A stretch of 64,000 bases of DNA from Hyphomicrobium sulfonivorans (GTDB taxonomy: Bacteria; Pseudomonadota; Alphaproteobacteria; Rhizobiales; Hyphomicrobiaceae): positions 434,001-498,000 of the forward strand of contig NZ_PZPO01000001.1 in the NCBI RefSeq assembly GCF_013306565.1, read 5' to 3'. This document shows, one piece after another, positions 1 through 64,000 of the stretch. Both the position numbers and the translations under genes were made by a program. The stretch's first letter is position 1. Every line of letters starts with the position of its first letter. The notes beneath the pieces are model-generated. The model did no database searches. It worked only from the letters and a program-made list of their open reading frames with translations, and was not told where the DNA came from.

Positions 1-384
1 AACGTCGTTCCGCTGGCCGAGCGCATCAGCTTCATCAAGCCCGGCGATGATGTTGTTGCCGGCGTTCGCGCTATCGAAGCCTATGGCCACACGCCGGGCC
101 ATCTGGCCTTCCATATCGAGAGCAACGGCAATCGCCTGCTGCTGTGGGGCGACTGTGCGCACCATCAGGTGGCATCCCTCGCTCGCCCGGACTGGCACTG
201 CGTGTTCGACGCCGATCGCGAACAGGCAGCCAAGACACGCAAGCGCGTGTTCGACATGGCCGCGACGGAGAAAATCGCCGTCGCCGGTTATCACATGCCG
301 TTCCCGTCGGTTGGATATGTTGTTCGCGATCCGGCTGGCGGCTACCGCTGGTTGGCGCATACCTATCAGCTCAACACGCCTTGA
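1..384 (+). CDS. MBL-fold metallo-hydrolase, C-terminal part (5' end outside window)
   Basis: The reading frame is open from the first base and stops at the TGA ending at 384, so only about 127 C-terminal residues are present. They carry a GHTPGHLAF segment followed by a buried-strand aspartate in LLLWGDCAHH and a late histidine in AGYHMPFPSVG. These are the third, fourth and fifth metal-ligand motifs of the metallo-beta-lactamase superfamily. The first HxHxDH motif would lie upstream of the window. The AGYHMPFP ending is typical of secreted or periplasmic members of this fold close to quorum-quenching lactonases and arylsulfatase-like hydrolases, but the substrate cannot be told from this fragment. 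The fold assignment is fairly secure and the specific activity is open. Confidence 0.8.
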   Translation, partial: NVVPLAERISFIKPGDDVVAGVRAIEAYGHTPGHLAFHIESNGNRLLLWGDCAHHQVASLARPDWHCVFDADREQAAKTRKRVFDMAATEKIAVAGYHMPFPSVGYVVRDPAGGYRWLAHTYQLNTP

Positions 385-577
385 TCGCGCGGGCGATTGA
401 CGAGCACCTATGCGTTGGATTAGCTGGCGGTGGGCCGATGCAGCCTGCCGCCTGCACCCGCAAGGGTACGGTGAAAGCATCGAGATACGGCAATGATCCA
501 TTCGGCTTTTGCTGCGAACGGATCGGCAATGCAGGCGCTGATCGCTTCCGTTCGCACGCAACGCGAAAGGATCAACG

Positions 578-1162
578 ATGCGTACTTTCATGGACGCCAA
601 AGCCATGGCGCGCGCTCTGCGCGATGCGATGGCAGATCGCCAGACCGCCGACCTAACCCACAGCGAATGCCTGGAGATCGTCGCCAGACAGTTCGGCTTG
701 CCGGACTGGAACGTGCTGGCGGCTAAGATTGCAGCGGCGGAGCACACAGCTTCCGTCACCGCTGCGTCCGCAAGCACAATACGGTTCAGCTCGACAATCC
801 CAATCCTGCGCATCTTCTCGGTCGAGAAGGCGATGGAGTTCTATGTCGATTTTCTCGGCTTCATGATCGATTGGGAGCACCGGTTCGGCGACAACTTCCC
901 GCTCTACGCGCAAGTCTCGCGTGCTGGCATAAAGCTGCATCTTTCCGAGCATCACGGCGACGCCAGCCCCGGTTCAACCGTGTTCATCTGGATGCGCGGC
1001 ATCGCCGCCTATCATCAGGAGCTGCTCGGCAAGAACTACAAATACTATCGGCCGGGGCTCGAAGAGGCGGTATGGGACGCGCAAATGATGCAAGTGTCCG
1101 ACCCGTTCGGCAACAGGCTGCGTTTCAGCGAGCCTAACAGCCCGGACGATCCACGCGCCTGA
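578..1162 (+). CDS. Glyoxalase/bleomycin-resistance (VOC) superfamily protein
   Basis: A 194-residue protein in two parts. Residues about 1-50 resemble the short helical glyoxalase-related N-terminal domain (MDAKAMARALRDAM, then FGLPDWNVLAAKI). Residues about 65-190 form one VOC module: a start of the type IPILRIFSVEKAMEFYVDFL, a middle strand IKLHLSEHHGD, and the closing VSDPFGNRLRFSE, which is the usual C-terminal signature of bleomycin-resistance-like VOC proteins. The ATG at 578 is preceded by AAAGGA at a good distance. A metal-binding His/Glu set is only partly evident, so an enzymatic role is not proved. It is probably a small-molecule binding or resistance-type protein. The 193 bases upstream show no other gene. 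Confidence 0.85.
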   Translation: MRTFMDAKAMARALRDAMADRQTADLTHSECLEIVARQFGLPDWNVLAAKIAAAEHTASVTAASASTIRFSSTIPILRIFSVEKAMEFYVDFLGFMIDWEHRFGDNFPLYAQVSRAGIKLHLSEHHGDASPGSTVFIWMRGIAAYHQELLGKNYKYYRPGLEEAVWDAQMMQVSDPFGNRLRFSEPNSPDDPRA

Positions 1163-1277
1163 TGCTGCCGCGCGCTTAACCCTGCGATTACCATGCAACG
1201 GCGCAGCGGCTGGAGACATCTGGCCGCTGCGCGTTGGCGCCCGATTGACCCGCCCGACAACCGCGCTAGATTTATGC

Positions 1278-1360
1278 GTGAGGCAACGTCCTCGCCCCGC
1301 AAACAAGCGTTTACGGGTTTCCACGTCGGGACGGCCCGGCTCTCAAAAGAGGAGGGCCGA
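1278..1360 (+). promoter_or_regulatory. Candidate guanidine-responsive leader (mini-ykkC/guanidine-II-like) upstream of sugE/gdx
   Basis: Two hairpins lie between the VOC gene and the exporter. The second, 1325-1340, is a six-pair stem (one G-T pair) closed on the tetraloop ACGG, which fits the ACGR loops that define guanidine-II RNAs. The first, 1278-1295, pairs GTGAGG with CCTCGC around the loop CAACGT, which does not fit ACGR. The 3' arm of the second hairpin (CGGCCC) can instead pair with GGGCCG at 1354-1359, which overlaps the GAGGAGGG ribosome-binding site. Ligand-stabilised folding would therefore free the site. Guanidine-II RNAs are known to control SugE/Gdx exporters. One good loop and one poor loop make this a candidate only. 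Confidence 0.35.
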
Positions 1361-1362
1361 TC

Positions 1363-1683
1363 ATGGCCTGGATTTCGCTTTTCATCGCCGGCGTACTGGA
1401 GGTCGTCTGGGCCTTCTTCATGAAGCAGTCGGACGGCTTCACCCGGCTTACGCCGTCAATCATCACCTTTATTGCAATGTTCGCGTCGTTTGCCTTGCTG
1501 GCATACGCCATGCGCCTGCTGCCGCTTGGCACAGCCTATACGGTCTGGACCGGCATCGGCGCGGTAGGTGCGTTCATCGTCGGCATTGTCGTGCTGGGCG
1601 AGGACGCCAGCGCCATGCGCATGCTGGCCGCCGGTCTTATCGTCAGTGGCATCGTGCTGATGAAGTATTCATCCAACGCATAA
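1363..1683 (+). CDS. sugE: Small multidrug resistance family guanidinium exporter (Gdx/SugE)
   Basis: A 106-residue inner-membrane protein of four transmembrane helices, the normal size of SMR transporters, which work as antiparallel dimers. The essential membrane glutamate is in helix 1 (GVLEVVW, about residue 13). The stretch [17 protein letters not shown] and the [14 protein letters not shown] signature of helix 3 are those of the SugE/Gdx branch, not the EmrE branch (which has W-S-G). Known Gdx members exchange guanidinium for two protons. The ATG at 1363 has a strong GAGGAGGG site that can be masked by the leader hairpin described separately. There is no partner SMR gene beside it, which fits the homodimeric type. 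Confidence 0.9.
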
Positions 1684-1739
1684 AGCTGAGCGCGCAGATC
1701 GCAAACGCGATGCGACGTGCGACGGCCGAACTGGCCGCC

Positions 1740-1940
1740 TTAACCTGCGGTCAGACGGTCTCGCTCGGCAAGCAGCGCATCAAGCTTGGCCTGCTGATCG
1801 GAAATGCGGTCGGCCGTCAGCTCTTCATTCGCGGCGCCGGAATATCCTGCGGCCTGCTCCACCAGCTCACGCAGGTTATCGCGGATGATGGCAATGCGGC
1901 CGTCGATATCGGCCAGCACATCAGGATCGACATCAGCCAT
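1740..1940 (-). CDS. Small conserved hypothetical protein, predicted helical
   Basis: A 66-residue protein with two heptad-like helical stretches (DIDGRIAIIRDNLRELVEQ and ISDQQAKLDALLAERDRL) separated by a short glycine-containing turn. This suggests a helical hairpin or dimerising coiled coil. It has no signal peptide, membrane segment or cysteine. The start is supported by GAGGT six bases before the ATG at 1940. It ends 56 bases from the convergent sugE gene. I do not recognise a named family. Its well-behaved codon usage, clear ribosome-binding site and charged, non-repetitive composition argue that it is a real gene. Confidence 0.6.
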   Translation of the reverse strand: MADVDPDVLADIDGRIAIIRDNLRELVEQAAGYSGAANEELTADRISDQQAKLDALLAERDRLTAG

Positions 1941-2054
1941 TGAAAACCTCGCGAAGCTTTAGACTGCAGCAGCGCGCGCAGCCGACAAGTCTGCGCGCAG
2001 ATGAATGTACGGCGACAGTGTTAAGCAACGTTAAGCGCATAGCGCGCGCGCAGC

Positions 2055-2279
2055 TCAGGCGAATGGACCGGTGCGACGGACCGCAGGGCGATAAACGCCG
2101 GCGTCGGCATCCCATACCAGCGCACCAAGATCCTTCGGAACGGTGGCGAGCGGATCATTACTCACCATTTCTTCCTGCGAAGCATCGACTCCGGTGGCGC
2201 GAGCGACTTCACGCGCAATCCATTTAACGCCAGCCACGATACCGGCGCCAATGAGCACAACAGCGATCAAATGCGGCAT
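2055..2279 (-). CDS. Small single-pass membrane protein, unknown function
   Basis: A 74-residue protein from the ATG at 2279, which has GAGGGAG nine bases upstream. The open frame extends further 5' but that part is arginine-rich and lacks a site. Residues 3-19 (HLIAVVLIGAGIVAGVKW) form one N-terminal transmembrane helix, followed by a charged cytoplasmic or periplasmic tail with a conserved-looking LGALVWDADAGVYRP motif. It lies 37 bases downstream of the S49 peptidase gene on the same strand, so the two are probably cotranscribed. That makes a role in envelope protein quality control possible, but no function can be assigned. Confidence 0.6.
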   Translation of the reverse strand: MPHLIAVVLIGAGIVAGVKWIAREVARATGVDASQEEMVSNDPLATVPKDLGALVWDADAGVYRPAVRRTGPFA

Positions 2280-2316
2280 TGGCTGAACTCCCTCAACAGA
2301 GCGATCGGACGTCCAC

Positions 2317-3159
2317 CTAGAGGCCGAAGCGCGCCCACAAGCCGCGAGCCTCAATGGCGGAAATTATATCGTCGGCAAAAGCAAACCGCCCGCCAGTTAA
2401 TTCCCCGTAACCTGTGGCAGCGGGAGATCGCCGCAGCCTTGACAAAAGACCACCACGATCCAGCGGAACTGGTTTCAATCGAACCTTTTCACCGTAAAGC
2501 TCACGCATCTTTGAACGAACGTCGGCAATGCCGTCGATGAGCCCAAGGTCAACGGCCTTCTGCCCCGACCAGAACGCTCCGGTGAACAGCTCGCCATCCT
2601 CCGCCTTTAACTTGCCGGCGCGGCGCTGCTTCACCACGCCAATGAAAGCATCGTGCACATCCTGCTGCAGCGCCTTGATGCGCGCCACATCCTGCGCGCG
2701 CTCGGGCAGGAACGGATCAAGCGTGTCCTTCATCTCGCCAGCGGTATATACGCGCCGCTCGATGCCGAGTTTCTCAATCGCCTTTTCGAAACCGAAGCCG
2801 GCCGAAATCACGCCGATAGAACCGACGATGGATGACGCGTCGGCATAGATCTCATCGCCCGCAACAGCGAGATAATAGCCACCTGACGCGGCCGCATCTT
2901 CGCAGAACACGTAGACGGTTTTCTTCTTCTCGTCGGCGAGCTGGCGGATGCGCTTGAAGATCAGGCTCGACTGCACCGCCGAGCCGCCCGGCGAATTGAT
3001 GACAATCGCAACCGCGGGGCACTTCGACAGCTCGAACGCCTTTTCAATCGCCGATGCCGCCGTGCCGATGGATAGCCCCGGACGCAGCGGTGTCGCCATT
3101 CCGATTGGGCCTGAAAACCGCAGCACCGGAACAACTGTATTCTGGCGAAGAAACCACAT
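2317..3159 (-). CDS. S49 family peptidase (SppA/SohB-like signal peptide peptidase)
   Basis: A 280-residue serine-lysine protease of the ClpP/crotonase fold, of the short SppA/SohB type. Motifs in order are VINSPGGSA (about residues 53-61, oxyanion and substrate strand), ASGGYYLA with the nucleophilic Ser near residue 92, SIVGSIGVI, and AGEMKDTLDPF with the general-base Lys near residue 144. Known members clear signal peptides and degrade membrane proteins. No transmembrane anchor is visible at the N-terminus (MWFLRQNTVVPVLRFSG), so it may act at the cytoplasmic face. The ATG at 3159 has GGAGG nine bases upstream. Using a more upstream codon would run into the dispersed repeat at 3205-3306, so I reject it. 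Confidence 0.9.
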   Translation of the reverse strand: MWFLRQNTVVPVLRFSGPIGMATPLRPGLSIGTAASAIEKAFELSKCPAVAIVINSPGGSAVQSSLIFKRIRQLADEKKKTVYVFCEDAAASGGYYLAVAGDEIYADASSIVGSIGVISAGFGFEKAIEKLGIERRVYTAGEMKDTLDPFLPERAQDVARIKALQQDVHDAFIGVVKQRRAGKLKAEDGELFTGAFWSGQKAVDLGLIDGIADVRSKMRELYGEKVRLKPVPLDRGGLLSRLRRSPAATGYGELTGGRFAFADDIISAIEARGLWARFGL

Positions 3160-3204
3160 CCCTTGCTGCCTCCTGGCATGTTTGAAACTGGGTGCGCGCA
3201 AAGA

Positions 3205-3306
3205 TCTAGAATCTTTCAGCATTTCGTTGAATCACGGAAAGGCTTCTAGATGTCTGTTGTGCCGTGCTTCTTGTCGGAAAACCGGTTCCCACTTTTCCGG
3301 AAGCAC
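3205..3306. repeat. Bimodular palindromic dispersed repeat, copy A
   Basis: Two adjacent inverted repeats. Module 1 runs from TCTAGA at 3205 to TCTAGA at 3245-3250, with CTTTC/GAAAG inside. Module 2 begins GTGCTTC at 3264 and ends GAAGCAC at 3306, with CGGAAAA pairing with TTTTCCG inside. Nearly the same arrangement recurs at 39695-39791, and a diverged one at 45889-45991. Mosaic palindromic elements of this general kind are common between genes in Rhizobiales. This copy lies between the methyltransferase and S49 peptidase genes, so the element would be transcribed and could fold in the mRNA. Confidence 0.8.
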
Positions 3307-3405
3307 TCTGAGGCGCGCGCACCGAAAGAACCGTTATCGAATTTGAGTTGCAGCTCCAGCATGCGCGCTGCGCGACACGCAAGGCAGTCGCTCCCGGTTG
3401 GCCGA

Positions 3406-4245
3406 TCACTTCCCCATCAGCGGCAACAGAGGGCCGCCGTTGCGGAGTATTTCCTGAGCTTCAGGCGTAAATGCGTTTCCCTCTCCATGCAGGACAAAGC
3501 CCGGCAATATGCGCAGCGGCGCGCGGCTGCCCTTCACGCCGCGCATCAGCACCCGACTGGCCGGTTCGCCCTCTCGCGGATGCAGCGGCAGGAGCGTGAG
3601 CGCGCCGAAACGCTGCCCAAACGCCTGCAACAACTGCGGCAGCGCATCCGCCCGGTGCACCACAAGAGCGACCCCCAATGGACGCGCCATCCGAGCCATA
3701 AAACGCGCCCAACGCTCCAATCCGTCGCCGTCCATGGCATGCGCCCCGGCTTTAAGCCTGTCGGGAGCGAGGGTGCCAGCGCTGACGTCGTAATAGGGCG
3801 GGTTGGCAATGACATGCGAAAAGCTCTCGTCCTGAAGGCCGAGCGCGCGCAGGTCCGCCACCGCTGCCCCCACCGATCCGGCCATGGCACGAACCCGCCG
3901 CCCCAAATCATTGCGTTCGATATTGCGCGCAGCCAGTTCAGCGAGTTCAGGCTCGCGCTCCAGCAACGCGACTTCCGCCATGGGCAGACGCCGCGCCACA
4001 CACAGCCCGGCCGTGCCAACACCGGCGCCGACATCCAGAACGCGCAACGCACCGTCGCCCGCAGGCGCAACCCCCGCCGCTAGCATCACCGCGTCCAGTC
4101 CGGCCCGGTAGCCAGAGCGCATTTGCAGGAGGTTGAGCGCGCCGCCGAGAAAAGCGTCGTCGGTCAGATCCCGGTCGAACTCCGGAGCATCTGCCGCCCC
4201 GCTCAGGCGAGACGCCGCTTCGCCATCGCTGACTTCAATTGCCAT
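3406..4245 (-). CDS. tRNA1(Val) m6A37-type / small-domain SAM-dependent methyltransferase
   Basis: A 279-residue class I methyltransferase. The opening LTDDAFLGGALNLLQMRSGYRAGLDAVML is the hallmark of the TrmN6/YfiC group. It is followed by the SAM-binding loop LDVGAGVGTAGL, an acidic residue in VALLERE, and the amino-methylating motif NPPYYDV, which marks exocyclic-amine methylation (adenine N6 in known relatives). The start chosen at 4245 has GAGG eight bases upstream; the longer frame to 4356 has a basic leader with no support. It sits between the S49 peptidase and the DUF2007 gene on the same strand. The tRNA target is inferred from family similarity. Confidence 0.85.
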   Translation of the reverse strand: MAIEVSDGEAASRLSGAADAPEFDRDLTDDAFLGGALNLLQMRSGYRAGLDAVMLAAGVAPAGDGALRVLDVGAGVGTAGLCVARRLPMAEVALLEREPELAELAARNIERNDLGRRVRAMAGSVGAAVADLRALGLQDESFSHVIANPPYYDVSAGTLAPDRLKAGAHAMDGDGLERWARFMARMARPLGVALVVHRADALPQLLQAFGQRFGALTLLPLHPREGEPASRVLMRGVKGSRAPLRILPGFVLHGEGNAFTPEAQEILRNGGPLLPLMGK

Positions 4246-4378
4246 CCCGCGATCCTCGAAACCCGCTATTCGCCGCCAGGCCGCGCCCGCCAGCCATTGA
4301 TGCGTATTGTCACGCCGAAATGGGCAACCGGCCGCCCTGCGCCAAGTTTCCCACACCCCCGCCGGCCAAGGCGTTACG

Positions 4379-4603
4379 TCAGGTTTCGAGTATCCATTGG
4401 CCGAGATCCGCCTCGATCAGCAGCCTTTTTGCTGCTTCCCAGTGGTCCTCGGGGACCGAAACCCGCTGCGTAACTGCGCCAAGGCTGCCCTGGACGGAGC
4501 TCATGTTGCGGTCAAAAACAAAGGCATCAATGCCGGCTTCGCGTAATATCGCCAACAGGTAACTCAAAAGTATGGGGTCGTTAGTCGCCACGAGATCGCG
4601 CAT
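4379..4603 (-). CDS. DUF2007 domain protein
   Basis: A 74-residue protein covering essentially the whole DUF2007 domain: MRDLVATNDPILLSYLLAIL at the start, AGIDAFVFDRNMS in the middle and VSVPEDHWEAAKRLLIEA at the end. DUF2007 proteins have a ferredoxin-like fold related to PII-type domains and are thought to sense or signal, but no reaction is known. The start is taken at 4603 because family members begin at this point; another ATG at 4645 is possible. It is divergent from the polyprenyl synthase gene across about 100 bases, and lies upstream of the methyltransferase with which it probably shares a transcript. Confidence 0.8.
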   Translation of the reverse strand: MRDLVATNDPILLSYLLAILREAGIDAFVFDRNMSSVQGSLGAVTQRVSVPEDHWEAAKRLLIEADLGQWILET

Positions 4604-4707
4604 TGGGGTAAGATAAAACCAACTGCGCCTTGCGGCAAACTTCATGTGTGCTTGCGGGCTGCCAGACGCTATACCAACTGCAATAAAACCTGCTCGGAAA
4701 CAGGCCC

Positions 4708-5724
4708 TTGGCACAGATCATTCCCCTCGATGCCGCTCGCACCCCACCGGCCAGCTTGCAACCGCTGTTCGACCTGGTGGCCAGCGACATGGAGGCCATC
4801 AACCGCATCATTCTGGACAAACAGGTTTCAGACGTCGAGCTGATACCTGAGCTGGCCCACCATCTCATCGATTCCGGTGGCAAGCGGCTGCGGCCGATGC
4901 TGGCGCTGGCTGCCTGCAAGCTCTGCGACTACGACGGTGCCGGGCATGTTCGCGTTGCGAGTGCTATCGAGTTCATGCACACGGCCACGTTGCTGCACGA
5001 CGATGTCGTCGATGAAAGCGGCCTGCGCCGGGGCAAGAAGACCGCGCGCATGCTGTGGGGCAATCAGGCCAGCGTGCTGGTGGGCGATTTCCTGCTCGGC
5101 CAGGCTTTCCGCATGCTGGTCGATGTCGGCTCGCTGCCGGTGCTGAAAATTCTCTCCAACGCCGCCGCCGTGATTGCTGAAGGCGAGGTTATGCAGCTCG
5201 CCGCCGCCAACAACACCGCCACCACCGAGGACGAATACCTCGCGATCATCAATGCCAAGACGGCCGCTCTGTTCTCAGCCGCCGCCGAAGTGGGCGCTGC
5301 AATTTCGAGCCGCCCGGTAGCCGAGCAGATGGCCCTGCGCGCCTATGGCCGCAACCTTGGCCTTGCATTCCAGCTTGTCGACGACGCGCTCGACTATTCC
5401 GGCGACAGCGCCAATCTGGGCAAGTCAACCGGCGACGATTTCCGCGAAGGCAAGATCACACTGCCGGTCATCCTGTCGTTCCGCCGTGGCAACGAGGAAG
5501 AGCGCCAGTTCTGGAAGCGCACCATAGCTGAAGGCCAGATCAAGGACGGCGACCTTGAGCACGCCATCGGGCTGATGAAGCAGCACAAGGCGCTGGAAGC
5601 CACGATGGAGCGCGCCCGTTCCTATGGCGCCATTGCGCATGACGCTCTTGGCATTTTTTCCGACCGTCTGGAGAAAGCAGCCATGCAGGAAGTCATCGCG
5701 TTCTGTCTGCATCGCTCGCACTGA
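4708..5724 (+). CDS. ispB: Long-chain polyprenyl diphosphate synthase (octaprenyl/decaprenyl type)
   Basis: A 338-residue trans-prenyltransferase that elongates farnesyl diphosphate with isopentenyl diphosphate to make the side chain of ubiquinone. The first aspartate-rich motif is DDVVD at residues 98-102, preceded by GGKRLRP, and the second is DDALD at 225-229, followed by GKSTGDDFREGK. Unlike the ispA product at 46042, it has DDxxD with no two-residue insertion, and a small residue upstream of the motif, as expected for long products. The product length cannot be read directly; C50 is usual in Hyphomicrobiales. The start is a TTG at 4708, with an in-frame ATG at residue 28 as the alternative. 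Confidence 0.9.
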   Translation: MAQIIPLDAARTPPASLQPLFDLVASDMEAINRIILDKQVSDVELIPELAHHLIDSGGKRLRPMLALAACKLCDYDGAGHVRVASAIEFMHTATLLHDDVVDESGLRRGKKTARMLWGNQASVLVGDFLLGQAFRMLVDVGSLPVLKILSNAAAVIAEGEVMQLAAANNTATTEDEYLAIINAKTAALFSAAAEVGAAISSRPVAEQMALRAYGRNLGLAFQLVDDALDYSGDSANLGKSTGDDFREGKITLPVILSFRRGNEEERQFWKRTIAEGQIKDGDLEHAIGLMKQHKALEATMERARSYGAIAHDALGIFSDRLEKAAMQEVIAFCLHRSH

Positions 5725-5801
5725 AAAATCATCCGACCGGCCGGGCCGATATTGCTCACCCTGCGGCGGCATCCTAGAGTCGATCCGCTTTCGGAGAATT
5801 C

Positions 5802-6347
5802 GTGAGGAAAATGGCTGTGTCGTCGCTTCAGCACCACGTTGCGCGCATGCTCAAACCAGGCGGCTGGCTGTTGGCCTTGATCTGCTTCGCAGTGGCAGGC
5901 GCGGCCGCAGCCAAGGCGGTGTCTTCTCCCGGCGCGCTGCTGGCGCCGCGCCAGATTGCATCGGCTCAGACGCCGCTTTTCACGCTGGCCAAGCTTGGCA
6001 TCGGCGACATGAGCGCCAAGGAGCAGGCCAATCTCTGGAAGCTGGTGGATGAATACGCGACCGTCGATGCCTTGCAGGAATTTTGCGGCATCAAGCTGAA
6101 CCTGCAGCGGCGGGCCCTGAACGCCGTCGGCTCGTGTGTCGAAGCGGCGTCGCTGAAAAAGGTATTCTCCAAGTTCCGCTCCAAGAAGGGCGAATACCTG
6201 AAGCAGTGGCAAACGCTGCACGGCGAGGAAGAAGCCAAGAAAACGATCTGTGATCGCTTCAAAACGAAGCTGACCGAATACTCCAAGATCATGAGCGGCC
6301 AGATCAACGAAGCTGCCACCGCCTGCCGCAACTGCTTCTTCTGCTGA
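5802..6347 (+). CDS. Hypothetical exported or membrane-anchored protein, cysteine-rich C-terminus
   Basis: A 181-residue protein with a positively charged start and a hydrophobic segment (residues about 19-37, GGWLLALICFAVAGAAAA), which is a signal peptide or anchor. The rest is helical and lysine-rich with several cysteines: FCGIK, SCVE, ICDRF and a terminal ACRNCFFC. The paired cysteines suggest disulfides in the periplasm. The GTG at 5802 has GGAG in front; an ATG at 5811 is an equally good start. It lies 77 bases after the polyprenyl synthase on the same strand. I do not recognise the family. Confidence 0.55.
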   Translation: MRKMAVSSLQHHVARMLKPGGWLLALICFAVAGAAAAKAVSSPGALLAPRQIASAQTPLFTLAKLGIGDMSAKEQANLWKLVDEYATVDALQEFCGIKLNLQRRALNAVGSCVEAASLKKVFSKFRSKKGEYLKQWQTLHGEEEAKKTICDRFKTKLTEYSKIMSGQINEAATACRNCFFC

Positions 6348-6405
6348 TCGGAGTAAAAACGTTTTAGCTGGCGGGGAGCGGCATTGACCAATCCTGCAGC
6401 GCTGA

Positions 6406-7269
6406 TCACTCACCCAATATCACCGGCGCAACCCACCATTCGGGATGCTGCGCCTGCAGCGACGCGGCAGCCGCCCGTGCGCTATCTGCATCGGCGAATA
6501 TGCCGAAGCTGGTCGGCCCGGCGCCCGACAGCGCCACATAAAGACAACCTGTCACCGCAGTGAGCGCGGCTTCAACCTCAGCACACACAGGCATCACCGC
6601 AAGCGCTGGCGCATTCAGATCGTTGCCGACAGAACGCATATATTCCAGCAGCTCCGCCACATCGGCGAATGGCGGCAGCGGCGCGGGATCAACAGTCGGC
6701 CCGGAAGGCGGCAGCGAAAGCTGAGCGAACACCGCGCGCGTCTTGCCCATTGGCGCAGCCCCCATCGGGCACACCAACACCGCGTGCAAAAGCGGAAGGC
6801 CTGACACCGAAGCGATATGCTCGCCCACACCCCACACGAATGAAGAGCGGTTTGCCAGACAAACGGTGACATCGGCACCGAGGCACGCGGCGATATCATC
6901 CCAAGGCGCCGCGCTCGCGGGATTGACGCACCGGACCGCGCGCAGCACCGCGGCGGCATCGGCCGAACCGCCACCGATGCCGGCCGCAATCGGCAACAGC
7001 TTTTCAACCTCAACACTGCCCAGCGTCAGCCCCGGATCGGCAGCGGCAAGGCGCGCCAATGTCGTGTCGATCAGGTTGCCACCCGCTATCGCTTCGGCAA
7101 ACGCCCCGTGCATACGCACTGCTGTCGGTTCGCCCGAATGAAAGCGCACGTCATCGCCCACGTCGGCGAACACGATCAGGCTTTCCAGCGTGTGATAGCC
7201 ATCCGCACGGCGCCCCAGAACCCGCAGCGTCAGGTTGATCTTGGCGCGAGCGCGTTCCGTGATGGTCAT
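6406..7269 (-). CDS. ispE: 4-diphosphocytidyl-2-C-methyl-D-erythritol kinase
   Basis: A 287-residue GHMP-superfamily kinase, the family's normal length. It phosphorylates the 2-hydroxyl of CDP-methylerythritol in the non-mevalonate isoprenoid pathway. Seen in order are AKINLTLRVLGRRADGYH with the catalytic Lys10, the ATP-binding glycine loop LPIAAGIGGGSADAA (about 92-106), the catalytic-region aspartate in LGADVTVCL (about 133), and the C-terminal GAGPTSFGIF motif 3. It lies downstream of the TPR gene on the same strand, separated by about 220 bases that hold a strong hairpin, so it may have its own promoter. The ribosome-binding site is weak. Confidence 0.95.
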   Translation of the reverse strand: MTITERARAKINLTLRVLGRRADGYHTLESLIVFADVGDDVRFHSGEPTAVRMHGAFAEAIAGGNLIDTTLARLAAADPGLTLGSVEVEKLLPIAAGIGGGSADAAAVLRAVRCVNPASAAPWDDIAACLGADVTVCLANRSSFVWGVGEHIASVSGLPLLHAVLVCPMGAAPMGKTRAVFAQLSLPPSGPTVDPAPLPPFADVAELLEYMRSVGNDLNAPALAVMPVCAEVEAALTAVTGCLYVALSGAGPTSFGIFADADSARAAAASLQAQHPEWWVAPVILGE

Positions 7270-7403
7270 GTCGGATCACCCATCGTTGCCGCCGTGGCTG
7301 TCGAAGCTGAGGCCAGCTCGCAGCCTCTGTTTGCAACTTGCATCCATCGGCCTTTAACAACCAGCCACCGGCCGGATGCCTGCCTGCATAGGCGGCGAAC
7401 GCC

Positions 7404-7448
7404 GAAATGCAAAGAGCCCCCGATCTGATCGGAGGCTCTTTGCATTTC
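7404..7448 (-). terminator. Strong hairpin between the TPR gene and ispE, likely intrinsic terminator
   Basis: The arms 7404-7418 and 7434-7448 form a near-perfect stem (GAAATGCAAAGAGCC with its complement). It is extended by the self-complementary core CCCGATCTGATCGG, with slight mismatch. The stem is A/T-rich at its foot, as in many bidirectional terminators, but no long separate T run follows it. It lies 43 bases past the TPR stop and 135 bases before ispE. Confidence 0.6.
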
Positions 7449-7490
7449 AGTGCGTGACGAGGGATCGCAACAACCCGCAACCGCGCCGGA

Positions 7491-9287
7491 TCACTCCACC
7501 ATGCCCGGGCTGAGCTTGGTCTGCTTCTGCGGGTCAGCGCTGTCCTTCTTTTTGGTCTCGCGCTGACCAACACCAAGCTGCACGCTGGCGGGCATACCTT
7601 CCGCCAGCTTCTTCTTGATCTTGTCGATCTCTTCCGGCTCCGGCTCAAGCGTCAGCGCCTGATCCCACTGGAAGCGAGCCTCGCGCTCGCGGCCAACCTG
7701 CCAAAGCGCATCGCCCAGATGATCATTGAGCACCGGGTCCTGCGGCTTCAGCTCAACCGCGCGCTCAAGGAAGCGTACCGCCTCAGCGAAGTTGCCCAGC
7801 TTGTAATGCGCCCAGCCGAGACTATCGACGATGTAGCCATCATCCGGCTTCAGCGCGACGGCCTTCTCGATCAGATCCATGCCCTCCTTGAGGTTCATGT
7901 TCTGGTCGATCCAGCTATAGCCGAGATAGTTCAGCGTCAGCGGCTGATCGGGATAAAGCTCGAGCGCCTTCTTGAGATCGACTTCGGCCTGCGACCACTT
8001 CTTCAAGCGCTCGTAGCAGGTGCCGCGGGCATAGAAGATGTTCCAGTGGCGCCGGTCCGGCTCGGGAATGAGCTTGATGGCGCGCGTATAAACTTCCGCG
8101 GCTTCATCGTAACGTTTGCGCGCGCGCAGAATGCTGCCCAGCGCATCGAGCGGCTTGAGGTCATCGGGATACTTTGCGGAAAGCTTCTCAAGAATCGCAA
8201 TGGCTTCGTCTGGCCGCTCCAGCGAATTGAGATCGAACGCCTTGCGGATATCGATAGCGCTCTGCAACGCGGTGTTCTGCGGAATGCGATCGTAGGCGTC
8301 GATGGCGTCCTGATAGCGCTGCGCGTTCTCGTAGGCGCTAGCCAGTGCAGCAAGCGCAAACGCGTGGTTGGGGTCGGCATAGAGCGCAAGCTGCAAATAC
8401 AGAATGCCCATGCCGACGCCGCCTTCGCTCGTCAGCGCTTCACCCAAACCATAGAATACCTCAGCCATGCCTTCGTTGGCGGTGCTCGCAATCAGCGGCA
8501 CCTTGGCCTTGTCGTTCTTCAGTTCGTCGCGCAGCTCACGCACCAGAATGTGCGGTTCCGGCTGGCCACGATCGGCATAGGTATCGAGGATCTCGTTGGC
8601 GCGCTTCACATCGCCGTGGTGTGCAGCGTGGCGGGCGTAGGCCAATGCGATGCGCAGCGTGCTCGCGTCCTGGCGCACTGAATGCTCGTAGGCGGTGGCA
8701 GCTTCTTTCGTATCGCCAAGCACATCGGCGATCAGTGCCTTGTGATAATTCAGATAGAACTGCGCCCACTCAGCCTGACGCGGCTTCGACAGCAGCTTGA
8801 TGGCGCGCTGCTCATTGCCAGAGGCGGCAGCAGCCCATGCGCGCGCCAGCGTGCTTGTCAGTTCACCAATCGGCCCATCGCTGGCCCGGAGCAACGACAC
8901 ATCGGCCTTCTTGTAGTCGCCGCGCTTGAAGCTATCGATGCCCAGCAGCAGATGGGCCATGCGATTGTCTTCGTCCTTCTCCAGCAGCTTGCGCGCCAGC
9001 GGCGCCGCACGCTCCCAATTGCCTGCGGCGGTCTCGATCTGGAACGCCTGCTCGATCAGGACAGGATTGTTGGGATCGAGCGCCAGGGCGCTCTGATAAA
9101 AGCTCGCGGCATTGGAAGTTTCGTTGGCATTCCTGGCCATGTTGGCGGCCAGATAGCTGCCCAGCAGCGAGTGCGAAGTGACTTTCGTAGAGAACCCGGT
9201 CGCGGCCTGCGCGGCGCTGAGGGTTACGACAAACGCACAACCGGCAAAGGTCGTGGCGTGCAACAGCTTGCGAAGGCTGGACGGCAT
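7491..9287 (-). CDS. Exported tetratricopeptide repeat protein
   Basis: A 598-residue protein starting with a Sec signal peptide (LLHATTFAGCAFVVTLSAAQAA, cleavage near residue 29), so it acts in the periplasm or at the outer membrane. The mature part is a long TPR solenoid. Clear repeats include ASFYQSALALDPNNPVLIEQ, ALASAYENAQRYQDAIDAYD, ALGSILRARKRYDEAAEVYT, AEVDLKKALELYPDQPLTLN, and the late repeat EAVRFLERAVELKPQDPVLN. The tail (about 560-598) is lysine-rich and disordered. TPR proteins are assembly scaffolds and no enzyme domain is present. A TPR gene of this kind beside ispE is a recurrent arrangement in Rhizobiales. The start has AAGGAT nine bases upstream. Confidence 0.85.
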   Translation of the reverse strand: MPSSLRKLLHATTFAGCAFVVTLSAAQAATGFSTKVTSHSLLGSYLAANMARNANETSNAASFYQSALALDPNNPVLIEQAFQIETAAGNWERAAPLARKLLEKDEDNRMAHLLLGIDSFKRGDYKKADVSLLRASDGPIGELTSTLARAWAAAASGNEQRAIKLLSKPRQAEWAQFYLNYHKALIADVLGDTKEAATAYEHSVRQDASTLRIALAYARHAAHHGDVKRANEILDTYADRGQPEPHILVRELRDELKNDKAKVPLIASTANEGMAEVFYGLGEALTSEGGVGMGILYLQLALYADPNHAFALAALASAYENAQRYQDAIDAYDRIPQNTALQSAIDIRKAFDLNSLERPDEAIAILEKLSAKYPDDLKPLDALGSILRARKRYDEAAEVYTRAIKLIPEPDRRHWNIFYARGTCYERLKKWSQAEVDLKKALELYPDQPLTLNYLGYSWIDQNMNLKEGMDLIEKAVALKPDDGYIVDSLGWAHYKLGNFAEAVRFLERAVELKPQDPVLNDHLGDALWQVGREREARFQWDQALTLEPEPEEIDKIKKKLAEGMPASVQLGVGQRETKKKDSADPQKQTKLSPGMVE

Positions 9288-9566
9288 TCAAACTCATCCT
9301 TTGGAGGCTGTGGGCCGATTCCCGCAGATGACAGACTAGCAAACAACCCGATGATTTGGCGACACCGGGCTTGAGTAACGTTGAATCTGCAAATCTTACG
9401 GGAAAAGCCCACACCCCTCATGCGTTTAGGGCCAGCCTTCCACAGTTGAGGTGAATTGCGGTCCTGCGATGGCACCGGGGGCATTTGCCGACTCAATTGT
9501 GGCCGGCAAATGCCGAAATATGCCGAAGCAGGTTTTACTGCTTGGCTTCTGGGCCTCAACGCGGCG

Positions 9567-11246
9567 TCACATACCCGCGTAGTTCGGGCCTCCGCCACCC
9601 TCCGGGCACACCCAGGTGATGTTTTGGCTCGGATCCTTGATATCGCAGGTTTTGCAGTGGACGCAGTTCTGCGCGTTGATCTGGAAGCGCGGCTCGCCGT
9701 CGGCTTCAACCACGATCTCATAGACGCCAGCCGGGCAATAACGCTGCGCCGGCTCGGCAAATTCCGGCAGGTTAATAGAAACTGGCACGGCCGGATCGGT
9801 CAGCTTGAGGTGAACCGGCTGCTCTTCCTCGTGATTGGTGCCCGAGAACGACACGTTCGTCAGGCGGTCGAAGGTCAGCACGCCGTCGGGCTTGGGATAG
9901 TCGATCGGCTTGGCCTTCTCAGCCCGCTTCAGCGTTGCATAGTCCGGCTTGCGGTGGCTGAGCGTGAAGCGCAGCCCGCCCGGGATCAGCGTGTTCAGCC
10001 ACATATCGAGGCCGGCGAACGGGAAGCCAATGAAGGTGCCAAAGCGCGACCACAGCGGCTTTACGTTGCGTACCGGCTTCAGATCCTTGGCGATATCTCC
10101 GTTTTCAACCGCTTCGGAATAAGCGGTCAGCTCATCCTGCTGCCGGCCCTCGGCCATGGCGGCGAACGCCGCTTCCGCCGCTGCCATACCGGAAAGCATG
10201 GCGTTGTGGCTGCCCTTGATGCGCGGCAGATTCATGAAGCCAGCCGAGCACCCGAGCAGCGCGCCACCGGGGAATGTGAGCTTCGGCACCGACTGCCAGC
10301 CACCCTCGGTCAGCGCGCGCGCGCCGTAGCCCATGCGCTTGCCGCCCTCGAAGGTGTCGCGAATGGCGGGGTGGGTCTTGAAGCGCTGGAACTCCTCGTA
10401 CGGCGAAAGATACGGATTTTCGTAGTTCAGGTGCAGCACGAAGCCGACCGAAACGAGGTTGTCGCCGTAGTGATAAAGGAACGAGCCACCGCCGGTGCGG
10501 CTGTCCAGCGGCCAGCCAAATGAGTGCTGCACCAGACCGGGCTTGTGCTTCTCCGGCGCGATCCGCCACAACTCCTTGAGGCCAATACCGAATTTCTGGC
10601 CTTCACGGCCTTCCGTCAGCTTGAACTGCTCAATCAGCTGCTTGCTCAGCGAGCCGCGGGCGCCCTCGGCAAAGAACGTGTATTTGCCGCGCAGTTCCAT
10701 GCCGCGCACGAAGTTGTCGGTGGGCTGGCCGTCGCGGCCGATGCCCATGTCACCGGTCGCGATGCCGACAACGGCGCCGTTCTCGTCGTAGAGAACCTCG
10801 CTGGCCGCAAAGCCCGGATAGATCTCGACGCCCAGCTCCGTCGCCTGCTCGCCCAGCCATGCACACAGCGCGCCGAGGCTGACGATATAATTGCCGTGAT
10901 TGTTCATCAGCGGCGGCATCAAGAAGTTGGGCAGCCGCAGCGACTTGGTCGCCGTCAGGAAGTAGAAGCGGTCGTCCTTCACTTCAGTATCGATCGGTGC
11001 GCCCTTCTCCTTCCAGTCCGGAATGAGGCGGTTGATACCCTTGGGATCGATCACAGCGCCGGAAAGAATATGAGCGCCAACCTCCGAACCCTTCTCGACC
11101 ACGACCACTGACAGCTCGGTTTCGGCCTCTGCGGCGAGCTGCTTCAGTCGAATGGCGGCACTGAGCCCGGCAGGACCAGCTCCGACGATAACGACGTCGA
11201 ATTCCATCCCTTCTCTGGGCGGCAGCTCGGGAGCGGTCTCGGCCAT
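9567..11246 (-). CDS. Electron transfer flavoprotein-ubiquinone oxidoreductase
   Basis: A 559-residue membrane-associated flavoprotein that passes electrons from reduced ETF (fatty- and amino-acid dehydrogenases) to ubiquinone. The N-terminal FAD site is VVIVGAGPAGLSAAIRLKQ (about 19-37). The C-terminal 4Fe-4S region carries the required cysteines: the first in RYCPAGVYEIV, then CVHCKTCDIKDPSQNITW, then VCPEGGGGP near the end. The length matches the bacterial and mitochondrial family. The ATG at 11246 has GAGGTGA eight bases upstream; a more distal in-frame ATG at 11273 lacks one. It is divergent from the uracil-DNA glycosylase gene across 189 bases. No etfAB is in the window. Confidence 0.95.
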   Translation of the reverse strand: MAETAPELPPREGMEFDVVIVGAGPAGLSAAIRLKQLAAEAETELSVVVVEKGSEVGAHILSGAVIDPKGINRLIPDWKEKGAPIDTEVKDDRFYFLTATKSLRLPNFLMPPLMNNHGNYIVSLGALCAWLGEQATELGVEIYPGFAASEVLYDENGAVVGIATGDMGIGRDGQPTDNFVRGMELRGKYTFFAEGARGSLSKQLIEQFKLTEGREGQKFGIGLKELWRIAPEKHKPGLVQHSFGWPLDSRTGGGSFLYHYGDNLVSVGFVLHLNYENPYLSPYEEFQRFKTHPAIRDTFEGGKRMGYGARALTEGGWQSVPKLTFPGGALLGCSAGFMNLPRIKGSHNAMLSGMAAAEAAFAAMAEGRQQDELTAYSEAVENGDIAKDLKPVRNVKPLWSRFGTFIGFPFAGLDMWLNTLIPGGLRFTLSHRKPDYATLKRAEKAKPIDYPKPDGVLTFDRLTNVSFSGTNHEEEQPVHLKLTDPAVPVSINLPEFAEPAQRYCPAGVYEIVVEADGEPRFQINAQNCVHCKTCDIKDPSQNITWVCPEGGGGPNYAGM

Positions 11247-11435
11247 ATTCGGTATCACCTCGCGTGGCGGCAAGCGTCTGCAAACTTCTGCAAACTTCTA
11301 ATGTCTCTAAGGTGGTCGTAGGTCCCTCTGCCCCGCAGCGTCAAGCGCCCCGGGGCCGCAATTTTCACAACACGCGGCTGCGAGGGAAAAGCTACAACGC
11401 TAGGAGAGCACGCTGCACCGCGATAAGGTAGCCCC

Positions 11436-12371
11436 ATGAGCTCTGACAGCAATCGCGACATTGAGGCCCAGCGCGCCGCCGGACGCATCCTTGCGTGGTA
11501 TGCGGCCATGGGCGTCGACGCAGCAATTTCTGACACCACTGTCGACTGGCTGGCGCGGGGTGAACAGGCCCCAGGACAAGGATTTAGGCTGCTCGCCGAC
11601 GCTGGCCAAGCGCCTCAAGGCGCACAGGCTTTTTCCCAAGGGAACATTGCTGCCCGGGGGCCGGGTGCACCCGCGCGGCCGTTGCCTACCGGAGTGCCGC
11701 AGCGCCCGCCCTATGCCGGAGCTGCCGCCCCGGCACAGCCTGCGCGCCAGTTCTCGGTGCGCCCAGCAGCCGCACCCGCTGACGTCGCTCCGTTTGTCGA
11801 TCTTGCGAATATCAACACGCTGGCCGATCTGGGCAGCGCCCTCGCATCGTTCGACGGCTGTGGATTAAAGGCGACCGCCAAGAACCTGTGCTTCTATCGC
11901 GGAGCAGAGCGCGCGCCGCTGATGATCATCGGTGAAGCGCCGGGCCGCGATGAAGATCTGGCCGGCAAGCCGTTCGTCGGCCGAGCAGGCCAGTTGCTCG
12001 ACCGCATGCTGGCCGCCATCGACGTCGACGAAACAAACGTCCACATCACCAACATCGTCTATTGGCGCCCGCCGGGCAACCGCACACCGACACCGCAAGA
12101 GGCCATTGCCTGCCGCCCGTTCCTCGAAAAGCAGATTGCGCTCGTGGCTCCCAGGATCGTGCTCGCCCTCGGAGGCGCCGCAGCCAAGCAGCTGTTTGAT
12201 GTTGCTGACGGCATCATGCGCCTGCGCGGCAAGTGGCGACCGTTCGCTGTCAGCGGCCAGGAATACAAATCCATGGCAACACTGCATCCAGCCTATCTGC
12301 TGCGCACTCCGGCTGCAAAAAACATGGCCTGGCGCGATTTGCTGAATGTGAAAGCTGCGTTGAAAAGCTGA
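11436..12371 (+). CDS. Uracil-DNA glycosylase, family 4 type
   Basis: A 311-residue protein whose catalytic part (from about residue 125) belongs to the iron-sulfur uracil-DNA glycosylases, which remove uracil from DNA. Motif 1 is GEAPGRDEDLAGKPFVGRAG (166-185), with the water-activating loop GEAPG. The WRPPGNRTPTPQE segment is typical, and motif 2 is HPAYLLR (284-290). Candidate cluster cysteines are in FDGCGLKATAKNLCF and EAIACRPF. I do not see a clean CxxC pair at the first position, so the cluster ligands need checking. Residues about 50-120 are Pro/Ala/Gln-rich linker after a short N-terminal helix. AAGGTA precedes the ATG at 11436. Confidence 0.9.
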   Translation: MSSDSNRDIEAQRAAGRILAWYAAMGVDAAISDTTVDWLARGEQAPGQGFRLLADAGQAPQGAQAFSQGNIAARGPGAPARPLPTGVPQRPPYAGAAAPAQPARQFSVRPAAAPADVAPFVDLANINTLADLGSALASFDGCGLKATAKNLCFYRGAERAPLMIIGEAPGRDEDLAGKPFVGRAGQLLDRMLAAIDVDETNVHITNIVYWRPPGNRTPTPQEAIACRPFLEKQIALVAPRIVLALGGAAAKQLFDVADGIMRLRGKWRPFAVSGQEYKSMATLHPAYLLRTPAAKNMAWRDLLNVKAALKS

Positions 12372-12447
12372 ACCTCGGGCCAGCGCAAGCTCCATCGCGC
12401 GTCCCACGCCCACCAACATCCAGCCGCCCAAGATCGGATGCCGCCGA

Positions 12448-12990
12448 ATGTCCATTTCCAAAATCGACGAAAGCCTTGCCTTCCGGCCGTTGCGGATAGC
12501 GGTGCTCACTGTTTCCGACACCCGGGACCGGTCAACCGACCGCTCCGGCGACACGCTGGAAGCTCTGATCACGGAAGCAGGCCATCACCTTGGCCGGCGC
12601 GAAATCGTCACCGACGACATCACCGCTATTCGCGCTCAGGTCGAAGCGTGGATCGCCGACCCGGCCGTTGATGTCATCCTGACCACCGGCGGCACCGGCT
12701 TCACCGGACGCGACATCACCCCCGACGCGGTGAAGCCGCTGTTCGAAAAGGAAATCGAAGGATTTTCGGTGGTGTTCCACATGCTCTCGTTCCAGAGCGT
12801 GGGCACTTCGACCATTCAGTCCCGCGCCTGCGGCGGCACGGCGAATGGCACCTATATCTTCTGCCTGCCGGGCTCCCCTGGCGCCTGCAAGGATGCCTGG
12901 AACGGAATTTTGAAATGGCAGCTCGACAGCCGCCACAAGCCCTGCAATCTGGCCGACATCCAGCCCCGCCTGACGGAGCGAAAGGGCTGA
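12448..12990 (+). CDS. moaB: Molybdenum cofactor biosynthesis protein MoaB/Mog family
   Basis: A 180-residue protein of the MoaB/Mog/MoeA adenylyl-transferase fold, which binds molybdopterin and adenylates it before molybdenum insertion. Seen are VLTVSDTRDRSTDRSGDTL near the start, DVILTTGGTGFTGRDITPDA (about 72-91, pterin and nucleotide loop), and IFCLPGSPGACKDAW (about 138-152). These are complete, so the protein should be functional. It follows the uracil-DNA glycosylase by 76 bases on the same strand and could share its transcript, but there is no functional link. No other molybdenum cofactor gene is nearby. Confidence 0.93.
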   Translation: MSISKIDESLAFRPLRIAVLTVSDTRDRSTDRSGDTLEALITEAGHHLGRREIVTDDITAIRAQVEAWIADPAVDVILTTGGTGFTGRDITPDAVKPLFEKEIEGFSVVFHMLSFQSVGTSTIQSRACGGTANGTYIFCLPGSPGACKDAWNGILKWQLDSRHKPCNLADIQPRLTERKG

Positions 12991-13045
12991 CAAGCTGCTG
13001 CTTTTGGTCGAGCCCGCCTGCCGGCTCACTTAAAGGGGCGGTAGC

Positions 13046-13795
13046 TCAGTAGCCCTTCGGCGCGCGCTCCATCGCTGCGGTTTCAAGCGCAGCGTTAGTG
13101 CTATCGAAAATTGCCACCGCAATCTGCCCAGCCACGACAAAGCACAGCCCGAACACGGCCGTGGGCACACCCACAAGAACGCCAATCGGCAGGCCCAATA
13201 GCGCCGGCATGGCAAGCTCAGCGACGAGATCGGCTACGCCGCCAACAAAACCTACAACGCCTGCGGCGATCATCATCCAGCCGACAGCGCTCAGCGTGTG
13301 CGCAACGATCCGTGCAAGCCTGAAACGCTCTTCAAAATAATCCACCTCGCCCTCAGCCTCGTTGCGGCGGCGCGAAACAATCTGCGGCAACGTAGCGGCG
13401 GCAGCTTCAGAGCGAAAGTCTGCAGATGTGTCGTTAGCGGGATTGGCGCGATTATTGTGCCCATGCTGACGAACCGGCGGCGGAGCAGGCGGCGTCTGAG
13501 CGCGCTCGCTGCGCTGGTTGTGTCCATGTTCGCTTGCAGGCGCGGCGTCACCGGATTGAGCGCTTGCACTTTCGCCGCCACCGTCGCGGCCATGCGTAAC
13601 GCGCGCTTCGCCCCAACGCCATTCAGCGATGCGAAACAATCCTTCACGCGCTTCCTGCGCTTCAGGCGTGTTGCCGTGCTGCTCAACAAGATGACGATAG
13701 AACTGGAGGGCATAGTCCATCTTGCCCTCGGCTTCGGCACGCTTCGCAGCCTGCAAAACCTGTACGGAGGTGAATTGCACTTGTGTCTGCGCCAT
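13046..13795 (-). CDS. Membrane protein with TPR-like N-terminus, unknown function
   Basis: A 249-residue protein. Residues about 1-50 look like a single TPR-type helix pair (VLQAAKRAEAEGKMDYALQFYRHLVEQH). Residues 60-135 are a low-complexity linker rich in His, Asn, Ser and Pro with two HGHN repeats. Residues about 155-235 contain two or three hydrophobic segments (HTLSAVGWMMIAAGVVGFVGGV and LLGLPIGVLVGVPTAVFGLCFVVAGQIAVAIF). The arrangement suggests a membrane-anchored protein with a cytosolic interaction domain. The ATG at 13795 has GAGGGGG seven bases upstream; a GTG at 13798 is the alternative. It converges on moaB. No family is recognised. Confidence 0.65.
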   Translation of the reverse strand: MAQTQVQFTSVQVLQAAKRAEAEGKMDYALQFYRHLVEQHGNTPEAQEAREGLFRIAEWRWGEARVTHGRDGGGESASAQSGDAAPASEHGHNQRSERAQTPPAPPPVRQHGHNNRANPANDTSADFRSEAAAATLPQIVSRRRNEAEGEVDYFEERFRLARIVAHTLSAVGWMMIAAGVVGFVGGVADLVAELAMPALLGLPIGVLVGVPTAVFGLCFVVAGQIAVAIFDSTNAALETAAMERAPKGY

Positions 13796-14774
13796 CACCG
13801 TTCCCCCTCGACACTAAACTCACACGCGATGCACCACTACCACTGTCAACCAGAATTGTCCGCCCACCCAGCGCGCGCAATTCCGGAAACCGACAAACGT
13901 AACTAACGCCGTTGCATGCAGCACGATCCGGCTGCGTTACTTGAAATTCTTCTAAGCTTTGCAGCGACCGATCTCGACGCTGCGCATCAGATTCAGGCGT
14001 CGATCACACAGCACCACAACGCACGGGTGACGCCTTGCGAACTCCATGCGCGGCATCGCTGCAACGTAAGATTTGCGACGGCTGTGCATGTTGGCCGCTT
14101 CACCCCGAAGCGCTGATCCGCCATCAGAGCATCGAAATCTCGCGGCGAAATTAGGACCAACAAAGGATTTCAACCGCCAATGCGCGCGGTCCGTCCGGCA
14201 CACGCTGGGCACGTCAGCAGCGGCATGCGCCGTGCGCCTCGACGCTCCGCGACCGAGCCGCGCACGCAATGTGATCGCGCGCATATGTGGCGCCCAAGCG
14301 AAGCCGCATCAAGCAGCCGCTACGATTGTCAGAAGCACACGCACCGCCGCACGCTGGATTGGCTTAGATGGCCGCATTGGCCCCGGATATTGGGGCGCAG
14401 CTTCAGCTCTCACCGGAGCCCTCCGAATTGCAGATCAGCCAGATTACTGTAGGTCGCACCACTCATCTCTTCGTGGCTGAGCTTCGCCGCTAGGCCTGCG
14501 ACGGAGTGGTGCGGAGCCGCGGCCAAGCCGAGCAGCCGATCCGGGCCTGCCATTCAGCTATGCTCGTTAGCGAAATCCAACCGCCGCCATTAATTCGAGG
14601 GCTCTGGCATCCCGGCCCCGTAATTTGCTCACCGCCGCCGCGAACTCAATCCGAATTGTTCCATTTTTGTTCTTGCTTTGTATGAGTCGCTACCATACCT
14701 TCCGGGTGGCGGCCGTTTGCGCCCAATACAGCGGCAGCAGAGGGCACCGTCCAGCCTGAACTCGGAGCATTTGC
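13796..14774. other. Gene-poor intergenic region of about 980 bases
   Basis: I see no convincing gene here. Several open frames exist on both strands, but they have arginine/alanine/serine-rich shadow composition, no ribosome-binding sites and no recognisable domain. One short frame, 13916-14116 on the plus strand, starts with a reasonable helical stretch (PAALLEILLSFAATDLDAA) but has no ribosome-binding site. No tRNA-like or transposase-like sequence was found. The right end holds the LexA-like box and the promoter of the radical SAM gene. The region could be the decayed remains of a lost gene. Confidence 0.5.
14658..14672 (+). promoter_or_regulatory. Predicted LexA (SOS) operator upstream of the radical SAM gene
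   Basis: The sequence reads GTTC, seven bases (CATTTTT), GTTC. This is exactly the direct-repeat form GTTC-N7-GTTC established for LexA binding in Alphaproteobacteria, and its spacer is T-rich, as is common. It lies 103 bases before the GTG start of the radical SAM gene, with no other promoter-facing gene nearby. By inference, that gene belongs to the DNA-damage regulon. Confidence 0.65.
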
Positions 14775-15890
14775 GTGCAACAGTTTCGCCGCCAGCCAAA
14801 GCCGGAAGCATCGCCCGGTGGCCTCGTTGATGAGGAACGCAGGCGCGGACGCGGCGCGCAGTCCAATCACACCGGCCGCTTCGAAACCGAACGGCGCGAG
14901 ACGTTTGATGACGGCTGGGATGGCCTTGCGGAGCTGGACGCCTTCAAGACAACCGTTTTTGACGATCCCGCGCGCACCATCATCACCCGCAACGACAGCC
15001 CGGACATTTCATTCGATCGCTCCATCAACCCCTATCGCGGTTGCGAGCACGGCTGCATCTATTGCTTCGCCCGGCCAACCCACTGCTATCTCGGCCATTC
15101 AGCCGGGCTCGATTTTGAAACCAAGCTCTATGCGCGCACCAACGCAGCGCAACTGCTCGAGCGAGAACTCTCCAACCCGCGCTATCAGCCCGCCTGCATG
15201 GCGATCGGCACCAACACAGATCCCTATCAGCCGATCGAGCGCGAACGGCGCATAATGCGTTCGGTGCTGGAAGTGCTGGAGCGCACCAACCATCCGGTCG
15301 GCATCGTCACCAAGTCGGCGCTCATCACGCGCGACATCGATATCCTCGCCCGCATGGCGGAGCGCGGCCTGGCGCGGGCGGCGCTATCTATAACGACGCT
15401 CGATCCCAAGATTGCGCGCGCGATGGAGCCCCGCGCCCCGACGCCGCGCCGGCGGCTGGAAGCCGTGAAGCAGCTCGCTGCCGCAGGTATTCCCACAACG
15501 GTGATGGTCGCGCCGATCATTCCCGGCCTCACCGATCCGGAGATAGAAAGCATTCTGGAAGCCGCGCACGAGGCCGGAGCAACGCAGGCCGGATACGTCA
15601 TGCTGCGGCTGCCGCTGGAAATCAGCACGCTGTTCCGCGAATGGCTGGCGTCGGAATTCCCTAACCGCGCCGACCGGGTCATGCATCTGCTGCAATCGAT
15701 GCACGGCGGCCGCGATTACACCGCCGAATTCAGCATCCGCCAGCGCGGCACCGGCCCCTATGCCGATCAGATCGCGGCCCGCTTCCGTCTGGCGGTGCGA
15801 CGCCTCGGCCTTAATGCCGAACGCAAGCAGCTGCGCACTGACCTGTTTCGCCACCCCGTGCTCAAAGGGCAACAAATGGCGCTATTCTGA
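14775..15890 (+). CDS. PA0069/Rv2578c-type radical SAM protein (SplB-like)
   Basis: A 371-residue radical S-adenosylmethionine protein. The cluster motif is C-x3-C-x2-C in NPYRGCEHGCIYCFARP (about residues 85-97), and PTHCYLGHSAGLDFETKLYAR follows, as in the PA0069 family, distant relatives of spore photoproduct lyase. Later segments GTNTDPYQPIER, HPVGIVTKSALITRD and APIIPGLTD trace the TIM-barrel strands. The substrate is unknown. The start is GTG at 14775 with GGAG seven bases upstream. A LexA-type box at 14658-14672 suggests DNA-damage induction, which would suit a repair-related activity. It lies just upstream of rnhB and ccrM on the same strand. Confidence 0.88.
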   Translation: MQQFRRQPKPEASPGGLVDEERRRGRGAQSNHTGRFETERRETFDDGWDGLAELDAFKTTVFDDPARTIITRNDSPDISFDRSINPYRGCEHGCIYCFARPTHCYLGHSAGLDFETKLYARTNAAQLLERELSNPRYQPACMAIGTNTDPYQPIERERRIMRSVLEVLERTNHPVGIVTKSALITRDIDILARMAERGLARAALSITTLDPKIARAMEPRAPTPRRRLEAVKQLAAAGIPTTVMVAPIIPGLTDPEIESILEAAHEAGATQAGYVMLRLPLEISTLFREWLASEFPNRADRVMHLLQSMHGGRDYTAEFSIRQRGTGPYADQIAARFRLAVRRLGLNAERKQLRTDLFRHPVLKGQQMALF

Positions 15891-15958
15891 GTGTTTTCCT
15901 CAGGCTATGAGCGGATGTGCTTTGACTCTGCAAGCTGGTGGGCCGAACTTCCCTCCCC

Positions 15959-16615
15959 ATGGGGAACACTGCCGCCGAGCCAAAACTGCGCCCGACCTTC
16001 GAGCTGGAAGCTGCGGAGCTGCAATTACATGGCGGTCCGGTGGCCGGGGTTGACGAGGCCGGACGTGGTCCGCTGGCGGGGCCTGTGGTCGCCGCTGCGG
16101 TAATTCTCGATCCCGAGCGCATCCCTGACGGCATCAACGATTCCAAGGTGCTCGATCCCGATACGCGCGAATTCCTCTATGGCCGTATCCACGCCACTGC
16201 AATCGTCGGCGTTGGCATCGCCACCGTTGAGCAGATCGACAAGCTCAACATTCTGCACGCCACCATGTGGGCGATGGCACAGGCGGTGAAGCAGCTTCCG
16301 CAACGGCCAAAGCTTGCGGTGATCGACGGCAATCGCGCGCCGACGCTCAACTGCCAGTCTCGCACCGTTGTAAAGGGCGATGCGCGATGCCTGTCGATTG
16401 CGGCTGCCTCGATCGTCGCCAAGGTCACGCGCGATCGATTGATGGTGCAGCTCGCGTCACAACATCCGGGCTACGGCTTCGAGCGTCACAAGGGCTACGG
16501 CACCGCCGAGCATCAGGATGCCATCAAGCGTCTTGGCGTCACCATCCATCACCGCCGCTCGTTCCGCACAGTGCAACTCGCGCTCGGCCTGCTGGAAGAC
16601 GAGGAAGTTGTATAG
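15959..16615 (+). CDS. rnhB: Ribonuclease HII
   Basis: A protein of about 218 residues that cuts the RNA strand of RNA-DNA hybrids and removes misincorporated ribonucleotides. The catalytic DEDD set is visible: the D-E pair in VAGVDEAGRGPLAGPV, a third aspartate in AVIDGNRAP, and the fourth in SIVAKVTRDRLM. HPGYGFERHKGYGT is the usual C-terminal signature. The ATG at 15959 is taken as the start; a GTG at 15938 is possible, and neither has a clear ribosome-binding site. It lies 68 bases after the radical SAM gene and may be translated from the same message. ccrM follows. Confidence 0.93.
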   Translation: MGNTAAEPKLRPTFELEAAELQLHGGPVAGVDEAGRGPLAGPVVAAAVILDPERIPDGINDSKVLDPDTREFLYGRIHATAIVGVGIATVEQIDKLNILHATMWAMAQAVKQLPQRPKLAVIDGNRAPTLNCQSRTVVKGDARCLSIAAASIVAKVTRDRLMVQLASQHPGYGFERHKGYGTAEHQDAIKRLGVTIHHRRSFRTVQLALGLLEDEEVV

Positions 16616-16720
16616 ATTCCGAAACGACTCCAAGCGCTTGATCCGACTCGCCTTCACCATTTCGCCTGCATCGGCAACAGATAAATTGCTGGCCAAGCGC
16701 AACTTTCCACAGTTAGAATC
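16615..16720 (+). promoter_or_regulatory. Cluster of four GANTC methylation sites in the ccrM leader
   Basis: GANTC, the CcrM target, occurs at 16615-16619 (GATTC), 16626-16630 (GACTC), 16645-16649 (GACTC) and 16716-16720 (GAATC), all within 106 bases upstream of ccrM. By base composition, well under one such site would be expected. In Caulobacter, methylation of GANTC sites in the ccrM promoter contributes to its cell-cycle control. A similar feedback is inferred here. Confidence 0.5.
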
Positions 16721-16765
16721 CAGCCAGTTCCGGCCGCTGCCGGGTGTGCTGTTCCCCTTACGTGA

Positions 16766-17905
<1,140 letters not shown>

Positions 17906-18091
17906 GTCAGCAAACGTACCATTCTTGCGACAATTGCGCCGGGGCAGACCTCCCGGCGCATAGCGCAGGCCGCAGTTGCCGGATGTTGTCAACTGCCGAG
18001 ATGTTAGTTGAATCTCGCCGCAGTAGACGACTGCGCTGCACGGGTCTAATCCAGTTCTGTTCATATCGTTATGAATGAATGGGGCGGGTGA

Positions 18092-19444
18092 ATGCGTCGT
18101 ATTTCGCTGAGAACCGATCGCCTGCTTGTCATCGGTGCAGGCCCGGTAGGTCTGGCGATGGCGGATGCGCTGAAGCAGCGCGGCGTTGCCTTCGACCTGA
18201 TTGACGCCAGCGACGGCGTCGGTGGCCTATGGCGCCACGGCGTCTATCAAGGCGTACACATCGTTTCATCAAAAAAATCGACCGCGTACACGCACTATCC
18301 GATGCCGGCGCATTATCCGGATTTTCCCAGCAGCACGCAGGTTCTGCGCTATCTGGAAAACTTTGCGCACGATCGCGATCTCGGCCCACACATTGAATTG
18401 CAGCGCAAGGTGGTGCGCGCCCAGCCGCTCGCCGACGAAAGCTGGCAGGTACGTTTTGATGACGGCGAGGAACGCACCTATCGCGGCATCGTCGTGTGCA
18501 ACGGCCACCACTGGGATCGGCGCATGCCGCGTTACCCGGGCCGCTTCACCGGTGGGTTCATCCATTCCGCTGATTACCGCGAACCCAAACAGCTTCAGGG
18601 CCAACGCGTGCTGGCGATCGGCGGCGGCAACTCCGGCTGCGATATTGCGTGCGAAGCCGCTCGCGTCGGCGCTTCATGCGACTGGAGCCTGCGCTCGGGC
18701 TATTGGTTCCTGCCCAAAACCGCATTCGGGCGCCCGCTGACCGATCTGCCGATCTGGAACCTGCCGGTCTTGATGCAGCGCATCATCCTGCGCGCGCTCA
18801 TCTCTGTCTTCATCGGCGACTATCGTCGTTACGGATTGCAGAAGCCCGACCACAAGCTGTTCGAACGTCACCCGGCTTTCGGCACCGATGTGTTGAACTA
18901 TCTGCGCCAGGGCCGCATTCGCCCGCGCGCAGATATTGCGCGGTTTTCCGGCACGCGCGTGCATTTCACCGATGGCAGCGTGGGCGAATATGATCTCGTC
19001 GTCGCCGCCACCGGCTTCAACAATTCCATCCCGTTCCTGCCGAAGGGGCTGGTCGCCATGGAAAATAACGTCCCGCAGCTTTACGGCGGCGCCTTCTCCC
19101 ACGCGGTCAAAAACCTCTACGTCATCGGCGCGGCCCAGCCGCGTAACGGCTTCGGAAGCCTTGTCGCGCCGGCCGCAAAGCTGTTCGCCGAACTGATCGA
19201 GATGCAAGACGAGATCGAGCTGCCGATCGGTTACGTCCTGAAGGAGCAGGGCATGCGCCTGCCGACCACGCCGCTGATCGATCCGGGCGCGGCACGACGC
19301 GAAATCCATCTGGCCAACTGGACGCTCTGGATGTTCAAGAAGCAGGCGCAAAAAATCGCCGAGACTAAGCCCCGGCCACCGTTCGATCCGTCGTTGTATG
19401 AGTTTGTGGGGGACGAAAACGGCCCCGTCGCCGTGAACCAATAG
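18092..19444 (+). CDS. Flavin-containing monooxygenase family protein
   Basis: A 450-residue class B flavoprotein. The FAD-binding GAGPVGLAMADAL sits at about residues 11-23. The family fingerprint F-x-G-x3-H-x3-Y is present as FTGGFIHSADY near 150. A second Rossmann GxGxxG for NADPH is seen in VLAIGGGNSGCDIA (about 171-184), and VVAATGFNNSIPF matches the ATG-containing motif. Known members oxygenate soft nucleophiles (N, S) or perform Baeyer-Villiger oxidation; the substrate here is not indicated. An intergenic stretch of 186 bases separates it from ccrM, so it is probably independently transcribed. The next gene converges on it. Confidence 0.88.
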   Translation: MRRISLRTDRLLVIGAGPVGLAMADALKQRGVAFDLIDASDGVGGLWRHGVYQGVHIVSSKKSTAYTHYPMPAHYPDFPSSTQVLRYLENFAHDRDLGPHIELQRKVVRAQPLADESWQVRFDDGEERTYRGIVVCNGHHWDRRMPRYPGRFTGGFIHSADYREPKQLQGQRVLAIGGGNSGCDIACEAARVGASCDWSLRSGYWFLPKTAFGRPLTDLPIWNLPVLMQRIILRALISVFIGDYRRYGLQKPDHKLFERHPAFGTDVLNYLRQGRIRPRADIARFSGTRVHFTDGSVGEYDLVVAATGFNNSIPFLPKGLVAMENNVPQLYGGAFSHAVKNLYVIGAAQPRNGFGSLVAPAAKLFAELIEMQDEIELPIGYVLKEQGMRLPTTPLIDPGAARREIHLANWTLWMFKKQAQKIAETKPRPPFDPSLYEFVGDENGPVAVNQ

Positions 19445-19522
19445 GCGTTGCTGGCCACTCGCAGCCATTGGCTGGGCTCACCGCAGCCAGCCGCCTTACG
19501 CGACGCCAACCTGGAACAGCAA

Positions 19523-19552
19523 GAGCCGGCCCGCGCGAAACGGACCGGCCTC
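19523..19552 (+). terminator. Imperfect GC-rich hairpin between convergent genes
   Basis: The arms GAGCCGGCCCG (from 19523) and CGGACCGGCCTC (to 19552) can pair with one bulge and one mismatch around CGCGAAA. It lies between the monooxygenase stop and the convergent small secreted protein gene. No T tract follows in either direction, so termination is only probable. Confidence 0.35.
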
Positions 19553-19584
19553 GATAATTCTATGCAGCTAAGGCGTAGCGCAGC

Positions 19585-19851
19585 CTACTGGCGACGGACG
19601 CGCTCACGATAGGGTGCATCCGAGGGGCGCACCTCACCGGTACGCTCGCGGTAGGCGAGGCCCGGATAGTACGGATAAGCATAGCCCTTGTAGTAGAAGA
19701 AATAGGGGCCCTGGTAATCCTGGGGCAGGCGGCGCCATTTCACCTCACCGGACGGGGTCCGGTAAAATTCGGCGCGAGCATCCGACTGGGGGACCGTGAA
19801 AACGGCCAAAGCGGCGAATGCCGCCAGAGCGAGAGCGAACGTGATCCGCAT
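19585..19851 (-). CDS. Small secreted protein, unknown function
   Basis: An 88-residue protein with a Sec signal peptide (MRITFALALAAFAALAVFTVP, cleavage near DARA). The mature part, of about 60 residues, is rich in Tyr, Pro and Arg: FYRTPSGEVKWRRLPQDY, YFFYYKGYAYPYYPGLAY, ending RERVRRQ. Aromatic-rich short secreted proteins of this type are common in Hyphomicrobiales, but I know of no assigned role. The ATG at 19851 has CGAGG six bases upstream; the ATG two codons earlier would place the site at zero distance. A periplasmic or surface location is inferred. Confidence 0.6.
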   Translation of the reverse strand: MRITFALALAAFAALAVFTVPQSDARAEFYRTPSGEVKWRRLPQDYQGPYFFYYKGYAYPYYPGLAYRERTGEVRPSDAPYRERVRRQ

Positions 19852-20046
19852 GGTCATCCTCGTATCAGCAATAGAGGACTACGGAACACAACCTCCCCCC
19901 GCGCCTCATTTTGGGAAAGTAACAACCCTTGCTTAACTAAGGGTGACTGCAATGCAACGCCCGCCGATCAATGCGAATCGGATCGGCCGTCGCATTTGGC
20001 GCTTTCCAGGCTGAGCCTACGCCCGCCACCGCAGAACCGCCGGCAT

Positions 20047-20544
20047 TTAAAGCCACCGGAACATCACCAATGCATCGACATAGCCCGCGGCCGGATGGTG
20101 AAACGCCTCCGGCAACCGGCCAACCTCCAGAATGCCCAGCGAACGCCAGAGATGGACGGCTGGCGCATTGGCCTCAACGACGAAATTGAACTGAACCGCC
20201 CTGAAGCCCCCGGCGCGGGCAGCATCCAAAGAATGCTCGGCCATTTTCCGCGCAATCCCCTGGCCTCGGTGCGCCCCTGAGGTTGCATAGCCGCAATTGG
20301 CCACGTGCGCGCCGCCGCCCGCCTGGTTGGCGCGCAGATAATAGGTGCCGACGATCTCACCGTCCTTCTCGACCACGAACGTCCGACGATCGGCGCCGGT
20401 CCAATAGGCCAGAGCCTCCCGCTCCGGCATGTCGCGAGGCAGCGCGTAGGTCTCGCCCGCGCGGATGATCGGCTCCAGAACACGCCACGCCCCCGGCGCA
20501 TCCCCTTCGACGAAGGGGCGGATCAACAGATCAGGGCGCTGCAC
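20047..20544 (-). CDS. GNAT family N-acetyltransferase
   Basis: A 165-residue acetyl-CoA-dependent N-acetyltransferase covering a single GNAT domain. The acetyl-CoA pyrophosphate loop is seen as GAHRGQGIARKMAEHSL (Q/RxxGxG/A form), preceded by the beta-strand pair EKDGEIVGTYYLRANQ and HVANCGYATS. VEANAPAVHLWRSLGILEVGRLPEAF is the usual C-terminal half. The relatives closest in pattern acetylate small amines or antibiotics, but nothing identifies the substrate. The start is a GTG at 20544 without an obvious ribosome-binding site. It is divergent from ku across 81 bases, which contain a 7-bp dyad that could regulate either gene. Confidence 0.85.
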   Translation of the reverse strand: MQRPDLLIRPFVEGDAPGAWRVLEPIIRAGETYALPRDMPEREALAYWTGADRRTFVVEKDGEIVGTYYLRANQAGGGAHVANCGYATSGAHRGQGIARKMAEHSLDAARAGGFRAVQFNFVVEANAPAVHLWRSLGILEVGRLPEAFHHPAAGYVDALVMFRWL

Positions 20545-20587
20545 GGCATCGATCGGGACGGAACCTTTTTCTCATCATTGACGTCAT

Positions 20588-20607
20588 AAGGTGGAGGCCA
20601 CCACCTT
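20588..20607. promoter_or_regulatory. 7-bp inverted repeat in the GNAT-ku divergent region
   Basis: AAGGTGG at 20588-20594 and CCACCTT at 20601-20607 form a perfect dyad with a six-base spacer, 19 bases before the ku start codon. Its position between divergent genes suits an operator. It could instead be an mRNA hairpin near the ku ribosome-binding site (GGAG at about 20615). The binding protein is unknown. Confidence 0.35.
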
Positions 20608-20625
20608 GAGTTTGCGGAGTAGACG

Positions 20626-21531
20626 ATGGCCGCGCGTGCATATTGGAAGGGCTTCCTGCGGCTATCGCTGGTGTCGATAGCCGTTGAAATTTACAACGCG
20701 GTCGAGAGCAAATCCGAGATCTCGTTCCGGCAAATCCACAAGCCCTCCGGCAAGCGCGTCAATTACACCAAGACGGTGCAGGGCGTTGGCGAAATCCAGA
20801 ACGCCGACATCGTGAAAGGCTATGAGGTCGACGCGGATACTTACGTCGTGCTCGATCCGGACGAGATCGACGCCGTAAAACTTGAAAGCAAAAAGACGAT
20901 AGACCTCGTCAAATTCGTCGACAGTTCAGAAATCGACCCGCGCTTTTTTGAGCGGCCATATTACATCGCCCCCGCTGATCAGCATGCCGCCGAAGGCTAT
21001 GTCGTCATTCGAGATGCGCTGCGGAAGACCGAAAAGACCGGCCTGGCTCAGCTCACCATCGGCGGGCGCGAATGGCTCGTGGCTATCTCGGCGCTGGAAG
21101 ACGGGCTGCTGATGGAAATGCTGCGCTATGCAGATGAGTTAAAAGAGGCGCCCCAGTTTTTCGCCGAAGTGCCCGACATCAAGCCTGACAAGGAAATGAT
21201 CGACCTGGCGATTGAACTCATCGGCCGTAAATCCGGCACGTTCAAACCCAAGGAATTTGAAAACCATTACGCGGCGGCCCTGCGTGAGTTGATCAACAAA
21301 AAGCTCAAAGGCCAGAAGATCGTGGCCCCGCATGAGGAGCCGCCGCCTGGCAGCGCGAAGGTCATCGATCTGATGTCGGCGCTGCGCAAATCAATCGGCG
21401 AGGGCGGCTCTGCCAAAGGCCGCGGCGGTGGTGGTGAAAGTTCGCCGAAAGCCAAGACATCGGCCCGATCGACGCCGGCCCGGCGTGCTGCATCGACTAC
21501 CACCAAACGCACGACCAAAAAGCGAGCCTGA
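20626..21531 (+). CDS. ku: Ku protein, non-homologous end joining
   Basis: A 301-residue bacterial Ku that forms a homodimeric ring on DNA double-strand ends and recruits the ligase LigD. It opens with ARAYWKGFLRLSLVSIAVEIYNA, and continues with the core ISFRQIHKPSGKRVNYTKTVQG, KGYEVDADTYVVLDPDEIDAVKLES and DPRFFERPYYIAPAD, all well conserved in the family. The C-terminal 50 residues are a Lys/Arg/Ser/Thr/Gly-rich basic tail, as in many bacterial Ku proteins, where it assists DNA binding or threading. GGAG lies eight bases before the ATG. No ligD is present in this window, so its partner must be elsewhere. Confidence 0.95.
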   Translation: MAARAYWKGFLRLSLVSIAVEIYNAVESKSEISFRQIHKPSGKRVNYTKTVQGVGEIQNADIVKGYEVDADTYVVLDPDEIDAVKLESKKTIDLVKFVDSSEIDPRFFERPYYIAPADQHAAEGYVVIRDALRKTEKTGLAQLTIGGREWLVAISALEDGLLMEMLRYADELKEAPQFFAEVPDIKPDKEMIDLAIELIGRKSGTFKPKEFENHYAAALRELINKKLKGQKIVAPHEEPPPGSAKVIDLMSALRKSIGEGGSAKGRGGGGESSPKAKTSARSTPARRAASTTTKRTTKKRA

Positions 21532-21856
21532 GCCTCTGCAGCGCTCGGATCGCATTCAATCGCACGGAGCAATCCGCCGTGTTCGATCCCGCGAAGCGCA
21601 GCTTCAAACGCGCGTCGGAACAGTGCTCAAATCGGGTGAAAGCCGAAAATTGCTTCGCCAAGAGAGTTAATACGTCGCGACAAAACGCATCCGCTGATCA
21701 CCGCGTAAAATTGAAAGCTTACATGTAATACGGGCAACTAGAGGTTTAATGAAAAGTATATTGCAGCAAGTTGCATTTCTTTGATTGGCGCAACCATTCC
21801 CCTGCCCAGTTGTTCATGCAAAAGAGCCTCCCGTCGAAGCAACCCCGGGAGGTCCC
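21532..21856. other. Intergenic region between ku and the RlpA-like gene
   Basis: The left half is normal-GC sequence without a convincing gene. The right half, from about 21665, is noticeably A/T-rich and contains short repeats of TTGCA around AGCAAGTTGCATTTC, consistent with a promoter for the RlpA-like gene. I see no hairpin terminator with a T run after ku. Confidence 0.4.
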
Positions 21857-22231
21857 ATGCAAGCTCTATTTTCTGGATTGATTGCAATTGCTACAGCCGT
21901 CGCCCTGCTGCCGGCCTCGAACGCCAACGCGCAGACCGGCATCGCATCACACTATTCCAACCTGAAAGTGACCGCGAGCGGTCGCTCCTACAGCGCCGGT
22001 GATATGGTCGCTGCACACCGCAGCCTGCCGTTTGGCACCAAGCTGCGCGTGAAGAATGTCCGCAACGGCCGTTCCGTGGTCGTGACCATCGTGGACCGTG
22101 GCCCGTTCATCAAGGGTCGCATCATCGATCTCTCCAAGGGCGCTGCTAACGCGCTTGGCTTCTCGGGCCTGCAGAAGGTCCACCTCTCGGTTGTCAAGAA
22201 GGGCGACGGACGCCGCGGCGTTCGCCACTAA
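21857..22231 (+). CDS. RlpA-like protein, minimal form (signal peptide plus double-psi barrel)
   Basis: A 124-residue exported protein. Residues 1-25 are a Sec signal ([22 protein letters not shown]). The rest is a single double-psi beta-barrel of the RlpA type: [44 protein letters not shown], then [16 protein letters not shown]. In known RlpA the DRGPF aspartate acts in lytic transglycosylation of denuded glycan at the septum. The C-terminal SPOR domain of larger RlpA proteins is missing and no lipobox is seen, so it is probably soluble in the periplasm. The ATG at 21857 has GGGAGGT close upstream, which decides the start over a longer frame. Confidence 0.85.
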
Positions 22232-22341
22232 GCTTCTGTCTGGCCGCGCGCAACGCGTGCCCTTCAGCAAATGCCCGGGCCGTGATCGCGATCATCAACC
22301 CGACACAGCGCATTTGCTGAGACAGATGCCCTTGACCGAGC

Positions 22342-22376
22342 AACGCCCTTCGGCTTCCCCCGCCGGAGGGCGTTTT
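22342..22376 (+). terminator. Rho-independent terminator after the RlpA-like gene
   Basis: AACGCCCTTCGGC at 22342-22354 pairs with GCCGGAGGGCGTT at 22362-22374 (13 pairs including one G-T) and is followed by TTCATTTT. It lies about 110 bases past the RlpA-like stop. Confidence 0.75.
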
Positions 22377-22445
22377 CATTTTGAAGCATGTTTTAGCGGT
22401 CAGACGACGAACAATTGGATTACCTGCGCAACCGGCGAAATAGTT

Positions 22446-22476
22446 TTGACAGCCATACATAATATTCACAGTTTAT
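22446..22476 (+). promoter_or_regulatory. Candidate sigma-70 promoter of the EAL gene
   Basis: A perfect TTGACA at 22446-22451 sits in an unusually A/T-rich stretch. A possible -10 (TTTATC, 22472-22477) is at a slightly long spacing. It lies about 80 bases before the EAL gene start and just after the terminator of the previous gene. Confidence 0.35.
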
Positions 22477-22530
22477 CAGGCACTATGACGGCTCAACCCG
22501 CTGCGCTGCAACAAACAAAAACAAGCCGCC

Positions 22531-24135
22531 ATGTCTGCGATCGCACGCGCCCTCGTTTCCGGGCACCATCAACGACTGCTCCGCTTTCTGCTGTGGTGTG
22601 GCATCTTCGGTGCCATGCTGCTGGTCGGTTATGGTTTTATCCTGTGGCAGGTGTCGAGCCTGATGCACCAGCGGCAGCAGGAAGAGTTACAGCGCACGTC
22701 GGCGGTGCACCAAAACGCGATACGCACATTGCGTTTGCTGAACGACAACGTGACCGGCATTCCGTGTTCGCAGCAATTCCGCATGCAAATGCTGCGCGTT
22801 GCATTCCTGCCGGATGGCCTGAATGAATTCCTCTATGCGCCCGATGGGCGCGTTCAGTGTTCAACCAGCCAGATTGCTTTCAATCCGCCAATCTCCCTGG
22901 GACAGACCGATGTCGTTATTCCCGGCCCCAACCATATAAGCTGGCGCATTCAACGAAACCTGGAACCGATAGGGCTATCAGGCGCGATCGGAAGCATCGC
23001 TCAACTCGGCAACTACGCCGTAGCCATCCCACCCTATGCGAAAAAGGCTCAGGATCTGCCCTGGCTGAAATCGGAACTTGTGGCTGTCTCCGCAGATAAA
23101 AGTTGGCACCTGGCCGGCAAGCGGGGTCTTTACGCCGGCTTCAAAGATCCAAAACCGCAGACCTGGAACGCCCGCCTGAGTACGCTGTCGTCCGAAACCT
23201 GCGACGAATACGGACTGCATTGCGTGGCCTCGAAGGCAGACCTGTTCGGTTGGGCCAACAGCGCCATCACCATTCTCGCTTCCACCGTGGTCCTGACGGC
23301 GCTGTTCGCATGGATACTGGCGAACAATATTCTTTCCTGGCTGCGTAACTACTGGTCGTTCGAAGCGCGCTTTCTGCGCTGCCTGAATGCTGAAACGATC
23401 GCCGCTCTATACCAGCCGATCATCGATCTGAAGTCCGACAAGATCACCGCAATTGAAGTTCTGGCCCGCTGGAAGGACGTCGATGACACGCTTGTCAGCC
23501 CGGCGAAGTTCATCGACATCGTTGCCAAATCAGGCCGCACCGCAGAATTCACGCAACTGATCGCGGACCGCGCCTTTGACGAACTCATGCGCGAGCCGTT
23601 GAGCGACGATGTGCTGGAGATCAACTTCAACGTTTTCGCCTGCGACTTCGATTGCCAACGCATATTGAAGATCTTCAGCAAGTTTCTTGAGCAATCCGAC
23701 CGTTTCTGCCTCGCCATCGAACTGATCGAGTTCCACGAGATCGATTTCGACAAGGCTCAGGCCACTATCGAGGCACTCTCCGCTCACGGTGTAAGAACCT
23801 ACATCGATGACTTCGGCACCGGTTATTCCAGCATTGAAAGGGTGGCGCGGCTTGCCGTTGATGGCGTGAAGCTTGACCGCTCGTTCGCCATGTCACCGCC
23901 CGACAGCATCATGGGGCGCATGCTGGTGCAGGTGATCGAGATGGTGAAGCTCTCCGACCGCTCGATCATCGTTGAAGGCGTCGAAACCCAGGCAAGGCTG
24001 GAACTGCTGCGCTCAACGGGAATGGTTGAATTCGTCCAGGGTTACGGCATCTCGCCGCCGGTCAACATCGCTGCCATGCGCAAGCTGCTGGCCGACGACA
24101 ATCCAATCTGGAAACGGAAAGCACGGGCGGCCTGA
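22531..24135 (+). CDS. Membrane-bound c-di-GMP phosphodiesterase, CSS-EAL type
   Basis: A 534-residue inner-membrane protein. Two transmembrane helices (about 17-43 and 240-268) flank a periplasmic domain that contains the paired cysteines of the CSS motif: PCSQ near residue 90 and VQCSTS near 110. In known CSS-EAL proteins these form a DsbA-dependent disulfide that controls activity. The cytosolic EAL domain follows. EVLARW at 309 replaces the literal EAL but keeps the metal-binding Glu. LEINFN, AIELIE, DDFGTG (426-431), VKLDRSF and VEGVET are all intact, so hydrolysis of c-di-GMP is likely. No GGDEF domain is present. The start lacks a clear ribosome-binding site and is tentative. Confidence 0.88.
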   Translation: MSAIARALVSGHHQRLLRFLLWCGIFGAMLLVGYGFILWQVSSLMHQRQQEELQRTSAVHQNAIRTLRLLNDNVTGIPCSQQFRMQMLRVAFLPDGLNEFLYAPDGRVQCSTSQIAFNPPISLGQTDVVIPGPNHISWRIQRNLEPIGLSGAIGSIAQLGNYAVAIPPYAKKAQDLPWLKSELVAVSADKSWHLAGKRGLYAGFKDPKPQTWNARLSTLSSETCDEYGLHCVASKADLFGWANSAITILASTVVLTALFAWILANNILSWLRNYWSFEARFLRCLNAETIAALYQPIIDLKSDKITAIEVLARWKDVDDTLVSPAKFIDIVAKSGRTAEFTQLIADRAFDELMREPLSDDVLEINFNVFACDFDCQRILKIFSKFLEQSDRFCLAIELIEFHEIDFDKAQATIEALSAHGVRTYIDDFGTGYSSIERVARLAVDGVKLDRSFAMSPPDSIMGRMLVQVIEMVKLSDRSIIVEGVETQARLELLRSTGMVEFVQGYGISPPVNIAAMRKLLADDNPIWKRKARAA

Positions 24136-24338
24136 CAGCTCCGCCCCAGCTACCGGCACCCGACAAGCACATTTCCCGCATATCAGCCATTTCAGGAACG
24201 GCGCACCGCACTGACGCTTGATTAAAGCGGATAACCCACCTGCTCCGCGCCTCAGCTCAAGGCTGCGCCTTTATTTCAGCCAAACTTTCGCCACTATGGC
24301 CGATGGACAGCCATCGGAAGATTGCGGGGGAGGCTGAA

Positions 24339-26375
24339 ATGGCTTTCAAGTTTCAGGGTCGGTGCCAGATTCAGGCTTTGCGCCAGCTCCAGGTTTGGTG
24401 CCAACGGTCGCGTTATCGCTCCGCTCCACATAATCCGAGCAGGGCCAGTGTGATCGCGACGTTGTCATTCGCAATCGCCACTCTGCTAGCCGCTGTCCCA
24501 GCGACAGCGGAAACTGCGAACGGCCATTGCGAAGATGTAGGCGTCGCCGTGCTGGCGTCACCGCACGCGCCATGGAAAGGCGCTCCACTCCGCGTCCTGT
24601 TCTCCACTGAAGCGCCGCTGCAGGGCGAGCTGTCGCTCATCGCCCCCAATGGCAAGGTGGCCGCGAAATCCGACGCACGCCTCGGTGGCCCGCCATACGT
24701 CTGGTTTGCTGAGGTCCCCGCTCCGGCGGCAGGCGAATGGAAAGCAAAGCTGCTGCGCACCAACGTCGAGGGCGACTGTTCGACCATCATTCATCCGATC
24801 ACCGTGCGGGCCAAGGCCAGCGCGTCACCACGCCAGACACAGGACAGCGTCTGGCCTATCCGCGCCGCATGGGATCGTCCGACCGAAAACCTCTATTCCG
24901 CCTGGATCGAGAAGCTGTTCGATGCGCCGCTCGACGAGCAGCCGTCGTGGAAGGCGCTGCATGACGTGCTGCGCGACCGCCAGCGCAACGTGTTGTTCGA
25001 CCATCTCGGCCTGCGCGAAGACCAGCAGAAGCTTTTCATCCGCCCCGATTGCGCCGACCTGCCCTACTTCCTGCGCGCCTACTTTGCTTTCAAGCTTGGT
25101 CTGCCATTCGGCTATGCAAAATGCAATCGCGGTGGTGGCGGCAAGGCACCGCAATGCCACGCGTGGTGGAACATCAAGAACGAAGAACCGCCGCCGGAGC
25201 CGCCCGCACCGAAAACTCCGCCGCCTGCAGCCGACTTCTTCTCGCTGTTCACCGGATCGACGCCGAAAAAGCCTGAGCAAGTGAAGCAATCACTGCGTCC
25301 ACCGGGGCTGGTACCGTCGTTCGGCTACTATCTGCGCACAACCGTCGCCAACGGCGTTCATTCCGGCTCCGGCCGCACAGCGAACACCGACGACCGCACC
25401 GATTACTATCCGGTGCCCCTGAAGGAAGACACGCTGCGTCCCGGCACGGTTTACGCCGACCCATACGGACATCTGCTCGTCATCACCAAGCGCGTGCCGC
25501 AAACCGAAGACGGCGCGGGTGTGTTCCTGGCAGTAGACGGCCAGCCGGACGGAACCATTGCGCGCAAACGCTTCTGGCGCGGCAACTTCCTGTTCGCACA
25601 AGACCCCGCCCTCGGCAGCCCCGGCTTCAAGCGTTTCCGTCCGGTCGTCATGTCGCGCGATGGCACCCTGCGCCGTCTGACGAACAAGGAAATTGCTGCG
25701 CACGCTGACTATGGCGATTTCTCGCTTGAGCAATCCGATCTTGATCTCGAAGCCTTTTACGACCGCATGGACGAGTTGATGTCGCCACGGCCGCTCGATC
25801 CGCTGCGCGCCATGCAGGAGGCGATCACGGCGCTCGACGAGCAGGTCAACGCGCGCGTTACGTCGGTTGAGAACGGGCGCAAATATCAGGTGGGCGGCGG
25901 CCGCGAGGTGGCGATGCCGGATGGGGCTTCGATCTTCGAGACCACCGGACCGTGGGAAGACTTCGCCACCCCGTCGCGCGATCTGCGGTTGCTGATCGCG
26001 ATCGATGTCGTGCGCAAATTCCCCGAGCGCGTGGCCCGGCGTCCGGAGCGTTACGCCATGCCGGCCGGTAAAACCGCGGCCGATGTGAAAGCCGAGCTTG
26101 AAAATGTACTGGCGACGGAGCTGAAGGCGCGCAGTTTCACTTATACGCGCACCGATGGCTCGCCGTGGAAGCTGACGCTGCAGGATGTGGTGGAGCGCAC
26201 GCCGAATCTGGAGATGGCTTACAACATCAACGACTGCGTGGAACTGCGTTGGGGCGCATCGGCGGACAGCGACGAAGCCGCCACCTGCAAGCGCCGCGCA
26301 CCCGGAACGCAGCGCCAGAAAATGACCGAATACCGCGAGTGGTTCTCCGAGCGCCGCCGCCCACCAAGGGGTTAA
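24339..26375 (+). CDS. Large secreted protein with papain-like (NlpC/P60-type) Cys-His pattern
   Basis: A 678-residue protein with an N-terminal basic leader and a hydrophobic signal (IATLSFAIATLLAAVPATAETA, cleavage near residue 58). Residues 60-160 form a beta-rich domain with two cysteines. A segment CADLPYFLRAYFAFKLGLPFGY starts at Cys238, and a later DPYGHLLVITKR contains His378. A nucleophilic Cys at a helix start, then a strand His after Gly, is the order seen in NlpC/P60 and papain-like enzymes. A cysteine hydrolase or amidase is therefore possible but not shown. A Pro-rich insert lies near 270-310. The ATG at 24339 has GGGGGAGG five bases upstream. The last eight codons lie within the direct repeat bounding the adjacent cassette. 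Confidence 0.7.
   Translation: MAFKFQGRCQIQALRQLQVWCQRSRYRSAPHNPSRASVIATLSFAIATLLAAVPATAETANGHCEDVGVAVLASPHAPWKGAPLRVLFSTEAPLQGELSLIAPNGKVAAKSDARLGGPPYVWFAEVPAPAAGEWKAKLLRTNVEGDCSTIIHPITVRAKASASPRQTQDSVWPIRAAWDRPTENLYSAWIEKLFDAPLDEQPSWKALHDVLRDRQRNVLFDHLGLREDQQKLFIRPDCADLPYFLRAYFAFKLGLPFGYAKCNRGGGGKAPQCHAWWNIKNEEPPPEPPAPKTPPPAADFFSLFTGSTPKKPEQVKQSLRPPGLVPSFGYYLRTTVANGVHSGSGRTANTDDRTDYYPVPLKEDTLRPGTVYADPYGHLLVITKRVPQTEDGAGVFLAVDGQPDGTIARKRFWRGNFLFAQDPALGSPGFKRFRPVVMSRDGTLRRLTNKEIAAHADYGDFSLEQSDLDLEAFYDRMDELMSPRPLDPLRAMQEAITALDEQVNARVTSVENGRKYQVGGGREVAMPDGASIFETTGPWEDFATPSRDLRLLIAIDVVRKFPERVARRPERYAMPAGKTAADVKAELENVLATELKARSFTYTRTDGSPWKLTLQDVVERTPNLEMAYNINDCVELRWGASADSDEAATCKRRAPGTQRQKMTEYREWFSERRRPPRG
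26349..26374 (+). repeat. Left 26-bp direct repeat of the inserted cassette
   Basis: The 26 bases here begin GAGCGCCGCCGCCCACC and end AAGGGGTTA. They are identical to 28097-28122, while the flanking bases differ on both sides. This copy spans the last codons (…RRRPPRG) and most of the stop codon of the secreted protein gene, so the gene is intact despite the insertion. Confidence 0.9.
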
Positions 26376-26460
26376 TATACGTTAACAAAGTAGTTGCGCC
26401 GAGCACAACTGCGCGGCATCCTCGGCCTCATATTACGCGTAAGAGTAATGGGGTGGCGTT

Positions 26461-27687
26461 GTGCTGGGGGATTTGACCTCGCTCGTAACCGAGCTCACGA
26501 TTTTTGGCGCAATATTCGCCGCGCTCGGAACTGGAGTTACGATTTTTCTTGGGGGCATGCGCCTTGGAAAAAACCTGTCGCAAAAGTCGATAGACGAAAA
26601 GCTTGAGCAGGCTGCGGAAGCTGCCTTGCAAGACAAGCAGCGCGCAGATGCGCTGGAGACGCACTTCCAGCAGGTTCAGGATGTTTTGGACGGGTCAGTC
26701 AATATCTGGCTGCGTCCAACAAGCCATGATGTTGGCCAGCACTACAAACAGCTGCACAAGAGCATTCCGATTCTCACCGTCGCAAATTTCAAGGGCGGTG
26801 TTGGAAAAACCACCGTCTCCGCCAATCTCGCAGCTTACTTTGAGCTCCATCTCAACAAGCGCGTTTTGCTGATCGATTTCGACTATCAGGGATCGTTGAC
26901 CGAAATCCTCATGGCAGCCTCCAAGCAGGCGAAGCTAGAGGCTTCCGCAATAGGCCTGATCTCAGGGCAGCATGCGCCAGAAGCGGTTTTGGCGAAGTCG
27001 TACAGCCTGCATCCAGAGCTGCCACAGAGCCGATTCTTCCCGTGCTTCTATGGCTTCAACAAAGTAGAAAATCAGGTTTTGCTGCGCTGGCTCACCCAGC
27101 CTAACGCCCCTGAAATACGCTTCAACACGCACAACTATCTGTCTGATCCGATCGTTCAACGGAACTTCGACGTTGTGATTATCGACGCCGCTCCGCGATT
27201 GATGACAGCTACCATCAATGCAGCTTGCGCCAGCACACATGTTCTTATTCCGACGATGCTGGACGGCCTGTGCACCAACGCCACAATCAATACATTGGGC
27301 GTATTCCATGAGCTGAAGGCCGAGCTTAATCCTGCTCTGGAGATAGTCGGAGTGCTCCCTACCTTCGTCGCACAATCTCAGCGGCTTTCCGCAAACGAAA
27401 CCGAAGCGCTGGAGCAATTACGCCAGTTGATACCATCGTACTGGAAAAAGGCACCCTTCCCCGAAATCATCTCGGATGCCTGGATTTGCAGGAAGGCTGC
27501 AATTTCGAGAATTGCCGGCAATGGCCTCGCTTTCAGTACCGATAATGACGTGCGCGACATGTTCATCGCACTCGGCGACAAGATAAGTGCAAGGATCTTC
27601 CCCAATGAAGATAGGCCAACTCCGGATGCTGGTATTGGATACGCTGCAAGCGTCACGCCGATCGCTTCCGCGCGCCGAAGAGGATGA
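26461..27687 (+). CDS. Membrane-anchored ParA/MinD-like ATPase of the inserted cassette
   Basis: A 408-residue protein in three parts. Residues about 5-35 are one hydrophobic helix with glycine-rich face (LTIFGAIFAALGTGVTIFLGG). Residues 36-80 are a probable coiled coil (SIDEKLEQAAEAALQDKQRA). The rest is a deviant-Walker ATPase: KGGVGKTT at 111-118, LLIDFDYQGSLTE (Walker A' / DxD-like), and VVIIDAAPRLMTATINAA followed by THVLIPTMLDGLCTNAT. ParA ATPases usually partition DNA or position protein complexes and are soluble; a membrane anchor plus coiled coil is unusual. The start is GTG at 26461. No ParB or parS is evident. It overlaps the partner gene by 83 bases, implying coupled expression. 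Lower GC than the neighbours suggests transfer. Confidence 0.8.
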   Translation: MLGDLTSLVTELTIFGAIFAALGTGVTIFLGGMRLGKNLSQKSIDEKLEQAAEAALQDKQRADALETHFQQVQDVLDGSVNIWLRPTSHDVGQHYKQLHKSIPILTVANFKGGVGKTTVSANLAAYFELHLNKRVLLIDFDYQGSLTEILMAASKQAKLEASAIGLISGQHAPEAVLAKSYSLHPELPQSRFFPCFYGFNKVENQVLLRWLTQPNAPEIRFNTHNYLSDPIVQRNFDVVIIDAAPRLMTATINAACASTHVLIPTMLDGLCTNATINTLGVFHELKAELNPALEIVGVLPTFVAQSQRLSANETEALEQLRQLIPSYWKKAPFPEIISDAWICRKAAISRIAGNGLAFSTDNDVRDMFIALGDKISARIFPNEDRPTPDAGIGYAASVTPIASARRRG

Positions 27688-28075
27688 TCTCAGAGCGTTT
27701 TTAAATTCTATTGCCGAGTTTGATGACCACGATCTGACAGCAGTTCTTGAGGCGCTCAAAAAAGCAAAGCCGAAAACCAAGGCTGCAAAGAATGGAACTC
27801 CAAAAGCGCCGAAAAAACCAGCAAACTTGGATGAAGCGGCTGTCATCAAATACGTACAAGAACTGCGCAGCGCTCAGACGCCTGAAGCTGTCGCGGCCAT
27901 TTTGCAAAACATGAAGTCGGTCAAGGTGCCTGAGACCAAGGCCATCGCCAACAGGTTCCGCGGCTTCGAGGCAAAGTTCCGCAGTGGTAAGGAAGCGTTG
28001 GCAGCTATCGAAGCCTGGGCTCTCACCGACATGCGGGCTCAGAGCCGCAAGGGAAAAATCGGCGAAATATTCTGA
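27605..28075 (+). CDS. Unknown partner protein of the ParA-like cassette
   Basis: A 156-residue protein I do not recognise. Residues 1-50 form an N-terminal helical domain (RMLVLDTLQASRRSLPRAEEDDLRAFLNSI, then DLTAVLEALKK). A Lys/Ala/Pro linker with a repeated KPKTKAAKNGTPKAPKKPAN composition covers about 52-75. A C-terminal helical domain (AVIKYVQELRSAQTPEAVAAIL, then KAIANRFRGFEAKFRSGKEAL) ends in basic residues. The two small helical domains on a basic tether resemble adaptor or nucleic-acid-associated proteins, but this is only an impression. The ATG at 27605 lies inside the 3' end of the ATPase gene with AAGGA nine bases upstream. Together the pair fill the whole cassette. Confidence 0.7.
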   Translation: MKIGQLRMLVLDTLQASRRSLPRAEEDDLRAFLNSIAEFDDHDLTAVLEALKKAKPKTKAAKNGTPKAPKKPANLDEAAVIKYVQELRSAQTPEAVAAILQNMKSVKVPETKAIANRFRGFEAKFRSGKEALAAIEAWALTDMRAQSRKGKIGEIF

Positions 28076-28096
28076 CCGGGCTCGTCGCCGAACACA

Positions 28097-28122
28097 GAGC
28101 GCCGCCGCCCACCAAGGGGTTA
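28097..28122 (+). repeat. Right 26-bp direct repeat of the inserted cassette
   Basis: A second perfect copy of 26349-26374, 21 bases after the stop of the small cassette gene and 18 bases before the mutY stop codon on the opposite strand. It is followed by GCAATCGACGG instead of the ATATACG that follows the left copy. Confidence 0.9.
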
Positions 28123-28140
28123 GCAATCGACGGTACGGCG

Positions 28141-29247
28141 CTAGTTCTCGCTCAGGGCGTGGGCGATGATCTTGCGCATGACGCTGGGCAGTGCGGCGGC
28201 GTGCAGATCGCGGCGCGCGACCCACTGGCAGCGGTCGGGCTCGGCCCAGAACGTCAGCGACGCATCGGCAGGAACAAGCGCGCGGAAAACAATCACCTCC
28301 AGCCGGAAGTGCGTGAACACGTGCACCACTGTGCCCGGCACCTCCCACCAGTCGCCGCGCACCGGCGCTGAACGCAACGCATCCTTGCGCGGCGGCAGCT
28401 CATCTCCCCAGGCCGGCCCCGGCACCTCCAGCATGCCGCCCAGCAATCCAGCTTCTGGGCGACGGCGCAGCAACACGCGGCCATCCTCGCTCAGCGCCAC
28501 GAAGGCGAAACCGACGCGATTGGGCCGCTCGGCCTTGCCCAGTTTCATCGGCAGCGTCTCGGCCATGCCGTGCGCGGCAGCGGCACAATCGCTCTGCACG
28601 GGACAAACGAGGCACGACGGCCGGCGCGGCGTGCAGATGCCCGCGCCCAGATCCATCATCGCCTGTGCGAAATCACCCGCGCGCCGATCCGGTGTCAGCG
28701 TGGCAGCAAGGCGCTTCAGCTCTGTCTTGGCGGTTGGCAGCGGCTGGCGCACCGAGAACAGCCGCGCCACGACGCGCTCCACGTTGCCGTCGACCGGCGT
28801 TGCAGCTTCGCCGAAGGCAATCGCAGCGATGGCGTTGGCGGTGTAAGGGCCGATGCCCGGCAGCTTCTGAAGTTCCCCAACCGTTGAAGGGAACTTGCCG
28901 CCAAACTGCTCGACTACCGCGATGGCGCACTTATGCAGGTTGCGCGCGCGGCTGTAGTAGCCAAGGCCGGCCCACGCCGCGAGCACGTCGTCAAGCGGCG
29001 CGGCGGCCAGAGCCTTCACCGTCGGCCAACGGTGGAGAAAACGCTGATAGTAGGGGATGACCGCCTTCACGGTGGTCTGTTGCAGCATAATTTCGCTTAG
29101 CCATACCCGATAGGGATTGGCACGCTTTCCCGGCGCTACGCGCCAGGGCAGCTCCCGCCGCTCCTCGTCGTACCAGGCAAGCAACGCGTCCACCGTGTCC
29201 GGCCCAGCGGGCCTAAGCGGAAGTTGCTTTCGCGCAACAGCAGTCAA
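28141..29247 (-). CDS. mutY: A/G-specific adenine glycosylase
   Basis: A base-excision repair enzyme that removes adenine paired with 8-oxoguanine. Seen are LLAWYDEERRELPWR near the start, the catalytic Glu in WLSEIMLQQTTVKAVIPYY, the helix-hairpin-helix LPGIGPYTANAIAAIAFG with the essential aspartate in TPVDGNVERV, and the cluster cysteines in ICTPRRPSCLVCPVQSDC (C-x6-C-x2-C-x5-C). The C-terminal MutT-like domain runs from about residue 235. A TTG at 29247 with GGGAGA upstream gives 368 residues, the family's usual size. An ATG at 29301 or the longer frame to 29397 would add a basic leader and overlap the divergent DciA-like gene. The start is therefore inferred. Confidence 0.93.
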   Translation of the reverse strand: MTAVARKQLPLRPAGPDTVDALLAWYDEERRELPWRVAPGKRANPYRVWLSEIMLQQTTVKAVIPYYQRFLHRWPTVKALAAAPLDDVLAAWAGLGYYSRARNLHKCAIAVVEQFGGKFPSTVGELQKLPGIGPYTANAIAAIAFGEAATPVDGNVERVVARLFSVRQPLPTAKTELKRLAATLTPDRRAGDFAQAMMDLGAGICTPRRPSCLVCPVQSDCAAAAHGMAETLPMKLGKAERPNRVGFAFVALSEDGRVLLRRRPEAGLLGGMLEVPGPAWGDELPPRKDALRSAPVRGDWWEVPGTVVHVFTHFRLEVIVFRALVPADASLTFWAEPDRCQWVARRDLHAAALPSVMRKIIAHALSEN

Positions 29248-29335
29248 GGGGATGTTCTCCCGGCGCCGGCGAATCGATGACCTTGATGGTAAGCATCGCA
29301 TAGCGGGCTGCAAACGTTCTAAGGTGACAATCCCC

Positions 29336-29941
29336 ATGGCTAGCAACGCCACGTTGCCACGCTCCCGGCCGATGATGCGCTCGACTACCCAGCGCAATCC
29401 GGCAGCGCCGACCGGCTCATATCAGCCGATGCGCTCGTCGCGCGACTACATCTCGGCCCGCGCAGTTGGCGCTTTCGTGCCCAAGCTGACCCACAAAGCC
29501 TTTGAAAAATATGGCTTTGCTGCCGCCACCCTCATTCTGGAATGGGCCACGATCGTCGGTCGCGACGTTGCCGCCTATACCGCGCCGGAGCGCCTGAAGT
29601 GGCCGCGTGGCGTCGACTACTCTGATCCCGATGAAACCGCTTCCAGCCGCCCTGGGGGCACACTGATCCTGCGTGTAGACCCTGCCCGGGCGCTCGACAT
29701 TCAGTACAAGGGCCAACAGCTTATCGAGCGCATCAACGCCCATTTCGGCTATCGCGCCGTGGCCGAGCTGCGCATCCTGCAGGCCCCACTGCCGGAGCGG
29801 GAGGACGCCTCCGCTACCCTGCCCCCAGCCCAGCCCGTACCGGCGCCGGAACTGGCCGATATTGCCGACGAACACCTGCGGCAAGCCCTGACCCGACTGA
29901 AAACCGGCCTGATGGGCCGCCCCCAAAAGCCGCTGAGCTAG
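29336..29941 (+). CDS. DUF721 / DciA family protein
   Basis: A 201-residue protein whose centre (about residues 50-150) is the DUF721 domain: LILEWATIVGRDVAAYTAPERLKWPRG, then LILRVDPARALDIQYKGQQLIERINAHFGYRAVAELRILQ. DUF721 proteins of the DciA type load or activate the replicative helicase DnaB in bacteria without DnaC. The alphaproteobacterial members next to mutY and smc have this layout, with a Pro/Ala tail and a short final helix. It has AAGGTGA eight bases before the ATG. It is divergent from mutY and upstream of two dsbA-like genes and smc, a conserved neighbourhood in Hyphomicrobiales. The helicase role is by family inference. Confidence 0.85.
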   Translation: MASNATLPRSRPMMRSTTQRNPAAPTGSYQPMRSSRDYISARAVGAFVPKLTHKAFEKYGFAAATLILEWATIVGRDVAAYTAPERLKWPRGVDYSDPDETASSRPGGTLILRVDPARALDIQYKGQQLIERINAHFGYRAVAELRILQAPLPEREDASATLPPAQPVPAPELADIADEHLRQALTRLKTGLMGRPQKPLS

Positions 29942-29945
29942 CTTT

Positions 29946-29964
29946 GCTTAAGCGCGGCTTAAGC
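29946..29964. repeat. Double GCTTAAGC palindrome between the DciA-like and dsbA-like genes
   Basis: GCTTAAGC occurs at 29946-29953 and again at 29957-29964, separated by GCG. Each copy is itself a palindrome and the pair makes a 19-base dyad directly after the DciA-like stop. It could be an operator for the dsbA-like genes or a weak transcript-end hairpin; no T run follows. Confidence 0.4.
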
Positions 29965-30101
29965 TTGACCGGCTTGGAGCAAAGGCCGTTTTGCCTTATT
30001 CCATCGCTCTATAGCGTGCTAACCCGGCCCTATCGAAAAGATTGACGGCATGGGCGGTGCGCCAACAAACAACGCCCAATAATTCCTACTCCCAAGGAGC
30101 C

Positions 30102-30794
30102 ATGCACGTGTCCGCATCCAAGATTTCATCCGGCCGCTATATGATCGCTCGGCGTGCCGTGCTCACCGCCGCCTGCGCCACCGCGCTTGGCGCTGCCCTT
30201 GCCCTGCCGCTTGCCGCCCAGTCGCGCGGTCCGAGCGAAGTTCCGGTCGCGGAACTCATGAAGCCGGTCGGCCTGCCGGATCTGGCTATCGGTCCCGATG
30301 ACGCCAAGGTGACGGTTGTCGAATACGCCTCCATGACCTGCGGTCACTGCGCCACCTTCACCAACAACGTCTGGCCGGACTTCAAGAAGAAGTACATCGA
30401 CACCGGCAAGGTGCGTTACGTGTTCCGCGAATTCCCGCTCGACAATCTGGCTGCTGCCGCATCGATGCTGGCCCGCTGCGCCGGCAACGACAAGGCGCTG
30501 CCGATGATCGAAGTGCTGTTCGAGAAGCAGAACGAGTGGGCATTCGGCGAAGGCAACCCCGTACCGCGCCTGTTCGAGATCGCCAAGCAGGCCGGTTTCA
30601 CGCAGGAATCGTTCGACAAGTGTCTGACCGATCAGAAACTGCTGGACGACATCACCGCCGGCCGCACGCGCGCTTCGGAAGTGTTCGGAGTTTCGGCCAC
30701 GCCGACGTTCTACGTCAACGGTAAGAAGCTTGAGGGCGGCAACACGATGGACAAGTTCGACGCCGCCATCGAACCGCTGCTCGAAAAGAACTGA
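30102..30794 (+). CDS. Periplasmic DsbA-family thiol oxidoreductase
   Basis: A protein of about 230 residues with a Sec signal (ARRAVLTAACATALGAALALPLAAQS). The mature part is a thioredoxin-fold DsbA-like domain (Thioredoxin_4 type). The active site is MTCGHCATF, with CxxC as CGHC, and the cis-proline loop is in SATPTFYVNG. KKYIDTGKVRYVFREFPLDNLAA is the characteristic stretch of this group. It is expected to make or repair disulfides in secreted proteins. AAGGAG lies eight bases before a GTG at 30108 but only two before the ATG at 30102, so the true start may be the GTG. A related lipoprotein follows 14 bases later. Confidence 0.88.
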   Translation: MHVSASKISSGRYMIARRAVLTAACATALGAALALPLAAQSRGPSEVPVAELMKPVGLPDLAIGPDDAKVTVVEYASMTCGHCATFTNNVWPDFKKKYIDTGKVRYVFREFPLDNLAAAASMLARCAGNDKALPMIEVLFEKQNEWAFGEGNPVPRLFEIAKQAGFTQESFDKCLTDQKLLDDITAGRTRASEVFGVSATPTFYVNGKKLEGGNTMDKFDAAIEPLLEKN

Positions 30795-30808
30795 GCATCG
30801 CACCCGTG

Positions 30809-31612
30809 ATGAAATCAGCCGCACTCGCCGCCGCATTGCTGTTGTCCGCCTTGGTCGCGGGATGCGGCGGTAGCGCGCTGACCAGCACAGCATCGTTGTC
30901 GCCGGAGCAGACCACAGCCGACGACAACAGCCCCTTCCCGACCGCTGAGGATGTTGCCTCCAGCGGACCGGAGCGGTTCCATCCGTTCGCTGATCCGACC
31001 GCCAAGCCGTCAGGCGGTCGCGAGGTCATCAAGGACCCAACGATCGAAGATGTGATGCTGACCGGCTCGCTGCCGGAAATGTCGATCGGCCGGGCCGATG
31101 CGCCGGTGACGATTGTCGAATACGCCTCGCTCACCTGCCAGCACTGCCGCCACTTCCACCTGAACACGTTTCCGCAGCTGAAGCGCGAATATATCGACAC
31201 CGGCAAGGTGCGCCTGATCCTGCGCGAGTTCCCGATCGGCAAGACCTCGGGCAACGCCACCATCGCGCTGCGCTGCGCCCCACCGGATAAATATCTGGCG
31301 TTGCATGGAAAATTTCTTGAGCAACAATCCAGTTGGGTCTCGCAGGAAGTGCGCCTCGACCCCATATTCAAGGTTGCAGCTCAGGTGGGGATGACGCGCG
31401 ACCAGTTTGATGCGTGCCTGAAGAATCAAGCCATGATCAATGGGCTCAAGTGGGTGAAGGACCGCGGGCGCAAGCTTGGCGTTATCGGCACCCCCAACTT
31501 CTTCGTCGGCAACCGGCTCGTAAAGAAAGAGCTGACGATGGAAGACATCCGGGCGATGGTCGACCCGCAGCTTGCAGGCCAGACCGCGTCGGCGACCACC
31601 GTCCCGAACTGA
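30809..31612 (+). CDS. DsbA-family thioredoxin lipoprotein
   Basis: A 267-residue paralogue of the preceding gene but anchored as a lipoprotein. The signal AALLLSALVAGC ends in a lipobox Cys at about residue 19. A low-complexity Ser/Thr/Ala linker (about 20-70) leads to the thioredoxin domain. The CxxC is CQHC in SLTCQHCRHF, and the cis-proline is in IGTPNFFVGN. Like its neighbour it contains YIDTGKVR and a REFPIG motif. Two consecutive DsbA-like genes, one soluble and one lipid-anchored, look like a duplication with division of place. The ATG at 30809 is preceded by an in-frame GTG at 30806. Confidence 0.88.
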   Translation: MKSAALAAALLLSALVAGCGGSALTSTASLSPEQTTADDNSPFPTAEDVASSGPERFHPFADPTAKPSGGREVIKDPTIEDVMLTGSLPEMSIGRADAPVTIVEYASLTCQHCRHFHLNTFPQLKREYIDTGKVRLILREFPIGKTSGNATIALRCAPPDKYLALHGKFLEQQSSWVSQEVRLDPIFKVAAQVGMTRDQFDACLKNQAMINGLKWVKDRGRKLGVIGTPNFFVGNRLVKKELTMEDIRAMVDPQLAGQTASATTVPN

Positions 31613-31715
31613 GCAACGGCATCGTATTGGCGCGGAGTTTTCCGCCCGCGCCCGGTGCTGATGAAGGTTGCGTGATCCGCGCCGCGGACACGTTGGCTGC
31701 CGTTTGGGAACCGCG

Positions 31716-34700
31716 ATGAAGATCACGCGCCTCAGATTGCTGGGTTTCAAATCGTTCGTCGAGCCGACCGAGCTTGTCATCGAGCCCGGCTTGACGGGTG
31801 TTGTCGGCCCCAACGGCTGCGGCAAATCCAATCTGCTCGAAGCGCTGCGTTGGGTGATGGGTGAAACCTCGCACAAGAGCATGCGCGCGGCCGCCATGGA
31901 CGATGTGATCTTCGCCGGCACTACCGGCCGCCCACCGCGCAACAGCGCCGAGGTGACGATCTTCCTCGACAACAGTGCACGGCTGGCGCCAGCCGAGTTC
32001 AACAACTCCGATCATCTGGAAATCACCCGCCGCATTGAACGCGAGGCCGGTTCCGCCTATCGCATCAATGGCCGTGAAGCGCGCGCCCGCGACATCAAAA
32101 TTCTGTTCGAGGATGCCGCCACCGGAGCGCGTTCGCCCGCGCTGGTGCGGCAGGGACAGATCGCCGAAATCGTCAACGCCAAGCCGGAGCAGCGTCGCCG
32201 CATTCTTGAGGATGCAGCGGGCGTCGCCGGCCTGCACAGTCGTCGCCACGAAGCCGAGTTGCGCCTTAAGGCTGCCGAAGCCAACCTTGAACGCCTCACC
32301 GACGTTCTCGGTCAGCTCAACACGCAGGTTGAAGGCCTGAAGCGGCAGGCGCGCGCGGCCCGGCGCTACAAGGAAATATCCGACGCCATCCGCCGTGCCG
32401 AAGCGCTACTGATGCATCTGACATGGGTGGATGCGCAGACGCACGTCGACACGGAAGAAACAAATCTGCGCAACGCGCTGGCGCTGCTCGGCACAGCAAC
32501 CGAAGAAGAAGCGCGTGCGCTGGCCGAAGAAGCGCGCATCGCCGAGACGATGAACCCGCTGCGCGAGGAGGAAGCCCGGCGCGCCGCAGCCGTAGGACGC
32601 CTGCGCATCGAGCAGGAAAATCTGGAGCAGGAAGCCAAACGCGCCGCCGACCGCGAGCAGGAAATGCGCGCCCGCGCGGAGCACTTCACCGCCGACATCG
32701 CCCGCGAAGAGGATGTGATTACCGAAGCGCGTGAGATCCTGGCCAACCTCGCAGCCGAGCTGGAAACACTGGCGCTCGACGATGTACAGGCCGAGGAAAC
32801 AAAAGACCGCGCCCACGAACGTCTGGAGGAAACGCAGGACAATCAGCGCCTCGCGGAAGCGCGCCTTGCCGACCTCACCACCAAGTTCGCTGAACAGCGC
32901 GCACACCGTCAGACCATCGAAGCCAATCTGTCTGAGCGGCAGGGGCGCATCGCCAAGCTGAGGCGCCAGCTCGACGAACTGCATGCGCAGACGCAGGAAA
33001 TCACCAGCCGTGCTCCGGACGCGCAGAAGCTGCAGCAGATTACCGACGCTGGAAAACAGCTCGCGGAAAAAATCGCCAAGCTGGAAGTTCAGGCGCTGGC
33101 CGCCGAGGATCATGCGCGGGCGCTGATCGTCAGCAACGATGCTGCGCGCGAGGGCGGTGCAGCGGCGCGGCTGCGGCTTGCAACGCTGCGGGCAGAACGT
33201 GAAACGCTGGTGAAGCTGCTGATCGGCACGCGCCAGGCCGACTATCCGCCGATTGTGGATCGCCTGCGCGTCGCGGCCGGATATGAAACCGCACTCGGCG
33301 CCGCGCTTGGCGACGACCTCGAAGCCCCGGCAGCGGAGCAGGCGGCTGTCCATTGGCGCAATGTGCCTGCGGCCGCGTCCGACCCTGCGTTGCCCGCCAG
33401 CGTCAAATCGCTGTCTGCGCACGTCAAGGCGCCGCCGGAGCTTGATCGCCGCCTGCGCCAGACCGGCATCGTCGATGACGTTGAGCAGGGCCGCGCGTTG
33501 CAAGCGAAGTTAAAGCCCGGCCAGCGCCTCGTTACGCGCGCTGGCGATCTGTGGCGTTGGGATGGCTTCACCGCTGCGGCCGAGGGCGCGACACCCGCAG
33601 CGCAGCGCCTTGCCGAGCGCAATCGCCTGTCGTCCATCGAACTGGAGGAAGCGGAAGCGCGTACCGCAGTCGCTACCGCTGAAGCGGCCGAGCGCCATGC
33701 CTCGGAAGCACTCACCGCCGCCCGCACCGAAGAGCAACGCTTGCGTCAGCTTGGACGCGAAGCGCAGACCATGCTGGCGAAAACGCGTGATAATCTCACC
33801 GCGATTGAGCGCGCCGCGCGCGAAACTGAAAGCAAGCTGGCAAGCGTTACCGGCGCGCGCAGCCGCGCTGAAGAAGAACTCGCGTTGGCGCAATCTCTGC
33901 TGGCAGAAGCTGAGCAGGCCGCCGCTGGTCTTGCCGCCGCCGACGACCTCGAAACACCGCTCGCTGAAGCTAAAACCAAAGCAGAAGCGCGCCGCATGGA
34001 ACTGGCCGACGCCCGCAGTGCGCTGGCGAATATCGAGCGCGACCGGCGCATGCGCGCCAACCGCCGCTCCGCCATCAACGTTGACCGCGAGCGCTGGACG
34101 GCACGCTCGGCCGGTGCGGACAAACAGATCGAAGCCCTGAAGGCGAGGCTTGCTGAAGCAAGCGCGGAGCTGGAAACGCTGGCCAACATTCCCGCAGCAA
34201 TCGACGAGAAGCGCGGCAAACTGCTAACCGCACTGTCGGAAGCGGAAGCGGCGCGCCAGCAAGCGGCGGATGCCGTCGCAGAAGCCGATACCTCAGCCAA
34301 GGCCGCAGTGCTGACGCTGCGGGCGGCGCAGGGCGCCGTCGCCGAAGCACGCGAAGGCCGCGCCCGCACCGAGGCCCGGCTTGAGGCCGCGCGCACACGC
34401 CGCCAGGATGTTTCGCGCCAGATCCGCGAGGAACTGGACGTTGCGCCGGAGAACTGTCTGGCGCTGGCTGAGCCGGAACCGGGTGCGCCGTTGCCCGAGC
34501 TTTCACAGGTCGAACGCAAGCTGAACAGTCTGCGTGGTGATCGCGAGCGCCTTGGCGGCGTCAACCTGGCTGCCGATCAGGAACTGGAAACGCTCAGCGC
34601 ACAAACCAATACGATGGAGACTGAGAAAGCCGACATTGAAAGCGCCATCGCCAAGCTGCGCGGCGGCATCGGCCAACTCAACCGCGAAGCCCACAAGCGC

Positions 34701-35177
34701 CTGAATGAAGCATTCGAAGCGGTGAACGCGCACTTCGGGCGGCTGTTCACAACGCTGTTTGGCGGCGGCGAAGCGCGGCTTGAAATGGTTGCTGGCGAAG
34801 ACCCGTTGCAAGGCGGCCTTGAGATCATAGCCAAGCCACCGGGCAAGAAGCCGGCAACGCTTTCGCTGCTTTCGGGTGGCGAACAGTCGCTCACCGCGAT
34901 GTCGCTGATCTTCGCCGTGTTCCTCACCAACCCGTCACCCATCTGCGTGCTGGACGAAGTGGATGCGCCGCTCGACGATGCCAACGTCGATCGCTTCTGC
35001 CGCCTGCTGGAGAACATGGCCGAGGAAACCGCAACGCGATTCCTCGTCATCACCCATCACCCGATGACGATGTCGCGTATGAGCCGTCTGTTCGGCGTCA
35101 CGATGGCGGAGAAGGGTATCTCGCAGCTCGTATCGGTCGATCTGCAAACCGCGCAGCGTTATCGCGAAGCAGGCTGA
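31716..35177 (+). CDS. smc: Chromosome segregation ATPase SMC
   Basis: A 1153-residue structural-maintenance-of-chromosomes protein, the usual length. The N-terminal head opens MKITRLRLLGFKSFVEPTEL with Walker A GPNGCGKSN (about 32-40). A long antiparallel coiled coil (about 170-500 and 650-990) is rich in Ala, Glu and Arg. The hinge is at about 510-640 (YPPIVDRLRVAAGYETALGAAL). The C-terminal head has the signature LLSGGEQSLTAMSLIFAVF and Walker B SPICVLDEVDAPLDD. With ScpA/ScpB, absent here, it would form the loop-extruding condensin. The ATG at 31716 is chosen because the protein family begins at MKI; an upstream GTG exists. Its last 19 bases overlap the convergent methyltransferase gene. 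Confidence 0.95.
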   Translation: MKITRLRLLGFKSFVEPTELVIEPGLTGVVGPNGCGKSNLLEALRWVMGETSHKSMRAAAMDDVIFAGTTGRPPRNSAEVTIFLDNSARLAPAEFNNSDHLEITRRIEREAGSAYRINGREARARDIKILFEDAATGARSPALVRQGQIAEIVNAKPEQRRRILEDAAGVAGLHSRRHEAELRLKAAEANLERLTDVLGQLNTQVEGLKRQARAARRYKEISDAIRRAEALLMHLTWVDAQTHVDTEETNLRNALALLGTATEEEARALAEEARIAETMNPLREEEARRAAAVGRLRIEQENLEQEAKRAADREQEMRARAEHFTADIAREEDVITEAREILANLAAELETLALDDVQAEETKDRAHERLEETQDNQRLAEARLADLTTKFAEQRAHRQTIEANLSERQGRIAKLRRQLDELHAQTQEITSRAPDAQKLQQITDAGKQLAEKIAKLEVQALAAEDHARALIVSNDAAREGGAAARLRLATLRAERETLVKLLIGTRQADYPPIVDRLRVAAGYETALGAALGDDLEAPAAEQAAVHWRNVPAAASDPALPASVKSLSAHVKAPPELDRRLRQTGIVDDVEQGRALQAKLKPGQRLVTRAGDLWRWDGFTAAAEGATPAAQRLAERNRLSSIELEEAEARTAVATAEAAERHASEALTAARTEEQRLRQLGREAQTMLAKTRDNLTAIERAARETESKLASVTGARSRAEEELALAQSLLAEAEQAAAGLAAADDLETPLAEAKTKAEARRMELADARSALANIERDRRMRANRRSAINVDRERWTARSAGADKQIEALKARLAEASAELETLANIPAAIDEKRGKLLTALSEAEAARQQAADAVAEADTSAKAAVLTLRAAQGAVAEAREGRARTEARLEAARTRRQDVSRQIREELDVAPENCLALAEPEPGAPLPELSQVERKLNSLRGDRERLGGVNLAADQELETLSAQTNTMETEKADIESAIAKLRGGIGQLNREAHKRLNEAFEAVNAHFGRLFTTLFGGGEARLEMVAGEDPLQGGLEIIAKPPGKKPATLSLLSGGEQSLTAMSLIFAVFLTNPSPICVLDEVDAPLDDANVDRFCRLLENMAEETATRFLVITHHPMTMSRMSRLFGVTMAEKGISQLVSVDLQTAQRYREAG

Positions 35178-35953
35178 TCCTTCGCTTCCTTTGCTTTTCT
35201 CTCATGCGGCGTCGAAACCTCGCGCCGTGCCGCCGGATTGGTGACGGTTGCGAGCTGCCTTGCCCGCCGGACCTTCTGCGGTTTGCCGCCGATCGGCGCC
35301 ATCAGCTCCTTGGCAACCTCAACGATCAGCACGCCGGAAAACGCAGGCGAAAGATTTGCGCCCACGCGCTCCCATGCCGTCGATGAGCGCAGCATGACAC
35401 GCCATCCGAACGGCGGGAAAAACAGCGCGCCATTGCAATCCATCGGCGTGAACATTGCGCCTTCCAGAAGCTGCGTCAGCTGCTGCCGGCTATAGGGTCG
35501 CCCGTGGCCGAACGGCGTTTTATCGAGACGTGCCCACACGCCACGGCGGTTCGGCACCACAAGTATCATCCGCCCTTCCGGTGCCAGCACGCGCCACATC
35601 TCGCGCAGCAGGTGTCGGGTGTGATCGGCCACCTCCAGGCAATGTACGCCCAGCAGGCGATCAACCGAACCATCCGCCAGCGGCAGTCGATTGTCGTCGA
35701 CAAGAACCGCTTGCGACGGCCCTTTTGTCGGCCAGCGCGCACATCCGCCCATGCTGTCGGGCACCAGCGATCCGAGATGGCTGACTTCACCGCGAAACGC
35801 GCCCAGAAACGGCGACGTGTAACCCAATCCCACCAGCGTCATGCCACTGAGGCCGCGCCAGCGCGCGCGGATGCGATGCGCCAGCATGCGGCGCACCGTC
35901 TGCCCCAGCGGCGTTGCATAAAAAGCCTGCAATTCGTCTGCGTGTGACTGCAC
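35159..35953 (-). CDS. Class I SAM-dependent methyltransferase
   Basis: A 264-residue methyltransferase of the Methyltransf_11 type. It starts ELQAFYATPLGQTVRRMLAHRIR, continues MTLVGLGYTSPFLGAFR (SAM loop, with a degenerate G-L-G-Y), then DDNRLPLADGSVDRLLGVHCLEVADHTRHLLREMWRVLAPEGRMILVVPNR, which is the usual post-I to motif III sequence. The tail is basic. The family group in Rhizobiales sits beside gloB, as here, but its substrate is unknown. The start is a GTG at 35953. The 3' end overlaps the smc stop on the opposite strand by 19 bases. It is divergent from gloB across about 150 bases. Confidence 0.85.
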   Translation of the reverse strand: MQSHADELQAFYATPLGQTVRRMLAHRIRARWRGLSGMTLVGLGYTSPFLGAFRGEVSHLGSLVPDSMGGCARWPTKGPSQAVLVDDNRLPLADGSVDRLLGVHCLEVADHTRHLLREMWRVLAPEGRMILVVPNRRGVWARLDKTPFGHGRPYSRQQLTQLLEGAMFTPMDCNGALFFPPFGWRVMLRSSTAWERVGANLSPAFSGVLIVEVAKELMAPIGGKPQKVRRARQLATVTNPAARREVSTPHERKAKEAKDQPASR

Positions 35954-36105
35954 CCGTATGTCCGTCCAGTTGCTTCAGCCGCCACTCTGACCGCTTCGCC
36001 CGCCAATTCAAGCCTTCGGCGCGATGACGTTGTCATACCTGCGCAGCACGGTTACCCTTTGCTTCATTCAATTTTCCATCAGAACTCGTCAGGGTGCCGC
36101 TCCGC

Positions 36106-36879
36106 ATGACACCGAAGCTCGAAATCGAGCAGTTTCCTTGTCTGTCCGACAATTATGGCGTGCTGATCCACGATGCCGATGCAGGTGTAACGGCCTCGAT
36201 CGATGCGCCCGACGCCGAAGAGGTGCTGGCGCAGCTGGCCGTCAAGGGCTGGAAGCTGACACACATATTCGTCACCCATCACCACAACGATCACACCGGC
36301 GGCATTCTGAAACTGAAGCAGGCGACAGGTTGCACAGTCAGCGGCCCGCGCGGTGAAGCCAATCGCATTCCCGGCATCGACAAAGCCGTCGGCGAAGGCG
36401 ACACGCTGCGCTTTGGCAATTTCGATATCGAGGTTCTGGAAACCCCCGGCCACACGATTGGCCACATCGCCTACTGGTTTCCGGCTGCGAAAGTGCTGTT
36501 TGCCGGTGATGCGCTATTTTCTCTCGGCGCCGGACGCATCTTTGAAGGCACGCCGAAAGGGATGTGGCAGTCGCTGCAGAAAATCATGCGTCTGCCGCCC
36601 GACACCCAAATTTACTGCGGTCACGAATACACCCAATCCAACGCGCGCTTTGCACTGGCGCTGGAACCCGACAATCAGGCGCTCATCAATTTCGCCGCTC
36701 GCGTCGAGCAGCTCCGCGATCACAATCTGCCAACGCTGCCGACACGGCTTGACCTCGAAATGGAAGCCAATCCGTTTCTGCGTCCGCATTCGGACGCGAT
36801 ACGATCGCTGCTGGGCTTGAAGGATGCAGCGGACTGGGAAGTGTTCGCGGCTGTGCGCGAACTGAAAAACAGAAGCTGA
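36106..36879 (+). CDS. gloB: Hydroxyacylglutathione hydrolase (glyoxalase II)
   Basis: A 257-residue binuclear metallohydrolase that splits S-lactoylglutathione to lactate and glutathione, completing methylglyoxal detoxification. The metal motif is THHHNDHTGG (about residues 55-64). A second ligand lies in ETPGHTIGHIAYWF, the bridging aspartate in VLFAGDALFSLGAGRIFEG, and the last histidine in IYCGHEYTQSNARFA. EMEANPFLR near the C-terminus matches the substrate-binding domain. The ATG at 36106 is used; a GTG four codons earlier is possible. The cupin gene starts five bases after its stop, so the two are surely cotranscribed. Confidence 0.95.
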   Translation: MTPKLEIEQFPCLSDNYGVLIHDADAGVTASIDAPDAEEVLAQLAVKGWKLTHIFVTHHHNDHTGGILKLKQATGCTVSGPRGEANRIPGIDKAVGEGDTLRFGNFDIEVLETPGHTIGHIAYWFPAAKVLFAGDALFSLGAGRIFEGTPKGMWQSLQKIMRLPPDTQIYCGHEYTQSNARFALALEPDNQALINFAARVEQLRDHNLPTLPTRLDLEMEANPFLRPHSDAIRSLLGLKDAADWEVFAAVRELKNRS

Positions 36880-36883
36880 CACA

Positions 36884-37333
36884 ATGAGCGAACTCTCCGC
36901 CGCCGACATCATCCGGATGCTCGATCTGAAGCCGCATCCCGAAGGCGGCCATTTCCGCGAAACCTTTCGCGACGAAAACACTATCGCGACCGACGACGGC
37001 GGAGCGCGCGCCGCATCGACAGCGATTTATTTTCTGCTGGGCCAGGGCGAGGTATCGCACTGGCATCGCGTTGACGCGGTGGAAATCTGGCATTGGCATG
37101 CCGGCGCCCCACTGCAGCTCTCCATCGCGCCGCCGGATGGAACGATCACCGATCTGATTGTCGGTTCCGATCTCGTCGAAGGAGAGCGCCCGCAAGGCAT
37201 TGTTCCGCCGGGATACTGGCAGAGTGCGCGCAGTCTGGGCGCTTGGACGCTGGTTAGCTGCACGGTAGCGCCGGGATTTCTGTTCGAGAAGTTTGAACTC
37301 GGGCCGCCGGATTTTTCACCGCCACGCACGTGA
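36884..37333 (+). CDS. Cupin_5 (DUF985) domain protein
   Basis: A 149-residue single-domain cupin. It starts SAADIIRMLDLKPHPEGGHFRETFRD, the signature of the DUF985/Cupin_5 group. The metal-binding first cupin motif appears as SHWHRVDAVEIWHWHAGAP, and the barrel closes with GAWTLVSCTVAPGFLFEKFEL. Related structures bind a metal or small sugar-like ligand, but no reaction is established. It follows gloB by five bases, so it is translated from the same message. A role in carbonyl stress is only implied by the pairing. A 235-base gap without a recognisable gene follows before the NYN protein. Confidence 0.88.
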   Translation: MSELSAADIIRMLDLKPHPEGGHFRETFRDENTIATDDGGARAASTAIYFLLGQGEVSHWHRVDAVEIWHWHAGAPLQLSIAPPDGTITDLIVGSDLVEGERPQGIVPPGYWQSARSLGAWTLVSCTVAPGFLFEKFELGPPDFSPPRT

Positions 37334-37568
37334 CCAAACATTGAACTGCACGGCGCGCCAGCTTGTGGCCATCCAGACAGCCCTTATGTTGCATCGAAAC
37401 ATCAGAATCGCGTTTTCCACCGCTAACGACCAACGCTGATCATCTCTAACCCACCGTTCGCACACAGTTTTCCAGCCTTGTTGGCTGTCAGACGGTTGCC
37501 GCGCATATGCGACTCACCAAATGGTTCTCGCAACGTGATTGCTACGGCCATGCGGGGGGATGTGGGTT

Positions 37569-39488
37569 ATGAAACGCGAGTCGTCAGGGCCAATTCTGAC
37601 AGCGGTGTTTGTCGACTACGACAACGTCTATCTGTCGTTGAAGCGCAAGAGTGAGGACGCTGCGAAGCGGTTCTCCAAGGATGCTGGCGCGTGGCTCAAA
37701 GAGATCATCAACGGATCTCTGATGACGGCGACCAACGCGCCGAAGGCCGATGCTGAGCGGCGTCTGGTTATTTGCCGCTGCTACGGCAATCCGGTTCCCC
37801 GCCGCAATCAGAACGACAACTCCACCGACATGAGCTCGTTCCCGTTCGTGCGCCATCACTTCCTGCGCGCCGGGTTCGAAGTGGTCGACTGCCCACCGCT
37901 GACTGCCCAGCTCAAGAATTCGGCCGACATCCGCATGGTCATGGATGTGCGCGATATCCTCACGCACGACACCCGCTTCGACGAGTTCGTTATCCTCTCC
38001 GCCGATGCCGACTTCACGCCCGTTCTGCACCGTCTGCGTTCCCACGCACGCCGCACGGTGATCTATTCGAACGATCACACCGCTGCGCCCTACACCGCCA
38101 TCTGCGATGCTGAAATCCGCGAAGCCAATTTCCTGGCGCTGCTGACGGATGGCAGCAACAAGATTGCCGACCAGTCGGAAGCGCAGCAGCGTAGCGGTCA
38201 GCAGCAGGCGCTGCCGAGCGCAGCTTCCATCGAAGCCGTGCGCAAGGAAATCCTGACCGAAGTTGCAAACATCGTGCGCACGGCCGACCAGCCGGTGCCG
38301 CTTGAAGCGCTCGCCGACCGCTGTGTGCGCGTTCTTGGGCACGAAAAGACCGCAGGTTCGGCATGGGGTGGCACCGGAAGCTTCCGCGACCTGCTTTTGC
38401 GCGGTCTGCCGGAAGATATCCGGCTCACGGCCCAGCCGCCGTACTTTGTCTACGACGCCAACCGCGCGGCGCAGGCGAGTGCTCCGCGCATTGAAAACCG
38501 CGTGATGGAGCAGCCGCGCGCTGAGATGCAGCCCCGCGCAGAAATGCCGGTGCCGGCACAGCAGCCGCGCATGGACGCGCGCGTGGCACCACGGGCCGAG
38601 ATGCCCGTTGCCGATCCCTCGCGCGCTGAAGGGTTGATGTCACAGCGTTCGCTGGCGCCTTTCTTTGGCCCACAGCAATCCAATCCCAATCACCGGCAAA
38701 TCGCTGCACCCAACGATTACCCCAATCCGATGGAGCAGCATCAGCCGATGACCCCGGCTCAGCCCGAGACCCTCACGGGCCAGCCGGGGGCGTTCCGCCA
38801 GCCGCTGCAGCCCCAGCACGTGCCTCAGCCGCAGCAGGCCCCTGCACAGCATGCGCCGATGTCGCCGCGGACCGCACAGGGTGCTGCTTCGATCCAGCAG
38901 TCGATCGCTCGCATTCACGAGGCCAGCCAGGCCCCGACGCTGTCACCGCAGGACTACCGCACGCTGTTTGATGTGATGGCGCAGGAAATTTCTGCCAATG
39001 GTCTGGCAGGTCAGCAAACGCTGGCGAACATCGTGAAGCGCGCTGAGAGCGTTGGCATCGGCGTGCGCCGTGATGACGTCCGCTTTGTTCTCGATGTGGT
39101 GAGCGAGGCTGATCCCTGGTTCGATCAGGGTGCATCGCCCAGCCTGTTTGCATCACGGTTCCGCAACTTCGTCGTCGCGCGTTGCCGTGGACAGGGGCTC
39201 AATCTTTCCGCTGACGAGTTGGATCTCATCGAAGCATGGTTTGCTGCACCCGTGGCAGCAGCCCAGCCGCAGCAGCGTCAGCGCGCTCCGCAACAGCAGG
39301 ATGGCTACGCGCCGACGTGGCAGCAGCAGCCCGGCATGGCCCAGCCATCGCAGACAGGCATGATGGATCCGTCAGGCCAGCAGGGCGACCCAAACCAGCG
39401 TTGGTGGGGCAATGAAGATACCGGACAGGCGACCGGAACGGGTGGAGACGACTTCCCTCGCATCATCCGTACCCGTCTGCGCGGATAA
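37569..39488 (+). CDS. NYN-domain (PIN-like nuclease) protein with LOTUS-like region and Gln/Pro-rich linker
   Basis: A 639-residue protein. Residues about 8-175 are a NYN domain (LabA/Limkain-type PIN-like RNase). It has acidic residues in AVFVDYDNVYLSLK, IRMVMDVRDILTHD and VILSADADFTPVLHRL, and ends EIREANFLALL. Residues about 215-295 (SIEAVRKEILTEVANIVRTADQPV to IRLTAQPPYFVYD) look like a LOTUS/OST-HTH RNA-binding fold. Residues 300-455 are disordered and rich in Gln, Pro, Met and Ala. A further helical domain (about 460-555) and a Q-rich tail follow. Known NYN-LOTUS proteins act on RNA. The ATG at 37569 follows a purine-rich GCGGGGGG stretch. A terminator follows directly, so it is monocistronic. 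Confidence 0.85.
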   Translation: MKRESSGPILTAVFVDYDNVYLSLKRKSEDAAKRFSKDAGAWLKEIINGSLMTATNAPKADAERRLVICRCYGNPVPRRNQNDNSTDMSSFPFVRHHFLRAGFEVVDCPPLTAQLKNSADIRMVMDVRDILTHDTRFDEFVILSADADFTPVLHRLRSHARRTVIYSNDHTAAPYTAICDAEIREANFLALLTDGSNKIADQSEAQQRSGQQQALPSAASIEAVRKEILTEVANIVRTADQPVPLEALADRCVRVLGHEKTAGSAWGGTGSFRDLLLRGLPEDIRLTAQPPYFVYDANRAAQASAPRIENRVMEQPRAEMQPRAEMPVPAQQPRMDARVAPRAEMPVADPSRAEGLMSQRSLAPFFGPQQSNPNHRQIAAPNDYPNPMEQHQPMTPAQPETLTGQPGAFRQPLQPQHVPQPQQAPAQHAPMSPRTAQGAASIQQSIARIHEASQAPTLSPQDYRTLFDVMAQEISANGLAGQQTLANIVKRAESVGIGVRRDDVRFVLDVVSEADPWFDQGASPSLFASRFRNFVVARCRGQGLNLSADELDLIEAWFAAPVAAAQPQQRQRAPQQQDGYAPTWQQQPGMAQPSQTGMMDPSGQQGDPNQRWWGNEDTGQATGTGGDDFPRIIRTRLRG

Positions 39489-39515
39489 GAGACGCATAAA
39501 CTTCAAGATCACTTC

Positions 39516-39547
39516 AACGGTCGGGGCTTCCCCGGCCGTTTTCTTTT
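39516..39547 (+). terminator. Rho-independent terminator after the NYN gene
   Basis: AACGGTCGGGG and CCCCGGCCGTT (39516-39540) form an 11-pair stem with a three-base loop CTT and one T-G pair, followed by TTCTTTT. It lies 28 bases past the stop codon. Confidence 0.85.
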
Positions 39548-39694
39548 GGGCTGCGGGCATCGGCGCATTCAAGCACTCCGAAAACGTCGCCGCCCCTGCG
39601 CCTGAGTGCACGCCACACTAAACACAACTGGCCAAAAAAAATGGCCGGACAGAAGCCCGGCCATTTCCAAAAACAGATCTTGGCTGCTGGCTTG

Positions 39695-39791
39695 GAGCCT
39701 TTCAGCGTTTCGTTGAATCGCCGAAAGGCTCTAGCTGTTTGTTTGGTCGTGCTTCTTGTCGGAAAACCGGTTCCCACTTTTCCGGAAGCAC
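39695..39791. repeat. Bimodular palindromic dispersed repeat, copy B
   Basis: Module 1 pairs GAGCCTTTC (39695-39703) with GAAAGGCTC (39723-39731). Module 2 pairs GTGCTTC (39749-39755) with GAAGCAC (39785-39791) and has CGGAAAA/TTTTCCG inside. Module 2 is identical to that of copy A at 3264-3306. The element ends exactly at the phaB stop codon and could also serve to end the phaB transcript. Confidence 0.85.
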
Positions 39792-40520
39792 TTAGGTAGC
39801 CATGTAGTGGCCGCCGTTGATGTCGAAGCAGGCACCGGTGATGAAGCCGGCGCTGTCGGCAGCAAGGAACACCACGGCGCGCGCGATTTCGTCGGCTTCG
39901 CCCAGACGGCCGGCCGGAATCTGCGGAATGATCTTGGTGTCGAGCACTTCCTTCGGCACCGCTGCAACCATCTCAGTGGCGATGTAGCCCGGAGCGATGG
40001 TGTTGACGGTGATGCCCTTGGCAGCGCTCTCCGCGGCCAGAGCCTTCGTGAAGCCGTGTGCACCAGCCTTGGCGGCCGAATAGTTCGTCTGGCCCATCTG
40101 ACCCTTGCGGCCGTTGATGGACGAAACGTTGATGATGCGGCCGAAGTTGCGCGCGCGCATGCCGTCGATCACCGGACGCGACATGTTGAACAGGCTGTCG
40201 AGATCGACGTTGATGACCTCGTTCCACTGCTCCTTCGTCATGCGGTGAAGCATGGCGTCGCGCGTGATGCCGGCGTTGTTGACGAGAATGTCAACCGGGC
40301 CAACTTCCTTCGTCACCTGCTCGATACCAGCGGCGCAGGCGTCATAGTCGCCAACGTTCCACTTGAAAACAGGAATGCCGGTTTCGGCCTGGAACTGCTG
40401 CGCGGCGGCGTCATTGCCAGCATAGTTGGCGGCGACGCGGTAGCCCGCATTCTTCAGGGCGACGGAAATTGCGTGGCCAATACCACGCGTACCACCCGTC
40501 ACCAGGGCAACACGAGCCAT
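39792..40520 (-). CDS. phaB: Acetoacetyl-CoA reductase (NADPH)
   Basis: A 242-residue short-chain dehydrogenase that reduces acetoacetyl-CoA to (R)-3-hydroxybutyryl-CoA, the monomer for polyhydroxybutyrate. The cofactor loop is GGTRGIGHAIS (about 9-19). NNAGITRDAMLHRMTKEQWNEVINVDL is the classic PhaB segment. The catalytic Ser-Tyr-Lys is in SSINGRKGQMGQTNYSAAKAG, and APGYIATEMV is the substrate loop. The length is the family norm. GGGAGGT lies six bases upstream of the ATG. It is downstream of phaA on the same strand, but a terminator between them suggests that it has its own promoter in 40521-40578 or is fed by read-through. Confidence 0.96.
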   Translation of the reverse strand: MARVALVTGGTRGIGHAISVALKNAGYRVAANYAGNDAAAQQFQAETGIPVFKWNVGDYDACAAGIEQVTKEVGPVDILVNNAGITRDAMLHRMTKEQWNEVINVDLDSLFNMSRPVIDGMRARNFGRIINVSSINGRKGQMGQTNYSAAKAGAHGFTKALAAESAAKGITVNTIAPGYIATEMVAAVPKEVLDTKIIPQIPAGRLGEADEIARAVVFLAADSAGFITGACFDINGGHYMAT

Positions 40521-40578
40521 GAAGAACCTCCCTCGATTGGTCTCTTGATTTGGATAATGACGATTTCAGTGATGCGAT

Positions 40579-40620
40579 AAAAAACGGGGCCCGACGCTAA
40601 GCGTCAAAGCCCCGTTCTTT
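40579..40620 (-). terminator. Rho-independent terminator after phaA
   Basis: Read on the minus strand, AACGGGGC (40616-40609) pairs with GCCCCGTT (40590-40583) around an inner GACGCTTAGCGTC hairpin, and a run of T follows. It starts eight bases after the phaA stop. Confidence 0.85.
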
Positions 40621-40623
40621 AAA

Positions 40624-41811
40624 TCAGTCGCGTGCAACGCACATGGCGATACCCATGCCGCCGCCGATGCAAAGCGTGGCAAGGCCCTTCTTGGCGCCGC
40701 GACGCTTCATTTCATGCACCAGCGTGGTCAGCACGCGGGCGCCGGAAGCACCGATCGGATGACCGATGGCAATCGCGCCGCCATTGACGTTGACCTTGTC
40801 CGTGTCCCAGCCAACGCCCTTGTTGACTGCGCAGGCCTGCGCAGCGAACGCTTCGTTGGCTTCGACGAGGTCGAGATCCTTGGCATCCCAACCGGCCTTC
40901 TCCAGAGCCTTCTTGGAAGCCGGGATCGGGCCCGTGCCCATGATCGACGGATCAACGCCGGCCTGCGCCCACGAAACGATGCGTGCGAGCGGCTCGATAC
41001 CGCGCTTCTTGGCTTCGGCGGCAGTCATCAGCACCAGCGCAGCGGCACCGTCGTTGATGCCCGATGCGTTACCGGCGGTGACAGTACCAGCCTTGTCGAA
41101 AGCCGGACGCAGCTTCGCAACGCTATCCAGCGTGGCGCCGTCGCGAATGTACTCGTCCTCTTCGACGATGACGTCGCCCTTGCGGCCCTTGACGGTGACG
41201 CCGACGATTTCATCCTTGAACTTGCCGGCCTTCTTCGCGGCTTCAGCCTTGTTCTGCGAAGCGACGGCGAAGTTGTCCTGATCTTCGCGCGAGATCTGCC
41301 ACTGGCGAGCAACGTTCTCGGCGGTGGTGCCCATGTGGTAGTTATTGAACGCGTCCCACAGGCCGTCCTTGATCATCGTGTCGACGAACTTGACGTCGCC
41401 CATCTTGGTGCCGTTGCGCATGTGAGAAGCATGCACCGACTGGCTCATGTTCTCCTGACCGCCTGCAACGACGATGCTGGCATCGCCTGCAAGGATCTGC
41501 TGGGCACCGAGGGCGACAGCGCGCAGGCCCGAGCCGCAAACCTGATTGACCGTGAAGGCCGGGCTGTCGACCGGGATACCGGCGCCAATCGAAGCCTGAC
41601 GGGCCGGGTTCTGGCCCTGGGCGCCGGTCAGCACCTGGCCGAGGATCACTTCCGACACGTCACCCGGCTCAACCTTGGCCCGCTCGAGCGCGGCCTTGAT
41701 CGCGATCGTGCCGAGGTCATGGCCGGCCACAGTCGCGAGGGAACCATTGAATGAGCCAACTGGAGTGCGCGCCGCGCTCGCAATGACGATGGTTGTATTG
41801 TCGTCGCTCAT
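40624..41811 (-). CDS. phaA: Acetyl-CoA acetyltransferase (beta-ketothiolase)
   Basis: A 395-residue biosynthetic thiolase that condenses two acetyl-CoA to acetoacetyl-CoA, the first step of polyhydroxybutyrate synthesis. All catalytic motifs are intact: the nucleophilic Cys in [11 protein letters not shown] (about 91), [13 protein letters not shown], the His in [11 protein letters not shown] (about 351), and the acid-base Cys in [11 protein letters not shown] (about 381). This contrasts with the divergent thiolase at 52536. The ATG at 41811 has GGAG ten bases upstream; the longer frame adds an unsupported leader. It is divergent from phaR across about 240 bases, a region where PhaR control would be expected. 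phaC is not in the window. Confidence 0.96.
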
Positions 41812-42055
41812 TCGGGAAGGCTCCTTTTGTGAAGAATGTGGAGTTTGCGAATTGGGGCGCCACGCCCAAGGCGGGCAGCACCCGTTAAAACTGGGGGCCG
41901 GCCCGGCCGTGGCGTAAACCACGAATTACCAAAGCTTAGGCTTGCCGCCAGCTAATGCGCCATCTGGCTGCAACGGTCAACACAAACGGCTGGCCCATGC
42001 GGTCCGGGGTGTGTTACGCTGCCGCGGTGCAAAATACGTCTGGCGGCTCTCAGGA

Positions 42056-42721
42056 ATGTTGAACAAACCCGACCCCTCTGCCGAAAAGAAAGAAGCGGTT
42101 GTCATAAAGAAATATGCCAACCGCCGGCTCTACAATACAGAAACGAGCACCTACGTGACGCTCGAGGATCTGGCTGCGATGGTTCGATCCGACCGCGACT
42201 TCGTCGTTTACGACGCCAAGTCCGGCGACGATCTCACGCACTCCGTCCTGACACAGATCATCGTTGAGCAGGAGAACCGCGTCGGCGGTCAGACCCTGCT
42301 TCCCGTGCCGTTCCTGCGTCAGCTCATTCGTTTCTATGACGACAGCATCGGTCGGATGGTGCCGGGATATCTCCAGTTCAGCATGGAGAATCTGGTCAAG
42401 GATCAGGAGAAGCTGCGCTCGCAGTTCACTTCCGCATTCTCCAATCCGACAGCTGCATTCGAGGTTTATCAGGACCTCGCGCGCAAGAACATGCAGATGT
42501 TCGAGCAGGCGGTCTCGATGTGGAGCAATCCATTCACGCAGGGCATGCCCGGCGCGCCCAAGCCTCCGGGTGCGCAGCCACCACAGGCACGGCCCCAGCC
42601 TGCTCCAGCTCCCGCCGCAGCAAAAACATCGGCGGAGTCCGGCTCTGATATTGACGACCTGAAGGCACAGCTCGCCAGCATGCAGCAGAAGCTGGACAAG
42701 CTTTCGCAGGATCGCGACTAG
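42056..42721 (+). CDS. phaR: Polyhydroxyalkanoate synthesis repressor PhaR
   Basis: A 221-residue DNA- and granule-binding regulator. Residues about 15-80 are the PHB/PHA accumulation DNA-binding domain (VVIKKYANRRLYNTETSTYVTLEDLAAMVR, then DFVVYDAKSGDDLTHSVL). A second conserved block (LLPVPFLRQLIRFYDDSIGRMVPGYLQFSMENL) is the PHB_acc region. The C-terminus is a Pro/Ala/Gln linker plus a short coiled coil. Known PhaR represses phasin and PHB genes until it is titrated by nascent granules. The ATG at 42056 matches the family start, but the AGGA before it is very close, so initiation may be weak or leaderless-like. It is divergent from phaA, which it probably controls. Confidence 0.93.
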   Translation: MLNKPDPSAEKKEAVVIKKYANRRLYNTETSTYVTLEDLAAMVRSDRDFVVYDAKSGDDLTHSVLTQIIVEQENRVGGQTLLPVPFLRQLIRFYDDSIGRMVPGYLQFSMENLVKDQEKLRSQFTSAFSNPTAAFEVYQDLARKNMQMFEQAVSMWSNPFTQGMPGAPKPPGAQPPQARPQPAPAPAAAKTSAESGSDIDDLKAQLASMQQKLDKLSQDRD

Positions 42722-42789
42722 CGCCTAAAACAGCGCATTTCCGGCGCTGCTGCGGCGTTAGCTTCCTGCTGATCAGCACATCTCGACAC

Positions 42790-42830
42790 AAAGAAAAACC
42801 CCGCTGGCCAGGCCCGCGGGGTTTTTCTTT
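42790..42830. terminator. Bidirectional Rho-independent terminator after phaR
   Basis: A 15-pair stem, AAAGAAAAACCCCGC (42790-42804) with GCGGGGTTTTTCTTT (42816-42830), has A run and T run paired at its foot. It therefore works for phaR on one strand and for the convergent membrane protein gene on the other. Confidence 0.9.
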
Positions 42831-42890
42831 ATTTGCAGCGTTGCAGTTCGTGCGCTCGCTGAATGATTGGCGTTCGCACGTCAGCCAGCG

Positions 42891-43301
42891 TCAATGCTCC
42901 ATGCCACCGATGGCAAGGTCGCGGCGCGCAACGCGGATGCCGATGGTGAAGCCGGCGATGACGTCGATAGCCGTCGCAACGGTGATGAGGAAGAACGTCG
43001 ACGTAGCCGCCAGCGGAGCAAGCAGGAACTCGATGAGGCAGACGACGAACAGCACCATCGACAGGCCGTGATCGACGAGCGACGACGTGGACGTGTAGGT
43101 CGACTTGATGAGCTCAGCGAACAGCAGGAACAGCGTCAGCAGAATGATCGCGTCGCCAACCTTGAAGCTCCAGTGTCCACCGCTCAGCATCGGCAGTTCA
43201 AACAGCGAATTGCCCAGAACCTCAGTGCCGCCGGAAACGAACACAACGGCGTTGTAGATGATCAGAGCAAAGACGATCGACGGGATGGACCGGAGCGACA
43301 T
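42891..43301 (-). CDS. Four-helix integral membrane protein, unknown function
   Basis: A 136-residue protein with four hydrophobic helices (about 6-25 SIPSIVFALIIYNAVVFV, 45-65 VGDAIILLTLFLLFAELI, 78-98 LSMVLFVVCLIEFLLAPL, and 103-122 FFLITVATAIDVIAGFTIGI). They are joined by short loops and it has a charged C-terminus. There is no catalytic motif. Such small tetraspan proteins are often found in Rhizobiales, but I cannot name a function. It converges on phaR across a shared terminator and lies upstream of nothing obviously related. The start at 43301 gives MSLRSIPSIVF and is the only sensible one. Confidence 0.7.
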   Translation of the reverse strand: MSLRSIPSIVFALIIYNAVVFVSGGTEVLGNSLFELPMLSGGHWSFKVGDAIILLTLFLLFAELIKSTYTSTSSLVDHGLSMVLFVVCLIEFLLAPLAATSTFFLITVATAIDVIAGFTIGIRVARRDLAIGGMEH

Positions 43302-43520
43302 AACGCATTCCCCCTATTGGCCAGCACTGGCCGGAGCACGAGCACAACGGGCGAAAATTGCCCGCCAGCGGTTTCAGATGCCTACTTCTGCCCCGACATT
43401 ACGCCGATTTCTGGCCATTTCCGGAGCGGCAGAATTTTTTCGCGCAACGCCCTGAATTCGGCATGACATTGCAGCGCACCACAGATGCGGCACGCTGTCT
43501 CAATGCGTCAACCCACAATT

Positions 43521-43556
43521 TTTTGCGCCCGGAACATGATTCCGGGCACCAAAAAA
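43521..43556. other. Hairpin immediately downstream of rpmF
   Basis: GCCCGGAA (43527-43534) pairs with TTCCGGGC (43540-43547). The flanking TTTTTT (about 43519-43524) and AAAAAA (43551-43556) can pair to extend it. On the rpmF strand the T run comes before the stem, not after it, so it is not a classical terminator. An mRNA-stabilising 3' hairpin is as likely. Confidence 0.45.
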
Positions 43557-43559
43557 GGA

Positions 43560-43745
43560 TCAGACGTCAGCCTTGGGCTCAAGAATCTGGCGACCGCGAT
43601 ACTTGCCGGTCTTCAGATCGATGTGGTGCGGACGGCGCAGCTCGCCCGAATCCTTGTCTTCGACATAGGACGGGTTAGCGATTGCGTGATGAGAACGGCG
43701 CTGGCCCTTCTTCATGGGCGATACTTTTTTGCGCGGAACGGCCAT
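43560..43745 (-). CDS. rpmF: 50S ribosomal protein L32
   Basis: A 61-residue large-subunit ribosomal protein with the unmistakable start [20 protein letters not shown], followed by the L32 middle and ending [16 protein letters not shown]. The length is normal for Alphaproteobacteria, and the zinc-binding cysteines of some L32 proteins are absent, so it is the zinc-independent form. It lies next to mtgA on the same strand, the usual arrangement in Hyphomicrobiales, with about 220 bases between them that should hold its promoter. Confidence 0.97.
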
Positions 43746-43969
43746 TTGAGTAAACTCCGAGGTGAAAGTCGGGCTGGCGCGGAGCCAAAGACACCGCTGC
43801 CGGGCCTTTCGGGCCCTGCAAATCCCGACTGTGAAAGCGAATATCCACTAAGCGCCCCTCGGCGGCAAAGCCAGCGGGAAGCCTGTTGGGGCGCCTTATA
43901 CTACATTCTTCGCCGAGTTCCAGTGGTCTGGCGTTGTCATGGAAGACAGCCGCACCACCTCACAAAGCG

Positions 43970-45841
43970 TTAACGCCCTTGGCTAATGCACGAAAGCACG
44001 CCACGGGCACCCGCCGCACGCTGCTGAATGACGCCAGCGCGCTTGCGCACCAGCGGCCCCGGGCGGCCGGCATTGCGCACAATCGGGTTCGGCAGCGAGA
44101 CCGCCAATTGCGCCGCCTGACGGGCCGTAAGCTCGGAAGCGGGGCGCTTGAAATGGGTGCGCGATGCCGCCTCGGCCCCGAACACCCCCGGCCCCCATTC
44201 GACGACATTCAGATAGACTTCCAGTATCCGCGCCTTGGGCCAGGTTAGCTCGATGGCCACGGTCAGCGGCACTTCGACCATCTTGCGCAGGTAGCTCTTC
44301 GTCGGCAGCAGAAACAGGTTTTTCGCCAACTGCATGGTTATGGTGCTGGCGCCGCGCGGATAGCCGCCGCCCGACCGCCGGATGGCGTTGGCCATCTCCT
44401 CAAGATCAATGCCCCAGTGCTGGCAGAAGCGCGAATCCTCCGACACGACAACCGCGCGCTGCAGGTTGGGCGAAATCTGCTCCAGCGGCACCCACTGCTT
44501 CTGGATCGAAGTTCCGGTCAGCCACTGCTGCGCCATCAGCATGGAAAACGGTGGATTTACAAAGCGATATAGAACCACCAACGCCAGCACGAACGCAAAC
44601 CAGCCCACCAGCACAAAGAAGCCGATGCGCGCCACTCGGTAGGTAAAGGCCTTCCAGCCCCGTCGCCCCGGTTGCCCGGCGGCTGGCGCTGCGGAGGATG
44701 GGCTCTGCCAACTGATATCAGCTGCATGGGCCGCAGACGCAAACGCAGGAGCCGCCATCGCTGCCGCCTGCGGCTCCGACCACATGCGGCTGAAGTCGGG
44801 CTCTGTGAAGTCGGGCTCTGGCGCAGCGGCTGCCGGCGCCGGAGCCGCCTCTATGCTCGGCGTCCAATCGCTATGTGAATCCGGGTGGAGCGACAGCTTC
44901 GATGCCGGAGGGTTTATCGGCGCATCCAGCGAGGGCAGCGCCGGCTCCGGCGCCCGCCAGGAACCGATATCAGGCCCCGTTACAGGCTCGGACATCTCGG
45001 GCAGGAACGGTGCCGCATCATCGGCGGTATTGGCATCGGCCGGCGCAAAGCCGAACACAGCGTCTGCATCGTTGCTGCTGGCCGTTGCCTCAGCCGCAAC
45101 CAATGCAGGCGATGCATTGCGCGCCACAGGCTCCGCAGCGCTCTCTACGGCCTCGTCGTCGTTATCGCCTGCCGCAAAGCCCGCCACAGCAGCGCCCGCT
45201 GGCGTTGGCTCCGGGGCCTCATTCGCAGGATTGCCGGCCTTCACAACATCAGCAAAGTTTGCTGCGGCCTGCGAACCGAAATTTTCATCAGCCGCCACCA
45301 TTTGCGAGGCTTCCGGGGCGCCATCAGATTGTGCCGTTTCCAGGGGATCGGGCCATGGCTCCAATGCAGGAACGCCTTCGGCTTCTGGCGCTGGCGCGGC
45401 GTGATCCACTAATGCGGCTTCGTCCGGCACGATCGGCGACTGGACCACCTGCGGATTGCTCGTCCCATCCGCTCCATCAGAAAACACGTCCGGCTGCGGG
45501 GCGATTGAGATCGGTGCCGGCGGCAAGGAAAGCTCAGGAGCAGGCTCAGGCACTTGGCTCGGCGCAGGTTCGGCGGGGTGCCCCACATGGTCCAGCTCGT
45601 CACCGGCGGCCGCTGCAGCAGCTTCGCTGGGCTGGCTATCCGCATTCGGGCCGATCATGCTGCTGAAGCCTAAGAATGGCCCCTCGCCCGCCGGCCCCTC
45701 GGCTGTTCCCAAGGGCGGCTGCGGCGCTGCATACGCCTCAACGCCAGCGACAGTCCCATCCTGATCCGATGGCTTAGACTGCCCATCCGGGGACGCGGGA
45801 AAGGCCTTGGCGGGCGGCCGTGGAGGATCGGACCTTTCCAT
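43970..45841 (-). CDS. mtgA: Monofunctional peptidoglycan transglycosylase with a very long disordered N-terminus
   Basis: A 623-residue protein; ordinary MtgA has about 220-240 residues. The first ~395 residues are low complexity, acidic and rich in Pro, Ala, Glu and Asp, with no folded domain visible. One transmembrane helix (about 400-425, IGFFVLVGWFAFVLALVVLYRFV) anchors the C-terminal GT51 glycosyltransferase. In that domain the catalytic Glu is in VVSEDSRFCQHWGID, followed by RGASTITMQLAKNLFL, KMVEVPLTVAIELTWPKARILEVYLNVVEWGPG and FGAEAASRTHF. These are all the conserved motifs for lipid II polymerisation. The long tail would be cytoplasmic. The start at 45841 is preferred over 45886. 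rpmF follows. Confidence 0.9.
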   Translation of the reverse strand: MERSDPPRPPAKAFPASPDGQSKPSDQDGTVAGVEAYAAPQPPLGTAEGPAGEGPFLGFSSMIGPNADSQPSEAAAAAAGDELDHVGHPAEPAPSQVPEPAPELSLPPAPISIAPQPDVFSDGADGTSNPQVVQSPIVPDEAALVDHAAPAPEAEGVPALEPWPDPLETAQSDGAPEASQMVAADENFGSQAAANFADVVKAGNPANEAPEPTPAGAAVAGFAAGDNDDEAVESAAEPVARNASPALVAAEATASSNDADAVFGFAPADANTADDAAPFLPEMSEPVTGPDIGSWRAPEPALPSLDAPINPPASKLSLHPDSHSDWTPSIEAAPAPAAAAPEPDFTEPDFSRMWSEPQAAAMAAPAFASAAHAADISWQSPSSAAPAAGQPGRRGWKAFTYRVARIGFFVLVGWFAFVLALVVLYRFVNPPFSMLMAQQWLTGTSIQKQWVPLEQISPNLQRAVVVSEDSRFCQHWGIDLEEMANAIRRSGGGYPRGASTITMQLAKNLFLLPTKSYLRKMVEVPLTVAIELTWPKARILEVYLNVVEWGPGVFGAEAASRTHFKRPASELTARQAAQLAVSLPNPIVRNAGRPGPLVRKRAGVIQQRAAGARGVLSCISQGR

Positions 45842-45888
45842 ACTGTGTTTGCGTCGCTCCGATGCTATATGCGCGGCTTGTCTCACCG

Positions 45889-45991
45889 CTCTAGGGCCGT
45901 TCCGCTCCTGATGGAATCAGGAAACAGCTCTAGCCAGTTTTTCCATCGCGCTTTTTGGAAAATCGGTTCCCATTTTCCGGAAGCACTCTAG
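45889..45991. repeat. Bimodular palindromic dispersed repeat, copy C (diverged)
   Basis: It begins CTCTAGGGCCGTTCCG and closes module 1 with GGAAACAGCTCTAG (to 45933). Module 2 keeps GGAAAATCGGTTCCCATTTTCC and the GGAAGCACTCTAG end. The order and spacing match copies A and B but with more base changes. It lies between mtgA and ispA, which are divergent, so it may overlap a promoter. Confidence 0.75.
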
Positions 45992-46041
45992 CGCCCATCC
46001 GCTTCTGGCGCGCTGGTCCGATCGCAGTTAGGTAGCCAAAA

Positions 46042-46941
46042 ATGACCTTTGTGCAAAGGCTCGCCACCGGGGCGGAGCGGATCGAACAGCACCTCGCGGA
46101 AATGCTTGCAAAATACGGGCCGCAAAAAGGCAGCCGACTGAACGCTGCCATGGGCCATGCGCTGCTGGGCGGTGGCAAGCGGTTCCGCCCGTTTCTGGTG
46201 ATCGAGAGCGCGGCGCTGTTCGGCGTTCCGACCGAGAGCGCGCTTGATGCGGCTGCCGCATTCGAGTGCGTTCATTGCTATTCGCTTGCCCATGACGACC
46301 TGCCGTCGATGGACAACGATGATCTGCGCCGGGGGCGTCCCACGGTTCACAAGGCCTTCGACGAATGGACCGCCATTCTTGCCGGCGATGCATTGCTGAC
46401 ATTGGCGTTCGAGATCATGGCAAGCGAGAGCGCACACGCAGATCCGGTGGTTCGTGCACAGATGGTGGCCCTGCTGGCGAAGGCCGCTGGCGGTCGCGGC
46501 ATGGTGCTGGGACAGATGCTCGATCTTGAAGCGGAAAAACGTAACGAACCTGCACGGCCGAGCGCTGATCACATCCGCCATCTGCAAGCGCTGAAAACCG
46601 GCGCGCTGATTGCTTCGGCATGCGAAGCCGGTGCAGTGCTGGGCGCAGCCTCGCCCGTCCAGCGTGACGCGTTGCGCACCTACGGCGAAAATCTGGGGCT
46701 GGCGTTTCAGATTGCTGACGACCTGCTCGATGCCGAAGGCGACGCCGCAACCATGGGCAAGGCTGCGGGCAAGGACGCAGCGGCAGGCAAGGCAACGCTT
46801 GTCGATCTCATCGGCATCGACAATGCACGCGCGCAGCTTTCTGAAGCAGTACGCTGCGCTGAAGCAGCGCTGGCACAGTTTGGCGAACGCGCCTCACCTC
46901 TCATTCAGGCGGCACACTTCGCGGCTAAACGCGAGCACTGA
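46042..46941 (+). CDS. ispA: Farnesyl diphosphate synthase (short-chain prenyltransferase)
   Basis: A 299-residue enzyme that joins dimethylallyl and isopentenyl diphosphates to farnesyl diphosphate. The first aspartate motif is HDDLPSMDNDDLRRG (about 91-105), with the two-residue insertion (DDxxxxD) of bacterial type II FPP synthases. GGGKRFRPF precedes it and QIADDLLDAEGD (about 230-241) is the second motif. GKAAGKDAAAGKAT follows, as in the family. The product feeds the long-chain synthase at 4708 and other isoprenoids. A sharp terminator follows the stop. The start at 46042 gives MTFVQRLATGAERIEQHL, fitting related proteins. Confidence 0.94.
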   Translation: MTFVQRLATGAERIEQHLAEMLAKYGPQKGSRLNAAMGHALLGGGKRFRPFLVIESAALFGVPTESALDAAAAFECVHCYSLAHDDLPSMDNDDLRRGRPTVHKAFDEWTAILAGDALLTLAFEIMASESAHADPVVRAQMVALLAKAAGGRGMVLGQMLDLEAEKRNEPARPSADHIRHLQALKTGALIASACEAGAVLGAASPVQRDALRTYGENLGLAFQIADDLLDAEGDAATMGKAAGKDAAAGKATLVDLIGIDNARAQLSEAVRCAEAALAQFGERASPLIQAAHFAAKREH

Positions 46942-46951
46942 CCGCAAACAA

Positions 46952-46979
46952 AAAAGGCGCTCCGAAGAGCGCCTTTTGC
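46952..46979. terminator. Bidirectional Rho-independent terminator after ispA
   Basis: AAAAGGCGCTC and GAGCGCCTTTT form an 11-pair stem with a CGAA tetraloop, A run on one side and T run on the other, between ispA and the convergent outer-membrane protein gene. Confidence 0.88.
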
Positions 46980-47028
46980 AATGTGGTGCGATCGCGGCGC
47001 GCTGCGCTTTACAGCCTCAGCGCTGGAT

Positions 47029-47733
47029 TCAGAAGCGGTAGTTGAGACCCACGCGCGCACTATGGAAATCGGTCTCGGTCGTGTAAGTGCCGGATGGCGT
47101 CGAGAACGTCTCGCTGCCGAGATCGACATAGAGATATTCGCTCTTCAGCGACCAGTTCGGCGCAAACGCCCACTCGATACCACCGCCAACCGTGTAACCG
47201 GTCTGGATTTCGCTGCTGGAAATGCTGGTGGTCGGCGACATACCGTTGAACTGCACATCGGCGAAGGCGAGACCGCCGGTTACATAGAGCAGTGCCGGAC
47301 CGGCTGCATAACCGATACGGCCGCGCAACGTTGAGAACCAGTCGACGTCACTCGTCACACCGGTGAAGCCGCTGCTGAGCACGGTTGAATCGCTGAGATC
47401 AGCACTCTGAATATCCCATTCGACGCCAAGCACCAGCGAATTAAATTGCGCGTTGTAGCCGATCTGGCCGCCGCCGAACCAACCGTCCGGATTGGTGTTG
47501 CCAACGCCGCCGCCGATACCGTTGAAGGAAACGGCGTTATCGTTGCCCCAGCCATAACCGGCGTTGACGCCCATGTAGAGGCCTTGCCAGTTCCATACGC
47601 CACTTTGCACCGGCACATAGGCCGGCTCGTAGTAAGGCTCGGCACGCGGCGGATTATAGGGGCCAAGATCGGCGGCTAGCGCGCCACTGGACCACGCAGC
47701 GGCGGCAACGCCTGCAAGCAGCAATCTGTTCAT
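47029..47733 (-). CDS. Outer-membrane beta-barrel protein (Omp25/RopB-like porin family)
   Basis: A 234-residue protein with a Sec signal (LLLAGVAAAAWSSGALAADL, cleavage near residue 21). The mature barrel opens VWNWQGLYMGVNAGYGWGND, the typical first strand of the rhizobial Omp25/Omp31 group. It continues with alternating strands (GGQIGYNAQFNSLVLGVEWDI, LRGRIGYAAGPALLYVTGGLAFADV, GYTVGGGIEWAFAPNWSLKSEYLYVDLG) and ends HSARVGLNYRF with a terminal Phe for Bam-dependent insertion. Eight strands are likely. The ATG at 47733 gives the signal peptide directly. Its role is structural or small-solute passage. Confidence 0.9.
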   Translation of the reverse strand: MNRLLLAGVAAAAWSSGALAADLGPYNPPRAEPYYEPAYVPVQSGVWNWQGLYMGVNAGYGWGNDNAVSFNGIGGGVGNTNPDGWFGGGQIGYNAQFNSLVLGVEWDIQSADLSDSTVLSSGFTGVTSDVDWFSTLRGRIGYAAGPALLYVTGGLAFADVQFNGMSPTTSISSSEIQTGYTVGGGIEWAFAPNWSLKSEYLYVDLGSETFSTPSGTYTTETDFHSARVGLNYRF

Positions 47734-48023
47734 GGCGAGGGGTTCCTGATTTTTGCGGATGTTTGTTCGTTTTGAAGCCACGCGTTAACGCTCCGGCAGC
47801 AAAAAAGTTCATCGAATTAACCAATTCGATGACGTCGCTTCGAGCTTAGGATTTGCCAATGGCGTGAGCTTGGCAGGGACGTGGCGAAGCTGCCCCATTT
47901 CCGGGATGAATGTGGCCACAACGCGCCGCTCAGATAGCGGCATCAGCCCTAACAATCGGCTAAGAATGCGGCGGGGTATTCGGGGCCACTGCGGAAGGGT
48001 GCGGAGGGCGTGTCGCCCCCCGG

Positions 48024-48563
48024 TTACATGCCGCCGCCGACGCCAGGTCCACCCTTCTGCGATTCACGCGGGTCGCCGGACTCTGCCTTCTTGTGCTCGA
48101 AGATCTGTTCGGCGTTAGCGCGCGCGCCAGCGACCTGATTAGCGGTCAGACGGCACGAATTGTCCTTGTCCAGAAGCGCGAACGCGCGATTGGGCTTATC
48201 GACGAATTCGGTGCGATCAACTTTGCCGTCGCCGTTGGCGTCGTAGTAGCTGAAGTCCACGGTCTGGAACATGCGATCGGTGGAGATGATCTTGGCGTAT
48301 TCCGTGCGGTCCAGGCTGCCATCGCCGTTGCCGTCGGCGGCGTTAAACAGCTCGGTGGCGTATTCCTTCCACTCCTCGCACGTCACCACGCCGTCGCGGT
48401 TACGGTCCCAGCCGCCAGCGGCGGAGAGAAACACGCGGTCGGTATCGGGAAGGCTTGAGCCGGAGCATCCGCCAAGAGCGACAACCGCCGCACCCAGCGC
48501 CGCAGCCGTCAGGATTGTCCGCGAGCCGAGGCGCACCGTGGGCGTTTTGATTGTTGTTGTCAT
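48024..48563 (-). CDS. EF-hand calcium-binding lipoprotein
   Basis: A 179-residue exported protein. Its signal ends in a lipobox, ALGGC, with the lipidated Cys at about residue 33. Four EF-hand loops follow: DRNRDGVVTCEEW, DGNGDGSLDRTEY, DANGDGKVDRTEF, and a poorer fourth DKDNSCRLTANQ. The first three have Asp at positions 1, 3 and 5 (or equivalent) and Glu at 12, so they should bind calcium; the fourth lacks the final Glu. A Gly-rich tail ends the protein. A periplasmic calcium sensor or buffer is inferred. The neighbours (an outer-membrane barrel and ispG) give no further clue. Confidence 0.85.
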   Translation of the reverse strand: MTTTIKTPTVRLGSRTILTAAALGAAVVALGGCSGSSLPDTDRVFLSAAGGWDRNRDGVVTCEEWKEYATELFNAADGNGDGSLDRTEYAKIISTDRMFQTVDFSYYDANGDGKVDRTEFVDKPNRAFALLDKDNSCRLTANQVAGARANAEQIFEHKKAESGDPRESQKGGPGVGGGM

Positions 48564-48593
48564 TCGTATTCCCCCACGGGTTGCGGCAGCGCC

Positions 48594-49889
48594 CTATGCC
48601 GTATGGCGCTCCTGCGTCTCCACATCAACAGCCTTGGAGTTCCCAAACCGGCGTTCGATGTAGTCCTCCACGATTTTCTGGAAGTCCGCCGCGATGTTCG
48701 GGCCACGCAATGTCATGGCCTTCTCGCCGTCGATGAACACCGGCGCGGACGGCGTCTCGCCCGTGCCCGGCAGCGAAATGCCGATGTCAGCCTGCTTGGA
48801 TTCGCCCGGCCCGTTCACAATGCAGCCCATGACGGCGAAATTCAGGGTCTCGACGCCCGGATAACGCCGGCGCCAGTCCGGCATCCGGTCGGTGATCATG
48901 TCCTGCACGTTGCGGGCAAGTTCCTGGAACACGGTGGACGTGGTGCGGCCGCAACCGGGACAGGCCGTCACCACCGGCATGAACGAGCGCAACCCCATCG
49001 ACTGCAGGATTTCCTGCGCCACTCGCACTTCCAGCGTGCGCGCGCCACCCGGCTCCGGCGTCAGCGATACGCGGATCGTGTCGCCAATGCCCGCCTGCAG
49101 CAGAATGCCGATGCCGGCCGTGGAGGCGACAATGCCCTTCGAGCCCATGCCCGCTTCCGTCAGGCCGACGTGCAGCGCGTATTCACTGCGCGCCGCCAGC
49201 ATGGTGTAAACGCTGACGAGATCCTGCACCGCCGACACCTTCGCCGACAGGATGATGTCGTTAGCGGTCATGCCGAGTTCTTCGGCACGCGCCGCTGAAA
49301 TCAATGCCGATTGCACGATGGCTTCGTGCATCACCGCGCGCGCATCCCTAGGCTCTGCCGCGCGTGCGTTCTCATCCATCAGCCGCGTCAGAAGTTCCTG
49401 ATCCAGCGAGCCCCAGTTGACGCCGATACGCACCGGCTTTTTCCAGTGCAGCGCCGTGTCTATGATGGCGGCGAACTGGCGGTCCTTCTTGTCCTTGAAG
49501 CCGACGTTGCCCGGATTGATGCGATATTTCGCTAGCGCTTCCGCTGCGGCTGGATTGTCCGCCAGCAACGTGTGGCCGTTGTAGTGGAAGTCGCCGATCA
49601 GCGGCACCGAAACGCCCTGCTTCGCCAGCCGGTCGCGGATGTGCGGCACAGCCTTCGCCGCCTCGTCACGGTCCACCGTCAGCCGCACCAGCTCCGACCC
49701 GGCCCGGGACAGCGCCGCAACCTGCGTCACGGTGGATTCGATATCGGCGGTGTCGGTGTTGGTCATCGATTGCACGACGACGGGGGCGCCGCCCCCCACA
49801 GTAACGCCCGAGACGCGGACGGAATGGGAGGAGCGCCGGGGAGCAATCAAGAGAGTGGCCGTAGCCTGCATGGCTTGCATATCCGCCAT
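48594..49889 (-). CDS. ispG: Flavodoxin/ferredoxin-dependent HMBPP synthase
   Basis: A 431-residue 4Fe-4S enzyme that converts methylerythritol cyclodiphosphate to hydroxymethylbutenyl diphosphate, the penultimate step of the non-mevalonate pathway; ispE at 6406 acts earlier in it. Seen are [16 protein letters not shown] near the start, [14 protein letters not shown], and the cluster cysteines in [15 protein letters not shown] and [22 protein letters not shown]. The start is uncertain among ATG 49889, ATG 49880 and TTG 49898; I use 49889, since no clear ribosome-binding site decides it. A dispersed-repeat-like sequence at about 49907-49950 lies directly upstream. Confidence 0.95.
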
Positions 49890-50065
49890 TGGCACCAAGG
49901 GTCTAACTAGAGCACGATCCCGTTTCTTTAAACCGCGATGTGGCTCTCGTCGTTATGAGACCGATGATTCACGCTGCGGGCTGACAGGGTCCGCAGCGAT
50001 CATGGTCTAATGCAGCTGCCACCGATTGGCCAGAGGGCTGGCATCGGCTGGCGTCGGTTAATCCT

Positions 50066-50881
50066 TTATCGCGTGGCCCCGCTGCCGCGACCCAGCGCCG
50101 CCCAGCTCAGAGAAAGCGCGGCCACAAGCGACATTACGATCACGATCGAGGGGCCACCGGAGGCGTCGAAGGCAAACGACAGCCATAGCCCCACCACCAC
50201 ACTGGCGACCGCAATCAGAGCCGTCAGCAGCACCATCCGCTCCGGCGTGCCGGCAAGGGGACGCGCCGCCACGGCTGGCACCACCAGAAAGGCCATGACC
50301 AGCAGGATGCCGACGATCTTCATCGCGACGGCGATCGTCACCGCCAGCAGGAATATGAACGCGGCGCGGATCCTGTCGCGCTTCACGCCCTCGGCCGCAG
50401 CCAGCTCCTCGTGTACCGCCAGTCGCAGCAGCGGTTGCCACAGCAGCAGGATGCCAGCCAGCACGATGGCCCCGCCGACATAAATGATCGTCACATCAGT
50501 CGAGCTGACCGCGAATACGTCGCCAAACAGAAACCCGGCGAGATCGACCGGCGGTCCATCCAGCATCGAGGTTGCGATGACGCCAGCGGCAAGCGCGGCA
50601 TGGTGCAGAAGGCCCAGCACGGAATCGAGGCCGACCAGTTTCTGGCGGCCGAACCACAGCAGCAGCGCCGCCACCAGCAAAGCAACCACCAGCACGCCCC
50701 AGGTGACATCCATATGCAGCGCAAGGCCCAGCGCGACGCCGATCAGCCCGGCCTGCGCAACCGTCTCGCCAAAGTAGGCAAGACGCTGCCACACGACGAA
50801 GCATCCGAGCGGAGCCGCGACGATTGCCAAACCGATACCGGCCAGCAGCGCCCGCAGAAAGAAGGGTTCAAATATCAGCAC
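50066..50881 (-). CDS. znuB: Zinc ABC transporter permease
   Basis: A 271-residue inner-membrane permease of the ABC-3 family with seven to eight helices. It has the opening FFLRALLAGIGLAIVAAPLGCFVVWQRLAYFGETVAQAGLIGVALG, including the characteristic glycine and S/T-rich loop, and the later KIVGILLVMAFLVVPAVAAR. With ZnuC it imports zinc handed over by the periplasmic protein ZnuA. It overlaps the end of znuC by seven bases, so translation is coupled. The znuA gene is not adjacent and must be elsewhere, which is common when it is divergently or separately placed. Confidence 0.93.
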   Translation of the reverse strand: MLIFEPFFLRALLAGIGLAIVAAPLGCFVVWQRLAYFGETVAQAGLIGVALGLALHMDVTWGVLVVALLVAALLLWFGRQKLVGLDSVLGLLHHAALAAGVIATSMLDGPPVDLAGFLFGDVFAVSSTDVTIIYVGGAIVLAGILLLWQPLLRLAVHEELAAAEGVKRDRIRAAFIFLLAVTIAVAMKIVGILLVMAFLVVPAVAARPLAGTPERMVLLTALIAVASVVVGLWLSFAFDASGGPSIVIVMSLVAALSLSWAALGRGSGATR

Positions 50882-51786
50882 GCGCTGCCGCCCTCCGGGC
50901 TGTCGCTATCGTTGTCGCCCGAGGCGGGATGGGGCATCCCGGCCAGGTCATGGTGGTGATCGTGTTCATGCCGATAGATGCCGAACGCCCGCGCCGCCTG
51001 CGGGCCGAACAGACGACCATAGGCCGGATGCTGCGCCACCGCCTGCGGCACCCCCGAGCAGCACACATGGCGATTGAGGCAGACCACGCGGTCAGAGCGC
51101 GCCATCACGATATGCAGATCGTGCGAAACCAGAAGCACGCCAAAACCGGCTTCATCGCGCAGACGCCCGATCAGGTTGTAGAGATCGGCTTCGCCGCTGT
51201 AATCGACGCCCTGCGCTGGCTCATCAAGCACAAGCAGGTTCGGCTTACGCAGCAGCGCACGGGCCAGCAAAACGCGCTGCAACTCGCCGCCGGAAAGCTG
51301 GCCGAGCTGCTGCTGCGCCACCGATGCAGCATCCACCTGCCGCAGCAGATCCTCAACCCGACCACCGTTGCGGCCAAGGCCAAGCGTCAGGAACCGCTCG
51401 ACCGTCATCGGCACGGATACATCGCTGTCGAAGCGCTGCGGCACATAACCGATGCGCAGATCGGCCCGCCGATGCACCTCACCGCGCGTCGGCTTCTCCA
51501 GGCCCAGCAATACGCGCACCAGCGTCGACTTGCCCGCACCGTTGGGGCCGATCAGCGTAACGATCTCGCGCTCGTTGATGTCGAGGTTCACGTCGATGAG
51601 CTGGTCGCGCCCGCCGCGCGTTACGCTAACCCCACGGGCGGAAATGAGCGCGTCGGGATTGAACGCGGGCGTCTCTCCGGCACAGTTATGATCGGCCTGG
51701 GCGTGCGCGCATCCGTGGCTGGACGCGTGACCGCACGCGTTCGGAGCCGCCGCTGCGGCTGTCAGGTTTGTATCCGTGCCGGCCAT
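50875..51786 (-). CDS. znuC: Zinc ABC transporter ATP-binding protein with His-rich ends
   Basis: A 303-residue ABC ATPase. Walker A is GPNGAGKST (about 81-89), the signature LSGGELQRVLLARALL, Walker B LLVLDEPAQGVDYSGE, and the switch His in LLVSHDLHIV. Ordinary ZnuC has about 250 residues; this one has extra Cys/His-rich ends, CGHASSHGCAHAQADHNC at the N-terminus and RHEHDHHHDLAGMPH at the C-terminus, that could bind or buffer zinc. It lies five bases after zur and overlaps znuB, forming the operon zur-znuC-znuB. Regulation by Zur through the site at about 52326 is likely. Confidence 0.94.
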   Translation of the reverse strand: MAGTDTNLTAAAAAPNACGHASSHGCAHAQADHNCAGETPAFNPDALISARGVSVTRGGRDQLIDVNLDINEREIVTLIGPNGAGKSTLVRVLLGLEKPTRGEVHRRADLRIGYVPQRFDSDVSVPMTVERFLTLGLGRNGGRVEDLLRQVDAASVAQQQLGQLSGGELQRVLLARALLRKPNLLVLDEPAQGVDYSGEADLYNLIGRLRDEAGFGVLLVSHDLHIVMARSDRVVCLNRHVCCSGVPQAVAQHPAYGRLFGPQAARAFGIYRHEHDHHHDLAGMPHPASGDNDSDSPEGGSAC

Positions 51787-51791
51787 GTGCG

Positions 51792-52295
51792 TCAGTCCTT
51801 ACCCGGCCGGCACGCTTCGCATAGGCCCGAGACCTCGACGAACTTCACGCGCGGCTGAAAGGATGCTGCAGCGGACAGCCGGTCGATCGTTTCAAAAATA
51901 CCGTCCGAGTCCACTTCCTGCACTCCATTGCAGTTCTCACAGGCCAGGAAGATGGGACGACGCCCAGTGCGGTGTTCGATGCGACGGCAGGCAAAGAAAG
52001 CGTTCTTGCTTTCCAGCCGGTGAATGACACCAGCTTCCAGCAGCGCATCTATCGCACGATAAACCGAGATCGGCGCCAGCCGCGTACCCTTCTCTGCCAG
52101 CCGCGCAAGAATATCGTATGCGCCGATCGACGCGTGGGTGGCCGCAATCTCCGCGAAAACGTCCTGGCGCAGCTGCGTGAAACGCAAGTTCTTTTCCATG
52201 AATGCCTGTTGGGCCCGTTCGACCGCCTTAGCCAGCTTCCGCTCCATCTGAGCGGACGGCATAGGCCCGTTCGGCTTGGCTTGCGCCTCGGTCAT
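51792..52295 (-). CDS. zur: Zinc uptake regulator (Fur family)
   Basis: A 167-residue Fur-family repressor that blocks zinc uptake genes when zinc-loaded. The winged helix is LRFTQLRQDVFAEIAATHASIGAYDILARL, then LAPISVYRAIDALLEAGVIHRLESKNAFFACR. Structural zinc cysteines occur as CENC (FLACENCNGVQEV) and CEAC (VSGLCEACRPGKD), the Zur/Fur pattern. Its position as the first gene of zur-znuC-znuB, with a half-conserved Zur-like operator upstream, identifies it as Zur rather than Fur or Irr. It is therefore probably autoregulated. Confidence 0.93.
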   Translation of the reverse strand: MTEAQAKPNGPMPSAQMERKLAKAVERAQQAFMEKNLRFTQLRQDVFAEIAATHASIGAYDILARLAEKGTRLAPISVYRAIDALLEAGVIHRLESKNAFFACRRIEHRTGRRPIFLACENCNGVQEVDSDGIFETIDRLSAAASFQPRVKFVEVSGLCEACRPGKD

Positions 52296-52325
52296 CGCGA
52301 CTTCCCAATTGCTCCGGGCAAATTC

Positions 52326-52350
52326 GGAAACGTTACTTTATACCACCGGG
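52326..52350 (-). promoter_or_regulatory. Candidate Zur operator upstream of zur-znuCB
   Basis: GGAAACGTTACTTTATACC begins about 30 bases before the zur start. Its left part resembles GAAATGTTATA, the half-site of the alphaproteobacterial Zur box, and a TATA core follows, but the right half-site is poor. Position and operon content support it; the match is partial. Confidence 0.4.
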
Positions 52351-52535
52351 CCGCCGGGGCATAGCCGCGACACCGCCCGCAGAATCCCTCCTTCAGAGCA
52401 TCCCTTTTCCGCCACCATCGTGTGTTTGCTAACTGATTGCAGAAACAGAACAACGGCGGCAGGCACCGGGCAGGCCTGGCGAATGTCTTGCCCCGCTCCC
52501 TAGCGTATTGATTATTCGAGAACGACAACGCGCAT

Positions 52536-53690
52536 ATGCATTCTCCATCGGCGTACATCGTTGCGGCGCGGCGCACCGCCATAGGCCGCATTGCCGGACT
52601 GCACAAGAACCGTCGCGCTGAAGATTTGTGCGCGCCTCTGGTCGAAGTCGCGCTGAGCGACAGCGGACTTGAGGCCGGCAGCATCGACGAGTTCATTGTC
52701 GGCAACACCACCGAAGGCGGCAACCCGGCCCGTCTGATCGCGCTTGCGGCTGGCCTGCCCGAGCACGTGCCTGCCGCCACGCTAGACCGGCAATGCGCGT
52801 CAGGGCTCGATGCGATCCTGGCCGCAGTGCGAGCCATATCGCTCGGCGAGGTCAACGCCGTCGTTGCCGCCGGAGTTGAAGCCATCTCCACCGCGCCGTG
52901 GCGGGTCGCAAAGCCCCGCAACCTGACGCAACTGCCGCGTTTTCTCAGCCCGGAACCGGGCTCGGGTGAGGAGCGGGACGGCCCCGCCCATCTGGAATCC
53001 ACCGAAGCGCTGGCAGCAAAGTTCGGCATCGGCCGGGCAGAGCAGGACGCCTACGCGTTACGTTCGCATCTCAAGGCCGAGCAGGCCCGGGAAGCAAAGC
53101 GGTTTGTCGGCGAAATATCGCCACTGCGCTCCAATCCTGAGGAAGCGCGCGACCAGAGTTCCATCGCGCCCGACTTCAAAGACCTCGCCCAGCAGGCGCC
53201 CTTTCTGCCGGACGGCACATTGACGCCAGCCAACACCGCTTCCCTGCACGATGGCGCGTCAGTGGCGATCGTCGTCTCGCAGGATGTGTGGGCGTCGCTC
53301 GGCAAGCCACGTGGCCTACGCTTTCTCAGCCATGCTGCGCGCGGCGTTTCCCCTGAACATGAAGCGTCAGCGCCGATTGAGGTGATGCAACGCCTCGCGG
53401 GCGGCCCACGCCCGTTCAGCGTTGCTGATCTGGGTTGCATAGAGCTGAATGAAACTTCGGCCGCGCAGGCCATCGCTTTCGCCCGCAGCCTTGAGCTTGA
53501 CGAAGACCTGTTGAACGCCGACGGCGGCGCTATCGCCCGTGGTCATCCCCTGGGCGCGGCGAGCTCGGTGCTCGTCACGCGACTTTTCACCCGCATGGCA
53601 CGCGGGGAAAGCCGAGGCGGCTCGCTCGGTGTGGCCGCGCTTGGTGTTGCTGGCGGCATGGGACTTGCCGCACTGTTCGAGGCAGTCTGA
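52536..53690 (+). CDS. Divergent thiolase-family protein lacking the second catalytic cysteine
   Basis: A 384-residue thiolase-fold protein. The acyl-accepting Cys is present in LDRQCASGLDAIL (about 88) and the catalytic His in RGHPLGAASSVL (about 336). Two other motifs are altered: NEAFA is replaced by NETSA (ELNETSAAQAIAF), and the C-terminal CxGGG loop reads LGVAGGMG, with Gly where the acid-base Cys should be. Such changes make normal acetyl-CoA condensation doubtful. They suggest a thioester hydrolase-like, partner-dependent or degenerate function. It is a single gene divergent from zur across about 240 bases and unlike phaA in this window. Confidence 0.85.
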   Translation: MHSPSAYIVAARRTAIGRIAGLHKNRRAEDLCAPLVEVALSDSGLEAGSIDEFIVGNTTEGGNPARLIALAAGLPEHVPAATLDRQCASGLDAILAAVRAISLGEVNAVVAAGVEAISTAPWRVAKPRNLTQLPRFLSPEPGSGEERDGPAHLESTEALAAKFGIGRAEQDAYALRSHLKAEQAREAKRFVGEISPLRSNPEEARDQSSIAPDFKDLAQQAPFLPDGTLTPANTASLHDGASVAIVVSQDVWASLGKPRGLRFLSHAARGVSPEHEASAPIEVMQRLAGGPRPFSVADLGCIELNETSAAQAIAFARSLELDEDLLNADGGAIARGHPLGAASSVLVTRLFTRMARGESRGGSLGVAALGVAGGMGLAALFEAV

Positions 53691-54021
53691 GGAGAGCGCG
53701 CCAGTATTTTGCAGGGCATGCCGCGTTATCCTGCCGCGGCAACGTCATTTGCTACATGTCTCAAAGACCTGACGAATAATACGTCGACCGATATTCTTGC
53801 CGGCCGCATTTTGTGCCTTGAAAGCATCTTCTGTGCCCGGCCGATGCTGCGGATTCACCAGCCGGAACGACATTAAAAGCTCTCCATGAAACCTTGATCG
53901 CCCAATTCCTGCCAATAAGTGGTCCGGTGCTGTACCTATCCTGCATCGCGTGACCTTTGCGCCGCTGTGATAAAAGCAGCAGAGGGCACGTACTGCGGCC
54001 GCCCGATGGGACAGGAAACCG
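53691..54021. other. Intergenic region of 331 bases
   Basis: No gene, tRNA or clear terminator is visible. The middle part (about 53770-53950) is lower in GC than its surroundings. The right end should contain the promoter and ribosome-binding site (GGGACAGGAAACCG) of the large membrane protein. Confidence 0.4.
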
Positions 54022-57000
54022 ATGGACTTCAGTCAGGCAGTTGATGCCGTGATGGCGAACCCGGCCGGGTACGCCAGATATGTTTTGATTGCCGTGCTGG
54101 TGATCGCCGCGACGGTCGCCATGTTCAAGGTTGGACCGCGGCTTTGGCGCGTGATCGAGGACGTGTTCTTCACCAACTGGCAGCTCGCGATGCTGGGCTC
54201 AGCCGCGATCGCGCTTTCGCTGGCGGGCGGCTGGACCACATGGGACGGCATGACGAACTTCACCGGCGAACCGGTGCTGTCGCTGATGTTCACCTTCGGC
54301 ATTCACTGCGTGATGCTGATCAGCGCCTGGCTGATCGGCGAAACCTTCGCCACCGGCATGAACACCGTTGCGCGCTCGGGCCTTGCCCGCGTCACCGCTC
54401 CGCTCATCGTCATTCTAATACTGGGTGCCGCGCTGCTGATCGCGGGCATCGCCGTTTATCAATACAATTACGGCCTTGATACCGGCTACGTCATCAACAC
54501 GCTGCTGGCGGGCGGAGCGGTGTTGTGCGTGCTCGGCCTCATCGTTGTGTTCGCGCGCACCGATGTCGTCGCACCGTACGCACAGGCGCTGCGCATCATG
54601 GCCAAGAACTCGATGCTGTGGGTGATGTTTCTCGCCACCATGGCGACATCGGTGTTCTTCTCGTTCGACAGCCGCTTCAACGTCGTGTTCCCGCAGGACC
54701 AGCGCGAGCGCGTTTCCGAGTTGCGTGCTACCAATCAGGTATCCGCCATCATCGCCGATATTGGCGCTACCATCGCCAACGAAGAGCAGGTGCAAACATC
54801 GTCGCTGTTCCAGAGCGAAGGCTGGCACAAGTATGAAGACCAGCTCGACCGGCTGGCATCGATTGCGCAGGATTCCTCAGGCGAGATCGAGCGTTACTTC
54901 AACGATCAGATCGAGACCCGCAACCGCTCCATCATGGAGCAGCAGGAGCGTATCGCCACCGCACAGAGCGGACAGGCAGGCCTGAGCAGCAAGAAGACCA
55001 GCATCACGGACGAACTTGCGCGCCTTGAGAGCGACCGCTCCACACTCGCCGCCGATCATTCGGCCGCAAAGACCGAGCTCGATACGCGCGCCAAGGCGAT
55101 CGATGCCAAGCGCGTCGAGGCTATGGCCGAGAGCAAAGGTGTCGAAGGCACGCTGAAGGAAGGCCGCGGGCCGGTATATCGCCAGCTGATGGGCGATCTA
55201 TCGCGCATGCAGGCCGCATACAAAATTCAGGACGATCGCGTTAAGGACGCCAAGAAGCGGCTCGACACCGCCGACACGCGCATCGCGCAGATCAAGCGCG
55301 AGCTGGCGTCCATCGACGGTGAACTGGCGAAGTATAAGGGCGAGCAGGAAACTGCGTCCCAGCGCATCGGCATGATGCAGACCGACACCGGCGGTGAAGA
55401 CGCAGCCCCGCGCGTCGATCCCGGCCGGGTGCTGCCCGCGTTCGAAACAGCACGCGCCGAGTTCCGCCAGTCGCCCGCCGCCGAGCGTCTTGCTCTGGTG
55501 CAGCAACGCTGCACCCAGCTTTACAGCGCGATGTATGCCGCTGACGTCACCAAGCAGAAGGTGGCCGGCATCGATTGCGATCCCAAGCAGGCGAGCGAAG
55601 CAGCAGCCGCGCTGTTCACCCTGCAGGCCGGCGTGAAAACCTTCAACGCCAACTGCGTCGGTGGCGACAAGCTGGCTGCCCAGCGCTCCACCGATGCGCT
55701 GTTCGGCTTCGCGGTGAAGTGTCTTTCCGACAGCGGCCTGCCCAGCCAGAAAACCGACGAGCTGCGCGGCACGATTGCGTTCGCCGAAATGAACCGCGAC
55801 GACCGCGCGCATCGCTTCGTTGTTTCGTGGAACGCGTTTCAGGATGGCAACCGCCTCGCCTACCTTGCCCTCGCGATCGCCATTGGCATCGACTCGCTCA
55901 TCTTCATGACCGGTCTTTTCGGCGCCAACGCTGTGCGCTCGCCGCTGGCTGACGTGCCCACCAGCAAGGGCCGCAACTCGCAGCAGCTTGAAGCGATCAT
56001 CGAGAACGCGCTGCTGCCGGATACCTTCGACAATGCTCGCGCCGCGCTGGATGCCATGCGGCCAATCACCAACGCCGACGGCTACATGGCCGAGGTGCGC
56101 CCGGAGCTGCTGGAACCACACACGCGCCATCAGGTGATGAATGTGCTGAACGCAGGCGCCACCATCAGCGCAGTTGCGGTAGATGCCGCCACCAATCGCT
56201 ATCTGGTGCGCTCGGAGCTGTTCGAGTTCCTGTCCATCGTTGCCAAGCGCTCGTTCGAAGCCAATCGCGACAACGTCGATCTGGCCGAGCTGGAGAAGAT
56301 TGTCGGCGTGGCACTGCTGCCGGATCTCAACCGCAACGCTGAAATCGTGCTGTCGTATATGCAGCCGATCGATCCGGAAAAAGGCTTCACCGCAGAAATC
56401 AATCTGGCCGAAGTGCTGGACGAAGATCGCCGCATCGTGCGCTCAACGCTTAATGCCGGCGCTACACTCGGCCGCGTGCAACGGGCGGGCAAAGACACCG
56501 GCTATTACTACATCCACCGCGATCTCTATAAGACGCTGGCACGCATCCGCGCCCGCACGCTGTCAGCTAACATCGCACAGCCGCGACTTGCTCAGGCCGA
56601 TGCACCCGCTGCGATTGCGCAGCAGGGTCAACACTTCGGCGGATCACTTACGCAGCGCGCGCCCGCTATCGAACACATGTTGCCCGACGATGAGTTTTCG
56701 CCAACCGAAATCCGTGAAGGCTTCGTCACCCGGCTGCTGACCGCCATGCGCATAGAGCCGGCGGCCTGGAACCGCACGCCCGGCAATGCTCTGGTGACCG
56801 CCATCGCCGCCAACGAAGCGTTCGTGCGGGCGCGGCGCATCAATACCGCGCTCGACAGCGCCATGCGCCAGCGCGAAGACGAGGCCCGCACATCGTTCGA
56901 CGAAGCTTACACGCTGATGAAAGGCAAGCTGCACGGTCCGCAGGCCGGTTGGGACAGGCAGATGCTGGACGATGCGTATCATGATCTGGCGCAGAGCTGG

Positions 57001-57264
57001 CCGGTGCTGATGATGCTGCCCAACGGCCCGTTCGAAACCGTGCTGCGCGATATGGTCGAGGATCTGGAAGCTGACGCAGGCGACGGACGCCTCACCGGCG
57101 AACAGCAAGCGCTGTTCGACATCACACGCACGATGCTGCAGGCATTCCGCGCCAACAACCGCGCCAACGAAACATCCTGGCGGCATCTGCAGCTGTTCCT
57201 GGAAGACATGCCCCATGCTGAAGCGCGGCTGTCGTCCGACGATGGACGCACTTTGATGAACTGA
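54022..57264 (+). CDS. 1080-residue multi-pass membrane protein with coiled coil and internal duplication
   Basis: I do not recognise the family. Six hydrophobic helices occupy about residues 20-210. A periplasmic or cytosolic coiled coil runs from about 225 to 450 (RSIMEQQERIATAQSGQAG, DRVKDAKKRLDTADTRIAQ). A conserved-looking cysteine-bearing region (CTQLY, IDCDPKQ, ANCVGGDK, KCLSD) lies at about 490-570. A seventh helix spans 612-635. The C-terminal half contains two tandem copies of an ~88-residue module: 656-745 and 757-843 share LLPD, then NA, then a conserved LNAGAT, then Y and R residues. No catalytic motif is seen. It is followed by a strong terminator, so it forms its own unit. A scaffold or secretion/envelope role is conceivable. 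Confidence 0.75.
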   Translation: MDFSQAVDAVMANPAGYARYVLIAVLVIAATVAMFKVGPRLWRVIEDVFFTNWQLAMLGSAAIALSLAGGWTTWDGMTNFTGEPVLSLMFTFGIHCVMLISAWLIGETFATGMNTVARSGLARVTAPLIVILILGAALLIAGIAVYQYNYGLDTGYVINTLLAGGAVLCVLGLIVVFARTDVVAPYAQALRIMAKNSMLWVMFLATMATSVFFSFDSRFNVVFPQDQRERVSELRATNQVSAIIADIGATIANEEQVQTSSLFQSEGWHKYEDQLDRLASIAQDSSGEIERYFNDQIETRNRSIMEQQERIATAQSGQAGLSSKKTSITDELARLESDRSTLAADHSAAKTELDTRAKAIDAKRVEAMAESKGVEGTLKEGRGPVYRQLMGDLSRMQAAYKIQDDRVKDAKKRLDTADTRIAQIKRELASIDGELAKYKGEQETASQRIGMMQTDTGGEDAAPRVDPGRVLPAFETARAEFRQSPAAERLALVQQRCTQLYSAMYAADVTKQKVAGIDCDPKQASEAAAALFTLQAGVKTFNANCVGGDKLAAQRSTDALFGFAVKCLSDSGLPSQKTDELRGTIAFAEMNRDDRAHRFVVSWNAFQDGNRLAYLALAIAIGIDSLIFMTGLFGANAVRSPLADVPTSKGRNSQQLEAIIENALLPDTFDNARAALDAMRPITNADGYMAEVRPELLEPHTRHQVMNVLNAGATISAVAVDAATNRYLVRSELFEFLSIVAKRSFEANRDNVDLAELEKIVGVALLPDLNRNAEIVLSYMQPIDPEKGFTAEINLAEVLDEDRRIVRSTLNAGATLGRVQRAGKDTGYYYIHRDLYKTLARIRARTLSANIAQPRLAQADAPAAIAQQGQHFGGSLTQRAPAIEHMLPDDEFSPTEIREGFVTRLLTAMRIEPAAWNRTPGNALVTAIAANEAFVRARRINTALDSAMRQREDEARTSFDEAYTLMKGKLHGPQAGWDRQMLDDAYHDLAQSWPVLMMLPNGPFETVLRDMVEDLEADAGDGRLTGEQQALFDITRTMLQAFRANNRANETSWRHLQLFLEDMPHAEARLSSDDGRTLMN

Positions 57265-57286
57265 CATCCGGCGCTTAGCGCCAGTC

Positions 57287-57322
57287 AAGCCCCGCTTGGC
57301 ACCTGCCTGCGGGGCTTTTTGT
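57287..57322 (+). terminator. Rho-independent terminator after the 1080-residue protein
   Basis: AAGCCCCGC (57287-57295) pairs with GCGGGGCTT (57309-57317) and is followed by TTTGTTTTTG. It lies 22 bases after the stop codon. Confidence 0.88.
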
Positions 57323-57441
57323 TTTTGTCCCGGCGCAAAGTTGTTGCGCCTTGCAATGGACGCTGTTTCGCCACGCCGCGATCCCGCTTCCGCCGCGGAC
57401 AGCCGTTAACCTTCGCGCACATTTCAACATGGAGATTTGCG

Positions 57442-58818
57442 ATGACCATGTTCTCGCGCGCGGTGCACGTAACCACGCTCGCCGGCACAGCGCTACTTGC
57501 TGCTTTCAGCATTGCACCGCCGGCATCGGCACAAACCCTCAAGCTGGAAGCCGATCTCGGCAACACGGTCGTCAACACATCCAAAGCAGGCAGTGTTTAT
57601 CTGCGGCTCAATCTGAAGAGTGCAGCCAATAAAAACGCTGCACGGCGCGCGCCGATCAACGTGGCGATTGTTATCGATAAATCCGGCTCGATGGACGGCG
57701 ACCGCATCGCTGCCGCAAAGCAAGGCGCACGCGTTGCGCTGGAGCGCCTCTCCGCCGACGACACCGTTGCGCTCGTGGCCTACGATCATAACGTCAACAT
57801 CCTCAGCGCCTCTGCTCCGTTGCGCAGCTCGCGCGAACGTCTGGAGAAGGCCATAGACGGATTGCAGGCTGGCGGCACCACCGCGCTATACGGCGGCGTG
57901 CAGGAGGGCGGTCGACAGGTCGAGAAATATATCTCCGACAACAACGTCAATCGCGTCATCCTGCTTTCCGACGGCCTCGCCAATGTTGGGCCGTCTCAGC
58001 CACACGACCTTGCGCAACTTGGACGCAAGCTGGCATCGAAAGGCATCACCGTTTCCACCATCGGCCTTGGTCTCGACTACAACGAAGACCTGATGCAGCG
58101 CCTCGCCGCGGCCTCTGACGGCAATCACGTCTTCGTCGAACGCCCGAGCGATCTGGCCGAAATCTTCGATCGTGAGTTCGGTGATGCGCTGTCGGTTGCA
58201 GCACGCGACATCACCATCACCATCGAATGCCGCTCCGGCTTCACGCCCAAACGTATCCTGGGCCGCGACGGTGACATCGAGGGCCAGCGCGTAACGCTGA
58301 AGCTCAATCAGCTTCAGGCCGACAATGAGCGTTATGTGATTGTTGAGCTGGACGCGCCGTCAGGCCGCGCAACCGGCGCCGCCGACGTGGCTGACATTTC
58401 CATCAGCTACGCCGATCTCGTCGATGGTGGCCGGCAGGCGAACGTTAATTCCAAAGCGAGCATCGAGTTTTCAGCCGATGCGAAAGCGGTTGAGCGCGGC
58501 ATCAACAAGTCAGTCATGAGCCAGGTGACCGAACAGATCGCGACCGAAAACACTGAGCGCGCTGTGGATCTGCGCGACAAGGGCGATCTCGCCGCCGCCA
58601 AGAAGACGCTGGAAGATAACGCCGCCTACATTCGCAGCTCGCGCGATTACTATTCATCCGGCAGCACGCCGGCATCCACGGCGGCGATCAGCAAGCTCAA
58701 CGACATGGAGAGCAAAAGCCGCGACGCAGCGAGCAATCTCGATGCCGGATCGTGGGATCGCACGCGCAAGATGATGCGCCACGACCAGCACAAGGCAAAA
58801 GTACAGCAGGCTTATTGA
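57442..58818 (+). CDS. Exported von Willebrand factor A domain protein
   Basis: A 458-residue protein with a Sec signal (VTTLAGTALLAAFSIAPPASA, cleavage near residue 30). Residues about 70-250 form a VWA domain. The metal-ion-dependent adhesion site is complete, DxSxS as IDKSGSMDG (about 80), a Thr in GGTTALYGG, and the Asp in VILLSDGLANVG. The rest has beta-rich segments (about 255-370) and a C-terminal helical region (DLAAAKKTLEDNAAYIRSS), as in YfbK-like bacterial VWA proteins. It is likely a periplasmic adhesion or assembly factor. The ATG at 57442 has GGAG seven bases upstream; the longer open frame has no site. Confidence 0.88.
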   Translation: MTMFSRAVHVTTLAGTALLAAFSIAPPASAQTLKLEADLGNTVVNTSKAGSVYLRLNLKSAANKNAARRAPINVAIVIDKSGSMDGDRIAAAKQGARVALERLSADDTVALVAYDHNVNILSASAPLRSSRERLEKAIDGLQAGGTTALYGGVQEGGRQVEKYISDNNVNRVILLSDGLANVGPSQPHDLAQLGRKLASKGITVSTIGLGLDYNEDLMQRLAAASDGNHVFVERPSDLAEIFDREFGDALSVAARDITITIECRSGFTPKRILGRDGDIEGQRVTLKLNQLQADNERYVIVELDAPSGRATGAADVADISISYADLVDGGRQANVNSKASIEFSADAKAVERGINKSVMSQVTEQIATENTERAVDLRDKGDLAAAKKTLEDNAAYIRSSRDYYSSGSTPASTAAISKLNDMESKSRDAASNLDAGSWDRTRKMMRHDQHKAKVQQAY

Positions 58819-58856
58819 TCGCCAGCCGCCTCCTGTTGTTATACGTCCTGCAAAAC

Positions 58857-58892
58857 AATAGCGCCGTCCGGCATTCACCGGACGGCGCTATT
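58857..58892. terminator. Bidirectional Rho-independent terminator between the VWA and FAH genes
   Basis: A perfect 15-pair stem, AATAGCGCCGTCCGG (58857-58871) and its complement (58878-58892), has a six-base loop CATTCA with A/T-rich flanks. The two genes converge on it. Confidence 0.92.
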
Positions 58893-58935
58893 TTAATCTC
58901 AGTTAGGTCGCCTCGACTTCTCGAAGCGCAACAGA

Positions 58936-59784
58936 TCAAAGCTTGAACGGCACGATCTTGGCACGCTGCTCGCCCAGTCCGTCGATGCGAAGCACCACTT
59001 CGTCGCCAGCCTTCAGGTATTCACGTGGCTTGCGCGCCGAACCAACACCCGGAGGCGTGCCCGTCGTCACCACATCGCCGGGTTCAAGCACCATGAACTG
59101 GCTGATGTAGGAGAGCAGCTGCGCGATGGTGAAGATCATCGTCGAGGTATTACCGGTCTGCTTGCGCTCGCCGTTTACATCGAGCGTGAGCGCGAGATTT
59201 TGCACATCGGCGATGTCGTCCGGCGTCACCAGCCACGGACCCAGCGGGCCGAACGTTTCAGCCGACTTTCCCTTCACCCACTGACCCGCGCGCTTGACCT
59301 GGAAGCTGCGCTCCGAAACGTCGTTGCAAAGGCAGTAGCCAGCGATGTGCGCCAGCGCGTCCTTTTCCTCGACGTAGCGAGCGCGGCTGCCGATCACGAA
59401 CGCGATCTCAACTTCCCAGTCCATGTGCTCCGAGTTCTTCGGATACATGATGTCGTCGTTGGGCCCACAGATGCAGCTTGGCGCCTTGTTGAACAGGATC
59501 GGTTCGGCCGGGATTTCCTGGCCCGTTTCCTTCGCGTGATCGACGTAGTTGAGGCCGATGGCGATGAAGTTGCGCGTGCCTGCGACCGGTGCGCCGAGGC
59601 GCGTGCCGGCGGGCACTTCCGGCAGGCTCGCCGGATCGATGGCACGCAGCTTGTCGAGCGTCGCCGGCGAAAGGTTCGCGCCGGTGAAATCGTCAACGTG
59701 GGCGGAAAGATCGCGGATATTGCCCTGGCTATCGATGAGACCCGGCTTTTCGCTACCGGGCTGGCCAAAACGCACAAGCTTCAT
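58936..59784 (-). CDS. Fumarylacetoacetate hydrolase family protein
   Basis: A 282-residue protein with the FAH C-terminal fold. Seen are FIAIGLNYVDHAKE, the metal-binding glutamates in HMDWEVEIAFVIG, the catalytic-loop stretch GYCLCNDVSERSFQ, KGKSAETFGPLGPWLV, and TGTPPGVGSARKPREYL. These are the hallmarks of the 2-keto-4-pentenoate hydratase / oxalocatechol-type decarboxylase / acylpyruvase group. The gene could act in aromatic or sugar acid breakdown, but no pathway neighbours are present, so the substrate is open. It converges on the VWA gene and is divergent from the sigma factor gene across a 356-base gap. Confidence 0.9.
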   Translation of the reverse strand: MKLVRFGQPGSEKPGLIDSQGNIRDLSAHVDDFTGANLSPATLDKLRAIDPASLPEVPAGTRLGAPVAGTRNFIAIGLNYVDHAKETGQEIPAEPILFNKAPSCICGPNDDIMYPKNSEHMDWEVEIAFVIGSRARYVEEKDALAHIAGYCLCNDVSERSFQVKRAGQWVKGKSAETFGPLGPWLVTPDDIADVQNLALTLDVNGERKQTGNTSTMIFTIAQLLSYISQFMVLEPGDVVTTGTPPGVGSARKPREYLKAGDEVVLRIDGLGEQRAKIVPFKL

Positions 59785-60140
59785 GGGGTCGGCGCTCGCA
59801 ATTTTGAGTGGAAGGGAATGCGGTTATGCGGCTACTCGCTATATCACTCGGCGCGCGACGGCAACTCGCCGACACCGACAAAAAGGCCGCGCGAAGCCGC
59901 GATACGCAGCAATGCAGGCGTCATTCGCAAGCGGAAACGCCCGTTTTACACCGCTCCCCCCACGCCGGCCGGCAGCGGCACACCGCCGGATGCAAATTTA
60001 GCAAACCACCGATGCGGCATCGCGCGCGCCGGGGGGCCTTACAGTGTCCGACACATGCTGGAACAGATCCAAAACGTGGCGCGATGGCCACGACCCAAGT
60101 GGGCATGACGCGAATCCTTGCGCTACTATGTTGACTAGAC
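59785..60140. other. Divergent intergenic region of 356 bases
   Basis: It lies between the FAH-family gene and the ECF sigma factor gene. I see no gene with a ribosome-binding site. It should carry promoters for both neighbours; the last 25 bases before 60141 (CTACTATGTTGACTAGAC) are lower in GC. No hairpin with a T run is present. Confidence 0.35.
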
Positions 60141-60779
60141 ATGTCAAGAAATGGCTCTATGCGGTCGAATGGTTTGCGTGACATTGGCTATCCGCCGCTG
60201 CAGATCCGCATTCCAACCGTCATCCATCCTGTTGCAGATCGCGGTTTACACGTGGCCCACCCCATTGAAATCGACAGTCTCGGGTTGCTCAATCGAGCGA
60301 TCGAAGAGCACTACGAGGAGATGAAGGCCACGCTGCGCCGGCGCGGGCATGGCAGCGACGCCGCCGACATCATCCACGAGCTCTATATTCGCTTTGCCGA
60401 ACAGCCCGAGAAACTTGGCCGCGCCCATTCGATCCGCGCCTTCCTTTCCCGCGCCGCTGTCAATCTCGGCATCGACCGCGCCCGGCGTAACGGATTGGAA
60501 CAACGCATTTTTTCTGGCAGCGAGGCTGAAGGACTGGCTGTTCCGGCATCCACCCCGGCGCCGGACTTCATGCTCGAGGTCACGGACCGGCTGCGCCGGC
60601 TAAAAGACGCGATCGGTGAGCTGCCGCGCACCCGCCGCGCCATTTTCGTCCTACACCGCCTGCACCAGTTGCCCCCCGATGCCATTGCGCGAAAACTGGG
60701 CATTACCCGCGTCACAGTGGATCGCCATCTGCGTGCCGCTTTGTTGCACTGTCTGGAACGTGTAACAGAATCTGACTGA
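60141..60779 (+). CDS. ECF RNA polymerase sigma factor, FecI-like
   Basis: A 212-residue extracytoplasmic-function sigma factor. Region 2 is LNRAIEEHYEEMKATLRRRGHGSDAADIIHELYIRFAEQ, with SIRAFLSRAAVNLGIDRARRNG. Region 4 is AIGELPRTRRAIFVLHRLHQLPPDAIARKLGITRVTVDRHLRAALLHCLE, a helix-turn-helix for the -35 element. There is no sigma-70 region 1 or 3. Followed by a FecR gene and a TonB receptor with an STN domain, it fits surface-signalling control in which substrate binding at the outer membrane activates it. The first ~40 residues are atypical, so a later start is possible. Confidence 0.88.
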   Translation: MSRNGSMRSNGLRDIGYPPLQIRIPTVIHPVADRGLHVAHPIEIDSLGLLNRAIEEHYEEMKATLRRRGHGSDAADIIHELYIRFAEQPEKLGRAHSIRAFLSRAAVNLGIDRARRNGLEQRIFSGSEAEGLAVPASTPAPDFMLEVTDRLRRLKDAIGELPRTRRAIFVLHRLHQLPPDAIARKLGITRVTVDRHLRAALLHCLERVTESD

Positions 60780-60844
60780 CGGACGCGCCGATTTGGCCGC
60801 TTCAATCGTCTTCACTTTAGAAGCGGTCGAAGATCGAGATAACA

Positions 60845-61804
60845 ATGGCACCCACCGACGATGCTCAGGCCCAGCGGAAACGCCGCGAGAAGGCCATCGA
60901 TCTGCATTTGCGCACCCAGGATCCCGACCAGGCAACGGCGGCGCATAAGGCGCTTGAAGCCTGGGTCGCCCGTTCGTCCCTGAACGCCGAGGTCTATGAA
61001 GAGGTGCGCGCACTGATGGGCGAGGCCCGCTCCGCCATTCTCTCTGATCCGAAGCTGACCGCGCTGAAGCCAAAAAAGCGCAGTTCCGCACGCACCAAGA
61101 CAGCCGCACTTGCGATGCTGATCGGCACCGCGACCGTCGCCTTCTACACTCTCGACGGGCCGATCCGCATGCAAGCCGATCTGATGAGCGGCACCGGAGA
61201 AATGCCGACCATCACGCTGGCGGACGGTTCAACCATGCAGCTGAACGCCAACTCTGCCGTCAGCTTCGAATTCGGCGAACACGAACGCATCGTTCATCTG
61301 CTGCGTGGCGAAGCGTATTTTGACGTCGCAAAGGATGCCAAGCGTCGTCCCTTCACCGTCGAGACAATCAACACCAGAGCGCGCGCGCTTGGCACCGCCT
61401 TCAATGTCCGTTTGGCTGCAGATACGCAGGTGATCGTCACCGAGCACGCGGTGGAAGTTGCATCGCTTATGTCGGAAACGCCGAAAGTGCGCGTCAGTGC
61501 GGGAGAAGAAGTGGTCTGCTGCACCAACGGGCGCGCAGGAAAAGTCCGCACGGTCGATCCCGCCGTCGCGCTGGCATGGCGACGCGGACAGCTCGTTGTC
61601 GACAACGTAACGCTGCAAGCGGTTATCGACGAAATCCGACGTCATTTCTCCGGCAGCATCATCATTGCCTCGGACGAACTGGCCCAACGCCGTGTCAGCG
61701 GAACATTTGCCATCGCCGATCCCGACATGGCGCTGGATCTTATCGGTGCTTCGCTCGGCATCACGATTACACGCCTTGGCCCGGTAGTGATCGTACGCGG
61801 CTGA
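60845..61804 (+). CDS. FecR-type anti-sigma / signal transducer
   Basis: A 319-residue inner-membrane protein. A cytoplasmic N-terminus of about 85 residues (HLRTQDPDQATAAHKALEAWVARS) should bind the sigma factor. One transmembrane helix (about 88-104, AALAMLIGTATVAFYTL) follows. The periplasmic FecR domain is ITLADGSTMQLNANSAVSFEF, HLLRGEAYFDVAKDAKRRPFTV and ALGTAFNVRL. The C-terminal part (about 235-319) is an STN-like domain (NVTLQAVIDEIRRHFSGSIII, ISGTFAIADPDMALDLIGASLG) that would contact the receptor's signalling domain. It lies 65 bases after the sigma gene on the same strand, consistent with one transcript. Confidence 0.92.
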   Translation: MAPTDDAQAQRKRREKAIDLHLRTQDPDQATAAHKALEAWVARSSLNAEVYEEVRALMGEARSAILSDPKLTALKPKKRSSARTKTAALAMLIGTATVAFYTLDGPIRMQADLMSGTGEMPTITLADGSTMQLNANSAVSFEFGEHERIVHLLRGEAYFDVAKDAKRRPFTVETINTRARALGTAFNVRLAADTQVIVTEHAVEVASLMSETPKVRVSAGEEVVCCTNGRAGKVRTVDPAVALAWRRGQLVVDNVTLQAVIDEIRRHFSGSIIIASDELAQRRVSGTFAIADPDMALDLIGASLGITITRLGPVVIVRG

Positions 61805-61883
61805 TAAATCCCACCACGCAACCACGCCGCGAATGCCGACAAAAAATGTCGCAACACGAGGCATGAATTTTTTCGCTACTTTT

Positions 61884-61914
61884 TGAGTCCTTTTGGACGA
61901 CCCTTGTTCGTCTA
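61884..61914 (+). promoter_or_regulatory. Possible ECF-type promoter of the TonB receptor gene
   Basis: Between the FecR stop and the receptor start, TGAGTCC at 61884 and TTCGTCTA at 61907 stand about 16 bases apart in an otherwise featureless 170-base leader. A CGTC-containing -10 is usual for ECF sigma promoters, so recognition by the adjacent sigma factor is possible. This is by analogy only. Confidence 0.25.
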
Positions 61915-61974
61915 CCCAGTGAGCGCCTTTGGGGGGCGCATCACATTGTGTGAGTTGCGTAAGGGTAGCGTAGT

Positions 61975-64000
61975 ATGTCGAGGCGTAAATTGCGGCCCGC
62001 AGTCAGCGGGGCTGCAGGTTATTTCCATCACCGTGCGATTTTGTGTCTGTCTGCCGCTTTGCTAGCAGGTGCGCCCGGCGCAGTGACGCCTGCAATGGCT
62101 CAGTCCACACAGAGCACCACCAAAAGCTTTTCCATTCCTGCCGGCTCACTGACAAGCGCGCTGAATTCGTTTGCGGCACAATCGGGCCTGCAAATCCTGT
62201 TCGACGCCAGCCTTGCCAATGGCAAGTCCACGACTGGCGCTTCAGGATCGCTTACGCCCAATCAGGCGCTGTCGAACATTCTCGCTGGCACCGGCATCAC
62301 CTATCGCTACACCGGCCAGTCGACCATCACGCTTGATGGTCCCGGCTCGACCAACACCGGCGCCAATATCGATGGCGCGATTGCTCTCGACACAATCGAT
62401 GTAGGCGGTGGACAGAGCTCGGCAGCCAACGCCGACACGCCCTATGAAACGCCGGGCTCAACCTCATTCATCACATCCTCGCAGATCGAGCGCTTTCCCA
62501 GCACAACAGCCGGCGACATCTTCAAGAACACGCCCGGCGTTATCTCTGCGATGAACCACAACGGTTCGTCTATCGACGTCAACATTCGCGGCATGCAAGG
62601 CATGAACCGTGTGAAGGTAACGATCGATGGTACGCAGCAGACCACCTCGACATGGCGTGGATACCTTGGCGCCGACGATCGCACCTATGTTGACCCTGAC
62701 TTCATCAGCGGCGTGAGCATCGAAAAGGGACCTGCAGGTGGCGCGGCAGGCGCAGGCGCGAACGCCGGCGTTGTCGAGTTCAGCACCATTGGCGTCAATG
62801 ATATTCTGCTGCCGGGAAAAACTGAAGGTGTTCGCCTGCGCATGGGCACCAACGACAACGCAACCAGCAACATTCGCGAGAATGCGTTCGATCAGAGCAC
62901 CGACGCACCCGGGCTGCTTGATTTCGAGAACAAGACCGGAAGTGCAGCCTTTGCCGCCACGCGCGAGAATTTCGATGTTCTTGTCGCGGTCGCGAAAAGA
63001 AAGCGCGGCAATTATTTCGCCGGCAAAAACGGCCCAACCGAATACCGCACCTTCGATGGTTGGGCTTCCCCACTCTCATACACCAAGCCCGGCGAAGAGG
63101 TGTTCAACAGCTCTGAGGAATCGTTTTCGGCACTGGCCAAAGCAACCATTCGACTGGATGAAGAACAAACTCTCGATATCGGCTACCAGCGATTCTCAAG
63201 CATGTTTGGCGAAACGATCGGCAGCATGCTGGTAACGGGCGACCATGTGTTCCGGCAGCTGCCACTCGCCCATGCGGAAGTTGACACATACACAGCGCGA
63301 TATCGCTGGAATCCGCAAAGCGACCTGATTGATCTGCGCGCAAACGCCTGGGCTACTGACGTGCAGTCGAGAACCGTATCTGTCGGACCTGCTGTCTATG
63401 TGCCTCCATTCCTCACTCCAGAGATGAGACCACCCGCACGCGACACCCGATACTCGGAGACCTGGACCTACGGCGCCGATATCTCCAATACGAGCCTTCT
63501 TGATACCGCAATCGGCAATCTCAAACTCGGTTACGGAGCCGCCTACACGCTGGAGGATACCAAAGGCAGGCCATACCTAAGCGCGCGAGGATACGCGACC
63601 GAAATTGGTGTTCCGCTGCAGGGCAGTGTCGGCACCAGAGAAGTAGCCCGCGCGTTTCTGGACGGCGAGTGGAAAGCAAGCGAATGGCTGAAGTTCAATG
63701 GCGGTCTGCGCTATGACTACTTCAGCATCGAAGACAAAGGCGGGACGCGCGTCTGGGGAAGCGGCAACAATGTGCACACCGCGGTGTACGCCGACAAAAG
63801 CGGTAGCCGCCTGAACCCGATGGCAAGCGTTACCGTAACGCCGCTAGATGGTCTTCAGTTTTATGCCCAATACGAAGAAGGGTTCCGTCCACCCAGCCTG
63901 CGGGAAACCATCGGCAGCGATTCCACCCTCGCACCCAATCCGGCATTGGAGCCCGAGCTGGCGAAGAATTGGGAGTTCGGCGTCAACTACCTGAAGGATG
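61975..64000 (+). CDS. TonB-dependent receptor with STN signalling domain, probably haem/iron (HasR-like), 3' end outside window
   Basis: At least 675 residues are present and the frame is open to the end. A long signal peptide ends near AMAQ (about 42). An STN domain follows (about 49-120: FSIPAGSLTSALNSFAAQSGLQILFDAS, LTPNQALSNILAGTGITYRY), then a TonB box around LDTIDV. The plug (DIFKNTPGVISAMNHNGSS, NIRGMQGMNRVKVTIDG, GVSIEKGPAGGAAGAGANAG) and barrel strands follow, including YEEGFRPPSLRET. The plug resembles haemoglobin/HasR-type receptors more than siderophore receptors. With the upstream ECF sigma and FecR genes it forms a complete surface-signalling set like HasI-HasS-HasR. The ATG at 61975 is the first reasonable start. 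Confidence 0.9.
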   Translation, partial: MSRRKLRPAVSGAAGYFHHRAILCLSAALLAGAPGAVTPAMAQSTQSTTKSFSIPAGSLTSALNSFAAQSGLQILFDASLANGKSTTGASGSLTPNQALSNILAGTGITYRYTGQSTITLDGPGSTNTGANIDGAIALDTIDVGGGQSSAANADTPYETPGSTSFITSSQIERFPSTTAGDIFKNTPGVISAMNHNGSSIDVNIRGMQGMNRVKVTIDGTQQTTSTWRGYLGADDRTYVDPDFISGVSIEKGPAGGAAGAGANAGVVEFSTIGVNDILLPGKTEGVRLRMGTNDNATSNIRENAFDQSTDAPGLLDFENKTGSAAFAATRENFDVLVAVAKRKRGNYFAGKNGPTEYRTFDGWASPLSYTKPGEEVFNSSEESFSALAKATIRLDEEQTLDIGYQRFSSMFGETIGSMLVTGDHVFRQLPLAHAEVDTYTARYRWNPQSDLIDLRANAWATDVQSRTVSVGPAVYVPPFLTPEMRPPARDTRYSETWTYGADISNTSLLDTAIGNLKLGYGAAYTLEDTKGRPYLSARGYATEIGVPLQGSVGTREVARAFLDGEWKASEWLKFNGGLRYDYFSIEDKGGTRVWGSGNNVHTAVYADKSGSRLNPMASVTVTPLDGLQFYAQYEEGFRPPSLRETIGSDSTLAPNPALEPELAKNWEFGVNYLKD

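What the first reader, a model, noticed from the sequence alone, without database searches (positions are those of the whole stretch)
26349..28122. Two-gene ParA-like cassette inserted at a gene 3' end between perfect 26-bp direct repeats
Seen directly: identical 26-bp sequences at 26349-26374 and 28097-28122; the left copy completes the upstream gene's C-terminus and stop; only two overlapping genes lie between; sample GC is 50-55% against 65% outside; no integrase is present. Known: site-specific islands often rebuild the gene end they enter, and small anti-phage systems travel this way. Inferred: a compact membrane-anchored ParA ATPase plus a novel helical partner may be a defence or plasmid-maintenance-like system. 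This is the window's best candidate for something undescribed.
Basis: partly seen in the sequence, partly recalled or inferred. Interest (0 to 1): 0.8.

Follow-up and report, generated by a model that had tools for sequence, protein, structure and literature searches.

The report
Wandering two-gene ParA module in Hyphomicrobiaceae
A small pair of genes, a membrane-tethered ParA-type ATPase and a short helical partner, turns up between ordinary genes at many different places in related bacteria, sometimes with a duplicated piece of the neighbouring gene's end as a footprint of its arrival; what it does is unknown, but it moves and evolves like a defence or conflict system.

Summary
Confirmed: two identical 26-bp copies bracket a low-GC two-gene unit, and the left copy is the 3' end of the upstream gene. 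The unit belongs to a recurrent family: a partner profile matches 43 of 103 Hyphomicrobiaceae genomes and 23 of 297 sampled genomes of the order, 6 of these 23 being Hyphomicrobiaceae. Of 68 partner matches in 66 stretches, 48 follow a ParA of the same family. Units have lower GC than their flanks in 42 of 45, and the ParA tree mixes genera. Direct repeats bracket 5 of 45 pairs, each the 3' end of a different gene: the window's gene, moaA, priA, clpA, recR. The window's own genome holds the empty moaA site with one copy. Against a single-insertion story, the sister strain D-2 has the unit at the window's site without the right repeat, and 40 of 45 pairs show no clear repeat. Function is inferred: defence or conflict is my leading guess, about 0.45. 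No phage test, defence-island enrichment or structural match supports it directly.

The parts
24303..26375 (+). upstream gene of 690 aa, no Pfam or NCBIfam match; its last codons are the left repeat
   Evidence: ORF; no family; 95% identical in G001, 70-71% in three congeners, no match in the other three
26349..26374 (+). left copy of the 26-bp direct repeat, 3' end of the upstream gene
   Evidence: D-2 has the same place with 2 differences
26376..26460 (+). 85-bp leader before the ParA start, nearly identical to D-2
26461..27687 (+). ParA-type ATPase with predicted membrane anchor, 408 aa
   Evidence: Pfam AAA_31 1e-23, PHROG 164 7.4e-38; closest solved relatives by sequence are Soj/ParA
26494..26550 (+). 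hydrophobic stretch, residues 12-30, predicted membrane anchor
   Evidence: Kyte-Doolittle 19-residue mean 2.08
26791..26808 (+). deviant Walker A motif KGGVGK, residues 111-116
   Evidence: invariant in 25 aligned ParAs
26485..27420 (+). segment with near-saturated synonymous divergence from D-2, read as an exchanged allele; borders approximate
   Evidence: ParA codons 1-320: dS 1.31, against 0.17-0.27 in flanking genes; identity profile
27605..28075 (+). partner protein, 156 aa, predicted helical, net positive, overlaps the end of ParA
27833..28048 (+). conserved C-terminal helical part of the partner, about residues 77-148
   Evidence: alignment of 29 members; low-confidence model
28097..28122 (+). 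right copy of the 26-bp direct repeat
   Evidence: no trace in D-2
28141..29397 (-). mutY, convergent right neighbour
   Evidence: NCBIfam TIGR01084 3.2e-96

Best explanation
The unit is a self-contained two-gene module that has been horizontally mobile in Hyphomicrobiaceae and neighbouring families. It comes to rest between genes, sometimes with duplication of 25-126 bp of a gene's 3' end, which leaves that gene intact. ParA is held at the membrane by an N-terminal anchor, cycles on ATP like Soj/ParA, and works with a short basic helical partner encoded in an overlapping or adjacent frame. Shown by sequence: pairing, scattered loci, the moaA empty site, gene-end repeats at five genes, a tree that mixes genera, a mosaic ParA and a fast-changing partner. 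Predicted only: the membrane anchor and the helices. Inferred: the partner contacts nucleic acid or an invader component through its variable N-terminal part and conserved C-terminal helices, the membrane-bound ATPase acts as the switch, and the module protects the cell or itself against phages or plasmids. How it is moved (unknown recombinase in trans, passage on integrase-bearing islands, or illegitimate recombination as proposed for restriction-modification genes) is not shown.
For: Pairing: a family ParA lies upstream on the same strand in 24 of the 30 best family loci (one of these ParAs is broken, one partial) and in 48 of 68 partner matches of at least 35 bits over 66 stretches (six weaker partner matches dropped). 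Mobility: 5 of 45 pairs have flanking repeats scoring 45-108 where 99% of 748 random windows score at most 31, each a gene 3' end (four named by NCBIfam). Empty moaA site in the window's own genome; at priA the unit is only in G051 of 9 genomes of its genus; clpA carries it in G054 and G052, while in G049, G056 and G057 the next shared gene follows within 0.2-1.2 kb and no partner match lies there. The tree of 44 ParAs needs 30 label changes for 20 taxon groups, least possible 19, with starred cross-genus sisters. Conflict-like evolution: ParA codons 1-320 have dS 1.31 beside flanking genes of 0.17-0.27; partner dN/dS 0.38 against 0.01 in flanking genes; patchy distribution, 43 of 103. One pair lies about 19 bp before a PD-T7-1 homologue (E 5.5e-145).
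Against: 40 of 45 pairs have no clear repeat. Four of the 748 null windows score 53-131 and were not traced. D-2 holds the unit at the window's site without a right copy, and the two window copies agree at both positions where D-2's left copy differs, so the right copy looks younger than the shared insertion. Taxa still cluster on the tree more than shuffled labels do (30 changes against a shuffled mean of 34.7, as low in 0 of 200), so part of the inheritance is vertical. Partner dN/dS stays below 1, so diversifying selection is not shown. No defence-island enrichment was seen. PADLOC has only partial matches to the ATPase part. The partner has no convincing family, solved relative or fold match. 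20 of 68 partner matches have no ParA, some at contig ends or beside a broken ParA.
Confidence: 0.5

Rival explanations
1. A cargo-positioning pair: the membrane ParA and its small adaptor place or cluster some cellular or mobile-element cargo, as McdA/McdB or other ParA/MinD systems do.
For: ParA/Soj is the nearest family of known structure and the partner is small, basic and encoded next door, as adaptors of ParA/MinD ATPases often are (recalled).
Against: Patchy presence and shuffled loci fit a housekeeping cargo poorly; no neighbour family recurs with the pair in the families displayed (the output was cut and one search shows 25 of 149 families). A transmembrane anchor on the ParA itself is unusual for nucleoid-based systems (recalled).
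Confidence: 0.25
2. A selfish maintenance or addiction module, a relic of plasmid or island partitioning, kept because loss is punished or because it stabilises its host element.
For: ParA-type ATPase; PHROG 164 ParA-like partition family; one relative (G106) lies beside a tyrosine recombinase and a tRNA-Ser gene; solo partners and a broken ParA suggest decay.
Against: No ParB family among the 25 of 38 families listed for 29 partner proteins, and no relative of the window's partner in the plasmid or phage records searched. The window's unit is chromosomal and bare. An intact partner without ParA (G112) argues weakly against a toxin partner.
Confidence: 0.2
3. Ordinary old genes: the pair is vertically inherited in the lineage and the 26-bp repeat is an unrelated local duplication.
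For: The unit is at the same site in D-2, and D-2 lacks the right copy; repeats are not clear in 40 of 45 pairs; taxa cluster on the tree more than shuffles.
Against: Lower GC than flanks in 42 of 45 pairs, unlike loci across genera, starred cross-genus sisters, the empty moaA site, and the same gene-end repeat pattern at four further unrelated genes.
Confidence: 0.1

Closest known systems
Insertion with long target duplication of restriction-modification genes (Nobusato et al. 2000, not read; described in passages of PMC1643837 and PMC3031569)
   Same: A small gene unit without a visible recombinase of its own is found between long, variable direct repeats of the target, next to an empty site in a sister genome.
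   Different: No restriction or methylation gene here; all five repeats seen are 3' ends of protein genes; only 5 of 45 pairs show a clear repeat.
Soj/ParA chromosome and plasmid partition ATPases
   Same: Deviant Walker A KGGVGKT and the following ATPase region; solved relatives 1wcv and 6iub by sequence.
   Different: N-terminal hydrophobic anchor and linker; no ParB match for the partner; no parS array noticed (no motif model used).
McdA/McdB and other ParA/MinD positioning pairs (recalled; MCDA appears among weak relatives of known structure)
   Same: ParA-family ATPase with a small neighbouring partner.
   Different: Partner without a convincing match in any search made; no cargo locus seen; anchored ATPase.
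PADLOC PDC-M28 candidate system
   Same: All 25 aligned ParAs match one model at E 0.01 or better, best 2.1e-11.
   Different: In the seven ParAs scanned singly the match spans at most about 140 of 438 profile positions around the Walker A; the five partner proteins scanned match nothing.
Integrase-borne genomic islands at gene or tRNA 3' ends (recalled)
   Same: Duplicated gene end, gene left intact.
   Different: No integrase in the window unit; each site has a different sequence; one relative, in G106, was traced beside an integrase, and a second integrase match among 110 neighbours was not traced.

Membership tests
ParABS partition system | ParA-type ATPase with deviant Walker A | tested here: met
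ParABS partition system | ParB-type DNA-binding CTPase partner | tested here: not met
   29 partner proteins scanned against Pfam at E 0.1; no ParB family among the 25 of 38 families listed; window partner: none
ParABS partition system | parS sites beside the genes | tested here: inconclusive
   repeat search of 25500-29000 showed no obvious array; no motif model was used
Insertion with long target duplication | direct repeat of target sequence on both sides | tested here: met
   window and 4 other pairs of 45; not seen in D-2 at the window's site
Insertion with long target duplication | empty site with one copy in a relative | tested here: met
   moaA site, G000 against D-2; not available for the window's own site
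Insertion with long target duplication | restriction-modification cargo | tested here: not met
Integrase-borne genomic island | integrase inside the element | tested here: not met
   two main ORFs fill the interval; neither matches an integrase
PADLOC PDC-M28 | full-length match to the candidate's proteins | tested here: not met
   partial ATPase matches only
Anti-phage defence system | protection against phage | not testable with these tools
   needs an infection test
Anti-phage defence system | enrichment next to known defence genes | tested here: inconclusive
   110 neighbour proteins (90-900 aa, up to three per side) of 20 pairs: the one undoubted defence homologue traced is PD-T7-1 in G040; 25 of 29 matching models were displayed and several (PDC-M37B, BilD, IetA) were not traced; no background rate was measured
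McdAB-like positioning system | cargo gene cluster alongside | tested here: not met
   no neighbour family matches more than 3 of 110 neighbour proteins

The most novel reading that the evidence does not exclude
An undescribed family of minimal mobile immune modules: a membrane-anchored ParA switch with a fast-evolving basic partner that spreads as a bare two-gene unit between the 3' ends of housekeeping genes, duplicating the gene end on arrival, with no recombinase of its own.
Probability: 0.35. Interest if true: 0.8.

Novelty: new variant of a known kind. Interest (0 to 1): 0.6.

Why it matters
If right, it adds a ParA-based module to the small gene sets that roam bacterial genomes without visible mobility genes, and it gives a clean, testable case (the moaA site, filled in D-2 and empty in the window's genome) of how such bare units insert at gene ends. 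It also gives a family of dozens of examples in which to look for the function of membrane-tethered ParA proteins.

Tried and rejected
Rejected: chance or low-complexity origin of the repeat. Not found: a decayed right copy in D-2; the 44 bp from the partner's stop to mutY match the 26-mer no better than shuffles do (share of 2000 shuffles at least as good: 0.511). Not supported: phage origin of the partner, with no relative in phage records, and none confirmed in viral contigs, where the scan reaches close relatives only. Led nowhere: a viral-contig scan with the ParA alignment returned 80 ParA loci of 20-32% identity, the best 80 of 220, which I did not examine for partners; a DNA alignment in the wrong orientation was replaced; the partner model from one sequence has mean pLDDT 62 and its Foldseek search has no match at E 0.001; Rfam has nothing at the locus at E 0.1. 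Paper searches for PDC-M28, ParA-like ATPase with anti-phage defense and ParA/MinD adapters returned no paper; of 29 papers found, the 12 listed hold neither antiphage nor defense island. The class sample with the first, weaker profile found 3 of 385, the window's genome included; the phylum sample with the better profile found 5 of 398, the window's genome included, two of them near threshold inside long frames and probably chance.

A printed comparison of the leader was off by one base and is not used; the leader statement rests. The null was drawn from the same stretches and may include unit flanks. One further pair (G078, score 36) is just above the null's 99% line, but its repeat lies 340-437 bp from the unit and I do not count it. 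Borders of the exchanged ParA segment are read from 60-bp steps and 20-codon windows, not from a breakpoint test. In one search the first 65 codons of the upstream gene and about the first 39 of mutY were left out. Gene calls are a simple ORF heuristic and may contain wrong frames. Four of the 48 ParAs (fragments or loci not labelled) are not in the tree of 44.
Full report
What is there. The two 26-bp copies at 26349-26374 and 28097-28122 are identical and are one of three exact direct repeats of 18 bp or more in the 64-kb window. The left one is the 3' end of a 690-aa gene of no known family. Between them lie an 85-bp leader, a ParA-type ATPase gene (26461-27687, GTG start) and a gene for a 156-aa partner (27605-28075) that overlaps ParA's end. 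GC is 0.53 against 0.61 and 0.65 in the flanks. mutY follows in the opposite direction. Neither protein matches an integrase and the window has no tRNA gene.

The proteins. ParA matches AAA_31 (1e-23), CbiA and PHROG 164 (7.4e-38); the nearest proteins of known structure by sequence are Soj and ParA. It has a hydrophobic stretch at residues 12-30; 21 of 25 aligned relatives pass the same hydropathy cut before the Walker A motif. A tryptophan in the linker, KGGVGK, the D-x-D-x-Q-G residues and the D, P and R of a D-x-x-P-R stretch are invariant in 25 ParAs. The partner is predicted all-helical from a single sequence at low confidence (mean pLDDT 62). Over 29 members it has a variable N-terminal part and a conserved C-terminal part, and 27 of 29 have net positive charge by K+R-D-E. 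Pfam, PADLOC, NCBIfam, PHROGs, PDB sequences and Foldseek give nothing convincing for it; its best Pfam match, GemA at E 0.00036, is below that family's cut-off and is shared by 1 of 29 members.

The family. The genome belongs with Hyphomicrobium: the one relative of the ParA confirmed in the named genome collection is in Hyphomicrobium sp. D-2, which I take to be the same as, or nearly identical to, the unnamed G001. With a profile of 29 partners, 43 of 103 Hyphomicrobiaceae genomes have a match, in 17 of 25 genera; 23 of 297 in an even draw of the order, 6 of them Hyphomicrobiaceae; 5 of 398 in the phylum draw, two near threshold. Among the 30 best family loci of the first search, 24 have a ParA of this family upstream on the same strand; one of those is broken and one partial. 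In the 66 stretches there are 68 partner matches of at least 35 bits (six weaker ones dropped), 48 with such a ParA and 20 without; some of the latter lie at contig ends or beside a broken ParA. Whole or nearly whole family ParAs score 276-435 bits and two shorter fragments 149-157; four other ParAs in the same stretches score 77-84 bits, so the family is well separated.

Mobility. Flanking genes mostly differ from locus to locus, with exceptions: G112 and G114 share both neighbours, and a clpA-like gene is near the unit in L161, L173 and L229 (the output was cut). The unit has lower GC than its flanks of up to 3 kb in 42 of 45 pairs. A tree of 44 ParAs (quick search, SH-aLRT support) needs 30 changes of taxon label where 19 is the least possible; starred branches pair, for example, D-2's second unit with one from another genus (G106). 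Labels are still more clustered than in shuffles (mean 34.7, as low in 0 of 200), so inheritance is partly vertical. Of 45 pairs with at least 80 bp on both sides (3 more had too little flank), 5 have a flanking direct repeat scoring 45-108; 99% of 748 random window pairs score at most 31, though four score 53-131 and were not traced. Exact repeats of 22 bp or more at 0.9-3 kb spacing occur nine times in 927,484 bases: three span a unit, and four of the other six lie in one stretch, L165. In all five cases the repeat is a gene's 3' end, reaching into or through the stop codon: the window's gene, moaA, priA, clpA and recR, the last four named by NCBIfam. In four the gene points the same way as ParA; recR is convergent, and its repeat is long and imperfect (126 bp). 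At moaA the window's own genome has one 48-bp copy and no unit, whereas D-2 has the unit and a second copy with changes; D-2 also has about 1.1 kb of further sequence outside the repeat there. At priA only G051 of 9 genomes of its genus has the unit. At clpA, G054 and G052 have it; in G049, G056 and G057 the next shared gene follows clpA within 0.2-1.2 kb and no partner match lies there.

What speaks against a simple story. At the window's site D-2 carries the same pair (G001: 81 and 82% identical proteins) but has no recognisable right copy. The window's two copies agree at both positions where D-2's left copy differs. So the right copy is either younger than the shared insertion, or was made identical later, or the unit was replaced in one lineage. 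Codon comparison suggests that replacement did occur: ParA codons 1-320 have dS 1.31, while ParA 321-381, the partner, the upstream gene and mutY have 0.27, 0.28, 0.27 and 0.17. The partner has dN/dS 0.38 (bootstrap 0.23-0.60) against 0.01 for both flanking genes; this is fast but still below 1. Most pairs (40 of 45) have no clear repeat, which may be age or a different route.

How it may work. Shown are the ATPase motifs, the hydrophobic stretch, the pairing and the pattern of evolution. Inferred is a membrane-bound ATP switch that works with a basic partner. I put about 0.45 on defence or conflict with phages and plasmids, because the unit is patchy, mobile, allele-swapping and fast-changing, and because one copy sits about 19 bp before a PD-T7-1 homologue; PD-T7-1 is an anti-phage gene from the selection in PMC9519451 (passages seen). 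The neighbourhoods otherwise argue neither way: of 110 proteins next to 20 pairs, the Pfam families displayed (25 of 149) are mainly metabolic or regulatory, and PADLOC matches displayed (25 of 29 models) include cross-hits and some that I did not trace (10 of the 110 were scanned singly). Positioning and maintenance remain open.

Comparison with known things. The movement most resembles insertion with long target duplication, reported for restriction-modification genes (passages of PMC1643837, PMC4978471 and PMC3031569; the original paper was not read). The module is not a restriction-modification system, shows no ParB, and does not match PADLOC's PDC-M28 over its length in the members scanned singly. 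The searches for a description in print were those, on open-licence papers only; none of the titles and abstract starts listed describes such a pair (one search listed 6 of 65 papers, 12 of 29). I therefore call it a new variant of a known kind: a known style of movement and a known ATPase family in a combination that I did not find described.

Noticed in passing
L171 (G040) 1302-5041: tRNA-Arg, ParA, partner and then a PD-T7-1 homologue (E 5.5e-145) in one direction; the only repeat of the tRNA region found was 14 bp.
   Followed up: partly
L170 (G106) 8318-12124: The pair beside a tyrosine recombinase and a tRNA-Ser gene, a possible vehicle; its ParA is the sister of D-2's unit at moaA. No tRNA-end repeat found within the stretch.
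   Followed up: partly
L164 (G112) 9500-10060 against L165 (G114): Same flanking genes, but G112 has an open partner gene and no ParA between them.
   Followed up: partly
L157, L158, L159 (genus g10): Partner-like gene without ParA in a similar gene neighbourhood in three genomes, possibly domesticated.
   Followed up: no
L250 (G646) and L254 (G689): Two pairs facing each other tail to tail at one locus (one ParA of L254 runs to the contig end); in L250 a generic ParA gene lies nearby.
   Followed up: no
window 3263-3307 and 39748-39792: Exact 45-bp direct repeat 36 kb apart, looks like an intergenic repeat element.
   Followed up: no
window 30042-31612: Two tandem thioredoxin-fold (DsbA-like, recalled) genes sharing a 20-bp exact repeat.
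   Followed up: no
L161 (G091) 14549-15882: A 27-bp exact direct repeat brackets a 1.3-kb stretch holding a GC 0.48 ORF with a clpA-like start, a possible separate insertion.
   Followed up: no
L154 (G049) 9840-9962: A 19-bp piece of a tRNA-Thr gene repeated between the tRNA and the partner gene.
   Followed up: no
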